From the IMG/VR virus record IMGVR_UViG_3300043410_001533, positions 1 to 54,800 of that record: DNA of 54,800 nt. One strand, 5' to 3'. This document shows positions 1 through 54,800 of the stretch, piece by piece. The notes below the pieces were generated by a model. That model was not told where the DNA came from. It did not search any database and saw only the letters and a list, made by a program, of their open reading frames with translations. The position numbers were made by a program, and so were the translations under genes. The DNA comes from a virus. Numbering within the stretch: the stretch's first letter is position 1; every line of letters begins with the position of its first letter.

Positions 1-453
1 GATAGCGATGTTTGTGCCGCCAGCGGCAACAGTCAAGCCACCATAAATGCGGTATCCAGCAGGGATATTCAAGCCGTTAGTAGGCAAGGTCAGTGGGTAT
101 GTTGTCAGCGCAGATGTGCCCAAAGCTGTAACAGAGGTTGCAGGGATTGCAACCTCACCCAAGAAGATATTGTTTGATGCTGTGGTGTTGGCTGAAGCGT
201 TGTTGATCCAGAAACGAGCCACTGTAGCTGACGATGTACCAGAGGCTGTAGCACCGTTGGTAGAGGCCAAACGGCACATCACTTGGTCAATACGAGCGCC
301 GTTAGCGCCAGCAGTGAAGACAAGCGCCAAAGCTGTACCAGCAGTTTCAGTGCCGTCAAATGCCTTGGTATTGGTCATCGCCGTGCTGACGATGGCGTTG
401 TTTGCCCCTACGTTAGGGGTCTGTGTAAATACTGGGGTTGATGTGACTGCCAT
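1..453 (-). CDS. Virion structural protein, partial (C-terminus beyond window)
   Basis: The reading frame starts at an ATG ending at 453, preceded by a GGAGG ribosome binding site, and runs open for 151 codons off the window edge, so the C-terminus is missing. The visible part is rich in Ala, Thr, Gly and Ser with alternating hydrophobic residues, as in beta-rich phage appendage or decoration proteins. There is no signal peptide or enzymatic motif. It follows the tail-fibre-like genes at 456-3433 after a 2-bp gap and is probably co-expressed with them. A role in the virion surface or tail is inferred from composition and neighbours only. Confidence 0.75.
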   Translation of the reverse strand, partial: MAVTSTPVFTQTPNVGANNAIVSTAMTNTKAFDGTETAGTALALVFTAGANGARIDQVMCRLASTNGATASGTSSATVARFWINNASANTTASNNIFLGEVAIPATSVTALGTSALTTYPLTLPTNGLNIPAGYRIYGGLTVAAGGTNIAI

Positions 454-455
454 GA

Positions 456-1079
456 TTAGAATCCTCCAAAATTGACTGCGAGATATAAGTTAGAACCTGT
501 TCCACCACTACCGCCTGATGCGGCAATGGTAATTGAACCTGAGCCGTTTGTAACAGAGATACCCGTTCCAGCGGTAATTGTTGCAATCGTATACGTTGTG
601 CCATTACCAATTGGAATCTGACCAGCGGTAGGGGTTGATGTTCCACCCAAACCGCCATTAGATACCGACAAAGCACCGCCCAACGTAATTGCACCAGTAG
701 TTGCTGTACTGGGTGTTAAACCTGTTGTACCAGCGCTGAATGATGTAACACCGCCAGTGCTTGCCGCCCAAGTAGGGACACCACCAGACAATGTCAAAAC
801 ATTGCCGTTTGAACCTGCCGCCAATTTGCTTAGCGTATTGGTTCCAGAGGCATACAAAATATCGCCAGTGGTGTAAGTCGTTTGACCTGTACCGCCTGCT
901 GTAGCTGGAGTTGTCTTCCAACCAATAACCTGTACAGCGGCAGAGTTGTCTTTGTAGAACAGCTTGCCGTCAGTGATGTTGATTGCCAACTCACCATTGG
1001 TGAGGTTACCCGCTGATGGGGCGGCAGTTGTCGTGGTGCTGTAGTACAGCGAGATTGGGGTAAAGCCTGTGGCCGCCAT
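456..1079 (-). CDS. Tail-fibre-like repeat protein
   Basis: A 207-residue Gly/Thr/Ser-rich protein. I chose the ATG at 1079 because it forms a TAATG overlap with the upstream stop and follows AGGAGGAA; a longer frame exists but has no such site. Residues about 15-55 (GELAINITDGKLFYKD) resemble the N-terminal repeat of phage tail fibres. The stretch GGTGQTTYTTGDILYASG closely matches GGTGLSSYTAGDLVYYSSG in the upstream 784-residue protein, so the two share a repeat module. Probably a tail-fibre or appendage subunit; receptor specificity cannot be read. Confidence 0.75.
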   Translation of the reverse strand: MAATGFTPISLYYSTTTTAAPSAGNLTNGELAINITDGKLFYKDNSAAVQVIGWKTTPATAGGTGQTTYTTGDILYASGTNTLSKLAAGSNGNVLTLSGGVPTWAASTGGVTSFSAGTTGLTPSTATTGAITLGGALSVSNGGLGGTSTPTAGQIPIGNGTTYTIATITAGTGISVTNGSGSITIAASGGSGGTGSNLYLAVNFGGF

Positions 1080-3433
1080 TAGAAGGTTCCTCCTGAGATT
1101 CCTGACCATACGGGTGCTGACGTACCCGCCGATGTTAATACTTGACCTGCTGTGCCGTTAGCAATAAACGCTGTTGCACCAGATCCAGTTTGGTATGGTA
1201 TCTGGCTTGCAATACCACCAGCAAGGTTTGTAGCTGTGGTTGCGGTTGTTGCTGTCGTAGCTGTTGTTGCCGCGCCAACAGTAATAGACGCAGGGTCAGT
1301 ATATTGGGGCGCAGTACCGCTTGAAGTCAGGATATAGGTTGATGTACCAATACCCAACTTAGAAAGCGCTGTGCCAGAACTGTAGTACACTAGATCGCCA
1401 GCGGTGTAGGATGACAATCCAGTTCCACCTCTAGTCGTGGAGACCTCACCAGAAGTGATTTGAGACGCCGCGATTGCAATAGAAACATCAGCGGCGGCAG
1501 TTAATTGACCTTGTGCATTGACTGAATACGTTGGAACTGTTGCCGCACCACCATAAGAACCTGATGTAACTGTTGTGTTGGCGATGTTAAATGTGAATGC
1601 TGGTGACTCGCTTAAGCCAGTTCCAGCCGAGTAAGTGATCGGCGCATTGAACTGTACAAAGGACAGTGCTGTCGTTCCCACTGTGATGGGGAGTGCAGTC
1701 TGCTGAACCCATGCAGTAGAAGCCAAAGTACCGGAAATGACCAAAACGTAATCGCCTTGATCAATCTCGTTCGTCCCGCTTCCAGACGTGTCGTAGTCAG
1801 TTGCACGAGTCAGGATAAATGGCGCACCAGCACTGCCAGTTTGCGTAACAACGTACACGCCGTTATAAGGCGCATTACCACTAACTTCATTCTTAATCAA
1901 AACACGCTGTGTAACACTAGGTGATCCACCGCCTAAAGACAGCGCACCATTGGCATTTGCTGTGATCGTTGCGCCAATACCACTTGCACCATTGTTGTAG
2001 GTGTACGCAGGAAGCGTGGTTGTTGAGGCGTAGTTAACTGGCTGGTGATAATTCAAACCAGCCGCAATAGAGTCGGCATAGTCCTTGTTGACAATATCAG
2101 TACCACCCGTCGGGGCGGTCGTGATTGTTCCAGTAGTCATCGAGACTGAAGTGAATGCGCCCGAAGATGGAGTAGTTGCACCAACAGTCGTAGCATTGAC
2201 CGCTCCACCAGTAATCGCGACAGAATTTGCATTCTGCGTAGACATTGTGCCCAAACCCGAAATCTGTGTGTTGGCAATCGCTATAGAGGTCTCAGCCATC
2301 GCGGTAAGCTGACCCTGTGCGTTTACGGTAGCCGTGAGCGTTTTAGACGCCGTTCCGTAAGACCCAGCAGTGACTGCCGTGTCAGCGATAGAAATCGTAC
2401 CAGTCGAGGTAATCGGGCCACCAGTTAGACCCGTTCCGGTAGCTACCGAAGTAACACCAGAACCGCCGCCGGAAGTAAAAGCTTGCCAAGTCCCGCTTAA
2501 ATAACCTTCGAACAGGCCGGTTTCGCTATTATAGCGGAACATACCATTTACCGGCGACGCTGGGCGACTAGCTGTGTCGCCCGATGGGACTGTGACGCTA
2601 CCAAGGCCGGGGATTATAGGATTAGTCGCGATACTGACTACCGGGGTGGTCGTAGTGTTAACAACGGTGATTTGCTCAGCAGTCCCTGTAACCGAAGTCA
2701 CTGTACCATCGCCCTCGCCTACATTCGCCCAATCACCATTCACATAAGCCTCAATGCGATTGCTGTCAGTATTGTAGCGAATCTCACCGTCGTTAGGAGA
2801 CACGGGACGTTCGGCGGTTGAACCAGCTGGGATCGTGACGCCTTGAACCCCGGGCAATACCGCGTTATCAGCCAGTGAAAATACGGGAGCGTCAGTAGCC
2901 CCGTCAGGATTAGCGATACTGATTTGGTCAGTGGTGCCCGAAAGCGTGCGACCCGACACGGAACTACCACCACCGGTTATCGCAAGCATTCCAGTGCCGG
3001 AAAGATTCGCTACGGAAGCCGCAATGCCTGTCAACGCAATCATCGGATCACCAGCGACGCCATCAGCATTGGATATGCCCAAACCACTGCCCGATGTAGC
3101 AATCGAGCGCGATACGATCGCACCACTGGATTTAACGACAATGCCGTTTGACGCGGCTTCGAGACTGGCTGAAGTACCATTTAAAGCTATCGTCAAAGGC
3201 CCTTGTGCGCCGCCATCGGTAATTCCAATACCAGTGTTACTGGACAAGTACCGACTATTGGGCAAAGTAGGTTCTTGAGTCTGCGTCAGGAATGTTTGTG
3301 TTTGACTGGGAGAAGCCGCAATCGCGCCGGTCGTCGTCTGAACCGTCACACCATTTTGGACAATAGGTACCGCCTCAGACCCAGTGATCGGTCCGGCTGA
3401 GGGTAGTTGGGTAATGGCTACTTGTGCTGACAT
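1079..3433 (-). CDS. Putative tail fibre protein, repeat-containing
   Basis: A 784-residue Ser/Thr/Gly/Ala-rich protein of tail-fibre type. It holds at least two internally duplicated modules. One carries ERPVSPNDGEIRYNTDSNRI and SRPASPVNGMFRYNSETGLF (residues about 215-235 and 285-305). The other carries VNAQGQLTAMAETSIAIA and VNAQGQLTAAADVSIAIA (about 370 and 635). NKDYADSIAAGLNYHQPVN near residue 450 is a motif often seen in phage fibres. No cysteines, membrane segment or signal peptide. The start overlaps the upstream stop (TAATG). Likely a host-recognition appendage; the N-terminal 60 residues may be the virion anchor (inference). Confidence 0.8.
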   Translation of the reverse strand: MSAQVAITQLPSAGPITGSEAVPIVQNGVTVQTTTGAIAASPSQTQTFLTQTQEPTLPNSRYLSSNTGIGITDGGAQGPLTIALNGTSASLEAASNGIVVKSSGAIVSRSIATSGSGLGISNADGVAGDPMIALTGIAASVANLSGTGMLAITGGGSSVSGRTLSGTTDQISIANPDGATDAPVFSLADNAVLPGVQGVTIPAGSTAERPVSPNDGEIRYNTDSNRIEAYVNGDWANVGEGDGTVTSVTGTAEQITVVNTTTTPVVSIATNPIIPGLGSVTVPSGDTASRPASPVNGMFRYNSETGLFEGYLSGTWQAFTSGGGSGVTSVATGTGLTGGPITSTGTISIADTAVTAGSYGTASKTLTATVNAQGQLTAMAETSIAIANTQISGLGTMSTQNANSVAITGGAVNATTVGATTPSSGAFTSVSMTTGTITTAPTGGTDIVNKDYADSIAAGLNYHQPVNYASTTTLPAYTYNNGASGIGATITANANGALSLGGGSPSVTQRVLIKNEVSGNAPYNGVYVVTQTGSAGAPFILTRATDYDTSGSGTNEIDQGDYVLVISGTLASTAWVQQTALPITVGTTALSFVQFNAPITYSAGTGLSESPAFTFNIANTTVTSGSYGGAATVPTYSVNAQGQLTAAADVSIAIAASQITSGEVSTTRGGTGLSSYTAGDLVYYSSGTALSKLGIGTSTYILTSSGTAPQYTDPASITVGAATTATTATTATTATNLAGGIASQIPYQTGSGATAFIANGTAGQVLTSAGTSAPVWSGISGGTF

Positions 3434-3807
3434 TATGTACTCGTATTGTTAGGTGGACTCGGAGCGATAGTGTCCCGATTGCCATTAGTAGACGGCGTTT
3501 GCGTGTTCCCCTCCGTGGAGATCTGGAACTGGCTGGAGCCGTCCATCGACTGACTGCCGGTCATCAGGTAATCATCATTTGCCGCCACGCTCACGTCGGG
3601 GCGTGGGAATCGCAGGTTAATACGCTCGGTCTTCCGGGCGGGCAGACGATACGGGTCGAATTGGTCACGACATCCCGTGTCGCACACTCGCAGTCCGGGG
3701 AAATTGGGGTCGGGTCCAAGACGCACGAAAGCGTACTTCATCTTGCACCGGTCGCACACACCGATGGCTACCGAAGTCAGCCCTGTGGTGTCAAGAAATC
3801 TTGGCAT
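3433..3807 (-). CDS. Small zinc-finger-like phage protein
   Basis: A 124-residue protein with a putative metal-binding N-terminal half: a CDRCKMKY knuckle at about residue 18 and CDTGC at about 42, followed by RDQFDPYRLP. The C-terminal half is Asn/Ser/Pro-rich and probably disordered. It lies between the neck-type protein at 3807-4880 and the tail-fibre gene with one-base-scale overlaps on both sides, so it is translated with them. A Cys4 zinc site is suggested by spacing only; a virion assembly role is possible. Confidence 0.75.
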   Translation of the reverse strand: MPRFLDTTGLTSVAIGVCDRCKMKYAFVRLGPDPNFPGLRVCDTGCRDQFDPYRLPARKTERINLRFPRPDVSVAANDDYLMTGSQSMDGSSQFQISTEGNTQTPSTNGNRDTIAPSPPNNTST

Positions 3808-4880
3808 TACGACGTGTACACCGAGATATTCGGTGCCCAGTAAATTGGGGACTTATCGCGCTCCTCTTGCTCCGCGTCGTTGAAATTCCGATCGGCTTGG
3901 CCTTCGAGATATTTAACACGCTCTAGCGGAACGGCAGGGAGAATCAGGGACATCCGGTGCGCCAGCATCGACTCCACCGCGAGAAGCCAGCGATCGGGGA
4001 TCGCGAGTTCGCCGGAGAGTGCTCCGACATCCTCGACTTGTGCTGAGTACCAGACGGTCATCTGGATGAATGGGTCCGAGGGTACCGGCCACAGGTAGAT
4101 CGTGGGCACTGGAATAGTGCGGTCGAACCAGTATTGGTAGGGCTGGTTCGCTGTGAAGTTCTTATTGGGCAGGTTTGTGTAGTCGTCGCGGTTCAGACGG
4201 GCCATCTGAATCTCTCGGCTATTATTACCAAGGTAGAATTCACGAAGCGCAAGGACGGTACCTCCGGAGGCCCGGACGCGGTATGCGATCACATCCTGCC
4301 CGGGGTCGATGTCGGTCCAGAGCCATTCGTTGTCCGACACTACTACCTGACCGAGGTCGTGCAAAGTGTTCCACGTGGAACCGTCCACGGAGTACTCGTA
4401 CGTTATTGTCCAAGTGGCACTGCCACCACCACTAATAAATGGCAAAATACCAATAGAGCCAATGTAGACAGGATTGCTGACACCATAGTTAACAGATATG
4501 TTACCATTGGCAGATGTCTGCTGGCAATACGTCGCAGTGTCGTTATCGTATACATTGGCTACTGTTCCACCGGCTGAAGATGTGTAACTCCCGGAGGGTC
4601 GCTCCATTTGGCGGTACAAGACGTTCAGAGCATCATTGGACCCCACGGGCATGTCGTAAATGTACTGGTCCGCGTTCAGTCCGATCACTGTCTTCTTGAT
4701 CGCAAAATACTGAATGCCCTTGTTAATCAGGGACGAAAGGACGTAAAAGAGGTTTCGCTTGGAGGAGAGTACCTGCTCGACAGTCAGCTCTTCGGCGAGC
4801 TTACCCGAAGCCCGTGCCGCGTCGTCAATCAGGTTCTGTACGCTGATTGTCGTTAATCCTACTGTCCCAGATGTTGCCAT
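3807..4880 (-). CDS. Neck/tail accessory protein with inserted discoidin-like domain
   Basis: A 357-residue protein. The N-terminal part (1-85: helical, then TVIGLNADQYIYDMPVGSND) and C-terminal part (about 220-357: YLWPVPSDPFIQMTVWYSAQ, PDRWLLAVESMLAHRM) look like the tail accessory/head completion family of short-tailed phages. Between them, residues about 92-215 resemble an F5/8 type C (discoidin-like) beta-sandwich: ANVYDNDTATYC, YEYSVDGSTWNTLHDLG, YRVRASGGTVLALREFYLGN. Such domains bind carbohydrates in other proteins. The insertion would project from the neck (inference). The start at 4880 lies 4 bases after the upstream gene's stop. Confidence 0.75.
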   Translation of the reverse strand: MATSGTVGLTTISVQNLIDDAARASGKLAEELTVEQVLSSKRNLFYVLSSLINKGIQYFAIKKTVIGLNADQYIYDMPVGSNDALNVLYRQMERPSGSYTSSAGGTVANVYDNDTATYCQQTSANGNISVNYGVSNPVYIGSIGILPFISGGGSATWTITYEYSVDGSTWNTLHDLGQVVVSDNEWLWTDIDPGQDVIAYRVRASGGTVLALREFYLGNNSREIQMARLNRDDYTNLPNKNFTANQPYQYWFDRTIPVPTIYLWPVPSDPFIQMTVWYSAQVEDVGALSGELAIPDRWLLAVESMLAHRMSLILPAVPLERVKYLEGQADRNFNDAEQEERDKSPIYWAPNISVYTS

Positions 4881-4883
4881 TTA

Positions 4884-5270
4884 TTACCACCCCGGGCAAT
4901 TCCAACGTTTAAGTGATGCGGCTTTACGGGTCGGACGGCCTTGGTCGTCCTTGAGAGGCCCCGGATTGCCCTCCATCCTAGCGCAAAATGAATCTCGTCG
5001 AGGTCCGCCTTGGGGCTGTGGAGCTTTCAGATTACTGCCAGTTTCCCGATTATACTTTGCCCGACCCTTCTTTGTCAATCCTGCCCCTTTACTAACCGGA
5101 AGCTTTTCGCCCCTACCGATCGCGAGGCTCGGACCGCCGTCTTTGAACTTCTTACCCTTGTCGGCCTTGACGAATTCTTTGCCTACCTTTTGAGGGACAC
5201 CCCCGAACCCGCCTTTCGTATGCGCGGCGGCTTGCATCAATCGATGCTGGGCGGCTGATTTGCTAGGCAT
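4884..5270 (-). CDS. Conserved phage protein, basic two-part (DUF6321-like)
   Basis: A 128-residue, very basic protein with two recognisable blocks. Residues 1-45 carry AQHRLMQAAAHTKGGFGGVP and GKEFVKADKG. Residues about 65-125 carry GLTKKGRAKYNRETGSNLKA, SFCARMEGNPG and PTRKAASLKRWNC. Both blocks recur in phage structural regions, and the second resembles DUF6321 from memory. FKDGG in the middle matches the aromatic-x-x-Gly-Gly tags of other proteins here. The charge suggests nucleic acid contact inside the virion (inference). The start overlaps the upstream stop (TAATG). Confidence 0.75.
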   Translation of the reverse strand: MPSKSAAQHRLMQAAAHTKGGFGGVPQKVGKEFVKADKGKKFKDGGPSLAIGRGEKLPVSKGAGLTKKGRAKYNRETGSNLKAPQPQGGPRRDSFCARMEGNPGPLKDDQGRPTRKAASLKRWNCPGW

Positions 5271-5674
5271 TAGGAGTATGACTTGATCATCTCAAGCACT
5301 ACAGTATACGTGTCACCAGCGGACGCGTCAGCCGTTGAAAATACGATATTACCATTCTTACCCGCACCGGCATTGTTGGTGATACCGCCGAATTTCGAAA
5401 AATCATTCTCGAAGTTCGTGTTAACTGCACCCAAGAAAAATGGGACGTCTGTTGTGGCATCCCAATACATGCGCACTTCCATACCATGACATATCGACAT
5501 GATTTTATTAACCGTCACGCCAGTACATGCCTTGCCAAAATTATTTGGACTTAGATTAGCTACGTTAACTTTAGTGACTGCGGACTCTCCCGTGCCATCA
5601 CTAATATTCGTGAATTTCATGATCGCGAGACGTTCACCATCGAGTAACGTCTGACTTGTGACTGCATCAGCCAT
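5270..5674 (-). CDS. Phage structural protein, unknown role
   Basis: A 134-residue, mostly beta protein with no catalytic motif (central stretch EVRMYWDATTDVPFFLG). It lies downstream of the capsid genes and just after a UUCG-loop hairpin, and its stop overlaps the next start. Genes of this size and position are often minor virion or head-completion proteins. I do not recognise a named family. The start at 5674 is the only good ATG. Confidence 0.65.
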   Translation of the reverse strand: MADAVTSQTLLDGERLAIMKFTNISDGTGESAVTKVNVANLSPNNFGKACTGVTVNKIMSICHGMEVRMYWDATTDVPFFLGAVNTNFENDFSKFGGITNNAGAGKNGNIVFSTADASAGDTYTVVLEMIKSYS

Positions 5675-5685
5675 GACCTATCCTT

Positions 5686-5712
5686 TTAAAAGAACGGGAG
5701 CCGAAGCCCCCG
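5686..5712 (-). terminator. UUCG-tetraloop hairpin terminator
   Basis: Read on the minus strand, a 7-bp stem CGGGGGC/GCTCCCG (one G.U pair) closes a UUCG loop and is followed by TTCTTTT. It lies between the gene ending at 5719 and the gene starting at 5674. The U-rich tail makes a rho-independent (partial) terminator likely. Related hairpins occur at 6992-7005, 21279-21294 and 33659-33674. Confidence 0.65.
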
Positions 5713-5718
5713 CCTTAA

Positions 5719-6507
5719 TTAACAGACCCGACCGCCCTTTTTGAACGTTCCCGAAAGTTCGGAAATCGCCACAGGACCACTCGGAGCTTTTTTGGGCATC
5801 GCTACGGCGCGGCCAGTATCAACTACGCCCCCCGTAGCAAAATGCTTTTTTGCGGCACCACCTTTTTTGTAGCCACCGGCGTTACCCATCTTGACGTCAC
5901 CCGTAGGAGCCGAATTGTTATCGGGTGTAGCACCCACAACCTTCGTAGTCTTATTGGTCATCGTCTTGATGATGCCACCATTCTTGAAGCCGCCTTGTCC
6001 ATCTACGACGCCGCCAGTCTTGTAACCGCCGGGTTTCGTGGATTTAGCGATACCACCAGTCTTCAAGCCTTTGTGGGCTTTGGATGCTGACATTCCTTCA
6101 TGGTGCTTCAGCTCTTTGCCTACGCCCTTGATCGCCTTCATCTCAGCTTTATGCATTGATGCAGACTCGACCTCACCACCCTTCTTCATCATGGGGCGAC
6201 CCATGGGAGCGGCAGGAGGCATTGCGGGGCGTGCAGGAGCGGGTAAACCGCGAGCTGGAGGAGTGGGGCGTGCGGCCATACGTTTAGCGGCCATCGCGCG
6301 AGCCGCGACGGGATTACCCATCGGAGCGGCGGGTGTACCCGCTAAACTGCCCATTACCCCACCGTCCATCTTTTTTACGGGCTTGAAGCCCGCTTTAGCA
6401 CCCTCAGCGTGCATACGCTTGTGAGTGGCAGAACCACCTTTCTTCAGCTTCAATTCCACTGAAGGTTCGGTAGTGTACATCTTCACCATTGGTTTAAATT
6501 CACCCAT
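5719..6507 (-). CDS. Lys/Gly-rich protein with repeated aromatic-xx-GG tags
   Basis: A 262-residue, strongly basic, low-complexity protein built around short repeats of the type [YFL]-[KA]-x-G-G-hydrophobic: LKKGGSA, MKKGGEV, LKTGGIA, YKTGGVV, FKNGGII, YKKGGAA, FATGGVV and a terminal FKKGGRV. The middle is Ala/Pro/Met-rich (about residues 55-105). It sits in the capsid operon just after the coat-region genes and before a terminator hairpin, so a virion or DNA-condensing role is plausible. Function unknown. The same tag occurs singly in several unrelated proteins of this phage. Confidence 0.7.
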   Translation of the reverse strand: MGEFKPMVKMYTTEPSVELKLKKGGSATHKRMHAEGAKAGFKPVKKMDGGVMGSLAGTPAAPMGNPVAARAMAAKRMAARPTPPARGLPAPARPAMPPAAPMGRPMMKKGGEVESASMHKAEMKAIKGVGKELKHHEGMSASKAHKGLKTGGIAKSTKPGGYKTGGVVDGQGGFKNGGIIKTMTNKTTKVVGATPDNNSAPTGDVKMGNAGGYKKGGAAKKHFATGGVVDTGRAVAMPKKAPSGPVAISELSGTFKKGGRVC

Positions 6508-6518
6508 GATGCTACTCC

Positions 6519-6968
6519 TCAGATTTTCTGTGAGTAAACCACCGTCAAGCGATAAACGCCTTGAGTAGTGGAGATCGTACCGTTTGGATCAACAGTGATG
6601 TAGACGTTTTGGCTGGTGCCAATGTCGGACATCGCGGTCAATTGTGCGGCTGTAAAAGTCAAAGCAATACGACCACCACCAATCACATCAGTCGAGGACA
6701 CATACTGTGTACCTGCGGCGGCTGTGCCGATAGTCATCGCAATAGCTGTGGCTGTACCACCACCCACGACCTCATCAGTCACTGTATCAACGAGGAAGTT
6801 GATGATCTGTGAAGATGCGGGTAGAGTGACGTATGCGCTGGACGCAGTGCCAGCGGCAACCGTAGTAACGGTGGTCGTTTGGCTCAAGACCATGTAACCA
6901 CCATCGGTGGTATCGGTCAAAGCTGTAGAACCTGCGCGTACGGCGGAACCGAAATAAGTTTGTGCCAT
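6519..6968 (-). CDS. Phage structural protein, possible capsid-associated
   Basis: A 149-residue Thr/Val/Ala-rich protein with alternating beta-strand pattern, lacking motifs for catalysis or membrane insertion. It begins MAQTYFGSAVRAGSTALTD and ends in a strand (GVYRLTVVYSQKI). The start at 6968 is preceded by AAGGAGAAAAG. It is the first gene after the major capsid protein, separated by a GC hairpin, so it may be made in different amounts from the coat. A decoration or minor head protein is the best guess. Confidence 0.65.
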   Translation of the reverse strand: MAQTYFGSAVRAGSTALTDTTDGGYMVLSQTTTVTTVAAGTASSAYVTLPASSQIINFLVDTVTDEVVGGGTATAIAMTIGTAAAGTQYVSSTDVIGGGRIALTFTAAQLTAMSDIGTSQNVYITVDPNGTISTTQGVYRLTVVYSQKI

Positions 6969-6991
6969 TGTCTTTTCTCCTTAATGGAGCA

Positions 6992-7005
6992 GGGGGCGAA
7001 CCCCC
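6992..7005 (-). terminator. GC hairpin after major capsid gene
   Basis: On the minus strand GGGGG-TTCG-CCCCC forms 10 bases after the stop of the capsid gene. No U-run follows (TGCTCC instead), so it is either a weak terminator or a 3-prime stabilising hairpin for the capsid message. Confidence 0.5.
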
Positions 7006-7014
7006 CACTGTTGA

Positions 7015-7929
7015 TTAGACGCCAGCAGTGCCGTACATACCACGGGGGTCAGTCCAGCCCACTTGATAACGCTCAGTTGCCTTGTAGCGCATCGAGTCGG
7101 TCTCGAAATCACCTTCCATGGTCTTCTCCAAAGCACGGCGCATCAAGAGCTTCATGCCCTCGGGAGCGTCGGTCTGGACCCACCATGCGTTAGCATTGGT
7201 CAAACGGCTCAAGACTGCGGCACCTTCGTCCAGCAAGCCGATAGACTTGACGGGGTTGATGTCGTTGTTCGTTGTACCAGCGCGGAGCACTGACTTCAAC
7301 AGAACTTCAGCTTGGAAGACGTTGCCGGGAGCGACCACCAACTGGCGGGGCACCAAACGGATCTTCTTGCCGTTGTTATCCACTGCTTGACGAATCTGAA
7401 TCAACATCTGCTCAAGCGATGTTTGTGACAGATTCGCGGCTGTAGACAATTGGTTAGAGAATGTACCATTCACGATTGGGTGTGAAGTGCTAATCAGTGA
7501 CACGCCGTCACCACCGACGTAAGAACCGTTGAAAGCGCGGTTCAAAACGTTAGCGGACAGAGTCTCTTTAGTCTCAATCAATGATTGAGCCAAATGCTTA
7601 GCATACACCTGACCGATACGGATGTGGTCGCCGTCTTCCACCAACACTTTGGTCAATGCGAAGGCGAGGCCATACACATTGTACACATAGCGTTGCAAGA
7701 AGAGCACACCACCCTGTTGGTAGCTGACGGGAGTACCATCAGGCAACTGGGGAGCGGCACCAAAACCGTACAAGACGGGTTCTTCATGGTAGTTACGGGG
7801 AATGCCCTGTTCTTCACGGAAGACACGGGACCATTCGTCTTTACGCTGTTCGTAGATACCGTCGAAGCATTCGTTCAGAATTGGCTCGACGATACTACGA
7901 AAGTCGGTACTGCGCATTGGAGCGGCCAT
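7015..7929 (-). CDS. Major capsid protein
   Basis: A 304-residue protein in the position expected for the coat gene, downstream of terminase, portal and scaffold. It reads as a typical phage coat: N-terminal helix with charged residues, a central region QQGGVLFLQRYVYNVYGLAF, a helix with AKHLAQSLIETKE, a loop naming a buried strand STSHPIVNGTFSNQLS, then PRQLVVAPGNVFQAEVLL and a C-terminal KATERYQVGWTDPRGMYGT, a pattern found in Mu- and podovirus-type HK97-fold coats. The start at 7929 has AAGGAGG upstream. No protease cleavage site was identified. The assignment rests on synteny and sequence style. Confidence 0.85.
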   Translation of the reverse strand: MAAPMRSTDFRSIVEPILNECFDGIYEQRKDEWSRVFREEQGIPRNYHEEPVLYGFGAAPQLPDGTPVSYQQGGVLFLQRYVYNVYGLAFALTKVLVEDGDHIRIGQVYAKHLAQSLIETKETLSANVLNRAFNGSYVGGDGVSLISTSHPIVNGTFSNQLSTAANLSQTSLEQMLIQIRQAVDNNGKKIRLVPRQLVVAPGNVFQAEVLLKSVLRAGTTNNDINPVKSIGLLDEGAAVLSRLTNANAWWVQTDAPEGMKLLMRRALEKTMEGDFETDSMRYKATERYQVGWTDPRGMYGTAGV

Positions 7930-7942
7930 TTTTTAGTCCTCC

Positions 7943-8515
7943 TTAAATAGCGTTAACGGACGCATTGAACTGCGACTCATTAACTTGAACTTGTACAACA
8001 GTGTACGCATCTCCCCATGCGTTATCAACGCCGGGGGTCAAACCAATAATCTTCAATTGCGCAGAAGAACCAGCGGCAACAACCGAGGTGCTAATAGTGC
8101 ACTGAGACAATCCAGTGGTCGTGGAACCTGCAGTCACATTACTAAAATCTGACTGTGCACCCAGCACTGTTTGTGGCAACGAGCCGTCGGCTTGAATGTC
8201 ATAAACGATCGCGGGATCTTGGTAGTAATAAGCCACGAGCGAGCCAGTCACGTAAGCAGTATTGGCGGGCCAATAGTTGCTAATACGGGGACGGCCGGTG
8301 GTGTCGGTCCATTGAACGCCTGCGAAGGCACCCAAGAACGCGTCGCCAGCGGCGGCGGCTTGCAAAAGGCCGGTGGTAGCCAACTTGACGGGCTGGCCCT
8401 TCAAGATATCGCTGGTATAACCAGACAGAATACCGTCAGTCAAAGCGACCGCACGGTCCAAACCGGAAGGATGGAACGAGGGGCGCAAACCGAACGGTGC
8501 ATTTGTTGAAGACAT
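7943..8515 (-). CDS. Capsid-associated (decoration-like) protein
   Basis: A 190-residue protein beginning STNAPFGLRPSFHPSG, an N-terminus often seen in capsid-operon proteins of aquatic podoviruses. It is Ser/Thr/Gly-rich with repeated beta-strand pattern and YWPANTAYVTGSLVAYYYQD in the middle. I chose the ATG at 8515, eight bases after GGAG, rather than the GTG nine bases upstream. It is directly upstream of the major capsid gene. Head decoration or auxiliary coat is the likely role; not proven. Confidence 0.7.
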   Translation of the reverse strand: MSSTNAPFGLRPSFHPSGLDRAVALTDGILSGYTSDILKGQPVKLATTGLLQAAAAGDAFLGAFAGVQWTDTTGRPRISNYWPANTAYVTGSLVAYYYQDPAIVYDIQADGSLPQTVLGAQSDFSNVTAGSTTTGLSQCTISTSVVAAGSSAQLKIIGLTPGVDNAWGDAYTVVQVQVNESQFNASVNAI

Positions 8516-8547
8516 ATTAGTCACTCCAAATCATGGTTCAGAATCCG

Positions 8548-9087
8548 TCACTGAAAAGTAGGGACGGGCATAGGTTTATCAAGTTCACTGATGCCTTCAC
8601 CTTCAATCTGACCAAGACGCCTGCCATTACTGTCGCGCCCCATTGTCTGCTCAGCCTGAACACGGATTTTGTCCGCTTCATCCTGAGGAGCGTGATGGTG
8701 CAACTCTGCCATGATGTCCTGATAAACTTCCTCAGGCAACTTGTAGAGTAACATTTCATTGCAAGCGACGAATCCAGTGTGCTCACCGGCTTTAACTTTG
8801 TAGTTCTCAAAGCCCGGAACCTCTTCAATCCTTACTGGTTCGTAACCCATGCGAATTCGCTTGTGGATAGGGTCGTACCCATTGGTCGTTGAAAGCCAAC
8901 ATACGTGAAATCCCGGAATATCCGGAGGTTTTGGAAGGGACTCTTGAATCCATTCCGAACTGAACATCCTACGACGTTCTTGCGCGCTCGCCAGTTTTCC
9001 AGTCGCTGGACCGCGTTCACTATCCTGCTGTGCGCGGGACTCACGGCCACCACCTGAAAGGTCTTTTTTCAATCGATCGTCTCTCAT
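8548..9087 (-). CDS. Conserved phage protein upstream of capsid
   Basis: A 179-residue protein with a charged, probably disordered N-terminus (1-45), a compact core with PGFHVCWLSTTNGYDPIHKR, MGYEPVRIEEVPGFENYKVK and HTGFVACNEMLLYKLPEEVY, and an acidic-basic C-terminal helix. Proteins of this design recur between scaffold and coat genes in short-tailed phages. Function is unknown; assembly factor or minor head protein are options. The start has AAGGGGTAAGATT upstream. Confidence 0.65.
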   Translation of the reverse strand: MRDDRLKKDLSGGGRESRAQQDSERGPATGKLASAQERRRMFSSEWIQESLPKPPDIPGFHVCWLSTTNGYDPIHKRIRMGYEPVRIEEVPGFENYKVKAGEHTGFVACNEMLLYKLPEEVYQDIMAELHHHAPQDEADKIRVQAEQTMGRDSNGRRLGQIEGEGISELDKPMPVPTFQ

Positions 9088-9091
9088 AATC

Positions 9092-10087
9092 TTACCCCTT
9101 ATTTGTATTCATGCGGTCATATTCCGCGTATTTACGAATCATCTTGTTACGCTCGGTGATGTTATCCCATCTACCGGCTTCCTTGATGGCGCGGACTCGC
9201 TCAGGTGACAACCGGAACTCGTTACCACGAGCTGTCGATTGTGATTCACGTCCTGAACTTGTTACCACGGTACGGGGTCTCCGATTTGACGACGGATTGT
9301 CGTTGCCGCTATTATAACGGTGCGGCAAATATTTTGTCAATCTATTGTCTAATTCTTCCCAGTAGTCGGCACTCTTGGGATCCCAGCCTTCGGCCACGAG
9401 AGCCTCATCCACCTTGGTGGCGACTTGGGAGTCCATATCCTTGCCGTTCGGGTCGTACCAGTCATTTCGAGCCATCCAGTCCGAGGCGTGACGCTTCAGA
9501 AGAGGGTCCGGAGCTTGAGGTACGGAATTACGTGTGGGTTCGGAGGCTACGGCGCGTTTCTTCAACGCTTCGAGTGCCTCCACTTGGCGACGGGCTTCAT
9601 ACCACGCCTCTTGCGCCTCGACGACGGAAGCTCCATCGGCCATCTCAGTAGCCTCTTTCACCTTCATCTTCGCGTACTGCAGACGCAAATTACCATCTTC
9701 GATCGCCTTGTCCAGTCGAGCGAGGTCCGAACCGGCTGTGCGCTTTTCCAAGACGCTTAGTCGCTCCGCCATCTGCTCATTTTGACGCTTTAGCGAATTA
9801 ATCAGGTGGTTCGACTCAGTCGCCTTCGCCTTCTGAAGCTTCTTCTTGAGCTGTCGCTCTTCGCGACGGGCCAGTCGAATCGCTTCACGCTCAGGGTCGG
9901 CGTGAGGTATATTATCGGCGGGATTATCATCATCGTCGCCGTCATCCGCGTCAACGCGACCACCGGTCTGGAGACCTTCGCCGTCATTGTCGGGGGTGTT
10001 TGGGGCCTCGCCGTCGGGCAGAGACACCACTGCGGACCCATCGGGTTCTTCCGCAAGTTGCAAGTCGAGTTTATCGTTAGAGGTCAT
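9092..10087 (-). CDS. Putative scaffolding protein
   Basis: A 331-residue, highly charged protein. The N-terminal 75 residues are acidic (run of Asp/Asn/Gly); about 85-190 is predicted coiled coil (heptads through LKRQNEQMAERLSVLEKR); the C-terminus is basic (RAIKEAGRWDNITERNKM). Acidic start, central coiled coil and basic coat-binding C-terminus are hallmarks of capsid scaffolds, and the gene sits between portal and coat. Residues 13-25 (AEEPDGSAVVSLP) closely match the portal N-terminus (EEQPDGSAIVRM). The start forms an ATGA overlap with the co-chaperonin gene. Confidence 0.75.
   Translation of the reverse strand: MTSNDKLDLQLAEEPDGSAVVSLPDGEAPNTPDNDGEGLQTGGRVDADDGDDDDNPADNIPHADPEREAIRLARREERQLKKKLQKAKATESNHLINSLKRQNEQMAERLSVLEKRTAGSDLARLDKAIEDGNLRLQYAKMKVKEATEMADGASVVEAQEAWYEARRQVEALEALKKRAVASEPTRNSVPQAPDPLLKRHASDWMARNDWYDPNGKDMDSQVATKVDEALVAEGWDPKSADYWEELDNRLTKYLPHRYNSGNDNPSSNRRPRTVVTSSGRESQSTARGNEFRLSPERVRAIKEAGRWDNITERNKMIRKYAEYDRMNTNKG
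9311..9340 (-). promoter_or_regulatory. Possible sigma70 promoter inside scaffold gene
   Basis: Minus strand: TTGACA (9340-9335), 18-bp spacer, TATAAT (9316-9311), all inside the scaffold coding region and about 220 bp upstream of the gene at 9087. It would give extra transcription of the coat genes. It lacks the conserved CACCTGTG spacer of the early promoters. Confidence 0.5.
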
Positions 10088-10518
10088 AGGAACGCTTTCA
10101 CTTTCAAGGGATCACCTGTAACTTTCGCAATTACTTCGTGATCGTTAAACACACTGAAAAGTGCGGTCTCGCCGAGCGTTGGGTCACCGTAAGGTACTTC
10201 CCAGCGATCGCCGCCCCACTTTGGCATGCGAACATAGTCGCCGACATCGATCCAGTTGCCCTCGGGCCACGGTTCGAGTGTATCGCGTTTCTTGAAAGCC
10301 AGTGGACCTACCGCGATGACTTTCGCCACTTGGTTATTCCACTTTTCCGTTTCCTTCGTTTCTTCAACGAGTACGATTCCTGACGATGTCACGGTCTTCT
10401 TGGCGGCTCTCCACTGCACAAGAATACGCCCACCTACAGGCAAAGCACCGGGGTCTACTGCTGGAAATGCTTCCTGCAACGCGGCTTCATCCGAAGCCAC
10501 CGGTTGAGTATCACTCAT
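10084..10518 (-). CDS. GroES-like co-chaperonin
   Basis: A 144-residue protein. From residue 26 it follows the Cpn10 pattern: ALPVGGRILVQW, a mobile-loop-like segment KTVTSSGIVLVEE (41-53; compare GGIVL in GroES), AKVIAVGPLAF (65-75), and GDYVRMPKWGGDRW (93-106). In phages such as T4 (gp31) a GroES analogue works with host GroEL to fold the coat protein, and this gene lies in the capsid operon. The N-terminal 25 residues are extra. I prefer the ATG at 10518 (AGAGG about ten bases upstream) to one three codons earlier. Confidence 0.8.
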   Translation of the reverse strand: MSDTQPVASDEAALQEAFPAVDPGALPVGGRILVQWRAAKKTVTSSGIVLVEETKETEKWNNQVAKVIAVGPLAFKKRDTLEPWPEGNWIDVGDYVRMPKWGGDRWEVPYGDPTLGETALFSVFNDHEVIAKVTGDPLKVKAFL

Positions 10519-10696
10519 CTTTCTCATCCTCTTTTAAAAGGTCGTTTAATATTACCAGAGCTTCTTCAAGCCCTTGGTGCTGGCCAACTAAGCGTTGGTA
10601 GGCCTCAAAGGTGACGGCATTGCCGTTCACCAATGACTGCGCGATCGCCGATTTGCGGACCTCGATAGCACCGACGAGGTCACTGACGTATCGCAT
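10511..10696 (-). CDS. Small helical protein, unknown
   Basis: A 61-residue protein, probably two helices, ending in an acidic tail (KEDEKDE). It overlaps the co-chaperonin start by 8 bases and its own start overlaps the upstream stop (TAATG), so it is translationally coupled. The helical register (GQHQGLEEALVILNDLLKE) suggests a small oligomer. No family recognised. Confidence 0.6.
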   Translation of the reverse strand: MRYVSDLVGAIEVRKSAIAQSLVNGNAVTFEAYQRLVGQHQGLEEALVILNDLLKEDEKDE

Positions 10697-10863
10697 TATT
10701 TCTTCTTAGCTTGCGCTAATGCACCGCCGCCACGCTTTGGTGCGCTTGGTGTCTTCGCGGGTTCTTTCGCACCCAACGATGTACCATCGAGCTTCGCGCC
10801 CATGGCCATTCGCTTGTGGTAAGGTACGTCTTGGCCCATTTGGGCTGAATCATTGGTAGCCAT
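10696..10863 (-). CDS. Small basic protein between portal and chaperonin genes
   Basis: A 55-residue frame: starts MATNDSAQMGQDVPYHKRMA, ends with a Gly- and Lys-rich tail (KRGGGALAQAKKK). It fills the gap between the portal stop and the next start with a TAATG overlap, and the codon use matches its neighbours. Its KRGG tail resembles the Gly-Gly tags of other virion proteins here. Possibly a minor head protein; unproven. Confidence 0.6.
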   Translation of the reverse strand: MATNDSAQMGQDVPYHKRMAMGAKLDGTSLGAKEPAKTPSAPKRGGGALAQAKKK

Positions 10864-10864
10864 G

Positions 10865-13363
10865 TTACACTCCTAAAGTTCGTTGTGCGCTCTCTTGCGC
10901 GGCCAATGCAGTCTGCTCCTGCTCGTGCTTCAGAATCGCCGCGTCGTGCGTCAATTCTGCAGTCTTGATCCGTTCTTCGGTCAAGTTGTCGGATGCGTTC
11001 AGCGCGATCTTGATCTGCTGTTCGCGATTCTTGTTCAACGCGTCGTTTTTGATGCGCTCTTGCTCCAGTTCGAGTTCGATCTTGTCGCGCTCTGCACGTC
11101 GCTTGGTCTCCGCCATCGAAGTCTGGAGAATCACTTGGTCCGAGCCATCCATCTGTGGCTGGGGCTTGAGCTTCTGCACAGTCTGCAAGATCTGTTGCAT
11201 CGCGGGCATGACCTTTGCAAACGCCTCTTGCGCGTCCATTTGGGTGTGCTGAGACGCCAGCGCGTACAACTTGTCGATCTCGCCAGTGATTCCCGCGATA
11301 TCGTAGTCCTTCACAGGGCGGCCGAGCGATTCCTCGACGTAGCCGTTCATATGGCCGAGATACCAGAGCATCAAGTGTTGCTTGAAATGCTCGAGGAAAG
11401 CGGGCAGGAACGCTGGCGCGATAATCGGATTGGACCCCAGCAGTGGGTTCAGGGCGAAATCGAGGTGGCTCTGGATGTGTGCCAGTTGGTTCTGGTGTGG
11501 GTACGCAAACGCCGCACGCCCGATCGACATCGCCGCATTCTCTTCGGCGGCATTAATCTCCATCGGCTCGGCCGTCGCGGGCATCAATTCCTGCACGTTC
11601 GGTATCTTCATCTGCTTCAGCGCACGCTGGACGACTGCTCGACGATCGAAAAGATCGGGGTACTTGTCCATGTAGGCCATCACAGCCTGTGTCTGGGCCA
11701 TCCGCTGAGTCTCGGAGAAGATGTGCGGATCGCTCACCGGTATCACGTCGGTGTTTCGATTGAAGTCTTCGCGCCTGATGTCCAGCTCTTGGACCACGCC
11801 GCCCATTCGCATCTCTTCCAAGTACCAGCGATTGATACGCTGAAGTACCTTCAGAACACGCGATTGTGAGTCGTGCAGTCGTGCGTGAATCGCCGAGAAT
11901 ACTTTCGAACCCTGCTCGATCATCGCTTGAGTGGTGCCGACTGGTGTATTGGCATTCAACTCCGCGATTTTCTCCTCAGAGGTGGTCACCACGCCCTTCG
12001 CGGCGTCCGTCAGGAAGCCCACGAGCTTGAAGAGCACCTCGCTCGGTGGGTTGAAAGGCATCGGCATGGCGATTTTGCGGATATCGTCCACACCGGGAGC
12101 ACCTTCGATCTCGGTCACTTGCGTCACTTCGACGTTCTGTGACTGTCCAGAGATCTTTGCGCCCTTGATCTTGAGCATCGTGGCGGCGTTGTTAATGTGC
12201 GCTGTGTCCAATAGAGCACGCAAACCACCGGTAATAGCGGCAGAAAGACCACCAATGAGATGAGGCAGTCCAATAGCGTACGCACCACGCCATGGGATGA
12301 ACTTGAATTCGATGATGTGATCGAGCTTCGCCATGGCTTCATCGCCCTGCTCCCAGTTCCGGTACATGCCGACGACTTCCGTGTTATTCTCGTCGATCAT
12401 CAAAATGTAGGGAGCCAATTCGCCTTTGGAGTGGGAATCGTCTTCTTCGGCAATAAACGCGTAGATGTGGTACACGCGACGCAAGCCGTCGGTGTCGTCA
12501 CTCCACTGCTTACCTTCGATCTTGTTATTCGCCTTCTCAGGTGACGTTGGCTCCGGCTCCATGCTGGCGCGAGTGAATGACACGTCGCGGTAGAGACCCG
12601 ATGCCATGCGCGACTCGAATTCCTGCTGGGTGATGTCTTGCACCTCAGTCACACGCTGTGCAGTGTAGAAATTCGCGGCGGAGAAAGGCAGTAGAATGTT
12701 GTCGATCGCCACGAATTCCGCGCAGGGTCGCTTTTTGCGATCGTCGTACCAGAGCTTCAGGAACTGCGAGCCGCCGAGTGGCAACTGGGTGAGCATTTGC
12801 TCTTGCTCGTCGCGGAATTCCTCGATCTGCTCAGTGAGTTGCCAGTTCATGAAGTCGCGTTTGCGCTCGGCCCGTTTCGTTTCCTCTTCGCTCACGTCGC
12901 CGAGGATGTTCGTACGCACTGGGCCATCCGGTGGGAACAGCTCCTTGATAGCACGCGACTCGAAATCAATACAGGCCTCAGCCATGACGGGGTGCACAAC
13001 TTTGCTGGCACCTTGGAACTGCGCACCACCGGGAGCATCGTGTCCCAAGCCCGTACGCTTGAGTCCCTCTTCGTACTGCTTATCGCGCTCTTTGCGTGCC
13101 TCTTTGTCCTTCTCGATCAGATCGAGGTAGTGCATCGCGAGTTTATCAAGCTTCCAAGGGTCCAGCTCGTCGGCCAGATTCGCGTAGAAGTCTTGGTCCT
13201 CGCTCGGCCCTTTGAATTCGTCCATGCGAACGATTGCGGACCCGTCCGGTTGCTCTTCCACTTCCGCGTAGGGGTCCTCCATGTCAAGGTCGAACACCAT
13301 GCCCTGCGTGTCCTCTGGACCTGCGGGTGCTTCCATCTGCGGTTGTGGGAATTCTGTTGCCAT
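10865..13363 (-). CDS. Portal protein (P22-like family)
   Basis: An 832-residue protein forming the DNA-entry vertex of the head (role known for the family). Family-typical stretches include GASKVVHPVMAEACIDFESR (about 118-137), LPLGGSQFLKLWYDD (about 193-207), a conserved centre with IEFKFIPWRGAYAIGLPHL, the stem/wing region ALLDTAHINNAATML, NTPVGTTQAMIEQGSKVF and a long C-terminal coiled coil (about 740-820) like the barrel of P22 gp1. The length is near that of P22 gp1 (725 residues), with an extra acidic N-terminus carrying EEQPDGSAIVRM, shared with the scaffold. Encoded downstream of terminase. Confidence 0.9.
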   Translation of the reverse strand: MATEFPQPQMEAPAGPEDTQGMVFDLDMEDPYAEVEEQPDGSAIVRMDEFKGPSEDQDFYANLADELDPWKLDKLAMHYLDLIEKDKEARKERDKQYEEGLKRTGLGHDAPGGAQFQGASKVVHPVMAEACIDFESRAIKELFPPDGPVRTNILGDVSEEETKRAERKRDFMNWQLTEQIEEFRDEQEQMLTQLPLGGSQFLKLWYDDRKKRPCAEFVAIDNILLPFSAANFYTAQRVTEVQDITQQEFESRMASGLYRDVSFTRASMEPEPTSPEKANNKIEGKQWSDDTDGLRRVYHIYAFIAEEDDSHSKGELAPYILMIDENNTEVVGMYRNWEQGDEAMAKLDHIIEFKFIPWRGAYAIGLPHLIGGLSAAITGGLRALLDTAHINNAATMLKIKGAKISGQSQNVEVTQVTEIEGAPGVDDIRKIAMPMPFNPPSEVLFKLVGFLTDAAKGVVTTSEEKIAELNANTPVGTTQAMIEQGSKVFSAIHARLHDSQSRVLKVLQRINRWYLEEMRMGGVVQELDIRREDFNRNTDVIPVSDPHIFSETQRMAQTQAVMAYMDKYPDLFDRRAVVQRALKQMKIPNVQELMPATAEPMEINAAEENAAMSIGRAAFAYPHQNQLAHIQSHLDFALNPLLGSNPIIAPAFLPAFLEHFKQHLMLWYLGHMNGYVEESLGRPVKDYDIAGITGEIDKLYALASQHTQMDAQEAFAKVMPAMQQILQTVQKLKPQPQMDGSDQVILQTSMAETKRRAERDKIELELEQERIKNDALNKNREQQIKIALNASDNLTEERIKTAELTHDAAILKHEQEQTALAAQESAQRTLGV

Positions 13364-13397
13364 AGTCTCAGCCTTTAATATGCGATTTTAACACGGC

Positions 13398-14600
13398 TTA
13401 ATTTTCGTGACCATACTGCTTAATGTCGCGTGCCGTTTCCTTCAGGGCGTTGTAGTCCTCGGGACTCAGGCGACGAAGGTCGCGCATTTCGGGGCGAATG
13501 CTAAACGGTCCATTCTGAAACGCGGGGCGCACCATCTCGCCAAATATCGACATCAGCGGCGTGTCTTGCCCGACGTGCGGCAAATTCTCGGCCGGTGCTT
13601 TAATTCGATCGCCCACCATGGCTGGCCAACCCTGTGGTGCTTTAGGGATGAGCTTTTCCACCATCACGCCAGCTTCGTCGGGTGACATGCCGGTGCGCAT
13701 CAATGCGGCCATGAGGCCCGGAATCGCTGACGCTTCGTACGCTTGAGGGGCTACAGACTCTGCGACTTTGGCCACGTCGCCAATGCCGCCCAAATCGGGC
13801 AATGCGCCACGCATCACCTGACCCGCCGCCGATTGCAGGACCTCGCGCCGCGTCATGGGCGTTTCGCTCACCGATTTCAGCGTGGACTTCGCCGCGCCTT
13901 TGCCGGGGTCGATGGTCACGGATTTCTCGGTGACGGCTGGCGCACCTCGCATCTCGGACTGCATTTTCTCCAGTGCCTTGGTATCCATCTTGGCGAGTGG
14001 GAAATCCGCCGCCTTGCCGAGGCCGAGAAATCCACGACGTGCGGGCGATTCGAGCTTCACACCCTTTTGGAGCATCTCCGCCGCCATCTGGTCCAGCGTC
14101 TTGGCCGCACTGCCGCCCTTCGCATAGGGCTGGGCATCGGGGATGAAGCGTCCACCGTCCGCCATGTCGGGCACGCTGAAATCGATCGCGCCGCCGTTGG
14201 CGAATTTCTTTGTCTTCTTCGGTGCGGCACTCATGAACTGGTCGGCACGAACCGGTGCCTCCTCGAAATCGCGGCGGCGTGTGGCAGTCGTCGCACTGTA
14301 CGGATTGCGTGCTTCCTTGAGCATTTCGGCGATCAACAGTTCGCGAATGCGAGGATCGGGGTACTGCATTTCGAAATCCATCTTCGCACGGCGATTGGAC
14401 TCCTCAGGGTCGATAGTTGGCGGTGCTGGCGCGTAGGCCGGACCACGACGCTTGGCCAGCTCCTCCATTTCGCCCGGCATGAGTTCACCGGAGCGAAACA
14501 GCATCGAGAGCGGCACAGTGTTGCGCATACCAGCGAATAGCGTTGCCGCGTCCATCGGGTCGAGACTCTGGGCGAGTTCGTCAAGGAAGTTACTGGGCAT
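13398..14600 (-). CDS. Unknown protein between terminase and portal, with GG tags
   Basis: A 400-residue protein with mixed helical and disordered parts. The centre (about 125-165) holds three aromatic/charged Gly-Gly tags (KKFANGGAIDF, MADGGRFIP, YAKGGSAAK). A later stretch TPMTRREVLQSAAGQVMRGA looks like a twin-arginine-type string but is internal, so it is not a signal. No enzyme motif. It overlaps the terminase stop by 11 bases. Its place between terminase and portal suggests a head or packaging-linked role. Confidence 0.65.
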   Translation of the reverse strand: MPSNFLDELAQSLDPMDAATLFAGMRNTVPLSMLFRSGELMPGEMEELAKRRGPAYAPAPPTIDPEESNRRAKMDFEMQYPDPRIRELLIAEMLKEARNPYSATTATRRRDFEEAPVRADQFMSAAPKKTKKFANGGAIDFSVPDMADGGRFIPDAQPYAKGGSAAKTLDQMAAEMLQKGVKLESPARRGFLGLGKAADFPLAKMDTKALEKMQSEMRGAPAVTEKSVTIDPGKGAAKSTLKSVSETPMTRREVLQSAAGQVMRGALPDLGGIGDVAKVAESVAPQAYEASAIPGLMAALMRTGMSPDEAGVMVEKLIPKAPQGWPAMVGDRIKAPAENLPHVGQDTPLMSIFGEMVRPAFQNGPFSIRPEMRDLRRLSPEDYNALKETARDIKQYGHEN

Positions 14601-16026
14601 AAGGATTTCCTCGGTTGGGTCGATATTCGTCGTCCACGTAATCCGTGTCGGGTGCGACGGGATCGATTTGCAGGAACGACATATCGCGCAGTAGGCGCAA
14701 AGCTTGGGACAGCGTGTCGGTCAGGTCGTCGCGGTCCGATTCGGGGAATGAGCACACTTGGCTGACCAGTGGTTCTGCCCAGTCGCGTGGCTGGCCCCGG
14801 TGGACGAGCGACTCGGGAATGTAAACGCGGCCGTGTGCGATGATATTGGCCACAAGGTGCAAACGCTGGACTTTGTCGGCGCGGCCCGGATTGTAGGCGC
14901 GGCAAGGCACACCAGCACGTTGCAAGTCCTGCAAAATGCTAATGCCCGAGGCTTTGTCCTCCACGAGCACGAGGTCCACCTTTTTGCCGGGGTCGCCGTA
15001 GATGGAGCCGTACTCGTCGATGATCTTGGGTCGCAGGTCTGGGTACGCGAGGAAGTCCTCCCAGCAGTCGATGAGCATGGCACACAGCCCGCTGTCCTCG
15101 TTCGGCCGGAAGATGCCCCACACGGAGCACGCGGTCGGATCGTTTTGCGTCTTTTCAGTGTACGCGCAGTCGTAGGACTGGAGCACATAGATGAACTCGG
15201 GCAGTGGCTTGTTCGCGTCCCACAACTTGAACCATTCGCGCTTGACGATGCCGTAGTCCTCGGGATCGATGACCTCCGCGTACAGCTCCTGCCGCCCAAT
15301 GCGTGTGCCCTCGTACTGCGAGATGATCTCGTCGCGGAACGTCGGGGCGAGGTTATTGAAATTCTCGTGCGTCGTGCCCGTGGTGACGTAGACGCGCTCC
15401 TCGGAAATCAGGCGGCGCACGATGGGGATGGGCTTGGGCGTGGTGGTCACGCAAACGCGGGGCTTTTGCCCGAGTCGCAGGCCGAACATCAAGTTGGACC
15501 ACATGTCCTCCGCATTGCGGAATTTCGCCAGTTCGTCCACCCATGCCAAATCGTGCTGTGGGCCGCGCAGTGTCTCGGGGTCATTGTCCGAGTAGATCGT
15601 GGCGATCGCACCGTTGGGCCACTCCAGTCGCCGCTTGGATGGGACGAATACCGGTTTGCATTTGGGGTGCGAAATGGCCAAAATGCCGGACTCGCCTTCC
15701 ACCATAACGTCGCGTGCGTCGCCCGCGTCCTCGGCGATCAGCGCAATGCGGCCCGCCAGTCCGTTCTCCGCGTGGTAGCGCACGAATTCGGCACCACAGC
15801 GTGTTTTGCCCCAGCCACGCCCAGCGAGGATGAGCCAGATGGTCCAAGCTTCGTCGGGTGGGATGAGTTGATTGGGGCGTGCCCATGTGGGCCAATCGTA
15901 GAAGAGTTCGAGTGCCTCGCGATCGGACAACTCGTCCACGAACTCGTGCCAGTTGTCTGGATCGACGATCGTGGATTTTTTACTCCGCCTTTGCGCGCGA
16001 GTTAAGACGTTGTGCGAGACGATCAC
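14590..16026 (-). CDS. terL: Terminase large subunit
   Basis: The packaging motor: an ATPase plus nuclease that cuts concatemeric DNA and drives it through the portal. Motifs visible: Walker A LAGRGWGKT (residues about 67-75), Walker B AWVDE (about 161-165), coupling segment CVTTTPKP (about 192-199), nuclease acidic residues D286 in QSYDCAYTEK, E356/D357 in LVLVEDKASG, and D433/D434 in SDRDDLTD. The 478-residue length fits the family. I chose a GTG at 16026 because GAGGG precedes it by five bases; the frame extends further but overlaps TerS more. It overlaps TerS by 47 bp. Confidence 0.93.
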   Translation of the reverse strand: MIVSHNVLTRAQRRSKKSTIVDPDNWHEFVDELSDREALELFYDWPTWARPNQLIPPDEAWTIWLILAGRGWGKTRCGAEFVRYHAENGLAGRIALIAEDAGDARDVMVEGESGILAISHPKCKPVFVPSKRRLEWPNGAIATIYSDNDPETLRGPQHDLAWVDELAKFRNAEDMWSNLMFGLRLGQKPRVCVTTTPKPIPIVRRLISEERVYVTTGTTHENFNNLAPTFRDEIISQYEGTRIGRQELYAEVIDPEDYGIVKREWFKLWDANKPLPEFIYVLQSYDCAYTEKTQNDPTACSVWGIFRPNEDSGLCAMLIDCWEDFLAYPDLRPKIIDEYGSIYGDPGKKVDLVLVEDKASGISILQDLQRAGVPCRAYNPGRADKVQRLHLVANIIAHGRVYIPESLVHRGQPRDWAEPLVSQVCSFPESDRDDLTDTLSQALRLLRDMSFLQIDPVAPDTDYVDDEYRPNRGNPYAQ

Positions 16027-16639
16027 GGAGACCCTCAATGTTGATGTTGGAGTCGAGCTGGCCCGACACATTCATATTCACATCTTTCGAACGGAATTTC
16101 GCATCGTACCCCATGAGCGTGAACTGGAGCAGTGAATCACTGAACTTCTTCACAGTGTCGCCCGTCTTGACGCCCTGATGCACGATCGGCTCGTCGTGTC
16201 CAATCACTGAGCGGCGGTACGCTTCGGCACGCATCGTATCGACCATCTCCTCTTGGATGCTGTCCATGATGCTGTCGAACATTTTGTGGTCACCGCGCCA
16301 GCCGATCAGCGTCTGCCGATGGATGCCCGCCGTGGTGTAAGCGTGACGCAATGAGAATTTCGCATGGGGTGGACCATCACGGAATTCGGCGATGATGATC
16401 AGCATTTTGAATGCTTTGGTCTCTTCGAGTAACGCCAAATCACCAACCGCTTTGAGCGTGGGATCGTTGCACTCTTTCGTGTGTGCAAGATGACTGGCTG
16501 AATTGGGCGGGTGCCGCACGCGGTCACGCACGATTGCGTCCAGCAGTGTTTGCACAGAGATTCCCGCACGACGCTCGTACTCGGCGATCGTCTGGGGTCC
16601 GATGTCTTTCAGCAGTTTGAGATCGTCATTGAAGGCCAT
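15980..16639 (-). CDS. Putative terminase small subunit
   Basis: A 219-residue protein immediately upstream of terL. A DNA-binding-like helix-turn-helix could lie at about residues 100-122 (KFSLRHAYTTAGIHRQTLIG followed by WRGD), followed by a helical oligomerisation region and a short C-terminal tail (DSNINIEGLRDRLAQRLNS) that could contact TerL. I chose ATG 16639; the frame runs 63 codons further upstream into the repeat block, but without a ribosome binding site and with composition unlike its neighbours. Position and architecture support TerS; sequence alone does not prove it. Confidence 0.7.
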   Translation of the reverse strand: MAFNDDLKLLKDIGPQTIAEYERRAGISVQTLLDAIVRDRVRHPPNSASHLAHTKECNDPTLKAVGDLALLEETKAFKMLIIIAEFRDGPPHAKFSLRHAYTTAGIHRQTLIGWRGDHKMFDSIMDSIQEEMVDTMRAEAYRRSVIGHDEPIVHQGVKTGDTVKKFSDSLLQFTLMGYDAKFRSKDVNMNVSGQLDSNINIEGLRDRLAQRLNSRAKAE

Positions 16640-16821
16640 GGAGCGAATTAAACCACAAATGCCACGCGGCACACAATATGCGGCTTTGTCTACAGCTGAG
16701 TTATGAGACTGAAGCTGAGCATAACGCGGAGTTATAAAGCTTTCGTGCGCGTACACGAGGAGGGTAGAGAGAGGCCCTAAGTGGTGGTGGAAGAATATTC
16801 GACGTCTGGAGACTGCGGTTT

Positions 16822-16839
16822 GTTCCATAATGATGGAAC
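16822..16839. repeat. 18-bp palindrome GTTCCAT-N4-ATGGAAC
   Basis: Perfect inverted 7-mers around a 4-base centre. A further ATGGAAC follows at 16844-16850. Typical size and symmetry of a dimeric regulator or initiator site. Confidence 0.75.
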
Positions 16840-16865
16840 GGTGATGGAACGCACTATTGCCTCAC

Positions 16866-16887
16866 AAGCCCCGTCCGACGCGGGTTT
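16866..16887. repeat. Hairpin conserved between blocks A and B
   Basis: AAGCCC, 10-base loop, GGGTTT. Block B has AAGCCC, 10-base loop, GGGCTT at 38838-38859. The single stem change is C to T, which keeps a G.U pair in RNA, so the stem seems to be maintained. Confidence 0.55.
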
Positions 16888-17030
16888 CGAGACACACAGC
16901 CCGTGTACCATTGTTCCATCATATACCCATATATATTAAACCATGTCGTTGACAGGGCATTACCCCCGCGTGCGTGTGTAACAATGGTACACGAGGTCTT
17001 TTTTCGAATGGGAGAGGCGTTCCATCTGGC

Positions 17031-17048
17031 GTTCCATCTTTATGGAAC
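17031..17048. repeat. 18-bp palindrome GTTCCAT-N4-ATGGAAC
   Basis: Second perfect copy in block A; the single GTTCCAT at 17019-17025 adjoins it, giving a direct-repeat array. Confidence 0.75.
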
Positions 17049-17124
17049 GGTGGAACGTTGCTTTTTGTTCCACCAGCGTCGGGAGGTCCGACACGAGTAC
17101 AGCGCATTGCACGCCGTAGACGAA

Positions 17125-17571
17125 TTAAACCACGAATTCTCGCAGTGCCGCAAGTACGTCCTCGGTGCCACAGCCTCGTTTGTCGAGTCGTACGCTGTAT
17201 TTACGCCACATCGCTTGGGTCCAGTCGCTGGTCGCCAGCTCTGCCGCGTTGAACACGAAGACCTCGTCGCCGACTTGGACCACGAGCCAAGTGTTGCCGC
17301 CGTTGATCTGGTGCCGAATCGCCCAGTAGCGTTGGCCGTTGGTCCAGTGTGGGAGCTTGATGGTCGTGGTGGCTTTCACCGGGAAGGCATCGAGGCATTT
17401 CAGTTCGATCCAGCCGGTGAGCGGGCGATTGTCGGTGGCGGGCGAGGCCTTTGTGCTGAAGTACAGGTCCGGAGTGTCTTTTTTCACCCGGTTCTCGACA
17501 CGTTCCAGCAGGGCGACGTGGCCCACCTTGCGGACCAGCCAGTCGTAGAGCTTCTGCTCAGGCAGTCGCAC
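17125..17571 (-). CDS. PD-(D/E)XK-type endonuclease
   Basis: A 148-residue protein with the nuclease core pattern: conserved ERVENRVKKDTPDLYF (D35), then GWIELKC (E56-x-K58) and NGQRYW (Q80), spaced as in small phage restriction-fold resolvases and endonucleases. It probably cuts branched or host DNA during replication and recombination; the substrate cannot be read. The start is a GTG at 17571 with GGAGATCCG upstream. It is the last gene before non-coding block A. Confidence 0.7.
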   Translation of the reverse strand: MRLPEQKLYDWLVRKVGHVALLERVENRVKKDTPDLYFSTKASPATDNRPLTGWIELKCLDAFPVKATTTIKLPHWTNGQRYWAIRHQINGGNTWLVVQVGDEVFVFNAAELATSDWTQAMWRKYSVRLDKRGCGTEDVLAALREFVV

Positions 17572-17671
17572 CGGATCTCCGCATCTGGCTCCGATACCTC
17601 TCCGAGGCCTTCCTTGGGGTCTTCCTTGCGTCAGAAGATATAGTACCGGTATGGTAATAGCTTGGCATATC

Positions 17672-17884
17672 TCAAGCGTCTCCGGAGGGCTTCCGTAAGT
17701 TCCTGACGAATACCGCGAAAGAGGCGGCGGTGTCGCCCAGCGGAGTCATCGCGGCGATCTTGAAGGCGGCGTCGTCGAGTGCTTGCTGGTAGGCAATCTC
17801 GTACACATCCGCGATCAGCGTTTGGAGTTGGGGCAGGTCCGGGAACGCCCGGTCAGCCATTTCGAGTATCGTCGTCTTGGTCAT
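17672..17884 (-). CDS. Small hypothetical protein
   Basis: A 70-residue protein, predicted mostly helical (QLQTLIADVYEIAYQQALDD). The ATG at 17884 has GGGAG seven bases upstream; the frame overlaps the preceding membrane-peptide gene by 32 bases. An internal ATG at 17860 is an alternative. No family recognised. Confidence 0.55.
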   Translation of the reverse strand: MTKTTILEMADRAFPDLPQLQTLIADVYEIAYQQALDDAAFKIAAMTPLGDTAASFAVFVRNLRKPSGDA

Positions 17885-17978
17885 CTAGTAGCTCCCGTCT
17901 GAATTCGTGGATCGCCCACAACAGCGTGCCCACCCCGAGAGCGAGGAAGGCAAGCAGAACGTAGACGAGGTCGGCCAT
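17853..17978 (-). CDS. Small single-pass membrane peptide
   Basis: A 41-residue frame: residues 4-22 (LVYVLLAFLALGVGTLLWA) form a membrane helix, followed by a charged tail (HEFRRELLDDQDDD). It fills the gap between the genes at 17994 and 17884. Its role is unknown; holin-like or inner-membrane effector roles are possible. Confidence 0.5.
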   Translation of the reverse strand: MADLVYVLLAFLALGVGTLLWAIHEFRRELLDDQDDDTRNG

Positions 17979-17993
17979 GGGGCCGATTGTACC

Positions 17994-18422
17994 TCACGCG
18001 ATGAGGCGACGCAAGGCATTGGCCAGTCGCATCGACGCCACCCCGGGGTTCGGGGCACCGGTGAAGATCGCGGGGTCCACGCCGTATTTCGCGCACAGTC
18101 CGAGCCGCGCTTCGCGGGTTTTGTGGACGGCGAGAAGCTGGGCCACGAGGTCCGGGGTCCGGGTGGGCTTCGAAGGGGTCGCCGAGGCCTTCCGTGGGGT
18201 CTCCGTCGCGCTCGCCGCCCGGGGTTGGGGTGTAAGTACCGGGGCGGGTCTCGAAGCGACGGGAAGCCTTCCGGTGGCTCGGCCGCCGACGATCGTCACG
18301 CCGGATTCGGTGGTGTAGCTGGTGCCGTTGGCACGGGCGTACTCGCCCTTTGCCCAGTAGGGCACATAATCGGGATCCCCACTGGGACGGGGGGAGTGTT
18401 CGGTCAGGGGTGCAAAGTCCAT
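17994..18422 (-). CDS. Hypothetical protein with Pro/Ala/Thr-rich linker
   Basis: A 142-residue protein: an N-terminal part with DYVPYWAKGEYAR, a low-complexity Thr/Pro/Ala linker at about 50-90, and a C-terminal helical part with VAQLLAVHKTREARLGLCAK. AAAAAGGAG upstream of the ATG at 18422 is a strong ribosome site. It follows the 91-residue gene in one unit served by the promoter at 18750-18779. Confidence 0.6.
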   Translation of the reverse strand: MDFAPLTEHSPRPSGDPDYVPYWAKGEYARANGTSYTTESGVTIVGGRATGRLPVASRPAPVLTPQPRAASATETPRKASATPSKPTRTPDLVAQLLAVHKTREARLGLCAKYGVDPAIFTGAPNPGVASMRLANALRRLIA

Positions 18423-18437
18423 GGGTTTAGCTCCTTT

Positions 18438-18713
18438 TTACTGGTTTACGGCTTCGGAGATCTCGTCGGCGGCCGTGTCGATCTCTTCGATCGCGGACTC
18501 GAGCGAATCATTGGCCGACTCGAATGCTTGGGCGATCTCTTCGATGCGCTGGCCGTTGTCGGACGCTTGGAGGCCTTCGGGCATGTTGTCGAAGCAGTCC
18601 TGCTCTTCGGTCGCGAGGTCCTTCAGGTTATCGAGGGCGAAGCGGAGATTTTCGAGCGCGGTACGGACGGCGATCAGTTCGGCTTCTACTTTGGCGCGGC
18701 GTTGCTTGTTCAT
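18438..18713 (-). CDS. Small coiled-coil acidic protein
   Basis: A 91-residue protein, predicted almost entirely alpha-helical, with long acidic helices (AFESANDSLESAIEEIDTAA). The ATG at 18713 lies behind the ATAGAGGACAAC leader that marks genes in this region; the longer upstream frame is not used because the promoter at 18750-18779 cuts it. No family recognised. Confidence 0.65.
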   Translation of the reverse strand: MNKQRRAKVEAELIAVRTALENLRFALDNLKDLATEEQDCFDNMPEGLQASDNGQRIEEIAQAFESANDSLESAIEEIDTAADEISEAVNQ

Positions 18714-18749
18714 GGTGTTGTCCTCTATCTGTTGGTGTGAAAAGACTCT

Positions 18750-18779
18750 ATTATAACACAGGTGCCATACCTTTGTCAA
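18750..18779 (-). promoter_or_regulatory. Sigma70-type early promoter (18.8 kb)
   Basis: TTGACA, 18-bp spacer ending CACCTGTGT, TATAAT, then the leader with ATAGAGGACA before the gene at 18713. The -35 box overlaps the TGA stop of the zinc-finger gene upstream. Confidence 0.8.
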
Positions 18780-18898
18780 TACCCCAGTCGCCGTTGGGTG
18801 AACGACACCCAGCATCGGGCACACAGCCACCGGCCGGGGCGGGTTTCGACTCCGCCGCCAGCCAGTCGCTCGACTTTGCATTTTGCACAGGTCTGCAT
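18776..18898 (-). CDS. Small zinc-ribbon protein
   Basis: A 40-residue frame with two cysteine knuckles, CAKC near the start and CARC near residue 26, separated by a basic loop, as in a small zinc ribbon. It sits four bases from the stop of the upstream gene (TGACTGATG). Its TGA stop lies inside the TTGACA box of the next promoter. Could bind nucleic acid or a host protein. Confidence 0.55.
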   Translation of the reverse strand: MQTCAKCKVERLAGGGVETRPGRWLCARCWVSFTQRRLGY

Positions 18899-18901
18899 CA
18901 G

Positions 18902-19117
18902 TCAGCCCCGGAGGTTGTCGTCGATCCAGCGGTCCAAGGCGCGGAAGGCGAGCCAGCGATCGATTTGCTGGCCATCCTTCGTCGAATCGAACCACGCGTC
19001 CACCTTGGGGCCGTCGATTTCGGCGCGGAAGGCGATGCGCTGGCCGTCCAGTAGCATTTCACCCGTGAGGGTGGCCGAGTGCAAGCGCACCCGGACTTCT
19101 TTTTTGGTATTAGGCAT
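18902..19117 (-). CDS. Small hypothetical protein
   Basis: A 71-residue protein with a beta-strand N-half (EVRVRLHSATLTGEMLLDGQ) and a helical C-half rich in Trp/Asp. It overlaps the end of the 164-residue gene by 8 bases. No family recognised. Confidence 0.55.
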   Translation of the reverse strand: MPNTKKEVRVRLHSATLTGEMLLDGQRIAFRAEIDGPKVDAWFDSTKDGQQIDRWLAFRALDRWIDDNLRG

Positions 19118-19604
19118 TTGCGGTTTCCTTCAGTGCTTTGCGGATCATGTTGCCGAGGTTCATGCGTTGCATGCCGGGGTTCAGGTGGGCGAAACGGTCG
19201 CGGAGGCCAGCTTGGGAGATCCCGGTGGCCTTGGACGCTTGGGCGTACACGCCGTCGAGGGTCAGCTTGCGCAAGCCCACTGCCACGGCGTCGCCCTTGT
19301 CGATCGAACGCTTCTTCGTGCCGTCGGCCAACTGGGTGGTGTACGCGGTGTACTGGGGCAGGTAAAGGGGATCTACTTTGCCGTTTTTGCGCTCGTTGAT
19401 GTCCATCTTGGCGCGGGCGGAGGCCTTGGCCTTTTCGATCACGAGCTGGGCAGTCGTGGGAGCGGTGATTGCAGTGTGGCCGGAGAGTGCGCCGTTGCGG
19501 ACCTTAGAAGTCTCGCCATCGACGGAGATCGTGGTCCAGCCGCCGTTCACGGCGACGATTTCAACTTGCTGGCCTGTGGCGGTGATGATTGCTACGTTTG
19601 TCAT
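19110..19604 (-). CDS. Hypothetical early protein
   Basis: A 164-residue protein. The N-terminal half looks like a small beta-barrel (VAIITATGQQVEIVAVNGG, WTTISVDGE), the C-terminal half is helical with a possible DNA-binding helix (VYAQASKATGISQAGLRDRF). It lies behind its own strong promoter (19672-19701) and an ATAGAGGACACACACC leader. No family recognised. Confidence 0.6.
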   Translation of the reverse strand: MTNVAIITATGQQVEIVAVNGGWTTISVDGETSKVRNGALSGHTAITAPTTAQLVIEKAKASARAKMDINERKNGKVDPLYLPQYTAYTTQLADGTKKRSIDKGDAVAVGLRKLTLDGVYAQASKATGISQAGLRDRFAHLNPGMQRMNLGNMIRKALKETANA

Positions 19605-19671
19605 GGTGTGTGTCCTCTATAAGATTATCGGGTTGTGGGTCTCTGTATCTTTTTATCGATCCAGAAACTGA

Positions 19672-19701
19672 ATTATAACACGGGTGCAATGGGTTTGTCA
19701 A
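19672..19701 (-). promoter_or_regulatory. Sigma70-type early promoter (19.7 kb)
   Basis: TTGACA, 18-bp spacer ending CACCCGTGT, TATAAT; drives the gene at 19604. Member of the promoter set with a shared spacer motif. Confidence 0.8.
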
Positions 19702-19735
19702 GTACCCCCCTCAAACGACCCTACTGCGAATAGGG

Positions 19736-20008
19736 TCATTCGGCCTTTCCCGAGGGATCGTAAATCGTGTCCACGTACTCTTGCACGCCCTCGGTCCACT
19801 CGGCACCGGGCCAATAGACCACGTAGCCTTTGCCCATCTGGTCCACAGTCGCGCCAGCCTTTGGCAGTCCGTCCATGTCGGAGCCGTGGTCCACGACACA
19901 GGCGACGCAGTCCTGCCCATACATGAAGCGGCCCGAGTAGGGGATGGGTTTTAGGTCCCGATTGGCGATCGCGTCGATCAGGTCCATGGTGGTGTTCAGA
20001 ATCATCAT
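19736..20008 (-). CDS. Small hypothetical protein
   Basis: A 90-residue protein starting at an ATG that overlaps the upstream TGA (ATGA), with AAAAGGAGCC before it. It contains GKGYVVYWPGAEWTEGVQEY, a compact, possibly enzymatic fold. The longer frame upstream runs through another gene and is a shadow. No family recognised. Confidence 0.55.
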   Translation of the reverse strand: MMILNTTMDLIDAIANRDLKPIPYSGRFMYGQDCVACVVDHGSDMDGLPKAGATVDQMGKGYVVYWPGAEWTEGVQEYVDTIYDPSGKAE

Positions 20009-20226
20009 ACGTAGGCTCCTTTTCTCTTCAGCATCATTTGGCGGTCGCGGATGGCGTCGATTTCGCACCACAGCTTCCGATCGTATTCGGCGTCGCTGTT
20101 CGGGCCGACGGCGAGCATCGCGTCGTAGCAGTCGCGCAGAGCGCGGTCGCACATGTGGGCGTCGTACTCAGCGAATTTGCGACGGAAAACCGCCGCGAGG
20201 TCAGTGTAGGAGATCGTACGGTTCAT
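20005..20226 (-). CDS. Small hypothetical protein
   Basis: A 73-residue, mostly helical protein (ALRDCYDAMLAVGPNSDAEY) starting at ATG 20226 behind GCGGAGGTG. It overlaps the gene before (TAATG) and after (ATGA), so it belongs to one three-gene unit with 20226-20480 and 19736-20008. Confidence 0.55.
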   Translation of the reverse strand: MNRTISYTDLAAVFRRKFAEYDAHMCDRALRDCYDAMLAVGPNSDAEYDRKLWCEIDAIRDRQMMLKRKGAYV

Positions 20227-20480
20227 TATTTCACCTCCGCATTGCCGGACATTTCGCCGTCCATGATGTCGAACAGCACGGCCTTCGCACGATTGAGCAT
20301 TTGGCGGGCGGCCTCGGTCTGCCCCATGGCCATCAGCTCCTGCGCGTCGGACATCAGGCCCGCGACGACCATGTTGCCGCCGGTGTAGCGGTAGGTGATC
20401 GACTCGCGAATGGAGGCCTTGAACTTCTCGATGTCGCAACCGTACATTGACTGCTCGTTGCTGGTGATTGATGTCTGCAT
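20226..20480 (-). CDS. Small hypothetical early protein
   Basis: An 84-residue protein, first gene after the promoter at 20515-20544, with the ATAGAGGACAACACA leader. Predicted helical. The segment LMAMGQTEAARQMLNRAKAV suggests a helix-loop-helix. No family recognised. Confidence 0.6.
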   Translation of the reverse strand: MQTSITSNEQSMYGCDIEKFKASIRESITYRYTGGNMVVAGLMSDAQELMAMGQTEAARQMLNRAKAVLFDIMDGEMSGNAEVK

Positions 20481-20514
20481 TGTGTTGTCCTCTATGTGTT
20501 GTTAAAAAGGTTAT

Positions 20515-20544
20515 ATTATAACACAGGTGCTACAATCCTGTCAA
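20515..20544 (-). promoter_or_regulatory. Sigma70-type early promoter (20.5 kb)
   Basis: TTGACA, 18-bp spacer ending GTAGCACCTGTGT, TATAAT. The last ten codons and the TAA stop of the upstream gene lie in this promoter. The spacer is nearly identical to that at 22345-22373. Confidence 0.85.
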
Positions 20545-21253
20545 GTATTCCATGAAGCGAGTCCACGCCACCATTGCAGAAATGGAGCTTCGGGGCCTTT
20601 CGGTATTTGTCCTGCACGGCGTGATTGATGAACTTCGTCATTAGGACCGTGTGCGCACGGGTGAGCTTGTCGTAGGTGACGGCTTGCTCCGGCGTGAAAA
20701 AGCTCAGGTCCAAGCGATCGTGGTATTTGTTCGCTACCGCGTGAGCTTGGGCGGGTAGTAGTCCGATTACCAGCACGCCGGGACGGGCGTAGCCAGTGGG
20801 GTGCGGAATCGGCTGGGGGTTGTGCTTCGGACGATTGACCACGATCTGCGGGGCGTTCTCCAGCATTTGCGTCGACATTTTATCTGCAACCCGGGCGGCC
20901 ACGGACTCGGCGACAACGTCCAGCAGTAGCTCGAGTATATCCGCGAGCCTCGTCTTGGGGGTCTCCTTGCGTTCGGGCGCGGGGGTCGGGGCTAGTATAG
21001 GGGCAGGGGCTTCGACGGCCTTCGGAGGCGTCTTCTTCGACTCCTGCTGAGCCTTTTGCCGGGCGACTTCGATACGGTCTTTGTAGTTGAACACGCGCTG
21101 GTCGGTGACCTTGATCCAGCGGCTGGCATTGAGCACAGTCTGTGCTTCGCGCAATGCCTCTTTGCGGGTAAGATTCGGGCGTTGGCGAAAGACTTGCTCC
21201 ATACGGGCGAAGATCGCGCCTTTTTCTATGTGTGACCAGACGATTCGAGCCAT
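20516..21253 (-). CDS. Hypothetical protein with DUF2325-like C-terminus
   Basis: A 245-residue protein. Residues 1-70 form a basic helical region (MEQVFRQRPNLTRKEALREA, ASRWIKVTDQRVF), perhaps DNA binding; 70-150 is a Pro/Ala linker; 160-245 has a Rossmann-like pattern (PGVLVIGLLPAQAHAV ... AHTVLMTKFINHAVQDKYRK ... LHFCNGGVDSL) that weakly resembles DUF2325. It starts at ATG 21253 with ATAGAGGAAATC upstream; the longer frame is a shadow. The C-terminal ten residues (ILDRIVAPVL) are encoded by promoter sequence. Confidence 0.6.
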   Translation of the reverse strand: MARIVWSHIEKGAIFARMEQVFRQRPNLTRKEALREAQTVLNASRWIKVTDQRVFNYKDRIEVARQKAQQESKKTPPKAVEAPAPILAPTPAPERKETPKTRLADILELLLDVVAESVAARVADKMSTQMLENAPQIVVNRPKHNPQPIPHPTGYARPGVLVIGLLPAQAHAVANKYHDRLDLSFFTPEQAVTYDKLTRAHTVLMTKFINHAVQDKYRKAPKLHFCNGGVDSLHGILDRIVAPVL

Positions 21254-21278
21254 GATTTCCTCTATGTGTTTAAAAAGC

Positions 21279-21294
21279 GGGGGCCGAAGCCCCC
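21279..21294 (-). terminator. GGGGGC-UUCG-GCCCCC hairpin
   Basis: Perfect 6-bp GC stem, UUCG loop, followed by GCTTTTT on the minus strand: a rho-independent terminator for the DUF932 unit. It also lies between a possible promoter (21327-21354) and the start at 21253, so it could attenuate that transcript. Confidence 0.7.
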
Positions 21295-21326
21295 TTGAAA
21301 ATGGCAACTGCAGAAGCCATACCCCC

Positions 21327-21354
21327 ATTATACCAGCGCGAGAGCCTGTGTCAA
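21327..21354 (-). promoter_or_regulatory. Possible promoter overlapping DUF932 stop
   Basis: TTGACA, 16-bp spacer, TATAAT, where the TAATGG includes the gene's stop codon. Short spacer and lack of the CACCTGTG motif make this weaker than the others; it precedes the terminator hairpin. Confidence 0.45.
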
Positions 21355-22308
21355 TGCATCGCGTTTCAGGCGGGCACCGGCACCGAACCAAGCGGACTGG
21401 AGACGGGTGTCGCGCGATGCGGCTTTGCGCTCGTGATCGGCGAAGCGGGTGACGGCGTTCAGCAGTCCCCACGCGGTGCCCTGTGCAGTCTTGGCTCGCT
21501 GGCCCACGCCGTCGAGGTAGATCTTAGTCACCAGCTCGATCATCGGACGCTTGGCTTCGACGTCGATCGACTCGGCCTCGTCGCCGTAGAACACGTCGAG
21601 GAAGTAGCGGGTCGCCTCTTCTTTCGACACTTTGCGCTTGGACAGCGTGGTCGCGTTCGTCTTGAACTGGCTCCAAGTGTCCGCACACAAGCCCAACTCG
21701 GCCTTGAACTTCTCGGCGTTGAATCGGGTGCTGTGTGGCACGCGGATTTGGCCGGTCTTGTTCGCTACGGCCAGCGACAGCGTATTGTTGCACACGACAC
21801 GGGTGGTCGTGAACTGCGCAGTGTTCGACATTGAGCCGTCGCAAGACGTCGCCAGCAGTAGGTAGGGCAGGACCACGTCACCGCCGCCCACGTCGAACGA
21901 ATCCTCGGCCTTGGCCAATGCCCAGTAGGTGGAGCCGTTGCGCAGGACGCCAGCAGTCTCCATCTTGAAGTCGCCGCCTTCGGTCAGGTCGCGAAAGAAC
22001 TCCATCACGGCGCGGGGTTGGGTGATAAAGTAATTGCTCGACATGACGGACAGGGGTTCGCCGGTATCGGAGCGGTACAGTGCCCAGCGTGCGGGTACGG
22101 TCTGCATACGGACCGGATTGTCCTCCTCGTCGCGCACCTCGTAGGCGATCGCGCCCTTTTTGACCTCCCAGTCGAGGCCCGCTTCGCGAGTCCAGACGTC
22201 GAGGGGGGCGTCGGGGGTGAGCTTCTGTCCGAGTCCGTGCCAAGGGGTCTCGCCCGCGTATGCCATTGATGCTTTGCCAGCCGCATTGAAGTTAAGTTCG
22301 TGTGCCAT
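21328..22308 (-). CDS. DUF932 / phage-plasmid-like protein TIGR03299
   Basis: A 326-residue protein of the DUF932 family found on phages and plasmids (function unknown). Typical stretches: GETPWHGLGQKLTPDAPLDV (residues about 19-38), VMSSNYFITQPRAVMEFFRD (about 88-107), CDGSMSNTAQFTTTRVVCNN and NTLSLAV (about 155-180), TRFADHERKAASRDTRLQSA near the end. Length is normal. First gene after the promoter at 22345-22373 with ATAGAGGACACTAGACATC leader, so highly expressed early. It ends at a terminator hairpin. Confidence 0.88.
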   Translation of the reverse strand: MAHELNFNAAGKASMAYAGETPWHGLGQKLTPDAPLDVWTREAGLDWEVKKGAIAYEVRDEEDNPVRMQTVPARWALYRSDTGEPLSVMSSNYFITQPRAVMEFFRDLTEGGDFKMETAGVLRNGSTYWALAKAEDSFDVGGGDVVLPYLLLATSCDGSMSNTAQFTTTRVVCNNTLSLAVANKTGQIRVPHSTRFNAEKFKAELGLCADTWSQFKTNATTLSKRKVSKEEATRYFLDVFYGDEAESIDVEAKRPMIELVTKIYLDGVGQRAKTAQGTAWGLLNAVTRFADHERKAASRDTRLQSAWFGAGARLKRDALTQALALV

Positions 22309-22344
22309 GATGTCTAGTGTCCTCTATGTGTTGATGAAGAATGA

Positions 22345-22373
22345 ATTATACCACAGGTGCTACAATCTGTCAA
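22345..22373 (-). promoter_or_regulatory. Sigma70-type early promoter (22.3 kb)
   Basis: TTGACA, 17-bp spacer ending GTAGCACCTGTGG, TATAAT. Drives DUF932. Perfect consensus in both boxes. Confidence 0.88.
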
Positions 22374-22380
22374 GTATCGT

Positions 22381-22563
22381 CTAATCACCGAGTACTTCCC
22401 AAGTGTCGCCTTTGTGACCACACTCGTCGCACTGGTAGCCGTACTTGGCCCAAAAGATCTCGTGTCGAGGGTCCGATTTGGACTCCAAGAGCTTGACGCC
22501 CATACCCGCGTTGCAGATCGGGCAGGTATCTAGGCCCTCGTCCTCGACTTCGTCGTCATGCAT
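22381..22563 (-). CDS. Small zinc-ribbon protein
   Basis: A 60-residue acidic protein with CPIC at residue 14 and CDEC at about 45 followed by GHKG, a zinc-ribbon arrangement. The start overlaps the stop of the upstream gene. Zn-ribbons of this size in phages often bind host RNA polymerase or nucleic acids; which is unknown. Confidence 0.65.
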   Translation of the reverse strand: MHDDEVEDEGLDTCPICNAGMGVKLLESKSDPRHEIFWAKYGYQCDECGHKGDTWEVLGD

Positions 22564-22774
22564 AGTGTACTCCTACGATTAACGCCGCAAGCAGTGCGAC
22601 ACTGAGGGTCCAAAGGACCGCATCCCAAAAGACCTCGGCCGCTGGGCGGTACGTTGGCTCGAGTAGCGAGAGCTGGAGCCTTTCCATGTCCGCGCTTGGC
22701 TCCCACGTCTGCCGGGGCTGGTACATGCACCCGATTTGAATGCCGGTCTTGGTGGTGTAAGGGGTGATCTTCAT
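22556..22774 (-). CDS. Small membrane protein
   Basis: A 72-residue protein starting at ATG 22774 (overlaps the upstream stop, ATGA). It has a soluble N-terminal half (KTGIQIGCMYQPRQTWEPSA) and a C-terminal membrane helix (VLWTLSVALLAALIVGV). No family recognised. Confidence 0.6.
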   Translation of the reverse strand: MKITPYTTKTGIQIGCMYQPRQTWEPSADMERLQLSLLEPTYRPAAEVFWDAVLWTLSVALLAALIVGVHYA

Positions 22775-23067
22775 TTTACGATCTCCATTTGGCGGATGTT
22801 CATCACCTCGACTTCGCCGGTGTGCTCCTCGACCCACTCGGCCGACAGGTGTGCGCGGACGGCGTCCATGTCCAGCTGTGGGCGGGTCGTGAACTTGATC
22901 TCGATCTGGTGCTGGTCGCCACGGTAGATCGCGTTGCCGCCCTTGCGGAAGATCTCTTTCAGGTACTTCTCGCGGGCAGTCAGTGCCTTGAGCTGGTCAC
23001 GCACGCTGGCGAGTTCGTCCACCATGTCAGTGGTGATTGCGACGGGCTTAGTGGTAGTCTTTGCCAT
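22771..23067 (-). CDS. Small coiled-coil phage protein
   Basis: A 98-residue protein starting at ATG 23067 behind ATAGAGGACACACAATC. N-terminal coiled coil (MVDELASVRDQLKALTAREK) then a beta-rich part (GDQHQIEIKFTTRPQLDMDA). It is the first gene after the promoter at 23137-23166; the longer frame upstream contains that promoter and is a shadow. Confidence 0.6.
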   Translation of the reverse strand: MAKTTTKPVAITTDMVDELASVRDQLKALTAREKYLKEIFRKGGNAIYRGDQHQIEIKFTTRPQLDMDAVRAHLSAEWVEEHTGEVEVMNIRQMEIVK

Positions 23068-23136
23068 GATTGTGTGTCCTCTATAATGTCTATCGGTTGA
23101 GTGGTTACTGGATCGTCTTACCAACCCAGAATCTGT

Positions 23137-23166
23137 ATTATAACACAGGTGGGGTAGCCTTGTCAA
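23137..23166 (-). promoter_or_regulatory. Sigma70-type early promoter (23.1 kb)
   Basis: TTGACA, 18-bp spacer ending CCCCACCTGTGT, TATAAT. It overlaps the last ten codons and TAA of the DUF6378-like gene. Confidence 0.85.
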
Positions 23167-23443
23167 TACCCCCCTTCGGTATTCGTGTCGCCACGATGGT
23201 CGCATACCCCGCGATGTCCACCCATGAGTCGAGGTGGTTGGGGTCGCCGTTCAAAATGCGGGAGGCCTTGCACGCGATCATGTCGAGCGATTCACGCTGG
23301 TGGTACTCCAGCCGTTCCCAGCCGGGGCACTCGCGAAAGAGATCCTTCAGGGTCTGTGCGATCTCGGCTTGAATCGTGTAGTCGCCGTACGACTCGCCAC
23401 GCTCCGCGACCACCCCGTCTATGTTAAGAGATGACTGCGGCAT
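23138..23443 (-). CDS. DUF6378-like phage protein
   Basis: A 101-residue protein with the pattern of the DUF6378 phage family: RGESYGDYTIQAEIAQTLKD, ESLDMIACKASRILNGDPNH, DSWVDIAGYATIVATR. Function of the family unknown. The ATG at 23443 lies inside the end of the preceding gene (20-base overlap), with AAAGGAGGACTCGCTC upstream. Its C-terminus (DKATPPVL) is promoter sequence. Confidence 0.75.
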   Translation of the reverse strand: MPQSSLNIDGVVAERGESYGDYTIQAEIAQTLKDLFRECPGWERLEYHQRESLDMIACKASRILNGDPNHLDSWVDIAGYATIVATRIPKGGIDKATPPVL

Positions 23444-24692
23444 GAGCGAGTCCTCCTTTTTTATATCGGCTCTTGTACGAGCCGGGAGGAGCTTCTTTCA
23501 CCAGACGCTCCACGATGTCTTCGGGGTCGTAGCCTTTAAGCATTCCGCGAATCAGAGCTTCGGTCGTGGCCTGTCGTCCAAGCGTCGTGGGGCCGAATGC
23601 CCCTGCTAGGTCCTGTGGGTTCGCCATAACTTGAGGCTCGGCGAGATTCTTCAGCAAGACGTCCTCGTAGGGGCGCACTTGGCTGATTCGCAGTGGCGAC
23701 GCCGTACCGGTGCCGGGGCCGTAGGCTCCCGCCATTTGCGCTTCGCGCGTCATCAGTGTGCCGATCGTTTCGTCAGGTGTCATGTTCAGGAAATTCGGGG
23801 TGCGCAAATCCTGCGCCGCGTCCATCAGTTCGTCGGTCTTCTTATTCGTTACTAGATTCGGACCACCGAATAACTTCTTCAGGTAGTAGTCTTCCTTGTG
23901 GCTGGCTTGAACAGGCATCGAGAAAAGCTGGCCGGACATCCCGGGCGAGTACGCCACCTCTTCGACTGGGGCGATATATCCGAGGTTCCCGTGTCCGAGC
24001 GAATGGGACGCCACATTGCCGAGTCGCCGCACTTGGTTTACATCCGTCAAATGCGACGCGAAGTTACCATGCCCCTGTGCACGCATCATGTCGTACGCCA
24101 GTGCGTACAGCTCTTTGCCTTTCGCGGGCAGACTCTTCCACCACGCGGAATCGGGGTCCTTCAGACCGTACGTTCCGGGCTTGACGTCCATGGCGTAGAG
24201 TTCAGTCATCGTCGGGTGAGGCATATCCATACCGAACTGTGCCCGAGCCGCATTCCACTGGGGATCGCGCATCGCCGCTTCAGCCATGTAACGCTCCAGC
24301 TCGAAACCGAGCGGGGTCTTGTCTTTGTCAAGCCTTGAGGGTGACCACGTGATGTTCGGATGAATACCCCGTGCATGTGCCTCGTCTATGTCCTTAGGTG
24401 CTTTACTCTCGGGGTCGAGTCGGATTTTGCCGGTAGAGGGCATATAGCCACGCTGTACCGCGCCTTCGTTCGTCGAGGACATCGTCGCACGAATCGGCTC
24501 GCCACTGGCGGTCTTGCCAAACATCCCGGCCTTGTTGTACTGCTCGAGCACTTCAGCGGGGAGCATGCCCGCCTGTGCTTGACGCATACCCAGCGGGACG
24601 CGCTGTGCGCCGGGGAGAGTGGCAATGGCGCGGTGGCCCCTGCCTACTCCCTCCATTAGGTCAGCGAACGATAGGTTCTTTACTGGTGGCAT
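23424..24692 (-). CDS. Unknown protein, paralogue of 24997-26244, YKKGG tail
   Basis: A 422-residue protein. It aligns along its length with the 415-residue protein at 24997-26244: SFADLMEGVGRGH/TFKDLLTGLADVH at the start, FGKTASGEPIRATMS/FGTLPSGEPVRASVMS, LGHGNLGYIAPVEE/FGHGDFGTISPLNE, REAQMAGAYGP/REAQLAGAYGP, and GPTTLGRQATTEALIRGML/GPNTLGRALTTEETVARML. It ends YKKGGLAHAAVIS. No known motif; a virion-packaged protein or toxin-like enzyme are possible. It lies in the early region. Confidence 0.75.
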   Translation of the reverse strand: MPPVKNLSFADLMEGVGRGHRAIATLPGAQRVPLGMRQAQAGMLPAEVLEQYNKAGMFGKTASGEPIRATMSSTNEGAVQRGYMPSTGKIRLDPESKAPKDIDEAHARGIHPNITWSPSRLDKDKTPLGFELERYMAEAAMRDPQWNAARAQFGMDMPHPTMTELYAMDVKPGTYGLKDPDSAWWKSLPAKGKELYALAYDMMRAQGHGNFASHLTDVNQVRRLGNVASHSLGHGNLGYIAPVEEVAYSPGMSGQLFSMPVQASHKEDYYLKKLFGGPNLVTNKKTDELMDAAQDLRTPNFLNMTPDETIGTLMTREAQMAGAYGPGTGTASPLRISQVRPYEDVLLKNLAEPQVMANPQDLAGAFGPTTLGRQATTEALIRGMLKGYDPEDIVERLVKEAPPGSYKSRYKKGGLAHAAVIS

Positions 24693-24934
24693 TCTATCCC
24701 CTCAAGGTGATCATATGCGTCGCGGAATTCGTCGACTACGTAGTCGTAAGAATCGGAGGCGTTCTCACGCACCATCTCTTCCCACTCTAAGTTGTGGTCG
24801 CAGTATTCCGACTGGTCTTCGCACATTTCGGCCCGACGCAGTCCGGCGTAGGTCGCATCGTCAATACCCAATGCGGCAAGCGCGGCGCGAGCGCGGGTGA
24901 GCAATTCGCGAGATTCGGGTTTCATCGTAATCAT
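24680..24934 (-). CDS. Small acidic protein
   Basis: An 84-residue acidic protein with an N-terminal helix (ESRELLTRARAALAALGID) and Asp/Tyr-rich C-terminal part (YDYVVDEFRDAYDHLEG). First gene after promoter 24979-25007; overlaps the start of the paralogue gene by 13 bases. No family recognised. Confidence 0.6.
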   Translation of the reverse strand: MITMKPESRELLTRARAALAALGIDDATYAGLRRAEMCEDQSEYCDHNLEWEEMVRENASDSYDYVVDEFRDAYDHLEGIECHQ

Positions 24935-24978
24935 GGTAGTAGTCCTCTATAGTCTATGTGTGGTGGAAGGGAAGTCAT

Positions 24979-25007
24979 ATTATAACACACGTGGGACTAG
25001 GCGTCAA
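24979..25007 (-). promoter_or_regulatory. Sigma70-type early promoter (25.0 kb)
   Basis: TTGACG, 17-bp spacer ending CACGTGTGT, TATAAT. It overlaps the 3-prime end of the gene at 24997-26244. Confidence 0.75.
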
Positions 25008-26244
25008 GTGCGGTGGCCAGCCCGCCTTTTGCGTATCGACCCTTAATCGCTTCCAGCGGCACACCCTTGAACAGTTCATACGAGATCTCTTCGGGTGTCT
25101 GCCCACGGAGCATTCGCGCCACGGTCTCCTCAGTGGTGAGTGCTCGTCCAAGAGTGTTGGGTCCAAATGCGCGTAAAATGCTGTCTCTACCCTGCTCACT
25201 GGCTTTTTTCACCGTCGGCACAGACAAAGCCCGGAGGTCTTTCATGTCGAAAGGCCCAAGTCCTTGAGTCGGTGGTCCATAAGCCCCCGCAAGTTGTGCC
25301 TCGCGCAAAAGCATATAGCCCGCCATCTCGTCATCGGTGAGACCAGCAAATGCCCGAGGTCCCATTCCTTGGAGCTTCGTGCCGAACTTCGAAGGCAACA
25401 AATCGCGAAGGTAACTGTCTTCAAGATTTATGTCATCGACCGGCGACTTAAAAGATTGAGAGGACCACGGGGTCAATCCCCGGACTTTTTCTTCGTTCAA
25501 CGGCGAAATCGTGCCGAAGTCACCATGGCCGAAATAATGTGACAACACATTCCGAAGTCGGCGCGGGTGATTCACTTCAGTCAGTGTTCCTGCGGTTACG
25601 CCAAATTCACCACGAGGTGCACGCGACATATCGTACCCAAGCTGGTAGAGGTTAGTACCGGGGGATTTAAATCCTTTCCACCCGGGGCCACTGCCGCCTG
25701 CATCCATCGCGTTAATTTGGAACATTTGAGCGGATTTGGAACCAATACCGGTCTCACGCCCAGCCCGCACGTCGGCCTTATACTTTTCGAAGTTACGAGC
25801 ATCAATCGGACCGAGCATATTTTCAATCCGATTGAATAATGGGCCGGTCCGGTTGTAATCGTACGTGTCGTAGTCGTAGTCTTTCTTAAAGCGCATGGTC
25901 GGATTGCCATCGCCTTCCCGGTATGCTTTGGGCGTCTTGCTTTCCCCATGTAGAACTATATCGAATTTATCATTCGTATTTTCTTGGATCGGCACATTCT
26001 TACTTACCGGGCCGTCAACGTGGGGACTCATGACTGATGCCCGCACAGGTTCGCCGCTCGGCAATGTGCCAAATATCCCCTTGTCGCTCGCGATCTTGGC
26101 CATTTCGCCGTGCGTCTTGCCGCGCAAAAGATCTCGAATTTCGAACGCTTGAGCACCGGGTTTGGCCGCCGCCGCTTTGTGGACGTCGGCCAGCCCCGTA
26201 AGCAGGTCTTTAAACGTCAGTCCCTTCGGTATGGGCGGAGCCAT
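24997..26244 (-). CDS. Unknown protein, paralogue of 23424-24692, YAKGG tail
   Basis: A 415-residue protein, related end-to-end to the 422-residue protein at 23424-24692 (see there for aligned blocks). It has its own central insertion rich in Asp/Tyr (FKKDYDYDTYDYNRTG) and ends RYAKGGLATALDA. The ATG at 26244 overlaps the deacetylase gene by 35 bases, so they are co-translated. No catalytic motif is recognised; the conserved His/Gly-rich block [SY]xGHG[ND]xGxI could be functional. Confidence 0.75.
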   Translation of the reverse strand: MAPPIPKGLTFKDLLTGLADVHKAAAAKPGAQAFEIRDLLRGKTHGEMAKIASDKGIFGTLPSGEPVRASVMSPHVDGPVSKNVPIQENTNDKFDIVLHGESKTPKAYREGDGNPTMRFKKDYDYDTYDYNRTGPLFNRIENMLGPIDARNFEKYKADVRAGRETGIGSKSAQMFQINAMDAGGSGPGWKGFKSPGTNLYQLGYDMSRAPRGEFGVTAGTLTEVNHPRRLRNVLSHYFGHGDFGTISPLNEEKVRGLTPWSSQSFKSPVDDINLEDSYLRDLLPSKFGTKLQGMGPRAFAGLTDDEMAGYMLLREAQLAGAYGPPTQGLGPFDMKDLRALSVPTVKKASEQGRDSILRAFGPNTLGRALTTEETVARMLRGQTPEEISYELFKGVPLEAIKGRYAKGGLATALDA

Positions 26245-27079
26245 GGTATACCTCGTCGCTGATCGCCAGCGTTTGCAGGTGGATGTCGATCGTGTCTTGC
26301 ATATTCTTCGCGTATCCACCGGCTAGATTCCACACCAATGGGACCCCGGCTTCGCGTGCGGCAGTGAAGATACCACGATCGCGGGCCGCGAGACCCTCCT
26401 TGGACAGGTACCCGACGCCGTAGGGGTCTTGGTCCCAAGCGTCAGCACCGGCCTGATACAGTATTATACCAGCTTTAGAGTGTCGAATCAATCCCTTGGC
26501 GAACGACTGCCACATCGCGGCATTCCAGTCGGACTGGATCGGGCGTCCTATGTCGGGGCGGGTGACGTGCGTAACGCGACCCCGAATCATCAGGTGGTCC
26601 AGTATATCCTCGGTCCCGTCGCCGTGGTGACCATCTCCGTCTATAATCAGCACATTCTTCGCGCCGTTGCGCAGTGCCTTCATCGCGGTGATCATCAGCC
26701 CGTTGAACGTGCAGTACCCGTACCCATCCTCGAAGTGGGCGTGGTGGAAGCCCTGAGTCGCGGAGCACGCCACGGCACCACGCACGCCACCTTGCTGGAG
26801 CACGTGCTTAGCCGCCGCCCAGTGGCCAGCGTTCGAGTAGAGGAGCGAGTTCGTGATCTCCGGATCGATCGTGTTGAACCCGTTGGGGGCGACATTCTTC
26901 AGGATGCCACGGACATACTCGCGGTGGTGCGCCTCCTCGAAGTCTACCGCCGTGTATGGCTCGAAGTTCGAGCGCACGTCGCCCTCCAACTGGTGGATGA
27001 ACTCGGGAATCTTCCTAACGGAGATAAAGTCGTAGGAGACCTCTTGGGCCGGGTGGTAGAATACGGGGGTGTTAGTCAT
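26210..27079 (-). CDS. Histone-deacetylase-like (arginase-fold) hydrolase
   Basis: A 289-residue protein of the HDAC / acetoin utilisation / acetylpolyamine amidohydrolase superfamily, zinc enzymes that remove acetyl groups from lysines or polyamines. Catalytic His pair in GFHHAHFEDGYGYCTFN (H112-H113), zinc ligands D149 and H151 in LIIDGDGHHGDGTED, third ligand D213 in YQAGADAWDQDPYG, and the transition-state Tyr Y256 in NLAGGYAKN are all present, so it is probably active. The family's usual length is 300-370. First gene after a perfect promoter (27115-27143). Substrate unknown: host DNA-binding proteins, acyl-polyamines or acetylated enzymes are options. Confidence 0.88.
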   Translation of the reverse strand: MTNTPVFYHPAQEVSYDFISVRKIPEFIHQLEGDVRSNFEPYTAVDFEEAHHREYVRGILKNVAPNGFNTIDPEITNSLLYSNAGHWAAAKHVLQQGGVRGAVACSATQGFHHAHFEDGYGYCTFNGLMITAMKALRNGAKNVLIIDGDGHHGDGTEDILDHLMIRGRVTHVTRPDIGRPIQSDWNAAMWQSFAKGLIRHSKAGIILYQAGADAWDQDPYGVGYLSKEGLAARDRGIFTAAREAGVPLVWNLAGGYAKNMQDTIDIHLQTLAISDEVYHGSAHTEGTDV

Positions 27080-27090
27080 GGTAATGTCCT

Positions 27091-27333
27091 CTATAGTTTA
27101 TTGGTAGGGGACGAATTATACCACACCTGCGATAGATTGTCAACCCCCTTCTTTTTCTTGTCCTTCGGCGGCTCGGGCAGTTCAGCACGCTCGATGTCGC
27201 GCTCGTCGGCCTTTTCGCGAGTCGTGAAGCGAAATTCGCAGTGATTGCAAATCCGGCGACGGCGGGTGATGCCGTTAGCGTTTTGGTAGGTCGTCGTGAC
27301 CCGGGTGTCTTCCCCACACTTGATGCAGTTCAT
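27091..27333 (-). CDS. NrdR-like zinc-ribbon protein
   Basis: An 80-residue protein. CIKCGEDTRVTTTY, then GITRRRRICNHCEFRFTTRE (residues about 3-40) match the zinc ribbon of NrdR, the bacterial repressor of ribonucleotide reductase genes, including the RRRR-x-C and RFTT-x-E signature, but it lacks the ATP-cone. The start overlaps the DatZ stop (ATGA). As the last gene of the Z operon it might interfere with host dNTP control or be a general DNA-binding ribbon (inference). The C-terminal 22 residues overlap a promoter. Confidence 0.7.
   Translation of the reverse strand: MNCIKCGEDTRVTTTYQNANGITRRRRICNHCEFRFTTREKADERDIERAELPEPPKDKKKKGVDNLSQVWYNSSPTNKL
27115..27143 (-). promoter_or_regulatory. 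Sigma70-type early promoter (27.1 kb)
   Basis: TTGACA, 17-bp spacer ending CAGGTGTGG, TATAAT, followed by the ATAGAGGACATTACC leader of the deacetylase gene. It lies inside the coding region for the C-terminal tail of the zinc-ribbon gene. Confidence 0.85.
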
Positions 27334-27893
27334 AACCATCCCCCTGTAATTCCTATATCGTTGCACACGCGACGCACCGACTCGCGGGGCGAGAGCTTGG
27401 GATGCAAACGCTCGGCCTCAGTCACCATGTCGGACAGAATCGCCCGGAGGCCGTCCAACACTTGCTTAGCGTGCGCTCCGACTCCGTTGTCCTGCAGGAA
27501 AAAGATCGCCTCGATCTGGTCCGCAAGCTTCACGATCGTCTCTACTTCTGTGCCGCGCACTTGTCGGTAAGCCGACATGGTCTCGGCGTCCACTCGGTCC
27601 TCAGCCTTTTCCACGATACCCTTACCCCCTACGGCTTCTAGGTCTCGCTTGAAAGGCGTTGGCATATCTCCGGTGCGCACCTCGATGATGTCGTGCGCGA
27701 GTGCCCACTGCAGGAGCTTCAATTTGCCCGATTCCTGCAACAGGCCATTCCAGCGCATTGCGGCCGCAAGGGATCCCGCGATCACCGCTACTGCGAAAGA
27801 GTGCTCGGCCAGCGTCTGCTCGCGTGACGTCTGCACGATGTGCCAGCGACGAACGTGGCAAGCGCGAAGCTGTTCGTATACTGTTAAACTCAT
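27330..27893 (-). CDS. datZ: DatZ-type dATP triphosphohydrolase (HD domain)
   Basis: A 187-residue HD-domain phosphohydrolase of YfbR/DatZ type. Metal ligands visible: H31 (TLAEHSFAVA), H67-D68 (ALAHDIIEVRTGD) and D125 (VKLADQIEA). In known Z phages DatZ removes dATP so that adenine is excluded from DNA (S-2L DatZ is about 175 residues). Its location, in one operon with PurZ, MazZ and the polymerase, argues for DatZ rather than a housekeeping 5-prime nucleotidase. The start overlaps the upstream stop (ATGA). Confidence 0.88.
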   Translation of the reverse strand: MSLTVYEQLRACHVRRWHIVQTSREQTLAEHSFAVAVIAGSLAAAMRWNGLLQESGKLKLLQWALAHDIIEVRTGDMPTPFKRDLEAVGGKGIVEKAEDRVDAETMSAYRQVRGTEVETIVKLADQIEAIFFLQDNGVGAHAKQVLDGLRAILSDMVTEAERLHPKLSPRESVRRVCNDIGITGGWL

Positions 27894-27982
27894 AAGGGTG
27901 CGTCCTCGTAATTCTCTATGTTAAATGGTAGCCGGTAGAGCGGCTGGTGTTCAGGCAGTTTAGACGGGAATGGCCACGTCAC
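27890..27982 (-). CDS. Possible 30-residue peptide gene in Z operon
   Basis: A GTG-started frame that overlaps the previous stop by GTGA and the DatZ start by ATGA: both junctions have the 4-base overlap seen throughout this operon. Encodes a Pro/Tyr-rich peptide (EHQPLYRLPFNIENYEDAP). No ribosome binding site is strong, so this could be chance. Confidence 0.4.
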   Translation of the reverse strand: MTWPFPSKLPEHQPLYRLPFNIENYEDAPL

Positions 27983-28194
27983 GACTTGACGGCTTGCAGT
28001 CTGCGAATCTGGTCCGCTATCTGGTCGCCAGTCAGCTCGTCGAAGAGCTGGAATTCGTACTGCCGGGCCACGTGTTCGAGTGCTCCGTTCCATATCTTTT
28101 TCACTGCCTCCCTATTTTCATTATCTTCGGACCCGAGCACGTTACCAAACGTCTGCTCGTACCACTGATCGAATGCTTCATTTCTCTTCGACAT
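27979..28194 (-). CDS. Small helical protein in Z operon
   Basis: A 71-residue protein, predicted all-helical (RNEAFDQWYEQTFGNVLG, AVKKIWNGALEHVARQYEFQ), overlapping the MazZ gene by 17 bases. Similar short proteins with N-terminal helix and FEAWY-like motif occur in many phages. No function known; it is retained inside the Z cluster. Confidence 0.6.
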   Translation of the reverse strand: MSKRNEAFDQWYEQTFGNVLGSEDNENREAVKKIWNGALEHVARQYEFQLFDELTGDQIADQIRRLQAVKS

Positions 28195-28681
28195 GGCGCA
28201 TTATCCTTGTGTTAACGTCCACTTCCCACTGACGTTGCTCATTGATATCCATCTTGTCTTCTACCGCCTTATGTACGTCTATGCCGTTTTTGTGCGCGAC
28301 GTCCAGCAGTAGAATCATGATATCACCCATTTCGAGAGCGGCTTTTGGGTTACGAGCGTACTCGCCCACCTCCTCGTAGAGCTTGAGTAGGATGTCCGCA
28401 GTGGTACGCGCCGGAAAACGCGAGTCTGCCCACTTGGTAATTCTATCCTGAAGCTGTCGGATGTCGGCCCCGCCGCGCTTTTTGTACGCGTTGACGGCGC
28501 GGACCGCAAGGTCGGCATTTTTATCGCAGTTCCCCATAACCCCACGCAAGTGGTGACGGACTTCGAAAGACGCGACGGTTGCGCCTTGCGCATCGACAAT
28601 TTCGGCCGCCCGCTCGGGGTGGACTGCCCATGGAAGTTCATTCGCTTCATCCGTGTGTACTGTTGATTCTACCTGTAGCAT
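28178..28681 (-). CDS. mazZ: MazZ-type nucleotide pyrophosphohydrolase with N-terminal extension
   Basis: A 167-residue protein. Residues about 95-130 carry the MazG metal-binding motif EExxE...ExxD (E103, E104, E107, E117, D120 in LYEEVGEYARNPKAALEMGD). In Z phages MazZ turns dGTP/GTP into the monophosphate that PurZ uses. Residues 1-68 are an extra module (ELPWAVHPERAAEIVDAQGA ... AVNAYK) of a type seen in other phage proteins. I start at ATG 28681 because GGAGAG precedes it and the longer frame lies inside purZ. Confidence 0.85.
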   Translation of the reverse strand: MLQVESTVHTDEANELPWAVHPERAAEIVDAQGATVASFEVRHHLRGVMGNCDKNADLAVRAVNAYKKRGGADIRQLQDRITKWADSRFPARTTADILLKLYEEVGEYARNPKAALEMGDIMILLLDVAHKNGIDVHKAVEDKMDINEQRQWEVDVNTRIMRHVEEK

Positions 28682-29774
28682 ATACTCTCCAAAGTTCAAG
28701 AATTCGCGCCAGCCGAGCATCTGAGCTGTACTGAGGCATTGAGTAAACATCTTTATATTCCGGTCCAAGTCCGATCCAACGCACGAATGTGTTCGGCGTA
28801 CGCTCGATTGACTCCACGATATCCCGTACCTCGTCCTCGGACCTGCAGTAATTGACGAAGTTCAGGAAGATCTCACGGGCACCATTATACTCGATCGCTT
28901 CGCCGATCTGCTTGCGGCTGAACGTAAAAATACGGCGCGGGAGCTTGGTCACAGTGGTCAGCTCGGTCTTTTGCCCGATCTCCTCGAACGTGATCTCCAG
29001 CTGGTCGTCGTAGCACGGACCGGAGTACCCGACTTGCGTCCCGTGTGTGTCGAACCGGTTGGCCACGCGGATCGGGTAAGTGCGGCAAGTGCCGACGACG
29101 GTGATGTCGGGGAGGTCCATGACTTGTGGTAGCAGATCGTGCGGAATGCCGCAATCGGCGAGGATTTGCCACAGGCTCACATCACGCGAAGTGGTGTAGG
29201 GGTAGAAGCCGTGGTACATCGACAGCCCGTACCCTTGTGCACCTTCTACCAGCACGTGCTCGGCTTCACGCAGTGCGGTGCGATACGCAGACACTGTGAC
29301 TACGTATTTCGCCAGCTCCGCACAATTGGCGGCTATATTCAGATCGTCCGGATCGCGCCGAATTCGCTGAATCATCGCGGCACCCACGCCCTTTTTAGTC
29401 GAACCGATCTTGGTCATTGGCCCGGCTTCCTCTTCGATGTGACGATCGGTCACTACGGCGGCGTGCGGGTGGATCGCGATTCGCACATTCTTGAGCAAGT
29501 CCGCGCACGCGGCGATCTCTTCGAGCAGTTGCTGGGGGTTTATGAGTGAGCCGGGGCCAAGTAGCACCTGCTTGAGCATGGGCGACACGATGCTATTCGC
29601 AAGGTGCGTATGGATGAACTTGCGTCCAGTCTTGCTGATGTACGTGTGCCCCGCATTGGGTGCCCACGCGGTGATTACCGTATCCGGTGCTTCGTCCTCC
29701 GCGATCTTGCCTACGATCAGCCCCTTGCCGGTGCTTCCATATTGCAAATCGACTACGACTTTAATCTTGTCCAT
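28647..29774 (-). CDS. purZ: PurZ, adenylosuccinate-synthetase-like enzyme for 2-aminoadenine
   Basis: A 375-residue homologue of PurA. Conserved: VVVDLQYGSTGKGLIVG (P-loop-like start), APNAGHTYIS, GPGSLINP, VEGAQGYGLSMYHGFYPYTT (residues about 190-210), GTCRTYPIRV. In PurA the first motif is GDEGKG with catalytic Asp13; here it is GSTGKG, with Ser14 in that place. This substitution marks PurZ, which condenses dGMP with aspartate to give dSMP, later cleaved by host PurB to dZMP. Start at ATG 29774 (AGAGGTA upstream). Overlaps MazZ by 35 bases. Confidence 0.95.
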   Translation of the reverse strand: MDKIKVVVDLQYGSTGKGLIVGKIAEDEAPDTVITAWAPNAGHTYISKTGRKFIHTHLANSIVSPMLKQVLLGPGSLINPQQLLEEIAACADLLKNVRIAIHPHAAVVTDRHIEEEAGPMTKIGSTKKGVGAAMIQRIRRDPDDLNIAANCAELAKYVVTVSAYRTALREAEHVLVEGAQGYGLSMYHGFYPYTTSRDVSLWQILADCGIPHDLLPQVMDLPDITVVGTCRTYPIRVANRFDTHGTQVGYSGPCYDDQLEITFEEIGQKTELTTVTKLPRRIFTFSRKQIGEAIEYNGAREIFLNFVNYCRSEDEVRDIVESIERTPNTFVRWIGLGPEYKDVYSMPQYSSDARLARILELWRVYATGRINSTHG

Positions 29775-29779
29775 TACCT

Positions 29780-31615
29780 CTATCCTTTCGCTTCGTACCA
29801 GTCTTCGCCTATACCCCAGTCGCACGTGATCGGAACACGCAGATGAATGGGGCATTCTACACCATCAAAGGTCGTGTAGATTCGTGCTACCTCTTTCGCT
29901 TTGTCAAGTGAGTCATTATCGAGCGATATGCCCACCTCGTCGTGCACCGTCAGCAGTAGTCGCCCACAGCCTTCGGCGGTTAAATACTTGTGAAGCTCGA
30001 TGAGCTTTTGCTTCATGCAGTCCGCGCTGGTGGCTTGGTAAATCAGCCCCGACGCCTTGTGCACGAATTGGCCGCCCGGAAAGCGAAGCCTCCGGCCCAT
30101 CACCGAATGCACCGATCCGCGCTCTTTGGCAATGTTACTCGCCTTCTGTGCGGTGTTGCGCATCCCGGGGTTGGCGGTGTGGTACTTCTCGAACAGTGCC
30201 ATCGCCTCAGGTCCAGCCTTAAGGAACACATTGCCGTTGGGTCCCACCTCTTCGGTATATGGCAGTCCACACTCTTGCGCTAGTCGCCCCGACCCCATAT
30301 TGAACGCCAGCCCGAGGTTAATCGCCTTCGAAGACGGGCCACCCGCGTACTGAGCGTTCCGGGGTATGCCGGTGAGATCAGACACCAACTGGTGAAAGTC
30401 CAAATCGGGGTTCGCACGATAGGCCTCAAGAATCGCGGGAACCTGACCGTAATGGTTAGCCACTCGGAATTCAAATTGTGACCAATCCAGCCCCATCCAT
30501 TTAGCACCCACATCAGCCTTGAAAATCGGCCGGATAAGCGATTTGATGGCAACGTCTCTAGATGGTATCTGCTGGAGAGCGGGATTGGTAACTGATAGAC
30601 GTCCAGTGCCAGTGCCCGCCTCAGAGTCGTTTTTAGTCTGATTATAATTGCAGTGAATGATGCCATCGTGTTCATGCCCTAAGATGTGACCCGATAGGAA
30701 TGTATCCCGGGTCTTGAGCATTTTGCGCAAGTCGAGAATCATCTTTGCGGCGGGGTGCTTCATGCGACGTAGGCAGTCGGCGTTGATCGAGGCCTTGCCA
30801 CCGTCGGTCTTGTCCGCTTTTGTGCCATCAATCAGGTACCACTCATTATCGTCCCCGAGTGTCGGCTTGAATAGGTCCGCGATCGATCCGGAAGGGTTCG
30901 GGTTGACCTCGAAACCGGCCAAGCTATTCAGATCCCTCTGCATATTGTCAACGCGCACGGTGAGGTCACGAACGGCCTTCTCAGCCAGCCCTACATCCAC
31001 CCGCACACCCTGCTCTTCCATGTCCATGATGACTGGCATCAAGTCGCGCTCGAGCTTGTGCACTTGGGCGAGATTCTGCGTCCGCATCTGCTCCTCTTGC
31101 CACTGGTACAGTGCCAGCGTCACCACAGCGTCTTGAATCGCGTATTTCGACACGAGACTGATGGGGGCGCGAGAAATGTTCGGCATCTGTGCGTTGCGAG
31201 TCGGGCGACCACCGAAGAGGCGCGACATCTCCTCGTAGATCTCCTCGTCCTTCTTCATCCCGCAGTATTTACGAGCGAGGAAGTCGAGGGCGTACGTGGG
31301 TTCGTGCTCCGAAATCAGAGCGGCACGGGTCATCGTGCAGTCGATTCGGTCCAGTGGTAGTGCGACTCCGGCTTCGCGCAGGAAGTGCAAGTCGAACTTG
31401 AGATTATGGCCAACCCACAGCCCGACGCGCTTCTCTTTGATAAGATCGTTGAGCCATGCGACGATGTAGGGGTCGGACCGGACGTCCCAGTAGCCCGAGT
31501 ACCCCGGGAATGCGATGGAAATGCCGAACAGCTTGTCGGCCCACCACTTCAATCCCGTGGTCTCGGTGTCTATGACCACGACAGGTTCGTAGTCAATGCG
31601 TGGGAGTTCGGTCAT
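29780..31615 (-). CDS. dpoZ: DpoZ-type family A DNA polymerase with 3'-5' exonuclease
   Basis: A 611-residue replicative polymerase. Exonuclease: D16/E18 (VVIDTETTG), D75 (HNLKFDLHFL), Y158 and D162 (YAIQD), so proofreading is intact. Polymerase: motif A D377 (GLDWSQFEFRV), O-helix K430 (SSKAINLGLAFNMG), motif C H558-D559-E560 (TVHDEV). In the O-helix, E. coli Arg754, Phe762 and Tyr766 align with G426, L434 and F438. No 5'-nuclease domain. In known Z phages a PolA relative beside purZ inserts Z in place of A. It overlaps the SSB-like gene by a TGATG junction. Confidence 0.92.
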   Translation of the reverse strand: MTELPRIDYEPVVVIDTETTGLKWWADKLFGISIAFPGYSGYWDVRSDPYIVAWLNDLIKEKRVGLWVGHNLKFDLHFLREAGVALPLDRIDCTMTRAALISEHEPTYALDFLARKYCGMKKDEEIYEEMSRLFGGRPTRNAQMPNISRAPISLVSKYAIQDAVVTLALYQWQEEQMRTQNLAQVHKLERDLMPVIMDMEEQGVRVDVGLAEKAVRDLTVRVDNMQRDLNSLAGFEVNPNPSGSIADLFKPTLGDDNEWYLIDGTKADKTDGGKASINADCLRRMKHPAAKMILDLRKMLKTRDTFLSGHILGHEHDGIIHCNYNQTKNDSEAGTGTGRLSVTNPALQQIPSRDVAIKSLIRPIFKADVGAKWMGLDWSQFEFRVANHYGQVPAILEAYRANPDLDFHQLVSDLTGIPRNAQYAGGPSSKAINLGLAFNMGSGRLAQECGLPYTEEVGPNGNVFLKAGPEAMALFEKYHTANPGMRNTAQKASNIAKERGSVHSVMGRRLRFPGGQFVHKASGLIYQATSADCMKQKLIELHKYLTAEGCGRLLLTVHDEVGISLDNDSLDKAKEVARIYTTFDGVECPIHLRVPITCDWGIGEDWYEAKG

Positions 31616-31878
31616 CAGAATGGGATGTCGTCGAATTCAACGCCGGAATCACTCGCTGGTCGGCCAGATGCCGCAGTTCCGCCCTCTTTGCGATTGATCT
31701 TGATGGAGAAGTATTTCTTGCCTTCCATCTTGCCACCGGCCTTGCCTTCATTAACCCACGCGGAAAGCCAGTAGTCCACGCCCTCTACGTTGATCGAGCC
31801 AGTGAATTCCGGATGCTTGTCCGTCTTGCGATTCTCAGCGCGAGCCATAATGCCCGAATTGGTGTTATCGTATGCCAT
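31615..31878 (-). CDS. SSB-like protein with SSB C-terminal tip
   Basis: An 87-residue protein: an N-terminal beta-rich part (FTGSINVEGVDYWLSAWVNE), a central basic stretch, and a C-terminal acidic tail ending VEFDDIPF, nearly identical to the DDDIPF tip through which bacterial SSB binds replication partners. It is the first gene of the Z operon, right after the consensus promoter and before the polymerase. The OB-fold itself is not certain at this length; a short ssDNA-binding or SSB-mimic protein fits best. Confidence 0.7.
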   Translation of the reverse strand: MAYDNTNSGIMARAENRKTDKHPEFTGSINVEGVDYWLSAWVNEGKAGGKMEGKKYFSIKINRKEGGTAASGRPASDSGVEFDDIPF

Positions 31879-31915
31879 CTTGAATGTCCTCTATCTGTTG
31901 GTTACTGAAGTGGCT

Positions 31916-31944
31916 ATTATACCACCCGCGATACTGTCTGTCAA
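31916..31944 (-). promoter_or_regulatory. Consensus sigma70 promoter of the Z operon
   Basis: TTGACA, 17-bp spacer ending GCGGGTGG, TATAAT, then leader with ATAGAGGACATTCAAG before the SSB-like gene at 31878. No further promoter or terminator is seen down to 27143, so it probably serves eight genes including dpoZ, purZ, mazZ and datZ. Confidence 0.85.
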
Positions 31945-31947
31945 TTA

Positions 31948-33363
31948 CTACAATTTGTACCCGTTGTACCCCTCCACTATGTCCAGCACACGCTTCGATC
32001 GAGTCATTCCCACGTAGAACACTCGAACCTCGTCGTCCGGTGACTTCTCGGCGGTCTGCTGTACCCGCGTGGTCATGTCGGTCAGAAGAACGACTCGGTC
32101 CGCTTCGTGACCTTTTGCCGCGTGGATCGTAGAAAGGCGGATAGTCGGCTCAGTATCGAGGTCAGCGTCTGCGTAGAAGTCCACGACTCGGCCGGGGATT
32201 TGGAGGGCCACGTAGAATGGGGTGCGACCAAGAGTGGCGAGGTCGCCCGCTTCAAGTAGCCGCCTTGTCTCAGCACTGGAAATCGTGAATATTGCGTTTC
32301 GTTCTCCATCAGTAATCCGCTCACCTCGACCCAGCTTGCGAAATGCTCGTAGTCCGGCGGCGTATCGATTTTGATACAGTCCGGGGCGGCCCGACTCGCG
32401 CGTGTACGGGATGCGGCGTTCAATGAGCGATTGTTCAACTTCGCGGAGGACTGAATGCGTCCGTCCCAATAGTAGTATATCTTCCCCGTGGGTGATCTCC
32501 ACCGAGTTGATCGATCCGTGTACTCGGACCAGTCCCATATCTGCTTTGGGACTAAACTCCTTATCCACGCGGAATGCGACTCGACGGATAAGCTCTTGCG
32601 ATCGTGCGTGGACTGAAGCAGGAAGTCGATGCGAGTACGAGAGCACATGGCTATTACCCTTGTGCTTGTCCGTAAATCTTGCCATACCGTGTACATCCGC
32701 ACCGGCCCACGTATAAATCGCCTGATCGTCGTCCCCTGCGATATGCACTTCGTGAGAACGTCTGACGAGCTTCTCGATAACAGCCCACTGAAGAGGTGAT
32801 AGGTCTTGAGCTTCGTCGACAAATACAACCTCTGCGTCTGCTCGCACTGCGCCCCGGGCGGCACGTTCAAGCATATCGGTGAAATCGTAATATCCGTACG
32901 TAGATTTCCAATCAGCATATGCCCGAACGAACGCATTGAACTCGGCCCGAGTGCCCGGCCGGTCCGAGATGTCGTATACTTCTGCCGGATTGGAAAAGGT
33001 GTTCCGGGCATAATTGAGTAAGTCAAGGTAGAAGTCTCCATCGGCACGCTCCTCATCATCTTCCGGGGATTTACCAATGATCGGTATCCCCATTACGGTT
33101 GAAAATTCGCGAAGCTTCATCGGGTCCACGACTTGCGTCTGCCGCAAGCCCATGTGCCGGAAGGCCATCGCATGAATGGTGGACACATTGTCCGATCGCT
33201 TGAGGCCCAGCCGGGAGAGTGCCTCGGATGCCGCCGCACGGGTGAAAGATACGAAGGCCACACGTTCGGCTTGAACGCCTGAATCCCTAGTCTCTTTCAC
33301 ACGCCGGAGTAGCTCCGTGGTCTTGCCAGTCCCGGGAGGTCCGTAGATGGCGTTAACTTGCAT
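31948..33363 (-). CDS. UvrD/Dda-like SF1 DNA helicase
   Basis: A 471-residue helicase. Motifs in order: Walker A GPPGTGKTTELL (residues 9-18), Ia VAFVSFTRAAASEAL, II VVFVDEAQDLSP (DEAQ 183-186), III IAGDDDQAIYTWAGA, V STIHAAKGHEADRVVLLTD, VI RVFYVGMTRSKRVLDI. These are all the SF1A set. Length is short for UvrD and similar to T4 Dda, which helps start replication and recombination. The start overlaps the upstream stop (TAATG). Confidence 0.9.
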   Translation of the reverse strand: MQVNAIYGPPGTGKTTELLRRVKETRDSGVQAERVAFVSFTRAAASEALSRLGLKRSDNVSTIHAMAFRHMGLRQTQVVDPMKLREFSTVMGIPIIGKSPEDDEERADGDFYLDLLNYARNTFSNPAEVYDISDRPGTRAEFNAFVRAYADWKSTYGYYDFTDMLERAARGAVRADAEVVFVDEAQDLSPLQWAVIEKLVRRSHEVHIAGDDDQAIYTWAGADVHGMARFTDKHKGNSHVLSYSHRLPASVHARSQELIRRVAFRVDKEFSPKADMGLVRVHGSINSVEITHGEDILLLGRTHSVLREVEQSLIERRIPYTRESGRPGLYQNRYAAGLRAFRKLGRGERITDGERNAIFTISSAETRRLLEAGDLATLGRTPFYVALQIPGRVVDFYADADLDTEPTIRLSTIHAAKGHEADRVVLLTDMTTRVQQTAEKSPDDEVRVFYVGMTRSKRVLDIVEGYNGYKL

Positions 33364-33644
33364 TAGCCGCGATGCTTCACTGCACGCACTGCCCACATCT
33401 GGGCCGTGACCGCGTGCGCAATCGCCGTGTTGAACATCTCCTGCACTTCGCCATCGTGATAGGCGTCGCGCAGTGTGCGCAGATAGACGACTGATGTGTC
33501 GAACGCTTGATTCACGTTGCGGATTCGACGCTCCTCGTCGCTTTCGGCTTGAGGAATCGGAGACACAGGCATCGTAGTCTCCATCTCTTTAAATTCGGAG
33601 AGCACATCTTCCGCTGGTGTCTCCACTTGCTTTTTGGTAGCCAT
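33363..33644 (-). CDS. Small hypothetical protein in replication region
   Basis: A 93-residue protein with a disordered acidic N-terminal half (VETPAEDVLSEFKEMETT) and a helical C-terminal half (SVVYLRTLRDAYHDGEV, MFNTAIAHAVTAQMWAVRAV). It overlaps the helicase start and follows the UUCG hairpin at 33659-33674. No family recognised. Confidence 0.6.
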   Translation of the reverse strand: MATKKQVETPAEDVLSEFKEMETTMPVSPIPQAESDEERRIRNVNQAFDTSVVYLRTLRDAYHDGEVQEMFNTAIAHAVTAQMWAVRAVKHRG

Positions 33645-33658
33645 AATAGTCCTTTACC

Positions 33659-33674
33659 GGGGGCCGAAGCCCCC
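33659..33674 (-). terminator. GGGGGC-UUCG-GCCCCC hairpin
   Basis: Perfect 6-bp GC stem with UUCG loop between the genes at 33683 and 33644. No T-run follows on the minus strand, so it may be a processing or stability signal or partial terminator. Confidence 0.5.
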
Positions 33675-33682
33675 TTGGTTGA

Positions 33683-34426
33683 TCAATACTCAGAATCTGC
33701 CACTTCGTGCACTTCGCCGTCGTAGTCATTGGAGACCTTGACGCCGCCGGAACGGATGGTTTCGTACAGCTTCTCAGCACGCTCGTACAGCTCTTTGTTC
33801 ACGAACCCGAGGGCCGCGACATTGAAGTTGAAGTAGCTCTCGTTCCGTGCGTTGGTCTCGGTCGTAGCCGACAGCTTGTAGGCGCGGCTGAACGAATCGG
33901 TGTTGGTGAGTCGCATCAGCGAATTCCAACGCTTGGATACTTTGATCTTGGACTTAGCCATTGAGATCACCGCCTCTTGCCAGTCATCACCGTTGCGGAC
34001 GAGCACGAAGTGCTGTGCCGTGTCGGAGACTTCCAACGCTTCTTCGGCCAGCTCTGCGATTGCACGGTCAGCCAACTCTTTAGTGGCGAATGCACCACGG
34101 AAGCCGTTGCTACCGCCGCCGCCCGCTTTGCGGTCTTTCCACACGAGGTACTGCTTCGTATAGTACACTGGCACTACAGTCACTTCAGTACCGTACAGCG
34201 TACGTGTGACATTGTTGTACAACATGCCTTCTTCCGCGCCATCGATGTAGGCTGGATCGCTTTTCTTGCGCACTGGAGACAATGCTTGGATCAGCTCAAT
34301 ACGGGGGATGATCATATCGTCAGTGCCGACATTCTCCGCGCCCCGGTTACCTTGCTTCAAGAAATCCGGAATCTCGTTAGTTACAAGTTCGAATTCTTCT
34401 TTCACTGCTACTTGATTTTTAGCCAT
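33683..34426 (-). CDS. Conserved phage protein, replication region
   Basis: A 247-residue protein. Residues 40-135 form a beta-rich region (DDMIIPRIELIQALSPVRKK, GMLYNNVTRTLYGTEVTVVP, QYLVWKDRKAGGG), followed by a helical C-terminus (KELYERAEKLYETIRSGG). Such proteins sit beside helicase and primase genes in many podoviruses and may bind ssDNA, which I cannot confirm. AGGAGCTAGTA precedes the ATG at 34426. Confidence 0.65.
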   Translation of the reverse strand: MAKNQVAVKEEFELVTNEIPDFLKQGNRGAENVGTDDMIIPRIELIQALSPVRKKSDPAYIDGAEEGMLYNNVTRTLYGTEVTVVPVYYTKQYLVWKDRKAGGGGSNGFRGAFATKELADRAIAELAEEALEVSDTAQHFVLVRNGDDWQEAVISMAKSKIKVSKRWNSLMRLTNTDSFSRAYKLSATTETNARNESYFNFNVAALGFVNKELYERAEKLYETIRSGGVKVSNDYDGEVHEVADSEY

Positions 34427-34485
34427 TACTAGCTCCTAGTTACATGCACGCATTGCGTGCGGGTTGTCCGGCATTATTGCCGAAT

Positions 34486-34923
34486 TCAGGTCCGCGTGAT
34501 TGATGCACGCGTAAAGGGCGACACATTCAGAAGCTGGTCCGGCACTTCTTCGCCTTCGCGGAACATCTTCTTCACGGCCGCCTTAAGTGTAGACGGATTA
34601 ATATTCTCCTGCAAGAGGTCGCCGCGCCCGTTGTCGCGAAGCCATGTGAAGAACTCGGACTTCTGGTCCGCTTTCACCGACACGTGCATGTCCGCCGTCA
34701 GTGACACTCGGCCAATGCCGGTCACATTGATGCGGTCCACTCCGTCCTCCTCCATCTTGGCGGGGATCTTGGTGATGCGCAGGAAGTCGAATTCCTTGTT
34801 CACGATCTTGAGCTGGTCTTCCAATGCCTCTTTGCGATTCTGCATCGTGGACATCGCGTGCACTAGGTCCACAAGTGAGACGTTGTCGTACTTGGAGTAC
34901 TCATTTTCCATTTCAGTAGACAT
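34486..34923 (-). CDS. Conserved phage protein with coiled-coil N-terminus
   Basis: A 145-residue protein: an N-terminal coiled coil (HAMSTMQNRKEALEDQLKIV) and a C-terminal compact part (GRVSLTADMHVSVKADQKSE, WLRDNGRGDLLQENINPSTL, VPDQLLNVSPFTRASITRT). The final block is a recurrent phage motif of unknown function. Overlaps the preceding gene by 11 bases; the neighbours suggest a role in DNA metabolism. Confidence 0.65.
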   Translation of the reverse strand: MSTEMENEYSKYDNVSLVDLVHAMSTMQNRKEALEDQLKIVNKEFDFLRITKIPAKMEEDGVDRINVTGIGRVSLTADMHVSVKADQKSEFFTWLRDNGRGDLLQENINPSTLKAAVKKMFREGEEVPDQLLNVSPFTRASITRT

Positions 34924-35254
34924 TCTTTTCTCCCTTTACTCCGATTCGGATTGCGGTGTATTGCCTGTCGCGGTTGTTCCACTTGAGGATGTTGAAGGTG
35001 TCTCCTTTTTCTCGAGCCATCGCAAATACCAGCCCCGCGACGATAGGACTTCCACTGGGGGCGATGAAGTCAACGGCTGGGTCGTATTTGTCGAATCGGC
35101 TTCGGATGAAGGAGATGAGCTTTTGATTGTGGAGGGAATCCGGGACATTTGACACCTCACTGGTGGACAGGAATACAGGTTCACCGAAGCGTTCCACATC
35201 CTGATAATTGGCTGTCGTGACCTCTTGTGTCACGAATACTACGGGTTTTTGCAT
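34913..35254 (-). CDS. Hypothetical protein downstream of SNF2 helicase
   Basis: A 113-residue protein with alternating strands and helices (PVVFVTQEVTTANYQDVERF, DFIAPSGSPIVAGLVFAMAR) and a basic end. First gene after the promoter at 35287-35315 with AGAGGAAGT upstream of the ATG. It starts at 35254. No family recognised. Confidence 0.6.
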   Translation of the reverse strand: MQKPVVFVTQEVTTANYQDVERFGEPVFLSTSEVSNVPDSLHNQKLISFIRSRFDKYDPAVDFIAPSGSPIVAGLVFAMAREKGDTFNILKWNNRDRQYTAIRIGVKGEKNVY

Positions 35255-35286
35255 ACTTCCTCTATGTTCTAATGTCTATATACCCT

Positions 35287-35315
35287 ATTATACACTACGC
35301 GAGCGTGCCTAGCAA
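35287..35315 (-). promoter_or_regulatory. Sigma70-type promoter, weaker -35 (35.3 kb)
   Basis: TTGCTA, 17-bp spacer, TATAAT, overlapping the last codons of the SNF2 gene; drives the gene at 35254. Confidence 0.6.
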
Positions 35316-37037
35316 GTTACGATCGTTTCGGTCGTTAATGCTCGTCCGCACGAACTCGCTCACGTCCTTTTTCTCTCGCAACGCCTGAGTGACGGCCGCG
35401 TCCACGGTGCCCTCGGCGATGATGTCAATGTAGGTCACGCTTCGCGTCTGCCCGATCCTGTGCGCACGGTCCTCGGACTGCTCGCGATCGGTGAAAGAGA
35501 ACGAGTTCGAGTAGTACACCACCAACTCCGCACGGGTCATGTTCAGACCCACACCTCCGGTGGCCGCGTTGCCTACGAGGAATCGCGCCTTACCAGTTTG
35601 GAACAGGTTCTGCACGTTGTGGTCGCGATCGTTTTCGCTGATGCCGCCGTGAATCTCCACCACGGAGTCGTGGCCGTACTTCTCGCGCAAAGCCTCACAC
35701 ACCATGCGGATTTCCTCGATGAATCGACACCAGACGATCGTGCTGGCGTCGTTCTCCTCGGCTATAGCGAGTAGCTCCTCGACTTTTGGGTTCTTTCCTG
35801 CAATGCGATTGTGCGAGAACTTCGACGCGTCGTAGAGGTCGGGGTTGCGCTCGAAGGTGATGATACCACCGGCGATCTCTTGGAGCCGGAGCATTCGCTC
35901 GAGCACTGTCTTGACGGTGATTCCTTGATCTCCAGATACCGTCTTGTCACGTTTAGCAATGTCTTTATATAGTCGTTTTTGTTCATCAGTTAGCTGGACC
36001 TCGCGGGTCTGGTACACTTTTGGTGGTAATTCCGTCAGCACTTCGGACTTGCGCACTTGATAGATGAACGGCGAGATCAGCTCGATAAGCTCTTCCATAT
36101 TCTGGTAGCCCACCACTTGCCGATCCTCGTATCCGCCCATAATCGCGTACCGATTGCGGAAAGAGTAGAAATCCCCGATTCCGATAATGTTCGGGTCGAG
36201 GAACTCGAATTGCATGAAGATGTCCATCGGGCCATTCGCCACTGGCGTGCCCGTCATGATCACCTTGTAATTCGCGGATTTGCCCAGCTTGACACAGTTC
36301 TTACTGCGCACGGCCGAGTGATTCTTGATCATATGTGCTTCGTCCACGATCATTCCGACGCGGGTACTGCAGTCCACGAACTTTTGCGCGAGACCCACCG
36401 CACCACCGGCCGCGAGTGACTCGGTGCCGACGATCAGGAATTTCAGGCGGCCATCGGTCGTGGTGTTCCACGTGTCGAACGCCTTGGGCTTTCCAGTGTC
36501 GAGAATAAACGTGTCGCACTCCATCGGGCAGTGGATGAGCACCTCGCGCTCCCAGTTCTTGCGCGTGCTGAACTTAGTGACGATTAGCACCCGGTCCACC
36601 TTGGCGTCCATGAAGTAGGCGGAGAAGAGATCGAGCGAAGTCTTGGTCTTTCCTGTACCCATGTCCATGTAGAACGCGAAGGTGCTCTTGTTCCACGCAT
36701 GGTCGAGGCCCTTGAGCTGGTACGGCCGTGGCGTGGTCTTGAAAGAGTATACGGGCGGGAATGCCGCTATTTGGTTCGTGCGTACGCGCTCGATAGTCGT
36801 AGTTGCAACCGTGCGAGCATCGTCTGTAAATGTGTCAGCATCAAAATTACCCAGCAGGAACTCGCTATTAGCGCGTAAAGCAGGAGCTGTCCACACGCGG
36901 CGACGAGAATCCCAACGCCGATTAGGTATCCGGCGAATCTTGTCCACCATCCACGGCGGCGAGTGGATGATGAATCGGCTGGTCTTTGCATCGTAAGCGA
37001 TCTGCACTTTAGAATTCTGATCGGAACTTGGGTTCAT
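35295..37037 (-). CDS. SNF2-family (SF2) helicase
   Basis: A 580-residue protein. Residues 1-75 resemble the HARP-like N-terminal domain of small bacterial SNF2 enzymes (YDAKTSRFIIHSPPW ... IPNRRWDSRRRVWTAP). Helicase motifs: GTGKT (127-131), DEAH (232-235), TGTPVANGPMD, HGGISENDRDHNV and the final SEDRAHRIGQTRSV. SNF2 enzymes translocate on dsDNA and remodel or anneal it. It overlaps the primase stop by 29 bases, so both are translated together. Confidence 0.9.
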   Translation of the reverse strand: MNPSSDQNSKVQIAYDAKTSRFIIHSPPWMVDKIRRIPNRRWDSRRRVWTAPALRANSEFLLGNFDADTFTDDARTVATTTIERVRTNQIAAFPPVYSFKTTPRPYQLKGLDHAWNKSTFAFYMDMGTGKTKTSLDLFSAYFMDAKVDRVLIVTKFSTRKNWEREVLIHCPMECDTFILDTGKPKAFDTWNTTTDGRLKFLIVGTESLAAGGAVGLAQKFVDCSTRVGMIVDEAHMIKNHSAVRSKNCVKLGKSANYKVIMTGTPVANGPMDIFMQFEFLDPNIIGIGDFYSFRNRYAIMGGYEDRQVVGYQNMEELIELISPFIYQVRKSEVLTELPPKVYQTREVQLTDEQKRLYKDIAKRDKTVSGDQGITVKTVLERMLRLQEIAGGIITFERNPDLYDASKFSHNRIAGKNPKVEELLAIAEENDASTIVWCRFIEEIRMVCEALREKYGHDSVVEIHGGISENDRDHNVQNLFQTGKARFLVGNAATGGVGLNMTRAELVVYYSNSFSFTDREQSEDRAHRIGQTRSVTYIDIIAEGTVDAAVTQALREKKDVSEFVRTSINDRNDRNLLGTLA

Positions 37038-38571
37038 CGACTTTCACCTCGTGATCTTCAGTTATAGGAGCGTACCAAACGTTGATGGGCTTGCCGCCCG
37101 GAATTCGGAGCTTGTCGTGGTCCGCGCCGCAGTCGCGCCGCAGAGACGTCCACAGGTCCATACCTGTCATGACCTCGGCCTTGTTGCGCTTCAGGAATTC
37201 GGAGAATGCCGTACCTCGGAACACGATGCACCGCACGCCGTTGATGACCTGCACCACCGGAATATTGCGGGTCAGAGCCTTGCGGTCCTCGGTGTTCGTA
37301 CCATCGGAGGTTAAGTCAGCCTTTTGCACGAACTCGTTGAACTTGGCGGCGATGATACCCGAGGCACTGGCCTCTTTCGGCACTTCGATCACCCGCAGGG
37401 TCGGGATGAGCGGGTCGAGGATACGACGTCGCCACGAATCCTGAGTGATCTTGGGGATGTTGATCTTGAGTTGTTCGAAGATCAGCGTGCCCATCGCGGC
37501 GGGGTCACGTAGGATAATAGTCGGGATGTTCGCGATGAGCTTCCCGTTGACGTGGATGCCCCAACGTGGGGGTTCGGACTGGTACTCGATCAGCTCGGTG
37601 AACTGGGGTAGGGAGTCCTGTGCGTCCAGCTCCTTGCTCTCCTCGGTCGAGATCCCGAACTCGCGGGTAACACACACCTTGCGGTCGCAAAGCGACTTAC
37701 ATGGCTCCTCGCTACATTTGTACAGGTAGTCACGGCGAGACGCGGAGCGAATCACCTTCTTGGCCTCGGCGGGGCCGAGCGGCTTGTCGAACATGGTCTG
37801 GTTCAACGCCATCGCATCGTCAAAGAATGTGTCGGGGCGGGCACGCTTGAGGTACACCACCACATTGTACATCGAATCGTTCCGAGAGCCGGATTCGACG
37901 CCTGTGTGAATCATCTTTTGTATGCACGGCGGAGCCTCCAAGTGCTCCCGGTGAGCCATTTCCTGCAACGCCGCCACTGTGACTCGGCGTGACTGGGCGT
38001 ACGAGATGAACAGCTCGAACGACATCTTCTGGCCTTTGTCATCCACCGCGTATCGCACTGTCTTATCTTTGTCGAAGAACGGCAGGTTGATCCAGTTCCC
38101 CAGCGACTTCTCGCCACTGGACGTGGTCAGCGAGTCCTGCTTCGGGAAGATGTCCACGTGGTTTGGGATTTGGAGCATGTCGCGCCACGAATTCAGGAGC
38201 CGGATCACGAGCTTGGCCGGAAGGAATTCCTCGCCGAACAGGTACAGGTGTGCCCCGCCCGACTTGCTCCGGGTGGCCACAAGTGGAAGCCGGTAGTGCT
38301 CGATCTTCTCCACGAGCTTCGGAATGTCGATGTCAGACCCGTCGGACCCTTTGCCGTGGTTGTCCACGTCGATACAGCCGAACAGCACCGTGCCGCCGTC
38401 CGTAATCGGAACTATGCCCAGCCCCATCCGGCCCTCCAAATGGTCGGCGTAATGCTGGAGTGTGACCTCGCTCTTTTCGGTCACCATCTTGCCTGTCGCG
38501 GGATCCCACTGCCCAAAGGACCGAAGGTTACCGGCGAACAGATTGGCGTAGTCTTGAACTAGACTAGTCAT
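37009..38571 (-). CDS. AEP-type primase (PrimPol) with Cys cluster
   Basis: A 520-residue protein. Archaeo-eukaryotic primase motifs: FGCIDVDN (D68, D70), the SKSGGAHLYLF motif (H108), and HVDIFPKQ (D140), then GNWINLPFF. A Cys cluster (C286, C291, C295, C300) follows, as in the Zn/Fe-S C-terminal regions of such primases. The C-terminal 200 residues are unassigned. It resembles primases of TOTE/PrimPol type and probably primes phage DNA; it might also extend. First gene of the replication unit, 55 bases after a promoter's -10 box. No DnaB-like helicase is encoded in the window. Confidence 0.85.
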   Translation of the reverse strand: MTSLVQDYANLFAGNLRSFGQWDPATGKMVTEKSEVTLQHYADHLEGRMGLGIVPITDGGTVLFGCIDVDNHGKGSDGSDIDIPKLVEKIEHYRLPLVATRSKSGGAHLYLFGEEFLPAKLVIRLLNSWRDMLQIPNHVDIFPKQDSLTTSSGEKSLGNWINLPFFDKDKTVRYAVDDKGQKMSFELFISYAQSRRVTVAALQEMAHREHLEAPPCIQKMIHTGVESGSRNDSMYNVVVYLKRARPDTFFDDAMALNQTMFDKPLGPAEAKKVIRSASRRDYLYKCSEEPCKSLCDRKVCVTREFGISTEESKELDAQDSLPQFTELIEYQSEPPRWGIHVNGKLIANIPTIILRDPAAMGTLIFEQLKINIPKITQDSWRRRILDPLIPTLRVIEVPKEASASGIIAAKFNEFVQKADLTSDGTNTEDRKALTRNIPVVQVINGVRCIVFRGTAFSEFLKRNKAEVMTGMDLWTSLRRDCGADHDKLRIPGGKPINVWYAPITEDHEVKVDEPKFRSEF

Positions 38572-38598
38572 CGTTTTACCTCTCTATGCGTCTATGTA

Positions 38599-38627
38599 TT
38601 GACACCACTTCTGTGGGCTGGTATAAT
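38599..38627 (+). promoter_or_regulatory. Consensus plus-strand promoter facing the minus-strand genes
   Basis: TTGACA (38599-38604), 17-bp spacer, TATAAT (38622-38627), on the plus strand. Nothing supported is coded downstream on the plus strand, so it would transcribe into non-coding block B. It overlaps the minus-strand -10 box in the palindrome TATAATTATA. Confidence 0.65.
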
Positions 38628-38654
38628 TATAACATCTCGCCATCGGAACATCAA
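38626..38654 (-). promoter_or_regulatory. Sigma70-type promoter of the primase/replication unit
   Basis: Minus strand: TTGATG (38654-38649), 17-bp spacer, TATAAT (38631-38626), about 55 bases before the primase ATG at 38571. It shares TATAATTATA with the opposing promoter. Confidence 0.75.
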
Positions 38655-38659
38655 TACTC

Positions 38660-38910
38660 ACCGTTTGTTCCACCGTTCCATAGCAATGGAACACATGATG
38701 GAACACCCTCTCCCATTCGACAGACGGCCCCTCTGTACCATCGTACCACGCGCACGCGGGGAATGCTCTGTCAACGACGTGGTTCGAATAGGGGGGTATA
38801 TGATGGAACGGGGGATACAACGGAACACGGCATATCCAAGCCCCGAAGGACGCGGGCTTCGAGACACTGGAGCGTTCCAGACGCCGTACCATCTTAATGG
38901 AACAGGAAGT
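38660..38910 (-). repeat. Dispersed repeat, copy B (inverted relative of copy A)
   Basis: Reverse-complement relative of 16820-17075, about 21.7 kb away. Conserved blocks include GTTCCATCATATACCC (rc of 38793-38808), GTCGTTGACAG, CCCCGCGTGCG, TCGAATGGGAGAGG and ATGGAACGGTGGAAC. It precedes the primase promoter. Confidence 0.85.
38675..38692. repeat. 18-bp palindrome GTTCCAT-N4-ATGGAAC
   Basis: Third perfect copy, adjoining ATGGAAC at 38698-38704. Others lie at 38803-38809 and 38897-38903. Confidence 0.75.
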
Positions 38911-39014
38911 CTATTCCGGGGTATTCTCATGCGTGCGCATGTAAGCCAAGTGTAAGCCGGGGTGAAGAGAAGCCCCTCCGAGCGTGTCGAAGGGGTCGGA
39001 GCTATGTAGATAGC

Positions 39015-41069
39015 TTACTGGCCGAGAGAGCTTAAGGGAGAGGGCGCGGGACCGGCGGGCGGGTTAGCCATGCCGGTAAGCTCAATCTTCGGTGCCCGGG
39101 TGGGGGCCATAGTGTCCTCAGGATACTGATTCTTGGGGTCTCGGGCGGCGGCAAGACCACCGGCGAGGGTCGCACCCCCAGTAGTGACACGACTCGAAGT
39201 GAGCAATGACTGCTCCTGCTGTTTCAGCGACTGCATAATGCTGTCGATCACCGTGTCCACCTTGGCGGTCGGCGTCAGGAGCTTCTCGGTGACGGGCTGG
39301 GCCACACGGGGCGGCATGCCAATCAGGTTCGGGAACTGGGCGCGGAGTGCTTCCCCAGCGGCCGAGAAGGGGCGACCGGCCATCAGGTTCGCGGCGGCAC
39401 CCACCCCACCCGCACCTTGGTCGAGGTCGGTGTCCAGTGGTGTGCGGCGGAATCCGGACTTCTCGGTCTGGAGCATCGTGCGCTCTTGGAGCAGTCGGTC
39501 CTTAAACTCGTCAAAGGCGGCATCGTCGCGGAATGCGCGGCGGAGCTTTTGCTCGGCGTCACGTGACAAGATCGACTTCATGGGGTCGGCGGCGGGTCCG
39601 GCAGTGCGGAGCTTCTCCAGCATCGCTTGCGAGATACCAGCGCGGAAAGCGTCGTACTCGGACGGGGAGTCCTTGAAGCGGTCGATAAGCTTGCGCATAT
39701 CCAGCTCGGGGAGTGTGTAGATACGCTGGCCTTCTTTCATTGCCGTTAACAGCTCGGAGTCACCGGCAAAGGCTTGCCGTGCGATGCGGTACTCGGGTGA
39801 TGCACTCTCCATGTCGGCGAGGAGTCGCTTTTTCATGTCAAGGAGCACTCCGGCTTGACCGCCTTTGCCTTCGCGCATCGCGCCTTCGATCATGTCGTCC
39901 AGCGCGATCTTGGTCTCGTGCAAGGCACGCAGGGTGTTTTTGGGATCCGAGATATCTAACGCCTTGTCTTCCATGCGCTTCGCGCCGATCTTCATCGCCT
40001 CCTTGAACGAGGGCAGGTTGCGGAGTTTCGCGATGTCAGGTGCGGTAGCTGGGCTGAAGCTCGGGGCACTCGCCCAAGCCGCCTTGTACAGGGGGTCGGC
40101 TTCGTCCGCACGCTTTTTGATCAGGTCGAGCACGTCCGTGTAGAAGTCCTTGGAGCCGGACATCAGGGTGCGGAGGTCCTCGGATACGCGGGGCACTCGC
40201 TCCATCTCGCGGCCAGCGAGTTCAGCCTTGCCCATAATACGAGCGGGGGATGGCGCGGCGGTAGCGCGACGCAAAAGCGCGGCAGTGTTCTCGCCGAGGT
40301 CAGCCAGCGTAATCTCGCCACGGGACATCGCTTGCATCTTGGCCAGAGCTTGGTCGGGCGTCATCCCATCCTTCTCCAGTGCCTTCACGATCGCAATATC
40401 GGCCGCCTTGTTCGCGTCACCGAAACCCATCGCGGACTTGATCTTGTTAAATGCGGGCATCACGGCGTACTTACCCAGCAGTCCCATAGCGCCAGTAGTG
40501 ACAGCGCCAGCGGCACCACCACGGAGTGCCTCACCACCCCACTCGGCGGGTTCTTTCTCGGACGTACCAACAGCTGTGGCGGCACCAGACCCAGCACCAT
40601 AACCCATCATGCGGGGAATGCTTGGGGCCTTGCCGAAAAGCAGATTCGCCAGCTTTGGACCTACCGCCTTGGTGACCTGTGGGATCGCGCCAGCACCAGC
40701 GGTAAACACAGCGGGAACCAGTGCGCCACCGAGTTCAGATGCCATCGCAGTGCGGGGATTCTCCTCGGCGTATTTGCGCAAGCCCTCACGCTCGGCCTTT
40801 ACGAGGTCCTCGTAGCTCTGGTCGCCTTTGAGCGAACGCATCTTGGCGATAGCTTCATCGGAGAAGCCCATGGTAAGGCCTTGGAGTGCCTGACCTGCCG
40901 CACCGGGCAAAAATGCCTCAGGACGAGCGGCCTGTGGGCGTGCTGGCGCGGCGGGAGCTGGGGACTCGGGTGTTCCGGCCTTGGTTAGCGTAAATTTGCG
41001 AATCGTGGCCTCAGGCGTACCATCGGGGAATTCATAAATCGTGCCGTTAATTACTCGCTCGATGGTCAT
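39015..41069 (-). CDS. Large internal/ejection-type virion protein
   Basis: A 684-residue protein, Ala/Gly-rich and helical. Residues about 95-190 include hydrophobic stretches (ELGGALVPAVFTAGAGAIP, MGYGAGSGAATAVG, GGAAGAVTTGAMGLLG) that could insert into the host membrane. Residues about 290-560 form long helices (DLIKKRADEADPLYKAAW). Such proteins in short-tailed phages are packed in the head and ejected to form a DNA conduit. It starts inside the upstream gene's stop (TAATG). Family name not assigned; role from composition and position. Confidence 0.7.
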   Translation of the reverse strand: MTIERVINGTIYEFPDGTPEATIRKFTLTKAGTPESPAPAAPARPQAARPEAFLPGAAGQALQGLTMGFSDEAIAKMRSLKGDQSYEDLVKAEREGLRKYAEENPRTAMASELGGALVPAVFTAGAGAIPQVTKAVGPKLANLLFGKAPSIPRMMGYGAGSGAATAVGTSEKEPAEWGGEALRGGAAGAVTTGAMGLLGKYAVMPAFNKIKSAMGFGDANKAADIAIVKALEKDGMTPDQALAKMQAMSRGEITLADLGENTAALLRRATAAPSPARIMGKAELAGREMERVPRVSEDLRTLMSGSKDFYTDVLDLIKKRADEADPLYKAAWASAPSFSPATAPDIAKLRNLPSFKEAMKIGAKRMEDKALDISDPKNTLRALHETKIALDDMIEGAMREGKGGQAGVLLDMKKRLLADMESASPEYRIARQAFAGDSELLTAMKEGQRIYTLPELDMRKLIDRFKDSPSEYDAFRAGISQAMLEKLRTAGPAADPMKSILSRDAEQKLRRAFRDDAAFDEFKDRLLQERTMLQTEKSGFRRTPLDTDLDQGAGGVGAAANLMAGRPFSAAGEALRAQFPNLIGMPPRVAQPVTEKLLTPTAKVDTVIDSIMQSLKQQEQSLLTSSRVTTGGATLAGGLAAARDPKNQYPEDTMAPTRAPKIELTGMANPPAGPAPSPLSSLGQ

Positions 41070-42685
41070 TATTGAGTCTCCCGTCCTTGGCTGTCAACAC
41101 GCACTCGTGGCATGCTGAAGTATTGCTGGTAAGTCATGCGGTTCGGGTTGATCGTCACGCGACCCTTTTCATCACGCACTGTGATGGGGTTCGAATCCAA
41201 GTACTTGCGCCACTGAGCCTCAGCGTAAGGAGTGATCGCACCATTCACGGCGGCGTAGTCGGCCATGAACTTGTTGAAGTCCTTATCGCGCTCACGCTGA
41301 GCGAGCTTGAACTTGATGAGGGTCTCGTTGGTCGAAGGCTCTTTGTCGGAGCTGAACGTACCCAACTGCATCATCTTCACGTCCAAGTTCGACACATTGG
41401 AATCGCCGGGAATGCGATTCTGCTTCGCCGCCAGTGCCGCCAGCGAGTCGAACTCGTTGATCTTGGCACGGTCGCCGGAAGTGAGCTTGGCCAGCTCGCC
41501 GATACCGAGGCCCATGCCGTAAGTGTAGCCGGTGCTGATCTCGGAGTTGAGCTTCAGGGCACGCTGGAGGTCGCGAATGTCGTCGTCAATTCCGGAGGTG
41601 AAGGGTGAGATCTTCTCGCGAATGTATCTACTGGACTCGTTCAGATCGTGCTCACGTTTCTTGGCGGCTTCGAGCTTATTGAGTCCCGCATAGGAAGTCT
41701 TGGGATCGATCGGCACACCCACGTCGATGGCTTTAGCGGCCACCGCATTGAAATCGCCTTGGCGGATGTGATCGTCGATCTCTTGCTTCGTGCGGGTAGT
41801 CTGGGCGACCTGCTGAGCAATAGTGGCACGCTTACCCTGCTGTTCGAGAGACACATTCGTGTCCACGATCTTCTGCGCACGGGCGAGGTCCTTGGGATTG
41901 AGCGGGTCTCCACCGAATGTCTGCAAGGCGTCGGCCACGAGCTTGTTCTCTTTACGGAATGCATCGCGCTGAGCTTCCTGCTGAGCCTGAGCCAACTGCG
42001 CGGGATCGTTGAGGTTCAGGTTAAGACGAGTGGCGATATCTCGCAAGCCCTTGGTGTCCTCGTACATCTTGAACTTCGCCGAGAAAGTTGGATCGGTCAG
42101 CGAGATGTTATTTTGAGCCGCGAACAGCTTCATCTCGGGTGTCGCTTTATCGACGGCCAGCAATTCCTTAATACGTGAGATACCCTCGGGTGAGCGTGGG
42201 TCCACACCCTCAGACTGCACTTGTTGCTGGTATGCGGTGAGCTTCGGCGTGAGCTTCGACACCACATTCAAGCCAAGGCGTGCGGCTTCTTTTTCCTCGT
42301 CCACTGCTTTAAGCGCGAGTTCGTAGCGCATCTTGGCCAGTTGTGCGTTGCGGTCGGCTTCGGCTTCTTGTGCCTTGCCATAAGCACCGACGGCCGTGCC
42401 GAGTGACTCACCAAAAGAGCCAGTACGGGTGGGGGCGAGGAAGCCTTGAGCGAGTGCGAGGTAAGTGGGGTCGATGCGGCCCTTGCGGTCCTGCAACGCT
42501 TGCTTCATCGTCTCGCGTGCGGCGTCTACCTCAGCTTTTGCGGCTTTGTAAGCTTCGGTGTCGGCACCCATCGCCTGACGGCCGAGAGCCGAGAGCGACA
42601 CGCTCCCGATCTTCTCGGGGTCGATCTTGAGCATCTGCGCGAGCAGTGGGCTGTAGCCGCTTGTGTCTTCTGCAGTGTCTGCCAT
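41069..42685 (-). CDS. Internal virion protein, helical
   Basis: A 538-residue protein of mostly long charged helices (AYKAAKAEVDAARETMKQAL, YELALKAVDEEKEAARLGLN). No enzymatic motif. It lies between two other internal-protein-like genes, overlapping both neighbours' boundaries closely. Probably an ejection or core protein; the C-terminus (TVRDEKGRVTINPNRMTY) is more compact and could be an interaction domain. Confidence 0.65.
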   Translation of the reverse strand: MADTAEDTSGYSPLLAQMLKIDPEKIGSVSLSALGRQAMGADTEAYKAAKAEVDAARETMKQALQDRKGRIDPTYLALAQGFLAPTRTGSFGESLGTAVGAYGKAQEAEADRNAQLAKMRYELALKAVDEEKEAARLGLNVVSKLTPKLTAYQQQVQSEGVDPRSPEGISRIKELLAVDKATPEMKLFAAQNNISLTDPTFSAKFKMYEDTKGLRDIATRLNLNLNDPAQLAQAQQEAQRDAFRKENKLVADALQTFGGDPLNPKDLARAQKIVDTNVSLEQQGKRATIAQQVAQTTRTKQEIDDHIRQGDFNAVAAKAIDVGVPIDPKTSYAGLNKLEAAKKREHDLNESSRYIREKISPFTSGIDDDIRDLQRALKLNSEISTGYTYGMGLGIGELAKLTSGDRAKINEFDSLAALAAKQNRIPGDSNVSNLDVKMMQLGTFSSDKEPSTNETLIKFKLAQRERDKDFNKFMADYAAVNGAITPYAEAQWRKYLDSNPITVRDEKGRVTINPNRMTYQQYFSMPRVRVDSQGRETQ

Positions 42686-42697
42686 TGTGGACCCCTA

Positions 42698-43672
42698 TTA
42701 TGGATAATCAACGGTATCGTTACCGTAGTTCGACGTATCAGTATTCGATGTGTCGAAATTAAAATCCGGACTGTTAAAGATATTACTTAATGATGTGCCA
42801 AGTGAGCTGATTGCGTTGCCGAATCCGGCGGCCGCACTTGTACCACCAGTACCGGAGGCAAAGAGTGACCCGAGGCCCGCGATCTGCGCCAATGGTGACG
42901 TAGAATAAGCACCGGGGATCGGAGCGTTAGCTTCCTCGGACACAGTGCTTGGTACTTTAACATTCGAAAACACATTGGCCGCGCCGGTGGCGGCGGCAAG
43001 TGGGGCCATGATTTCGGTCTGCGCGAGCTTCTGCTCTTCACCACCGAGATTGTATAAACGCTCGAGTTCTTTAAGCTTAGCATCCAACTCGGTCGTAGCG
43101 AGACCTTTCTCAGTCTCTGCCGCTTGGCGATACAAGCCCGCTTGATCCATTGCGGCCTTCAATGCGCTATCGTAACCGGACGAAAGTGCTTTAGTCTGTG
43201 CGCCGAGCAGGTTCGCTTGTACGTCAGCACCCATTTGCCCCATAGCATCGTACATGCGCTTACCGCCTGTGCCGCCAGTACCGGCGAATGCGCCCTTAAG
43301 AGAGGGAATCAGTGAACGCTGAAGGCTTTGCTGTTGTAGACGCTCCATCTCGTTCACTACACTGGAGGTGTAGGGATTCATGAAGCCCTGAATCATGTCA
43401 GGCGTGACGCCTGCGGCGGCAAGGCGCGCGGCATCTTGGGCTTCACCGAGCATGCCTTCGTAGCCACTCAAACCGCCAGCCTTAGCAGTATCCAGCACAC
43501 CAGTCTGAAGCTCCGACATGGGAGCGACTAGGTCCGCGCCGGTTTTGCCGAGCAGTTCAGTGCCGGGGGCGGCAAGGCTTTCGAGGTACTGGTTGTACCA
43601 GTCGGGGCCTTTAGTCTCTACCTCTTTGGTAGTCGTGATATTCGGTAGAGGATCACCTTGGAGGATGCTCAT
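42698..43672 (-). CDS. Virion protein, Gly/Ala-rich C-terminus
   Basis: A 324-residue protein, N-terminal helical (TKGPDWYNQYLESLAAPG, YEGMLGEAQDAARLAAAG), central RSLIPSLKGAFAGTGGTGGK, and a Gly/Ser/Asn-rich C-terminal tail. The pattern recurs in ejection-type or tail-adjacent proteins of podoviruses. It overlaps the 1524-residue gene by 4 bases (ATGA). Confidence 0.65.
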   Translation of the reverse strand: MSILQGDPLPNITTTKEVETKGPDWYNQYLESLAAPGTELLGKTGADLVAPMSELQTGVLDTAKAGGLSGYEGMLGEAQDAARLAAAGVTPDMIQGFMNPYTSSVVNEMERLQQQSLQRSLIPSLKGAFAGTGGTGGKRMYDAMGQMGADVQANLLGAQTKALSSGYDSALKAAMDQAGLYRQAAETEKGLATTELDAKLKELERLYNLGGEEQKLAQTEIMAPLAAATGAANVFSNVKVPSTVSEEANAPIPGAYSTSPLAQIAGLGSLFASGTGGTSAAAGFGNAISSLGTSLSNIFNSPDFNFDTSNTDTSNYGNDTVDYP

Positions 43673-46600
43673 AATACACCTTTCAGATATGCCAAGGGCG
43701 ACTTAGCCTTTGGGGGAATTGATTTAAGGGAGCCGCCACGCTTGTGCTTGCGGATTGCTTCCCGCATAGCGTCCAGCTTCTTGGCACCCTCTTTGTTTGA
43801 GCCGTCGCCCAGTGCCGCCACGATCTCCGCGTCGAACACGTATTCACCGTCTGCGAGCTTGGCCGGGATAAGGTCGTCCTGACCGCCGCCCGCGCCCTGT
43901 ACGTAGTGAGATCCTTTGTGGGGTACATCGCCGCCTGACGCCGCCATGAGTGGTGAAGCCATTATTTTACCACCGTCGGCATGGTTTTGTACAGTCCCCC
44001 CATTCATGAACGGTTCGAGGACCTTGGAGTAGGAAGGTTCCGTGCCGTAGGCGTAGTAATCGGCCTCGGGGGTCTTGGGCTGGTCTTCCAGTCCTGATGC
44101 GCGGCGCAGGGCCGACAGTGCTTGTGCTTCTTGGAACATAGGTGTACTCTCGGGCAGTAATGCGCCCAGTCCGGCAAGGGGCGCGATGTTACGGAATCGA
44201 CCACCGAGCCACGTCTCGGCGATGTCGTGATCTTTGGCGGCGTAGGCGGGTTCGTTGAGGGCAACTCCGGCCATCATCCAAGGGAGGACCTTCTTGGTCA
44301 CTGGCGTCTTGGTAGTCGGCGTGGTCTTTGTAACCTTACTAGGGTCCACTATATCGCCTGTATTAATGTCGATGACGGTAGAACCAATCTGAACCAGATC
44401 TTTGTTGATCACGGTGACGGGGCCATCCACACTTGTTACTTCACCAGTGTCGGTGTTAGTGTTGATAGTTACTGTTGTACCAGTATTGGTATCGGTCACC
44501 GTGTTCGTAGTGGTATTAGTATTGGTATCGACGGTCGTATTAGTGTCAATGCCAGTGTTGTTATTAGTATTAGTAGTCGTGGTAACGCCAGTATTTGTGT
44601 CGGTGGTAACAGTCGTATTGGTGTTAGTATTGGTGTTAGTGGTGGTCATAGTCGTTGTGTTCGTGTTAGTATCGACTGTCGTATTCGTAGATATGCCAGT
44701 GTTGGTGTTAGTGCTCGTATTGGTGTTAGTGTCCGTACCGGTGTTAGTGTTAGTGTTAGTGTTAGTGTTAGTGTTAGTACCGGTGTTTGTATTCGTACCA
44801 GTATTAGTATTAGTACCGGTGTTCGTATTCGTACCAGTATTAGTGTCCGTACCGGTGTTAGTGTTAGTGTTAGTATTAGTACCGGTGTTCGTATTCGTAC
44901 CAGTATTAGTATTAGTATTAGTACCGGTGTTCGTATTCGTACCAGTATTAGTGTCCGTACCGGTGTTAGTGTTAGTGTTAGTATTAGTGTCCGTACCGGT
45001 GTTAGTGTTAGTGTTAGTATTAGTACCTGTCGTAGTCGCTGTACCAGTGTTAGTGTTAGTACCTGTCGTAGTCGCTGTACCAGTGGTAGCATTGGATACA
45101 GCGGTAGTTGCGGCATTGGAAGCCGTGGTTACATCAGCACCGGCGGCTATAGCGGCATTGGCGGCAGTTGCGGCTGTAACGTTCACATTGGCACCGGTAT
45201 TATTCGCGGCGGCCACTACTGAGGAGATTGTGCTGTCTACGTTAGCGCCATTACTGATCGCATTGCTCACCGAAGTATCTACGGCTTGAGTGGTGTTGCC
45301 GGTCGATTCGAAGATCGAGGCGAAATCGGTCGCCGCTGATGTGTCAGCTCCAGTGGTCGTAGTGTCACTACCTGTAACTTCAGTGACCGAGGTGTCCACA
45401 CCCTTAGTGGCCCCAGTCGTTCCGGTTCCGGTGCCGGTGTCGCTGATCTTGGTAATGGTTTCGGGGCGGAATGTGCCGTCGGTAGATGTCAGACCTTGCT
45501 CAGCAAAAGCATTTTTCAGCTCGGTGTTCACGTTCGCACTACCATGAGAAGTGCCACTAATACCTGAAATCGTACCGGATGCTTTAGCACCCGTAAAGCC
45601 GCCGACCACCGACTTAGACAATGCAGTGTTGAGATCGTCACCAGTCGCCAGTGCAATAGCGAATTCTTCCCAGCTCTCCTCAGGGAATTCTTTACCAGCA
45701 CCAGCGACGACTTTACCGCTGAATTTCTCCAAGGCCTTTTCGTAGGATTTGATAAGTGCTGTGTCCACCAGTCCAGCAGTACCCATCGTGATCGCACCTG
45801 CAATAATACCATTGCGCTCTGCGATCTTCTCAGCTTGCTCGGGCGGAGTACCTTTTGCGATCTCGTCGTTGAATGTCTGGCGGTTGTTGGAACCCATGGA
45901 TTCCAGAGCATTGGCACTCATATCAGTGAGGAGGCCGAGCATCTTGCCGCCGTATTTGAATGCCGCGCCACCGAGCAACATTGGTAGTGCCTCTTGACCC
46001 ACTTCTTTTGCGGCGGCGACCACCACCAACGGTTGGTCTTTAATCGCTTTAAGCGCGGCGGCGAGTTTCCCGGTGTAGGCTTCCTCCGCCTGCACTTTGT
46101 CCCAGAAATTTTGGTTCGCCTCGGTTACACCGGGGATCTCAGTCTCTTTACCAAGCTTTTCGAGGCTCATACCTAACTGTACCAGCGCATTGTAGCGACC
46201 AACCAGTCCCGTTTGGCTTGCCGCAGTACCAATGTCCGCAATCTGCTCACCAAGTAGCCCAGAAGTGGTCGAGATCAACTGCTTGATCGTATCCGCTTGT
46301 GGACCTTCGAGTGTGTTAGCCCACTTGGACAGGTCCGCAAGTGCGTTATCGATATTGGACACTTCGGTCTTAGTCTCGGTATCAGTGCCGCGATTTCCGA
46401 CTCCGGCGATGTCTACTTTGAACGGACTAGTGTACTTACTATTCTCGTACGATTCGGCCGCGCTGTAAGTCGAGTTTCCAGTGAGCACGTCAGCCAGAGT
46501 CGCGGCTTTGAGCACACCAGTGCCATTCGCAGTGAATTTATCGTAATTCGTCAGGAATTTAGTCTGCTCGGCATCCGTGAGCTGGTCCACACTGGTCTTG

Positions 46601-48243
46601 CCAAGGGACTTAACATACTCGTTCACGAGCTTCGCATCGACTGCTTGCTTCTCGTCAGCGGGCAAATCGCCGGTCGCTTTATTTACGATGTAGGTCTTGC
46701 CGCCAACAGTGAAGGAGTCATTACCCTTCGCAATCGCGAGAGCGGCGGCCTCATCCAGTGAATTCACATCTGCATTGTCGAGATTCAGAGTGTTCTTTGC
46801 ACGGTTGTCGGTGACTTGTGTATTAGTTGTGGTTCCGACCACGGTGCTCGCGGCGTCGAGCGCGTCAGCGTCGGTAGCACCGGCATTTTTAGCTTGCACG
46901 AATGCGTCAGCACCGCTAGTCACGCTTGTAGCCACAGACTTGGCAATGTTAGCATTGGCGAGATTATCAGCCGCTTTGATCGTGTTGTTCAGCCCAGCCG
47001 CCGCATTAATGATGGCGACTTCATTGCCCGAATTCAGGGCGTTGACAAGGTTCAAAGCCGCGCCAGCGGTCTTAGTGTCAGCACTATTGGTCAGCGTTCC
47101 GAGCGAGTTTAACGCCCCGGCGTAATTACCAGCCGCCACATTAGTCGCGACATTATAAGCATTGCCAGCGTCAGCGAGCGAGATTGTGTCGGTGAGCATC
47201 GTGCTACCGGCCATTTTGCCTACGGTATCATTTTGCAACAGCGACATTGCAAGTGCACCCATGTCGCCTTGATCGATTGCTTTGGTGACTCGCAAAGCAG
47301 TGGCGGCATCATTGAACCCAGCTACACCCGCGAGGCTGGCGAGACCGCCGAGCACGTCGCCTTGATCGATCGCAATCGCGGCATTGGCGGCCATGGCGAA
47401 CGGAGCGACACCGGGGATAAATTGTGCAATAGCCAATAGTGGTGCATAATCGCCCACATCACTACTGGAAGCTCCAGTGGTGTAAAAGATAGGACGGCCT
47501 TGCTCATCAAACGCCGCACGAAATGCGGTATTGCCAGAACCTGCGTAAGTCCCTGAGAATGCATTACCCGTGCCGCGCTCGCCATAGTCATTAATCAACA
47601 CTTCACCAGTGTTTTTATTAATGATCTGAGTGACGGTTTGATCGGGTACAGTTTCAGTCCCACTCTCGGTCTCGTATGTATAACCGGGTATTACTGAAGT
47701 CTTTTGGCCGACTTGCGAGATGTCAGTGACGCCTGATGCCACCAGATTCTTAGCCATCGCCTCCGCATTGGCGGCGGCGGATCCGAAGCCTTCACCCGTC
47801 CACTTGGAAGTCGTCCCCTGTGCGAGAATTTGGTCTTTGACTTTATTCACGTCATCGGCGGCCAGATTGTAGGTCTGCCCAGCGAATTGAGCCGCAATAG
47901 TGTTGGCGGCAGGTGTGGTGGATTGTGTGGTGGCTCCAGTGGTCGCCTTTGCAAGTGCACCGGTGGTAGGCTCCACATAATCCGAGGCATCTTCAAGGAC
48001 TGTGCTTTTACCACCAGTAACAGAGGCTAGCGCACCTGTAGCAGGGGCATCGACTATGGGCTGAGTGTAAAGACTATAAGCTTGGGAAATCGTTGGTGCG
48101 CCAATACCTAGCGTGTTTAAATAGTCGATAGCCTGCTGTTGAACAGCGGCGGTATCTCCACCCGCAAGTCCAACGAATTCCCCATACGCGGCGGCGATAT
48201 CTTCGGGTGTGCTGGATGATGACAGGTATTCGTAAAGTGCCAT
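43669..48243 (-). CDS. Giant virion protein with Thr/Asn repeat and GG tags
   Basis: A 1524-residue protein. The N-terminal 1000 residues are Ala/Asn/Asp/Thr-rich helical sequence. About residues 1045-1255 are almost purely Thr/Asn/Gly/Asp repeats (TNTNTGTDTNTNT). The end has FMNGGTVQNHADGGKIMA, then VPHKGSHYVQGAGGGQDD, LADGEYVFDAEIVAALGDGS and GAKKLDAMREAIRKHKRGGS, the last group resembling the C-terminus of several aquatic phage proteins. A tail or ejection protein is likely. The repeat resembles a flexible tether. Confidence 0.75.
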   Translation of the reverse strand: MALYEYLSSSSTPEDIAAAYGEFVGLAGGDTAAVQQQAIDYLNTLGIGAPTISQAYSLYTQPIVDAPATGALASVTGGKSTVLEDASDYVEPTTGALAKATTGATTQSTTPAANTIAAQFAGQTYNLAADDVNKVKDQILAQGTTSKWTGEGFGSAAANAEAMAKNLVASGVTDISQVGQKTSVIPGYTYETESGTETVPDQTVTQIINKNTGEVLINDYGERGTGNAFSGTYAGSGNTAFRAAFDEQGRPIFYTTGASSSDVGDYAPLLAIAQFIPGVAPFAMAANAAIAIDQGDVLGGLASLAGVAGFNDAATALRVTKAIDQGDMGALAMSLLQNDTVGKMAGSTMLTDTISLADAGNAYNVATNVAAGNYAGALNSLGTLTNSADTKTAGAALNLVNALNSGNEVAIINAAAGLNNTIKAADNLANANIAKSVATSVTSGADAFVQAKNAGATDADALDAASTVVGTTTNTQVTDNRAKNTLNLDNADVNSLDEAAALAIAKGNDSFTVGGKTYIVNKATGDLPADEKQAVDAKLVNEYVKSLGKTSVDQLTDAEQTKFLTNYDKFTANGTGVLKAATLADVLTGNSTYSAAESYENSKYTSPFKVDIAGVGNRGTDTETKTEVSNIDNALADLSKWANTLEGPQADTIKQLISTTSGLLGEQIADIGTAASQTGLVGRYNALVQLGMSLEKLGKETEIPGVTEANQNFWDKVQAEEAYTGKLAAALKAIKDQPLVVVAAAKEVGQEALPMLLGGAAFKYGGKMLGLLTDMSANALESMGSNNRQTFNDEIAKGTPPEQAEKIAERNGIIAGAITMGTAGLVDTALIKSYEKALEKFSGKVVAGAGKEFPEESWEEFAIALATGDDLNTALSKSVVGGFTGAKASGTISGISGTSHGSANVNTELKNAFAEQGLTSTDGTFRPETITKISDTGTGTGTTGATKGVDTSVTEVTGSDTTTTGADTSAATDFASIFESTGNTTQAVDTSVSNAISNGANVDSTISSVVAAANNTGANVNVTAATAANAAIAAGADVTTASNAATTAVSNATTGTATTTGTNTNTGTATTTGTNTNTNTNTGTDTNTNTNTNTGTDTNTGTNTNTGTNTNTNTGTNTNTGTNTNTNTNTGTDTNTGTNTNTGTNTNTGTNTNTGTNTNTNTNTNTNTGTDTNTNTSTNTNTGISTNTTVDTNTNTTTMTTTNTNTNTNTTVTTDTNTGVTTTTNTNNNTGIDTNTTVDTNTNTTTNTVTDTNTGTTVTINTNTDTGEVTSVDGPVTVINKDLVQIGSTVIDINTGDIVDPSKVTKTTPTTKTPVTKKVLPWMMAGVALNEPAYAAKDHDIAETWLGGRFRNIAPLAGLGALLPESTPMFQEAQALSALRRASGLEDQPKTPEADYYAYGTEPSYSKVLEPFMNGGTVQNHADGGKIMASPLMAASGGDVPHKGSHYVQGAGGGQDDLIPAKLADGEYVFDAEIVAALGDGSNKEGAKKLDAMREAIRKHKRGGSLKSIPPKAKSPLAYLKGVL
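44480..45115 (-). repeat. Tandem (GTTAGT-type) repeat coding Thr-Asn
   Basis: On the plus strand, near-perfect runs of GTTAGT and GTGTTA with GTACCG and GTATTC interruptions; on the coding strand, ACTAACAC-type codons giving (TN)n with G and D insertions. Prone to slippage, so length may vary between strains. Confidence 0.9.
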
Positions 48244-48244
48244 A

Positions 48245-48505
48245 TTAATTCACCGCAGGGTTAACAGCGTTAACGAGTTGCTCGGCCCATTCTTGCCAGT
48301 CATCGAATTGGTAGGGTCCGGGAATGCCTTCGTTCGTGAAGACGTCAATCGCTTTTAATCCCGCCGCCCAGTCTTTCCAGTCTGTCGAGGCATCTGGGAT
48401 GGACAATTGCTGTGGAGCATAAAGTTCGCACATTAGGCAAGCCCATGACTCGAATGTGTGGTAACGAGGATCGTAGACCTGTGCGACGTTTAATGCTACA
48501 GACAT
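48245..48505 (-). CDS. Small hypothetical virion-region protein
   Basis: An 86-residue protein with a compact core (YHTFESWACLMCELYAPQQL, WKDWAAGLKAIDVFTNEG, YQFDDWQEWAEQLVNAVN). It overlaps the neighbour's start (TAATG). Small acidic Trp-rich proteins of this type are common in phage tail regions. Unknown role. Confidence 0.6.
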   Translation of the reverse strand: MSVALNVAQVYDPRYHTFESWACLMCELYAPQQLSIPDASTDWKDWAAGLKAIDVFTNEGIPGPYQFDDWQEWAEQLVNAVNPAVN

Positions 48506-50484
48506 TAGTATGGCCTCACATCGCCCATATCGGCGTCGAGCAGAATTCGGCCCACTTGATAATTACCACCCGCCACATTAGACACGAATTTTAACCGTAA
48601 TTCGCGACGCTGTTCGCGCAGATCGATCTTGCCAGTGTTGGGTTCAAACGTGTAGGGACCTGTGGTAATATCTTCTGATTGCGCGAATGGGCGTCCAGTG
48701 ATGTACAGATCCATTGGTCCATCTTGAACGAAATCAGGTTCAAGTCGCTCCAAGTGCAACGCCCTGTTCTCACCCACGGGAGCAGGTTGTGAGGGGCCGC
48801 CGGAGACCCACCCAAGGTCGTTAGTCTCAAAATATGACTCAATCGCTAAGACTGACGTGTCCTGCACAGCGTCCGTGCCAATTTCGTGTTGCCACAACGT
48901 CACGAAATCAATGACTTGAGTTACGGTGATTTCGAACCCAGACCCAGCGGGAATACTAGCCGAAAGCACATCGCCCACGGCATACCCGTAGCCTTTGTTA
49001 AAAATGGTCGCGGACGTTACTACACCACCAGCAACCACGATATCTGCAGTAGCCCCGGACCCTGTACCACCAGTCAGTGACACACTGTAGTAAGAGCCGT
49101 TTGTATAACTACCACCAGCATCAGTAAGAGTCACACCATTAATACCATCGACGGCATTCGTTTCCCAGCTGGCGGCGATCGGATAGTGGAACACTTGCGA
49201 GAAGAACCCGGCTGATCGGCGTGCACCAAGGGCTTCGCCCGCATCATACCAGCAGTTCTCACGTACATTAAAAATAATCGCGTCAGTACATTCGGTGGCC
49301 GTGCCGCGTGGATAGAACCACCAAATCTCGCCGAAGCGTGGAACCTTTGATACCCACACTTTCTCGCGTTGCGCGTAGTTGAGGTTATCGAAGAAGTAGT
49401 TCTGATTAAAAGTGTTTGGTATCTCTTTCACCACACCATTGTACAGCAAGAATCGGTCAACGCCACACCAGTAGTACACGCCGTCGTATTCGATCACCGA
49501 CTGTGAAGAGAGAATGGAGGATTGTGAAGATATGAGGTCGTAACGCCAGAATTGTGCGGGAGTTCCAACACCACCAATGTAAGACACACGAATCAGTGAG
49601 TCTAGGCTCCAAAACAGACCGGAAGGAGCGTTTGAGCCGCCGCGTACCGGTAGACCTTGTACGATCTTGCCGGTGGCAACGGACACCTCGTTTGCATCTG
49701 CAGACACCCAGTCTTGCACATTACCGGCCGAGCAGTTCTTAATGAGACCATCGTTGCCGTACACAAATACGTACGGGTGCAGGGATACAACACCACCCGA
49801 AACCGAGATATTGTTATTGAACGTTAGAGTTACAGTACCGCTGGCTGTCGCATTAGCAGACAGCACCACATTGGTGGTGGACACTGACACCACAGTCGTG
49901 CCGGATGGAATACCAGTGCCAGTAACGGTCTGACCCGCGCCAATCAGTATATTTGCGGCGGCGAGTACGACTGTGCTATTGCCATTCGTAGTCGTGGCAG
50001 AATCAGTAAAGACACCAATCGCGCTTAGAGACGTTCCGGTGATATTACCGCCCAACACTGGGGTGTTAACGTTATTATCAATCAACGTCAGATTCTGCCC
50101 GGGATGCGCGAGAAGCAAATTATCGCCCGACCCACTAATATCATAAAATGTGTCGAATTGCCACAAATTGTTGTCTGAAGCGGTAAAGCCACTCAGGGAC
50201 ATATCGGTGATACCAGAGCCAACGCCGCTGTTGTTAATTGGAACGACTTGTAGACCTTGTGAATAACCATTAAAAACGTTGTTAAAACCCTGCTGTGGAT
50301 TTACATATATGCCACGAGATGGACCAGACAACCCGGCAGTGATCTGCTTGTATCCGCCGATTTTACGAGGACGGCCGCGCTGAAATCGCACCCATCGGCC
50401 ATCGTTGTAGTATTGCTTGTCGAATATTGTACCATCCCGTTGCACACCGGGCTTCGTGTCAAGCGCGAAGACCTTCTTGGTCAT
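48505..50484 (-). CDS. Tail/neck structural protein with inserted beta-domains
   Basis: A 659-residue protein. The N-terminus (FALDTKPGVQRDGTIFDKQY, RWVRFQRGRPRKIGGYKQIT) belongs to a podovirus structural family, possibly related to P22 gp10. The core has LYNGVVKEIPNTFNQNYFFD and WWFYPRGTATECTDAIIFN. Two insertions stand out: one at about 150-235 (GAGQTVTGTGIPSGTTVVSV) and one at about 455-530 (NGYGY-type: AGGVVTSATIFNKGYGYAVG), the latter a module shared by many phage structural proteins. Probably forms the neck or tail hub. Confidence 0.7.
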   Translation of the reverse strand: MTKKVFALDTKPGVQRDGTIFDKQYYNDGRWVRFQRGRPRKIGGYKQITAGLSGPSRGIYVNPQQGFNNVFNGYSQGLQVVPINNSGVGSGITDMSLSGFTASDNNLWQFDTFYDISGSGDNLLLAHPGQNLTLIDNNVNTPVLGGNITGTSLSAIGVFTDSATTTNGNSTVVLAAANILIGAGQTVTGTGIPSGTTVVSVSTTNVVLSANATASGTVTLTFNNNISVSGGVVSLHPYVFVYGNDGLIKNCSAGNVQDWVSADANEVSVATGKIVQGLPVRGGSNAPSGLFWSLDSLIRVSYIGGVGTPAQFWRYDLISSQSSILSSQSVIEYDGVYYWCGVDRFLLYNGVVKEIPNTFNQNYFFDNLNYAQREKVWVSKVPRFGEIWWFYPRGTATECTDAIIFNVRENCWYDAGEALGARRSAGFFSQVFHYPIAASWETNAVDGINGVTLTDAGGSYTNGSYYSVSLTGGTGSGATADIVVAGGVVTSATIFNKGYGYAVGDVLSASIPAGSGFEITVTQVIDFVTLWQHEIGTDAVQDTSVLAIESYFETNDLGWVSGGPSQPAPVGENRALHLERLEPDFVQDGPMDLYITGRPFAQSEDITTGPYTFEPNTGKIDLREQRRELRLKFVSNVAGGNYQVGRILLDADMGDVRPY

Positions 50485-51695
50485 ACAAACGTGCCCCCAG
50501 CAATACCAACGGGAACTTTCATCCCAGTGCTAGTGAGGTCAACTGCCAACGCACCTTCTACAGCGATATTGAAGTGGCCAGCACCAGATCGATAGATACC
50601 AGTGTCAGTTTCCGATGCAAAACTCAAAGAAGGAGCGCCTACTGAGCCATCCGCCAAAGTAATCGTAGTTACTGCGCCAGCCTGTGTCGTGTTGGCATTG
50701 AAGAAGTTTGTGCCATCGCAAGCCAATGTTACTTGTTCGCCAGCAGGAACCACCACAGACGTTCCAGAACCAGTTCCAACGGTCAGCGTATAACCACCAG
50801 CGGTTACAGAGTTCTTGATCACGTACAGATTCACCACGGGCGGATAAACCACTGTGACGTTGCCCGTAAGAGTTCCTGTGTACGTCTGAATGGTGTTTGA
50901 CGCCTCACTAGAGCTTAGGGTGTAAGAGCCAGATGTAACAGCCTTGACCAACGAGGTGTAGAAGAATTGTGAGCTGACACCGTAGCCCACGGTGATGTAG
51001 GTTGTTCCAGTGCAAACAATAAATGCAGACTCAGTCGGCGCAAAAGTCTTGGTAGACGCCCCATCAATGTTGTCACCAGCAGAGATGACCATTGAGCCAC
51101 TGCCGTTGTTCTTGAACAGCGTAAACCAGTTGTTACCCAAAACGGATGTTGCTGGCAATGTGTAAGTGCCTGCACCACCAGACCAGATCAATGTCTGGGC
51201 TCTATCGGTTGTTGCAAAGGTTCCGCCATCAACAATTGATTGAGCTGGATGACTCTGATTCAGCGTAGCGCCATCGGCAACCAAACCAAGGCCAGCCAAA
51301 GTTCCCGCATCAGCGGAAGAGGTTCCCGTTCCAAAGGCGATAGTTCCCCACGTTCCCGTTGTTGTTGGGTTTGCCGTGATGTAAACGTACTTGGACTCAC
51401 CTGCGGCCACAGAGATGATCGTGTTTGTGCCAGCGTAGTCTTTGACTGTAAAAGTGTTGGAGCCGACATTTCGAATTAAGGCATCTTGGCCAACCGAGGC
51501 TTGGTTAGCCGGAGGCATCCACAGGCCCAAACCAGTGGTTGTGGCCGTCACTTGCATGATGCGGGCGGCGTAATCATCAGTTGCGTTGCCGTTGATTGGC
51601 CACTCAAGTTGAGTGTCGGTACTTAAAGTGACGGCGCGATATGAAACGTCGGTAGGTTGAATTACGTTGCCGGTAAAAGGGGAATTATAGCTCAT
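50481..51695 (-). CDS. Beta-rich virion appendage protein
   Basis: A 404-residue Thr/Gly/Ser-rich protein. The N-terminal half has a jelly-roll-like pattern (DTQLEWPINGNATDDYAARI, VGQDALIRNVGSNTFTV, AAGESKYVYITANPTTTGTW). The C-terminal half repeats it (TLFKNNGSGSMVISAG, VVVPAGEQVTLACDGTNFF) and ends with a fibre-like stretch (TDTGIYRSGAGHFNIAV). Probably a tail spike- or fibre-associated protein. The start overlaps none; it ends with an ATGA overlap into the next gene. Confidence 0.7.
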   Translation of the reverse strand: MSYNSPFTGNVIQPTDVSYRAVTLSTDTQLEWPINGNATDDYAARIMQVTATTTGLGLWMPPANQASVGQDALIRNVGSNTFTVKDYAGTNTIISVAAGESKYVYITANPTTTGTWGTIAFGTGTSSADAGTLAGLGLVADGATLNQSHPAQSIVDGGTFATTDRAQTLIWSGGAGTYTLPATSVLGNNWFTLFKNNGSGSMVISAGDNIDGASTKTFAPTESAFIVCTGTTYITVGYGVSSQFFYTSLVKAVTSGSYTLSSSEASNTIQTYTGTLTGNVTVVYPPVVNLYVIKNSVTAGGYTLTVGTGSGTSVVVPAGEQVTLACDGTNFFNANTTQAGAVTTITLADGSVGAPSLSFASETDTGIYRSGAGHFNIAVEGALAVDLTSTGMKVPVGIAGGTFV

Positions 51696-51703
51696 GTGAG
51701 TCC

Positions 51704-52339
51704 TTAACTATCAACCGCAATGGCCTGACGATCCGCTATGCGGAGTTTATCCTCTTCCTTCAGCACAGTCATGATCTGCTTGTATTGAGCTTCCCACATC
51801 GGAATTCGATCATCATTCTTCAGGAAAGGCATGGCTTGCAGAAGCGAACCGTACAAAAGGGCCTGTGGTGCGTAAATTGTAAACCAGTTGGTCTGGTTAC
51901 TACTATCCAGCGGTTGCACTCGCTCGTAGTAGAGCACCTCGAAATCGTACGCCACATCGGGCGTCGGAGCGACCATCCAGTGTGTGTAATCATAATCGCA
52001 GTAATATACCGGCACATCGGTTTGAGCTGGGTCCGGCCAATATTCACGCAGGTACTCGTACTTGCGCAGTAGTACCGGCTTGCGCTCACCAGCGACGGTC
52101 ACGTTCATCGACACAGTCTTGTGCCACCGAGCGGGTTTATCCACCACATTACTGTCGGCCACCATCGTGCTGGTATTGACAGTCAGGTTACCCAAGAATT
52201 TGATTTCAGCCGCGATCACCTGCTCGGCCAGCATAATGAAAAGGGGGATCTTGGCAATCGTAGCGACGTCGGAGCGTTCCAGATAGGACTGGATATTTTC
52301 GACCAAGCTGTCATAGGTCATAACACTTGCGGTCGTCAT
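51704..52339 (-). CDS. Head-tail adaptor/connector protein
   Basis: A 211-residue protein with the style of the phage adaptor (gp4/tubular A-like) family: N-terminal helix MTYDSLVENIQSYLERSD and TIAKIPLFIMLAEQVIAAEI, middle beta region with LRKYEYLREYWPDPAQTDVP, then YDFEVLYYERVQPLDSSNQT and YAPQALLYGSLLQAMPFLKN. It lies directly after the perfect promoter 52375-52403. These proteins join portal and tail. Confidence 0.75.
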   Translation of the reverse strand: MTTASVMTYDSLVENIQSYLERSDVATIAKIPLFIMLAEQVIAAEIKFLGNLTVNTSTMVADSNVVDKPARWHKTVSMNVTVAGERKPVLLRKYEYLREYWPDPAQTDVPVYYCDYDYTHWMVAPTPDVAYDFEVLYYERVQPLDSSNQTNWFTIYAPQALLYGSLLQAMPFLKNDDRIPMWEAQYKQIMTVLKEEDKLRIADRQAIAVDS

Positions 52340-52374
52340 AAGGATCCTTCGCGCGAATGGGGACGTTGGGCGAA

Positions 52375-52403
52375 ATTATACCATGTCTTTAACATCTGGT
52401 CAA
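52375..52403 (-). promoter_or_regulatory. Sigma70-type promoter before adaptor gene
   Basis: TTGACC, 17-bp spacer, TATAAT, 36 bases before the ATG at 52339. Its spacer lacks the CACCTGTG motif of the early promoters, so it may be used differently (late region). Confidence 0.75.
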
Positions 52404-52405
52404 TC

Positions 52406-52909
52406 CTAGGACAAGAATAACGCTCGCTCAGCGTCGCGACGCTTTTTAAGGCCCGCGAGCACCTTCCCACCGGCTAAGCAGTACAGCAGAAGAGCGTCGG
52501 CCGCGCCCTCCCAGTCACCCCGATTAATCTTCATCCGAATAGAAGACCGCTGAAAACCGCCCAGTCCGGCATTGAAGGCAAAACTGACGCACGCATCGAA
52601 AGCCCCCTGACGACTAGATAGAGGGGGAGCAAGTCTAAGAACACCGCGTTCAGTAGGGCCGACATCATCCGCGAATAATTTCTCGATCTCTTCTTTTGAC
52701 CAGACACGATTGTCCTCCGTTTTCAATGGGTACTCGCTACGGATCATCCCGCTGTAGCCCTCTTTTCGGACTACTGGCAGTCGGATCTGGTCTTGGTACA
52801 GTACATGGCCGTACCCGATCGTCCAGATATGGGCCGGGCAAAGGTACGGTCTATTCCGATACCCCTCCCACTGGTGCATTAATTTCGCGCCAGCTTCGCC
52901 CAGTTTCAT
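52406..52909 (-). CDS. Lysozyme-like endolysin (GH24), Cys in place of Asp
   Basis: A 167-residue muramidase that cleaves peptidoglycan for lysis. The T4-type triad is spaced E15-8-C24-5-T30: E15 in HQWEGYRNRPYL, C24, then WTIGYGH (T30). T4 lysozyme has Asp20 at the middle position; Cys here is a known natural variant, and it keeps activity in T4 D20C mutants (established). Downstream conserved parts include SFAFNAGLGGFQRSSI. No signal peptide, so it needs a holin. The ATGA overlap with the putative holin gene supports the lysis cassette. Confidence 0.9.
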   Translation of the reverse strand: MKLGEAGAKLMHQWEGYRNRPYLCPAHIWTIGYGHVLYQDQIRLPVVRKEGYSGMIRSEYPLKTEDNRVWSKEEIEKLFADDVGPTERGVLRLAPPLSSRQGAFDACVSFAFNAGLGGFQRSSIRMKINRGDWEGAADALLLYCLAGGKVLAGLKKRRDAERALFLS

Positions 52910-53409
52910 TTCTTATTCCAGCTACGTGAGCCGAACCAGAAACCAATAATCGCGCCCAGCATGGCCATCTCGTCACTGGAGAAGATGATGTCGGCAACAC
53001 GCACTAAGTCATCAATGGTGACAACCAAGCCGGGGTGTGAATATACGAAGTAGGCCAGCCAAGCATTGATGGCGCACAATTCAAGGATAAAAATATAAGT
53101 TACCGTCGGGCGAACGGTGCCAACGTAGCTGGACACCCATCCAGCGGCTTTAGCCAACACCGCTTTGTCGTGGTCATACGCCGCCACAGTCATTTCGGCG
53201 TCGGTTTGCATCGCGATTTGGTCGGTGCGGATTTCTTCGATACGTTGTTGGGCGGCGAAGCCCTGTGCCAGCATCTGAAGCTCCTTTTCAGTCTGAATAC
53301 GAGCCAACGCTAGTTCATGCTGTTGGTCAGCTCTGTTCTGAAAATATTCGAGCAGTTTTGGTAAGCCTGAAATCAGCAAACCGCCGAGAGTGGAAAATAA
53401 TGAAAGCAT
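52906..53409 (-). CDS. Putative holin (3TM-type)
   Basis: A 167-residue membrane protein: N-terminal hydrophobic helix (LFSTLGGLLISGLPKLLEYF), central coiled coil (ALARIQTEKELQMLAQGF), a second helix (VTYIFILELCAINAWLAYFV) and a C-terminal helix ending LGAIIGFWFGSRSW. The FWFGSR end and layout match the 3TM holin type seen in gene-transfer agents and phages. It overlaps the lysozyme gene (ATGA) and is preceded by small membrane genes, so a lysis role is likely. Confidence 0.7.
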   Translation of the reverse strand: MLSLFSTLGGLLISGLPKLLEYFQNRADQQHELALARIQTEKELQMLAQGFAAQQRIEEIRTDQIAMQTDAEMTVAAYDHDKAVLAKAAGWVSSYVGTVRPTVTYIFILELCAINAWLAYFVYSHPGLVVTIDDLVRVADIIFSSDEMAMLGAIIGFWFGSRSWNKK

Positions 53410-53561
53410 TACCCTAGTCCTATAGATGTCAGAAACTTGTGAACGATCTTGTTTGACAGTTCATCGGGAAGAAAACGCAGGAAACCAACGACGTACCATG
53501 CGATGCACATACGCACAAAAATCTTGAGAAATTGGTCGAATTGCTTTTGATATTCATTCAC
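53409..53561 (-). CDS. Small membrane peptide, GTG start
   Basis: A 50-residue frame below usual size limits. It starts at a GTG whose last bases overlap the preceding stop (GTGA) and ends in a TAATG overlap with the holin gene; both junctions are typical here. Contains a hydrophobic helix IFVRMCIAWYVVGFLRFLP flanked by charges. Possibly a second holin or antiholin. Confidence 0.65.
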   Translation of the reverse strand: MNEYQKQFDQFLKIFVRMCIAWYVVGFLRFLPDELSNKIVHKFLTSIGLG

Positions 53562-54058
53562 CGACCACACCTAGTCTTGGCGCACAAATCGGAAATCTCG
53601 GAGACTCCCCAACCTACTGCGCCAATGAACATCACAGTGATTACAATAGCGATCGCCCATGCCATTTGTTCAGCCTCGGCTTCTTTCTGCCTTTTCTCTG
53701 CGGCTTTAAGTTCTGCCATCTCTTTGGCATCATCTCGGTCCATCTCGGCTTGACGAGCTTTAGCGGCGTTCCATACATCTATGCGCCCGGCTTGCATGAA
53801 GAGCATTTTTAACTGTTCTTCAAATCGTTTTGCCTCATCGAGTGCCATCTCGATCTGAAGTGCCGCCCCAAGATTCGATTTACCACCAACGCGTTTCGCC
53901 TGAAGCATCGCCTTGGTCGCGGTGCTCTTGGCATCAAAAAGCTTCGCAATGGATGGGGCGAGACCCGCCAGATCGCTAGCGACCTTGCTGGCCTTTTTGA
54001 CTACACTTATCGCGCTTTGAAGTCCCTCAAGGGCGGTGATCGGATCGATTGGAATCAT
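53558..54058 (-). CDS. Coiled-coil protein with C-terminal membrane segment
   Basis: A 166-residue protein: helical N-terminus (ITALEGLQSAISVVKKASKV), a basic charged coiled coil (DDAKEMAELKAAEKRQKEAE), then a membrane helix near the end (AWAIAIVITVMFIGAVGWG). This is like the i-spanin/internal protein class in layout but with the membrane part at the C-end. It precedes the putative lysis genes. Its membership is undecided. Confidence 0.65.
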   Translation of the reverse strand: MIPIDPITALEGLQSAISVVKKASKVASDLAGLAPSIAKLFDAKSTATKAMLQAKRVGGKSNLGAALQIEMALDEAKRFEEQLKMLFMQAGRIDVWNAAKARQAEMDRDDAKEMAELKAAEKRQKEAEAEQMAWAIAIVITVMFIGAVGWGVSEISDLCAKTRCGR

Positions 54059-54078
54059 ACATTACGCGATGATATCGG

Positions 54079-54273
54079 TTATATGCCCAATAACTTCTTT
54101 ACAAATTCGGCGGCGACGCCGGGGCCGAGAAGCACAGCGGCAATGGTGATATAAAGCAATATCTCGATCGTCTTCATCCGCTTTTTGCCAGAATCGAGTG
54201 ACTCGTTGATCCGCTCGTAACGCTGGGCGCATACCGCTTCATGTACTGACAATTTAGTCTCCACTGAGTCCAT
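54079..54273 (-). CDS. Small membrane protein, coiled coil plus one TM
   Basis: A 64-residue protein: charged helix 1-35 (HEAVCAQRYERINESLDSGK), then membrane helix 37-58 (ILLYITIAAVLLGPGVAAEF). Resembles hemolysin XhlA-type small holin partners. Role in lysis inferred from neighbours. Confidence 0.6.
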   Translation of the reverse strand: MDSVETKLSVHEAVCAQRYERINESLDSGKKRMKTIEILLYITIAAVLLGPGVAAEFVKKLLGI

Positions 54274-54281
54274 AATATTCT

Positions 54282-54563
54282 CTATGAATACGCAACGGCG
54301 ATTTCTTGCGAATCCGCCACGACCAAATGTTTCTTTGGGCTAATCACGGCAGTAGATGTATCGCGATCCATCGCCATATAACCTTGGCATACGATATTAT
54401 AATCCACTCCATTTGGGTCCTTCTCGCTTTTCACAGGGACTGTGATATCAAGATTTTTGAACAAGAATTCTTTACCATTTTCGAACACTCGCCAAACATG
54501 ATCTACAGTACCTCGACCGGCTTGGCCGCGCGTCTTGTTAAATCGAATTTGATACGTATTCAT
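54282..54563 (-). CDS. Conserved phage protein
   Basis: A 93-residue beta-rich protein, starting at the ATG at 54563 (ATGA overlap with the oxygenase stop, GGAGG five bases upstream); the longer frame is unlikely. Contains RFNKTRGQAGRGTVDHVWRV and ITVPVKSEKDPNGVDYNIV. Similar proteins occur in marine podoviruses from memory, function unknown. Confidence 0.65.
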   Translation of the reverse strand: MNTYQIRFNKTRGQAGRGTVDHVWRVFENGKEFLFKNLDITVPVKSEKDPNGVDYNIVCQGYMAMDRDTSTAVISPKKHLVVADSQEIAVAYS

Positions 54564-54800
54564 ACCACCTCCGCCGCAGGTGTTGCACAAGAGAACACAG
54601 GAGCCGCAGGGCGTAGGCCGATATTGAAATGAATGAACTTGATTGGCTTGTCTGAGCCGTGGCGAGTAAAACTATGTGGCAACCAAGCGTTTGAAAACAT
54701 CAGTAAGCCGGGTTTGGGCGTGAAGTTAATCATGTTGCTGGCAAACGTAGCCTGCGTTTGATCTTTCTCATTCCATGAGATCAGTGGCTTTCCAGCGCGG
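54560..54800 (-). CDS. 2OG-Fe(II) oxygenase-like protein, C-terminal part
   Basis: The frame enters from the window's right edge and ends at 54560; only the last 79 residues are present. They match the C-terminal half of phage 2-oxoglutarate/Fe(II) oxygenases: MINFTPKPGLLMFSNAWLPH, then the distal His followed by SFTRHGSDKPIKFIHFNI, where H-x(n)-K/R binds iron and 2-oxoglutarate. Such enzymes hydroxylate proteins or nucleic acids. The N-terminal HxD half lies outside. Confidence 0.7.
   Translation of the reverse strand, partial: RAGKPLISWNEKDQTQATFASNMINFTPKPGLLMFSNAWLPHSFTRHGSDKPIKFIHFNIGLRPAAPVFSCATPAAEVV

Follow-up and report, generated by a model that had tools for sequence, protein, structure and literature searches.

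All genes for a probable 2-aminoadenine (Z) genome, apparently intact, in a lineage of uncultivated tailed phages, with a conserved deacylase gene beside them

In Acinetobacter phage SH-Ab 15497, Salmonella phage PMBT28 and Klebsiella phage K21lambda1, an orf247-like gene, UvrD, DpoZ, SSB, PurZ, MazZ-1 and DatZ lie in one block, in which SSB comes after DpoZ and MazZ carries a long N-terminal part described in the literature as DUF5664. Burkholderia phage Bm1 has the order SSB-DpoZ-PurZ-MazZ-DatZ, with a tRNA between SSB and DpoZ and a gene annotated as helicase after DatZ. In Vibrio phage phiVC8, a primase gene separates DpoZ from PurZ, and PurZ and DatZ flank a gene that the literature assigns to the MazZ-2 type. 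Cyanophage S-2L has the order PurZ-MazZ-DatZ; it is devoid of DpoZ and its genome is copied by PrimPol. Arthrobacter and Gordonia phages with the PurZ0 system also make Z via a PurA-family enzyme, and PurZ0 was reported with DutZ/DmtZ rather than DatZ/MazZ (PMC12884076).

We analysed a stretch of viral DNA of 54,800 nucleotides (IMG/VR record IMGVR_UViG_3300043410_001533, hereafter the window), which carries the block SSB-DpoZ-PurZ-MazZ-orf71-DatZ-zinc ribbon on its minus strand at 26.2-31.9 kb (Table 1). The original prediction described a complete Z-synthesis operon comprising a PolA-type polymerase, a MazG-motif protein, an HD hydrolase with intact ligands and a PurA homologue with GSTGKG, and we recovered all four enzymes. 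The presence and intactness of the genes, the scores of PurZ and DpoZ above the curated-model cut-offs, the conservation of residues for catalysis and specificity, the phylogeny, the gene order shared with other phages and the signs of selection all point to such an operon. The gene set is complete, apparently intact and matches a type described before in other phages; the interpretation is correct without being novel, as SH-Ab 15497, PMBT28 and Bm1 carry much the same block. The arrangement, which had been thought possibly new, is hardly so: Bm1 already has the order SSB-DpoZ-PurZ-MazZ-DatZ, and in SH-Ab 15497, PMBT28 and K21lambda1 the position of SSB is the main difference.

The window PurZ is 49-51% identical to those of the SH-Ab 15497, PMBT28 and K21lambda1 group, which has all the genes of its block listed above, the orf247-like gene among them, in common with the window and differs from it in the position of SSB and in the N-terminal part of MazZ, short in the window. 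PurZ identity is 39% with Bm1, which differs by its tRNA. For phiVC8 (PurZ 6fm1, DpoZ 7pbk), identity reaches 48% for PurZ and ~41% for DpoZ, but the window has no primase gene between DpoZ and PurZ and its MazZ did not match the intervening gene of phiVC8. S-2L (PurZ 7odx, DatZ 6zpa) shares the PurZ-MazZ-DatZ order and the active-site residues, and PurZ0 is ~30% identical and forms a separate clade in the tree.

Table 1. Features of the Z block and its flanks in the window.
Feature	Coordinates	Strand	Length	Supporting match
HDAC-family zinc deacylase	26210..27079	-	289 aa	PF00850, 2.2e-27
NrdR-type zinc-ribbon protein	27091..27333	-	~80 aa	PF22811, 2.5e-8
Second perfect promoter, within the zinc-ribbon gene, reading into the HDAC gene	27115..27143	-		12/12 consensus plus TG
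DatZ, HD-family dATP triphosphohydrolase	27330..27893	-	187 aa	phrog_7076, 3e-30
orf71, small conserved protein, function unassigned, lineage-specific	27979..28194	-		
MazZ-1-type (d)GTP diphosphohydrolase, start corrected	28178..28681	-	167 aa	PF04447, 2.4e-8
PurZ, succino-2-aminodeoxyadenylate synthase, start corrected	28647..29774	-	375 aa	NF038379
DpoZ, family A DNA polymerase of the aminoadenine-incorporating type, including a 3'-5' exonuclease	29780..31615	-	611 aa	NF038380
SSB, single-strand DNA binding protein	31615..31878	-	87 aa	phrog_7364, 2.5e-13
Leader ATAGAGGACATT between the Z-operon promoter and SSB		-		
Z-operon promoter, sigma-70 consensus, ttgacaGACAGTATCGCGGGTGGtataat	31916..31944	-		12/12 consensus plus TG
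UvrD-like helicase	31948..33396	-		PF00580, 4.7e-28

We are confident that this block is a functional Z-genome operon through which 2-aminoadenine would replace adenine, and no evidence against this reading was found in the sequence. By analogy with characterised relatives, MazZ would convert dGTP to dGMP, and PurZ would use dGMP and aspartate, with ATP or dATP, to form succino-2-aminodeoxyadenylate, which host enzymes would carry on to dZTP, the lyase and kinases having to come from the host. DatZ would destroy dATP, while DpoZ, whose putative replication partners are SSB and the UvrD-like helicase, would copy the genome with a preference for dZTP over dATP. The outcome would be virion DNA with Z for A, in which the Z:T pair forms three hydrogen bonds and which would be a poor substrate for restriction enzymes whose sites contain A; we infer both the Z content and this resistance to restriction. 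Sequencing registers Z as A, making metagenomic sequence blind to the base itself; judging from its genes, this phage very probably has Z-DNA.

The substrate and metal residues described for S-2L and phiVC8 (PMC8342488, PMC8065100, PMC8599892) that we checked were nearly all kept or conservatively replaced, the closest solved structures being 7odx/6fm1 for PurZ, 6zpa for DatZ and 7pbk for DpoZ. DpoZ scored 770.8 bits against its curated model (cut-off 500) and matched phiVC8 DpoZ with an E value of 8e-136. It keeps the equivalents of L455, F459 and G548, F459 corresponding to a Tyr to Phe change at the steric gate, and sequence alignment, rather than structure, places three insertions of extra residues relative to E. 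coli Pol I around the polymerase site; phiVC8 DpoZ has the same signature residues and insertions. All 13 residues checked in DatZ (S-2L numbering; 4e-19 against 6zpa) are kept, including the metal ligands H34, H66, D67 and D119, the phosphate contacts R19, K81 and K116 and the base contacts W20, I22 and P79. These two enzymes bear on the possibility that the pathway is active and replaces adenine only in part, giving mixed A/Z DNA. The S-2L PrimPol accepts A and Z equally, so that discrimination by the polymerase does not by itself have to keep A out (PMC8065100), and this phage also encodes a putative AEP-type primase (37009-38571). However, the dATP-destroying DatZ and DpoZ are both present with every checked residue kept, and phages carrying such a set were reported to be fully substituted (PMC12884076); we regard mixed DNA as improbable.

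PurZ scored 350.4 bits against NF038379 (cut-off 300), whereas the PurA of each of 14 control genomes stayed below that cut-off. It has a TTVTK Asp loop, an NF-x-N ATP-type donor site and a base pocket as in S-2L and phiVC8. Identity with S-2L PurZ extends over positions 21-23, 49-53, 130-132, 146, 190, 203, 205, 240, 241, 244, 273-276, 280, 305, 306, 335 and 336, the exceptions being C204, replaced by T at a family-variable position, and Q308, replaced by N as in phiVC8. In a tree whose outgroups were E. coli PurA and two PurZ0, with no archaeal PurA, PurZ fell among the phage PurZ proteins, at a long distance from both PurA and PurZ0; a position inside the PurA clade, which the original prediction held would speak against it, was not recovered with these outgroups. 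Alternatively, the protein could be a normal adenylosuccinate synthetase of host origin, raising the supply of adenine in infected cells; in favour of this, both enzymes belong to Pfam family PF00709. Yet the catalytic Asp of PurA is replaced by Ser (GSTGKG versus GDEGKG), the donor site reads N-F-x-N and not T-K-x-D, the PurZ cut-off is passed, the protein falls with PurZ in the tree, and a dATP-destroying neighbour would counteract adenine supply, all of which makes this explanation highly implausible.

MazZ, encoded between purZ and datZ, has the EExxE...ExxD motif and keeps 13 of the 13 S-2L MazZ residues checked, with identity at the metal and guanine-pocket residues E35, E38, E50, D53, I56, D60, K76, N80, R83 and W85. 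Its N-terminal extension of ~70 aa has no equivalent in S-2L MazZ and is unlike the N-terminal part of SH-Ab 15497 and PMBT28 MazZ. A start at TTG 28768 was rejected because homology to distant relatives begins only about ATG 28681 and because a stop codon separates the two in one close relative.

All four genes occur together in 48 related IMG/VR contig groups, and dN/dS values of 0.02-0.16 for these four genes indicate purifying selection. The promoter placed before the operon by the original prediction is a perfect TTGACA-N17-TATAAT with extended TG, read from 31944 to 31916 and found at the same place in close relatives; the window holds six promoter matches with 0-1 mismatch against 0.11 expected. 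SSB has a DDIPF-type C-terminal tip that aligns with the SSB of SH-Ab 15497 and PMBT28, and the UvrD-like helicase is a conserved upstream neighbour with the same place in these two phages. A decayed cluster that has lost its function is hardly credible, as no point supports it, expression being invisible in metagenomic contigs, whereas frames, active sites and promoter are intact, purifying selection is strong and all four genes are conserved throughout the lineage.

Two small genes had been proposed between mazZ and datZ. One, orf71, stood and is carried by most relatives in the window's clade, with no counterpart found in the sister clade or in isolated Z phages; the other, orf67 (27890-28093), was discarded as spurious, with a dN/dS above 2, an overlap with orf71 and a patchy presence among relatives. 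The ATG of the zinc-ribbon gene adjoins the datZ stop, and the gene occurs in both the window's clade and the sister clade. An equivalence with the 'DNA helicase' that follows DatZ in K21lambda1 and phiVC8, or with its PMBT28 counterpart, was rejected, as there was neither a meaningful alignment nor a tblastn match there; the loci of isolated Z phages gave no match to the zinc ribbon. The left edge first given, 27091, is indeed occupied by the zinc ribbon, but the block extends leftward into the HDAC-family gene.

This gene encodes a protein that keeps the zinc ligands and catalytic His pair (HH, DxHHG, GADxxxxDP and GGY, aligned to 9gkv). It belongs to the conserved block and to no known Z system: 37 of the 39 relatives of adequate length carry it, its promoter is conserved in close relatives, it is absent from the sister clade with altered PurZ, and it was not found in isolated Z phages, including Bm1 and the SH-Ab 15497, PMBT28 and K21lambda1 group. 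Among isolates only Rhodococcus phage E3 gave a match, the others being uncultured large phages, and a literature search for a phage HDAC or deacylase tied to Z-DNA returned nothing relevant. By sequence comparison, orf71, the NrdR-like zinc ribbon and the deacylase thus appear to be extras of this lineage relative to known Z phages. Acting for example as an amidohydrolase, the deacylase could have as targets a modified nucleotide, polyamines that neutralise Z-DNA, or host proteins of replication or defence that carry acetyl groups. A perfect promoter of its own within the conserved block, its occurrence in 37/39 relatives and its lack in the sister clade are compatible with a Z role, as they are with simple linkage, and we consider it unlikely that the deacylase forms a genuine additional part of this lineage's Z-DNA biology.

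The sister clade retains DpoZ, MazZ and DatZ, but in its PurZ the base pocket is altered and the donor motif resembles that of PurZ0. These features predict a return to GTP, and a switch back from ATP to GTP as donor seems to have occurred. Grouping of the sister-clade PurZ with PurZ0 was rejected by an AU test (p 0.0098), in which the group was named after the motif had been seen and long branches were involved. A literature search on PurZ0 and a GTP donor yielded nothing of use here.

The window represents a further lineage of uncultivated tailed phages, with longest contigs of 55-59 kb, whose DNA very probably contains 2-aminoadenine, and its DpoZ, PurZ, MazZ and DatZ are new sequences for enzymologists and for work on synthetic Z-DNA. 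Two oddities that lend themselves to testing also emerge, the conserved deacylase gene beside the Z cluster and the changes in the sister-clade PurZ, whose return to GTP, if true, would oppose a one-way evolution of PurZ from GTP to ATP.

With a score of 350 bits, the PurA homologue of the window exceeded the 300-bit cut-off of the curated PurZ model NF038379, which none of 14 well-known cellular genomes reached with its own PurA. The polymerase scored 771 bits against the DpoZ model NF038380 (cut-off, 500 bits). The HD protein matched PHROG 7076, dATP triphosphohydrolase (3e-30), with DatZ of cyanophage S-2L as its best solved relative, and the MazG-type protein matched PF04447 (dATP/dGTP pyrophosphohydrolase). 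We then checked the residues that the publications on S-2L and phiVC8 single out (PMC8342488, PMC8065100, PMC8599892). DatZ and MazZ each kept 13 of 13 tested residues, and DpoZ kept its motif residues, including F459 (the Tyr-to-Phe gate) and L455/G548, as well as the DpoZ insertions in the alignment. PurZ carries Ser in place of the PurA aspartate, as in characterised PurZ, and its TTVTK loop, base pocket and N-F-x-N donor site of the ATP type were likewise conserved; the sole differences were C204 to T, at a family-variable position, and Q308 to N, as in phiVC8. Scores, matches and residues thus support the original prediction of PurZ, MazZ, DatZ and DpoZ homologues. Placement of PurZ inside the PurA clade, which would have spoken against 2-aminoadenine in the DNA, was not observed: in a 43-row tree built without archaeal PurA, and therefore a limited test, the protein fell among phage PurZ, apart from PurA of E. 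coli and from PurZ0, the separate enzyme of Arthrobacter and Gordonia phages.

By homology to characterised enzymes, MazZ would supply dGMP, PurZ would make the succino intermediate, host enzymes would complete dZTP, DatZ would remove dATP and DpoZ would incorporate Z (2-aminoadenine). A gene for each phage step (MazZ, PurZ, DatZ, DpoZ) is present and intact, and from this analogy we infer that the reactions occur in the window phage and that its DNA contains Z. As far as sequence can tell, the Z-synthesis operon is real and the Z reading correct.

All genes of interest in this 54,800-base virus record are encoded by the minus strand. Elsewhere in it, genes for terminase, portal, head, lysozyme and tail fibre identify a tailed phage, and its further replication genes code for two helicases, one of them UvrD-like, and for an AEP-type primase. 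Whereas PrimPol is the sole polymerase of S-2L, the window phage carries this primase plus DpoZ.

Coordinates of features in the window and in contig L104
Feature	Position	Strand	Remarks
Exact TTGACA-N16-18-TATAAT promoter series	18750-31944	minus	31944, 27143, 23166, 22373, 21354, 20544, 19701, 18779
HDAC-family zinc deacylase	26210-27079	minus	active-site pattern intact; conserved in lineage
MazZ start	28681	minus	fixed by conservation
PurZ start	29774	minus	taken as the ATG common to its relatives
AEP-type primase	37009-38571		TOTE-primase-like domain
Perfect promoter, opposite orientation	38599-38627	plus	conserved in several relatives
Sister-clade PurZ	L104:9372-10394		

IMG/VR relatives formed 56 groups of distinct contigs when sorted by the 400-base segments at gene starts that they have identically in common, and 48 of these groups contain all four Z genes. 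Their usual order is orf247, orf93, UvrD, SSB, DpoZ, PurZ, MazZ, orf71, DatZ, zinc ribbon, HDAC, orf440. The suggestion that the operon order of the window may be new found little support, since the block also occurs in SH-Ab 15497, PMBT28, K21lambda1 and PSA28, except that SSB follows DpoZ, and SSB precedes DpoZ in Burkholderia phage Bm1, as in the window; we therefore see in it a variant of an arrangement already known. In comparisons with four relatives, dN/dS of the four Z genes was 0.02-0.16 and that of the HDAC gene 0.11-0.25. Of the two small genes predicted between MazZ and DatZ, orf71 was retained, whereas orf67 had a dN/dS above 2 and is therefore not a gene. The orf71-DatZ interval is a hot spot of sequence gain or loss; in some relatives (e.g. 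L022, L026 and L029) it holds inserts that vary in length from several hundred to about 2000 bases.

The HDAC gene follows the Z block under its own perfect promoter. Of 39 relatives whose PurZ is 50% or more identical and whose sequence extends 1.5 kb or more past the zinc ribbon, 37 carry it, as against none of nine contigs of a sister clade; it was not found when looked for in isolated Z phages. Because these counts track phylogeny, they are no proof of a functional link. Further particular features of the lineage are orf71, an NrdR-like zinc ribbon and a short N-terminal extension that MazZ has of its own. The promoter series recurs through the early region and is conserved in relatives; several members share a CACC(T/C)GTG-like spacer and a ATAGAGGAC leader, and the series may constitute a shared operator/promoter array. 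The spacer of the plus-strand promoter holds the inverted repeat CCACttctGTGG.

The sister clade (L101-L106, L109, L113-L116, L118, L121, L136, L137 and others) codes for DpoZ 69-77% identical to that of the window, a mostly kept MazZ (57-68%) and a PurZ with merely 42-45% identity. The only sister-clade PurZ scored, from L104, reached 277 bits, below the PurZ cut-off. In the alignment, and likewise in L136 and L137, GSCGKG replaces GSTGKG, the base-pocket Asn becomes Gln (TQAGHT) and LTFAD stands at the donor site in place of FLNFxN, motifs predicting GTP rather than ATP as donor and a changed base pocket. E. coli PurA (LTKLD) shares the Asp of LTFAD, as do, judged by eye, the PurZ0 enzymes of phages Wayne (LTMLD) and Sapo (LSFAD). 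According to its primary paper, PurZ0 reportedly uses GTP. One sentence of PMC12884076 gives the two donor preferences in reverse order, against its own introduction. Joining the sister-clade PurZ with PurZ0 was rejected by the AU test (p = 0.0098), and the tree places the clade inside PurZ, adjoining contig L031, whose PurZ has an ATP-type donor site. We therefore predict a return to GTP as donor, at about even odds. The Z system itself was already known; what is new is the phage lineage, its HDAC gene and the sister-clade PurZ.

Follow-up and report, generated by a model that had tools for sequence, protein, structure and literature searches.

A PurZ family gene within a predicted Z-DNA cassette in a clade of uncultured phages

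The gene described here belongs clearly to the known PurZ family, and is almost certainly the purZ of a phage in whose DNA 2-aminoadenine (Z) takes the place of adenine. This reading is based on sequence family, individual residues, predicted fold, operon structure and selection. Manufacture of 2-aminoadenine via PurZ, for use in place of adenine in DNA, has been described in some bacterial viruses. What is new here is only the virus group that carries PurZ, a group of uncultured phages. The gene lies in a virus record of 54,800 bases, the whole of which was analysed and is referred to below as the window (Table 1). A preliminary description of this DNA had named the gene purZ, and that identity is supported throughout, by the family model and the tree, by the pocket residues, and by the operon and the predicted fold.

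Table 1. Features of the purZ region (window coordinates)
Feature	Position	Strand	Basis
purZ, succino-amino-deoxyadenylate (dSMP) synthase, 375 aa	28647..29774	-	NF038379 350.7 bits, cut-off 300; PDB 7odx S-2L PurZ 1.5e-80
GSTGKG loop, residues 13-18; Ser14 (AGC 29735..29733) replaces PurA Asp	29721..29738	-	alignment, 72 rows
NAGHT, residues 40-44; same in PurA and PurZ	29643..29657	-	alignment
dpoZ, family A DNA polymerase with 3'-5' exonuclease domain	29780..31615	-	NF038380 770.8 bits, cut-off 500; PDB 7pbk 8.3e-136
mazZ-like (d)GTP pyrophosphohydrolase	28178..28681	-	PF04447 34.5 bits, cut-off 23; PDB 7ody S-2L MazZ 2.9e-11
datZ-like dATP triphosphohydrolase, HD domain	27330..27893	-	PHROG 7076 3.2e-30; PDB 6zpa DatZ 3.9e-19
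SF1 UvrD-like helicase, upstream of dpoZ	31948..33396	-	PF00580 4.7e-28
NrdR-type zinc ribbon without ATP-cone, likely ATG 27333	27091..27333	-	PF22811 34.2 bits, cut-off 27.2
Histone-deacetylase-fold hydrolase (predicted)	26210..27079	-	PF00850 96.6 bits, cut-off 27.9

Gene start and family assignment

The purZ ORF is real and runs on the minus strand from ATG 29774 to a stop codon ending at 28647. The listed ORF begins at an ATG at 29855, inside dpoZ; it is ATG 29774 instead that aligns with residue 1 of phiVC8 PurZ. This ATG lies a few bases 3' of the dpoZ stop and is preceded by AAAGGATAGAGGTAATG; the resulting N-terminus is MDKIKVVVDLQYGSTGKG. A chance match is excluded by the scores against Pfam PF00709 (7.5e-31), PHROG 1211 ('2-aminooxy adenylosuccinate synthetase'; 1.8e-86) and the NCBIfam PurZ model NF038379 (5.9e-105, above its curated cut-off), by a dN/dS of 0.058-0.120 (dS 0.49-0.83) against 13 near relatives, and by the use of AGC as the Ser14 codon in all 13.

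An ordinary PurA-like enzyme, derived from a host, converting IMP to adenylosuccinate for purine supply and having either lost Asp13 by drift or put a Ser to work in its place, would share the PurA fold and would also match PF00709, a model that takes in both PurA and PurZ and does not separate them. The more specific models do separate them, and make this reading very unlikely. The window protein falls below the cut-offs of both PurA equivalog models, NF003295 (161.5 against 368 bits) and TIGR00184 (119.4 against 395.55 bits). The best matches amongst PDB sequences are S-2L PurZ, followed by phiVC8 PurZ (9e-76), with the best PurA at 7e-26.

Phylogeny and structure prediction agree with this assignment. 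An alignment of 72 rows was assembled from the window, 59 IMG/VR loci, 10 phage references and two PurA sequences, and 65 of the rows were used for a quick tree, which contains several long branches. The window groups with PurZ, apart from PurZ0 and PurA (SH-aLRT 96), and falls in a 46-row set that includes 45 IMG/VR loci (SH-aLRT 98). An AlphaFold model, for which the window and 21 of the 59 loci served as input, has a mean pLDDT of 83.7 and a pTM of 0.86; as the active-site loops at residues 120-125 and 184-197 fall below 50, the description of the pocket relies on the alignment. Foldseek places S-2L PurZ (7odx) first (E 4.9e-40, TMq 0.83) and eight phiVC8 PurZ chains second (TMq 0.80), so that ranks 1-9 are all PurZ; Pyrococcus horikoshii PurA and PurZ0 follow, both with a TMq of 0.73.

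Serine in place of the PurA aspartate

PurA chemistry proceeds in two steps, with Asp13 as the base, which accepts the N1 proton. The preliminary description had placed Ser14, within GSTGKG, at this position, and the alignment confirms it. The window loop reads QYGSTGKG, and the column holds Ser in all 65 readable phage rows and Asp in both PurA rows (bacterial sequences, Asp14 in gene numbering and Asp13 in the mature protein); the remaining five of the 72 rows are gapped and belong to incomplete loci. The Asp in PurA, which PMC12884076 gives for 99% of the E. coli group of PurA, is a further point against a PurA-like enzyme, for which both Ser14 and the equivalog scores are out of character.

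That loss of the Asp is a known hallmark of PurZ, as had been proposed, is in print (PMC12884076, PMC8515928). Each of the 147 phage sequences of PurZ and PurZ0 is reported to have Ser, and four archaeal sequences Ser or Gly (PMC12884076); the same Ser hallmark is described in PMC8515928 for its own sequence set. The swap is thus already known, and by itself it teaches nothing new beyond the question of which group replaces Asp13 as the base. Nor does Ser alone prove the use of dGMP, because it is common to PurZ0 and some archaeal sequences.

The second proposed difference, NNAGHT in PurA against APNAGHT here, did not hold. The sequence is HNAGHT in both PurA rows and PNAGHT in the window, with an identical NAGHT core. 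A second active-site change at this place is rejected, as NAGHT is common to both families and the preceding residue is P, A or T amongst PurZ sequences.

Because PurZ0 has Ser at this position too (GSEAKG in the phages Wayne and Ghobes), the window gene might be thought to encode a PurZ0-type enzyme with PurZ0 nucleotide preferences. This is extremely improbable. The window motif is GSTGKG and not GSEAKG, the protein lies outside the PurZ0 branch of the tree, and identity to the PurZ0 of Wayne or Ghobes is only 31%. The donor site and the neighbouring genes, described below, also speak against it.

Substrate and donor pockets

The residues around dGMP and dATP in S-2L PurZ have been named (PMC8342488), and allow a position-by-position comparison. 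All eight base-pocket residues are identical in the alignment, S-2L Y21, G22, S23, N49, A50, T132, Q190 and V241 corresponding to window Y12, G13, S14, N40, A41, T126, Q180 and V237, and they are almost invariant over the readable IMG/VR loci. In the rest of the dGMP pocket six of seven are kept (S-2L G130, S131, R146, Y203, T205 and R240), the seventh being C204, which is T194 in the window. S-2L R280, near the Ser, is R280 here also. Lys277, in the loop that contacts aspartate, is Lys in the window and Gln or Asn in four of the 59 relatives. In S-2L, S23 lies 3.7 A from N2, too far for a hydrogen bond, and V241 is placed to interfere with a ribose 2'-OH (PMC8342488).

At the donor site, S-2L N305, F306, G335 and P336 correspond to window N305, F306, G337 and P338. 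S-2L Q308 is replaced by N308, equivalent to phiVC8 N297, where PurA has the GTP-type Asp334. The window therefore has Asn where PurA has Asp, and with N305, F306, N308 and P338 its donor site is of the adenine type, which argues against a PurA-like enzyme. The alignment also shows the PurA-type Asp at this position in PurZ0 and Asn or Gln in PurZ, a contrast that separates the window from PurZ0. Section 24 of PMC12884076 states that PurZ0 and PurZ prefer ATP and GTP 'respectively'. As the introduction of the same paper gives ATP for PurZ, and as PurZ0 keeps the Asp, the order in that sentence appears to be reversed.

The surrounding cassette

purZ lies between dpoZ and a mazZ-datZ pair, each with the published diagnostic residues, and the four together are predicted from their sequences to form a complete Z-DNA cassette. 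Against the PDB, DpoZ matches 7pbk far better than Klenow (1.2e-39). Its L434, F438 and G523 correspond to phiVC8 DpoZ L455, F459 and G548, which are departures of the phiVC8 DpoZ clade (PMC8599892), and these are kept in all 47 loci (of 59) with a long enough match. phiVC8 S583, not counted as characteristic of that clade in PMC8599892, is E560 in the window and so is not kept. All three insertion sites (1, 2 and 3) are occupied by residues in the window, insertion 3 being shorter than in phiVC8.

The mazZ ATG overlaps the 3' end of purZ by 35 nt. S-2L MazZ E35, E38, E50, D53, I56, D60 and R83 are kept in the window and in all 59 loci; the window protein thus has the acidic metal site and the guanine residues (I56, D60) of MazZ-1. 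S-2L N20, reported as unique to S-2L (PMC8342488), is Phe in the window. Window DatZ W17, I19, H31, H67, D68 and D125 correspond to S-2L W20, I22, H34, H66, D67 and D119, and S-2L P79 and K81 are also kept (contact residues from PMC8065100). The metal ligands and W20 are conserved in the window and in the 57 loci used; the I22 position holds Ile in 56 of these and Met in one, and the K116 position Lys in 46, Glu in 10 and Thr in one. Upstream of dpoZ, the helicase gene is found in 46 of the 69 loci examined, a number that takes in short loci and references. The mazZ-datZ spacer (window 27894-28177) ranges from ~0.2 to 2.2 kb amongst clade members (L027, L028, L053), which suggests a spot for extra genes.

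A dpoZ-datZ-mazZ neighbourhood is not what a PurA-like enzyme for purine supply would lead one to expect, and datZ and mazZ types beside purZ are as in PurZ phages, a published contrast with PurZ0 (PMC12884076). There is one more alternative, that the PurZ has decayed or serves only in regulation, in a phage that has given up making Z-DNA, and Z-DNA in this clade is indeed predicted here from the genes. The low dN/dS over 13 relatives, the near-invariant base pocket and the retained diagnostic residues of DpoZ, DatZ and MazZ leave this reading scarcely credible. On the evidence counted against each, the PurA, PurZ0 and decayed-gene readings are all rejected.

Two further genes beside datZ

In the window's clade, datZ is followed by a gene for an NrdR-type zinc ribbon (50 of 51 loci) and then by a gene for a histone deacetylase (HDAC)-fold protein (48 of 51). 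Loci L029 and L031 are short of sequence at this place, and L052 has no HDAC gene within its flank. The zinc ribbon has all four cysteines, and its gene overlaps the end of datZ. Residues H112, H113, D149, H151, D213 and Y256 of the HDAC-fold protein, which we take to be the equivalents of the known HDAC catalytic residues, are kept in all 49 rows. Neither gene was found beside purZ in the available flanks of eight outer loci or 10 reference phages.

Relatives of the HDAC-fold protein occur in only six of 50,697 phage records. Two are of Rhodococcus phage E3 and the other four of large uncultured phages; one of these four, LR756503, also gives a weak match to PurZ (27%). A literature search turned up a single unrelated review, with no earlier mention of HDAC-type or NrdR-type genes in phages.

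All sufficiently long clade records carry the Z cassette, and linkage of these two genes to Z-DNA is therefore inseparable from descent. It is conceivable, if rather improbable, that the clade's cassette has been enlarged by two functionally belonging genes, one for an NrdR-type zinc ribbon that lacks the ATP/dATP-sensing cone and one for an HDAC-fold amidohydrolase that looks intact. If so, the zinc ribbon could target the host's NrdR boxes once the dATP pool has been drained by DatZ, thereby tuning ribonucleotide reductase and the supply of dGMP.

Carrier phages and mosaicism

The window's clade accounts for 51 of the 59 IMG/VR loci, eight lying outside; the 51 comprise the 45 in the tree set and six partial or overlong loci placed by identity and gene order. 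PurZ matches were found in 211 of 50,697 phage records, all below 60% identity, and hence the clade has no close cultured member in that phage collection. No host or prophage was found, since a search for close PurZ relatives in genome_contigs (one genome per species, 84,980 species) returned 38 pattern-matching stretches, none of them a relative. Caulobacter phages are amongst the best matches to the virion genes, which hints only weakly at a host. PurZ is present in 16 of 23 TerL-related records chosen from the 80 listed. The seven without it are not counter-examples, because each contig, judged by its range, ends before the expected place of PurZ. Searched each by itself, the first 3 kb and the last 3 kb of the window showed no convincing terminal repeat.

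By portal (59%) and TerL (48%), the annotated genome closest to the window is that of MW202545, an environmental phage whose record gives it as circular and complete. A search with 57 window ORFs gave matches to it for 18 (E 1e-3 or better), most of them virion genes, and the major capsid protein is 87% identical. The virion-gene matches fall at window 456-16071 and 43669-52339. The 57 ORFs searched gave no match in MW202545 for purZ, dpoZ, mazZ, datZ or the rest of the replication block; the best matches of the replication genes are to Z siphophages of Klebsiella, Pseudomonas, Salmonella and Acinetobacter. The simplest reading of these matches is a mosaic, in which a Z replication module may have been inserted into, or lost from, a shared virion backbone. 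Horizontal transfer of the Z cassette has been proposed (PMC12884076), and the mosaic fits this proposal.

With this clade the Z-DNA phages on record would gain an uncultured group, and there would be one more case of a Z cassette moving between phage backbones. The clade, with the cassette, and MW202545, without it, have major capsid proteins 87% identical, and this pair allows phages with Z to be compared with a relative whose DNA is presumably ordinary.

Other features of the window may be recorded. Two large ORFs, 23424-24692 and 24997-26319 (minus strand), look related by eye, with similar starts and C-terminal stretches; the latter has no PHROG match. A primase (37009-38571, minus strand) resembles the archaeo-eukaryotic primase domain of TOTE conflict systems (PF22548, 2.3e-13). 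Positions 44227-45289 form a long low-complexity Thr/Asn-rich stretch in a 1524-aa ORF (48243..43669, minus strand), and the open frames on the opposite strand there are probably mere mirrors of that ORF.

Proposed role of the enzyme

For relatives, the literature gives the reaction, the contacts with ligands and what the neighbouring genes do. By analogy with these, the window protein would catalyse the same reaction and the virion would contain Z-DNA. The first step of PurZ is most likely phosphorylation of dGMP at O6, with ATP or dATP as the donor; aspartate would then displace the phosphate to yield dSMP. Ser14, smaller and uncharged, would replace the base-facing Asp of PurA beside the guanine 2-amino group; Val237, against C2', would disfavour ribonucleotides; and Asn308, Phe306 and Pro338 would form an adenine-type site for the phosphate donor. 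MazZ may supply PurZ with dGMP from dGTP and DatZ may remove dATP, while host enzymes would complete dZTP and DpoZ would insert Z opposite T.

Comparison with known systems

PurZ of S-2L (7odx) and of phiVC8 (6fm1, 6fko, 6tnh) are 44-45% identical to the window protein and resemble it in the Ser for Asp13, the dGMP base pocket, the fold, the aspartate loop TTVTK and the ATP-type donor pocket, in which the Asn is as in phiVC8. The window protein differs in a C-terminal extension, and has the longer S-2L-type VANR...Y insertion, which phiVC8 lacks.

Acinetobacter phage SH-Ab 15497 and Pseudomonas phage PSA28 are amongst the best cultured matches to PurZ and DpoZ (46-49%) and share the order helicase, dpoZ, purZ, mazZ-type, datZ; no NrdR-type zinc ribbon or HDAC gene was found beside their cassettes. 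The MazZ-type gene of SH-Ab is much longer than that of the window, being published as a DUF5664-DUF550 fusion (PMC12884076), and, unlike the window, SH-Ab has an ssb gene between dpoZ and purZ.

The PurZ0 proteins of Arthrobacter phage Wayne and Gordonia phage Ghobes share the Ser for Asp and a phage origin with the window protein, but differ in the GSEAKG motif, the donor-position Asp, dUTPase-like partners and a separate branch of the tree. PurA (E. coli; P. horikoshii 5k7x) has a like fold and most of the catalytic-site residues (Lys, NAGH, Gln, Thr, Arg), but differs in Asp13, in the Asp at the donor-base position and in its substrate, IMP.
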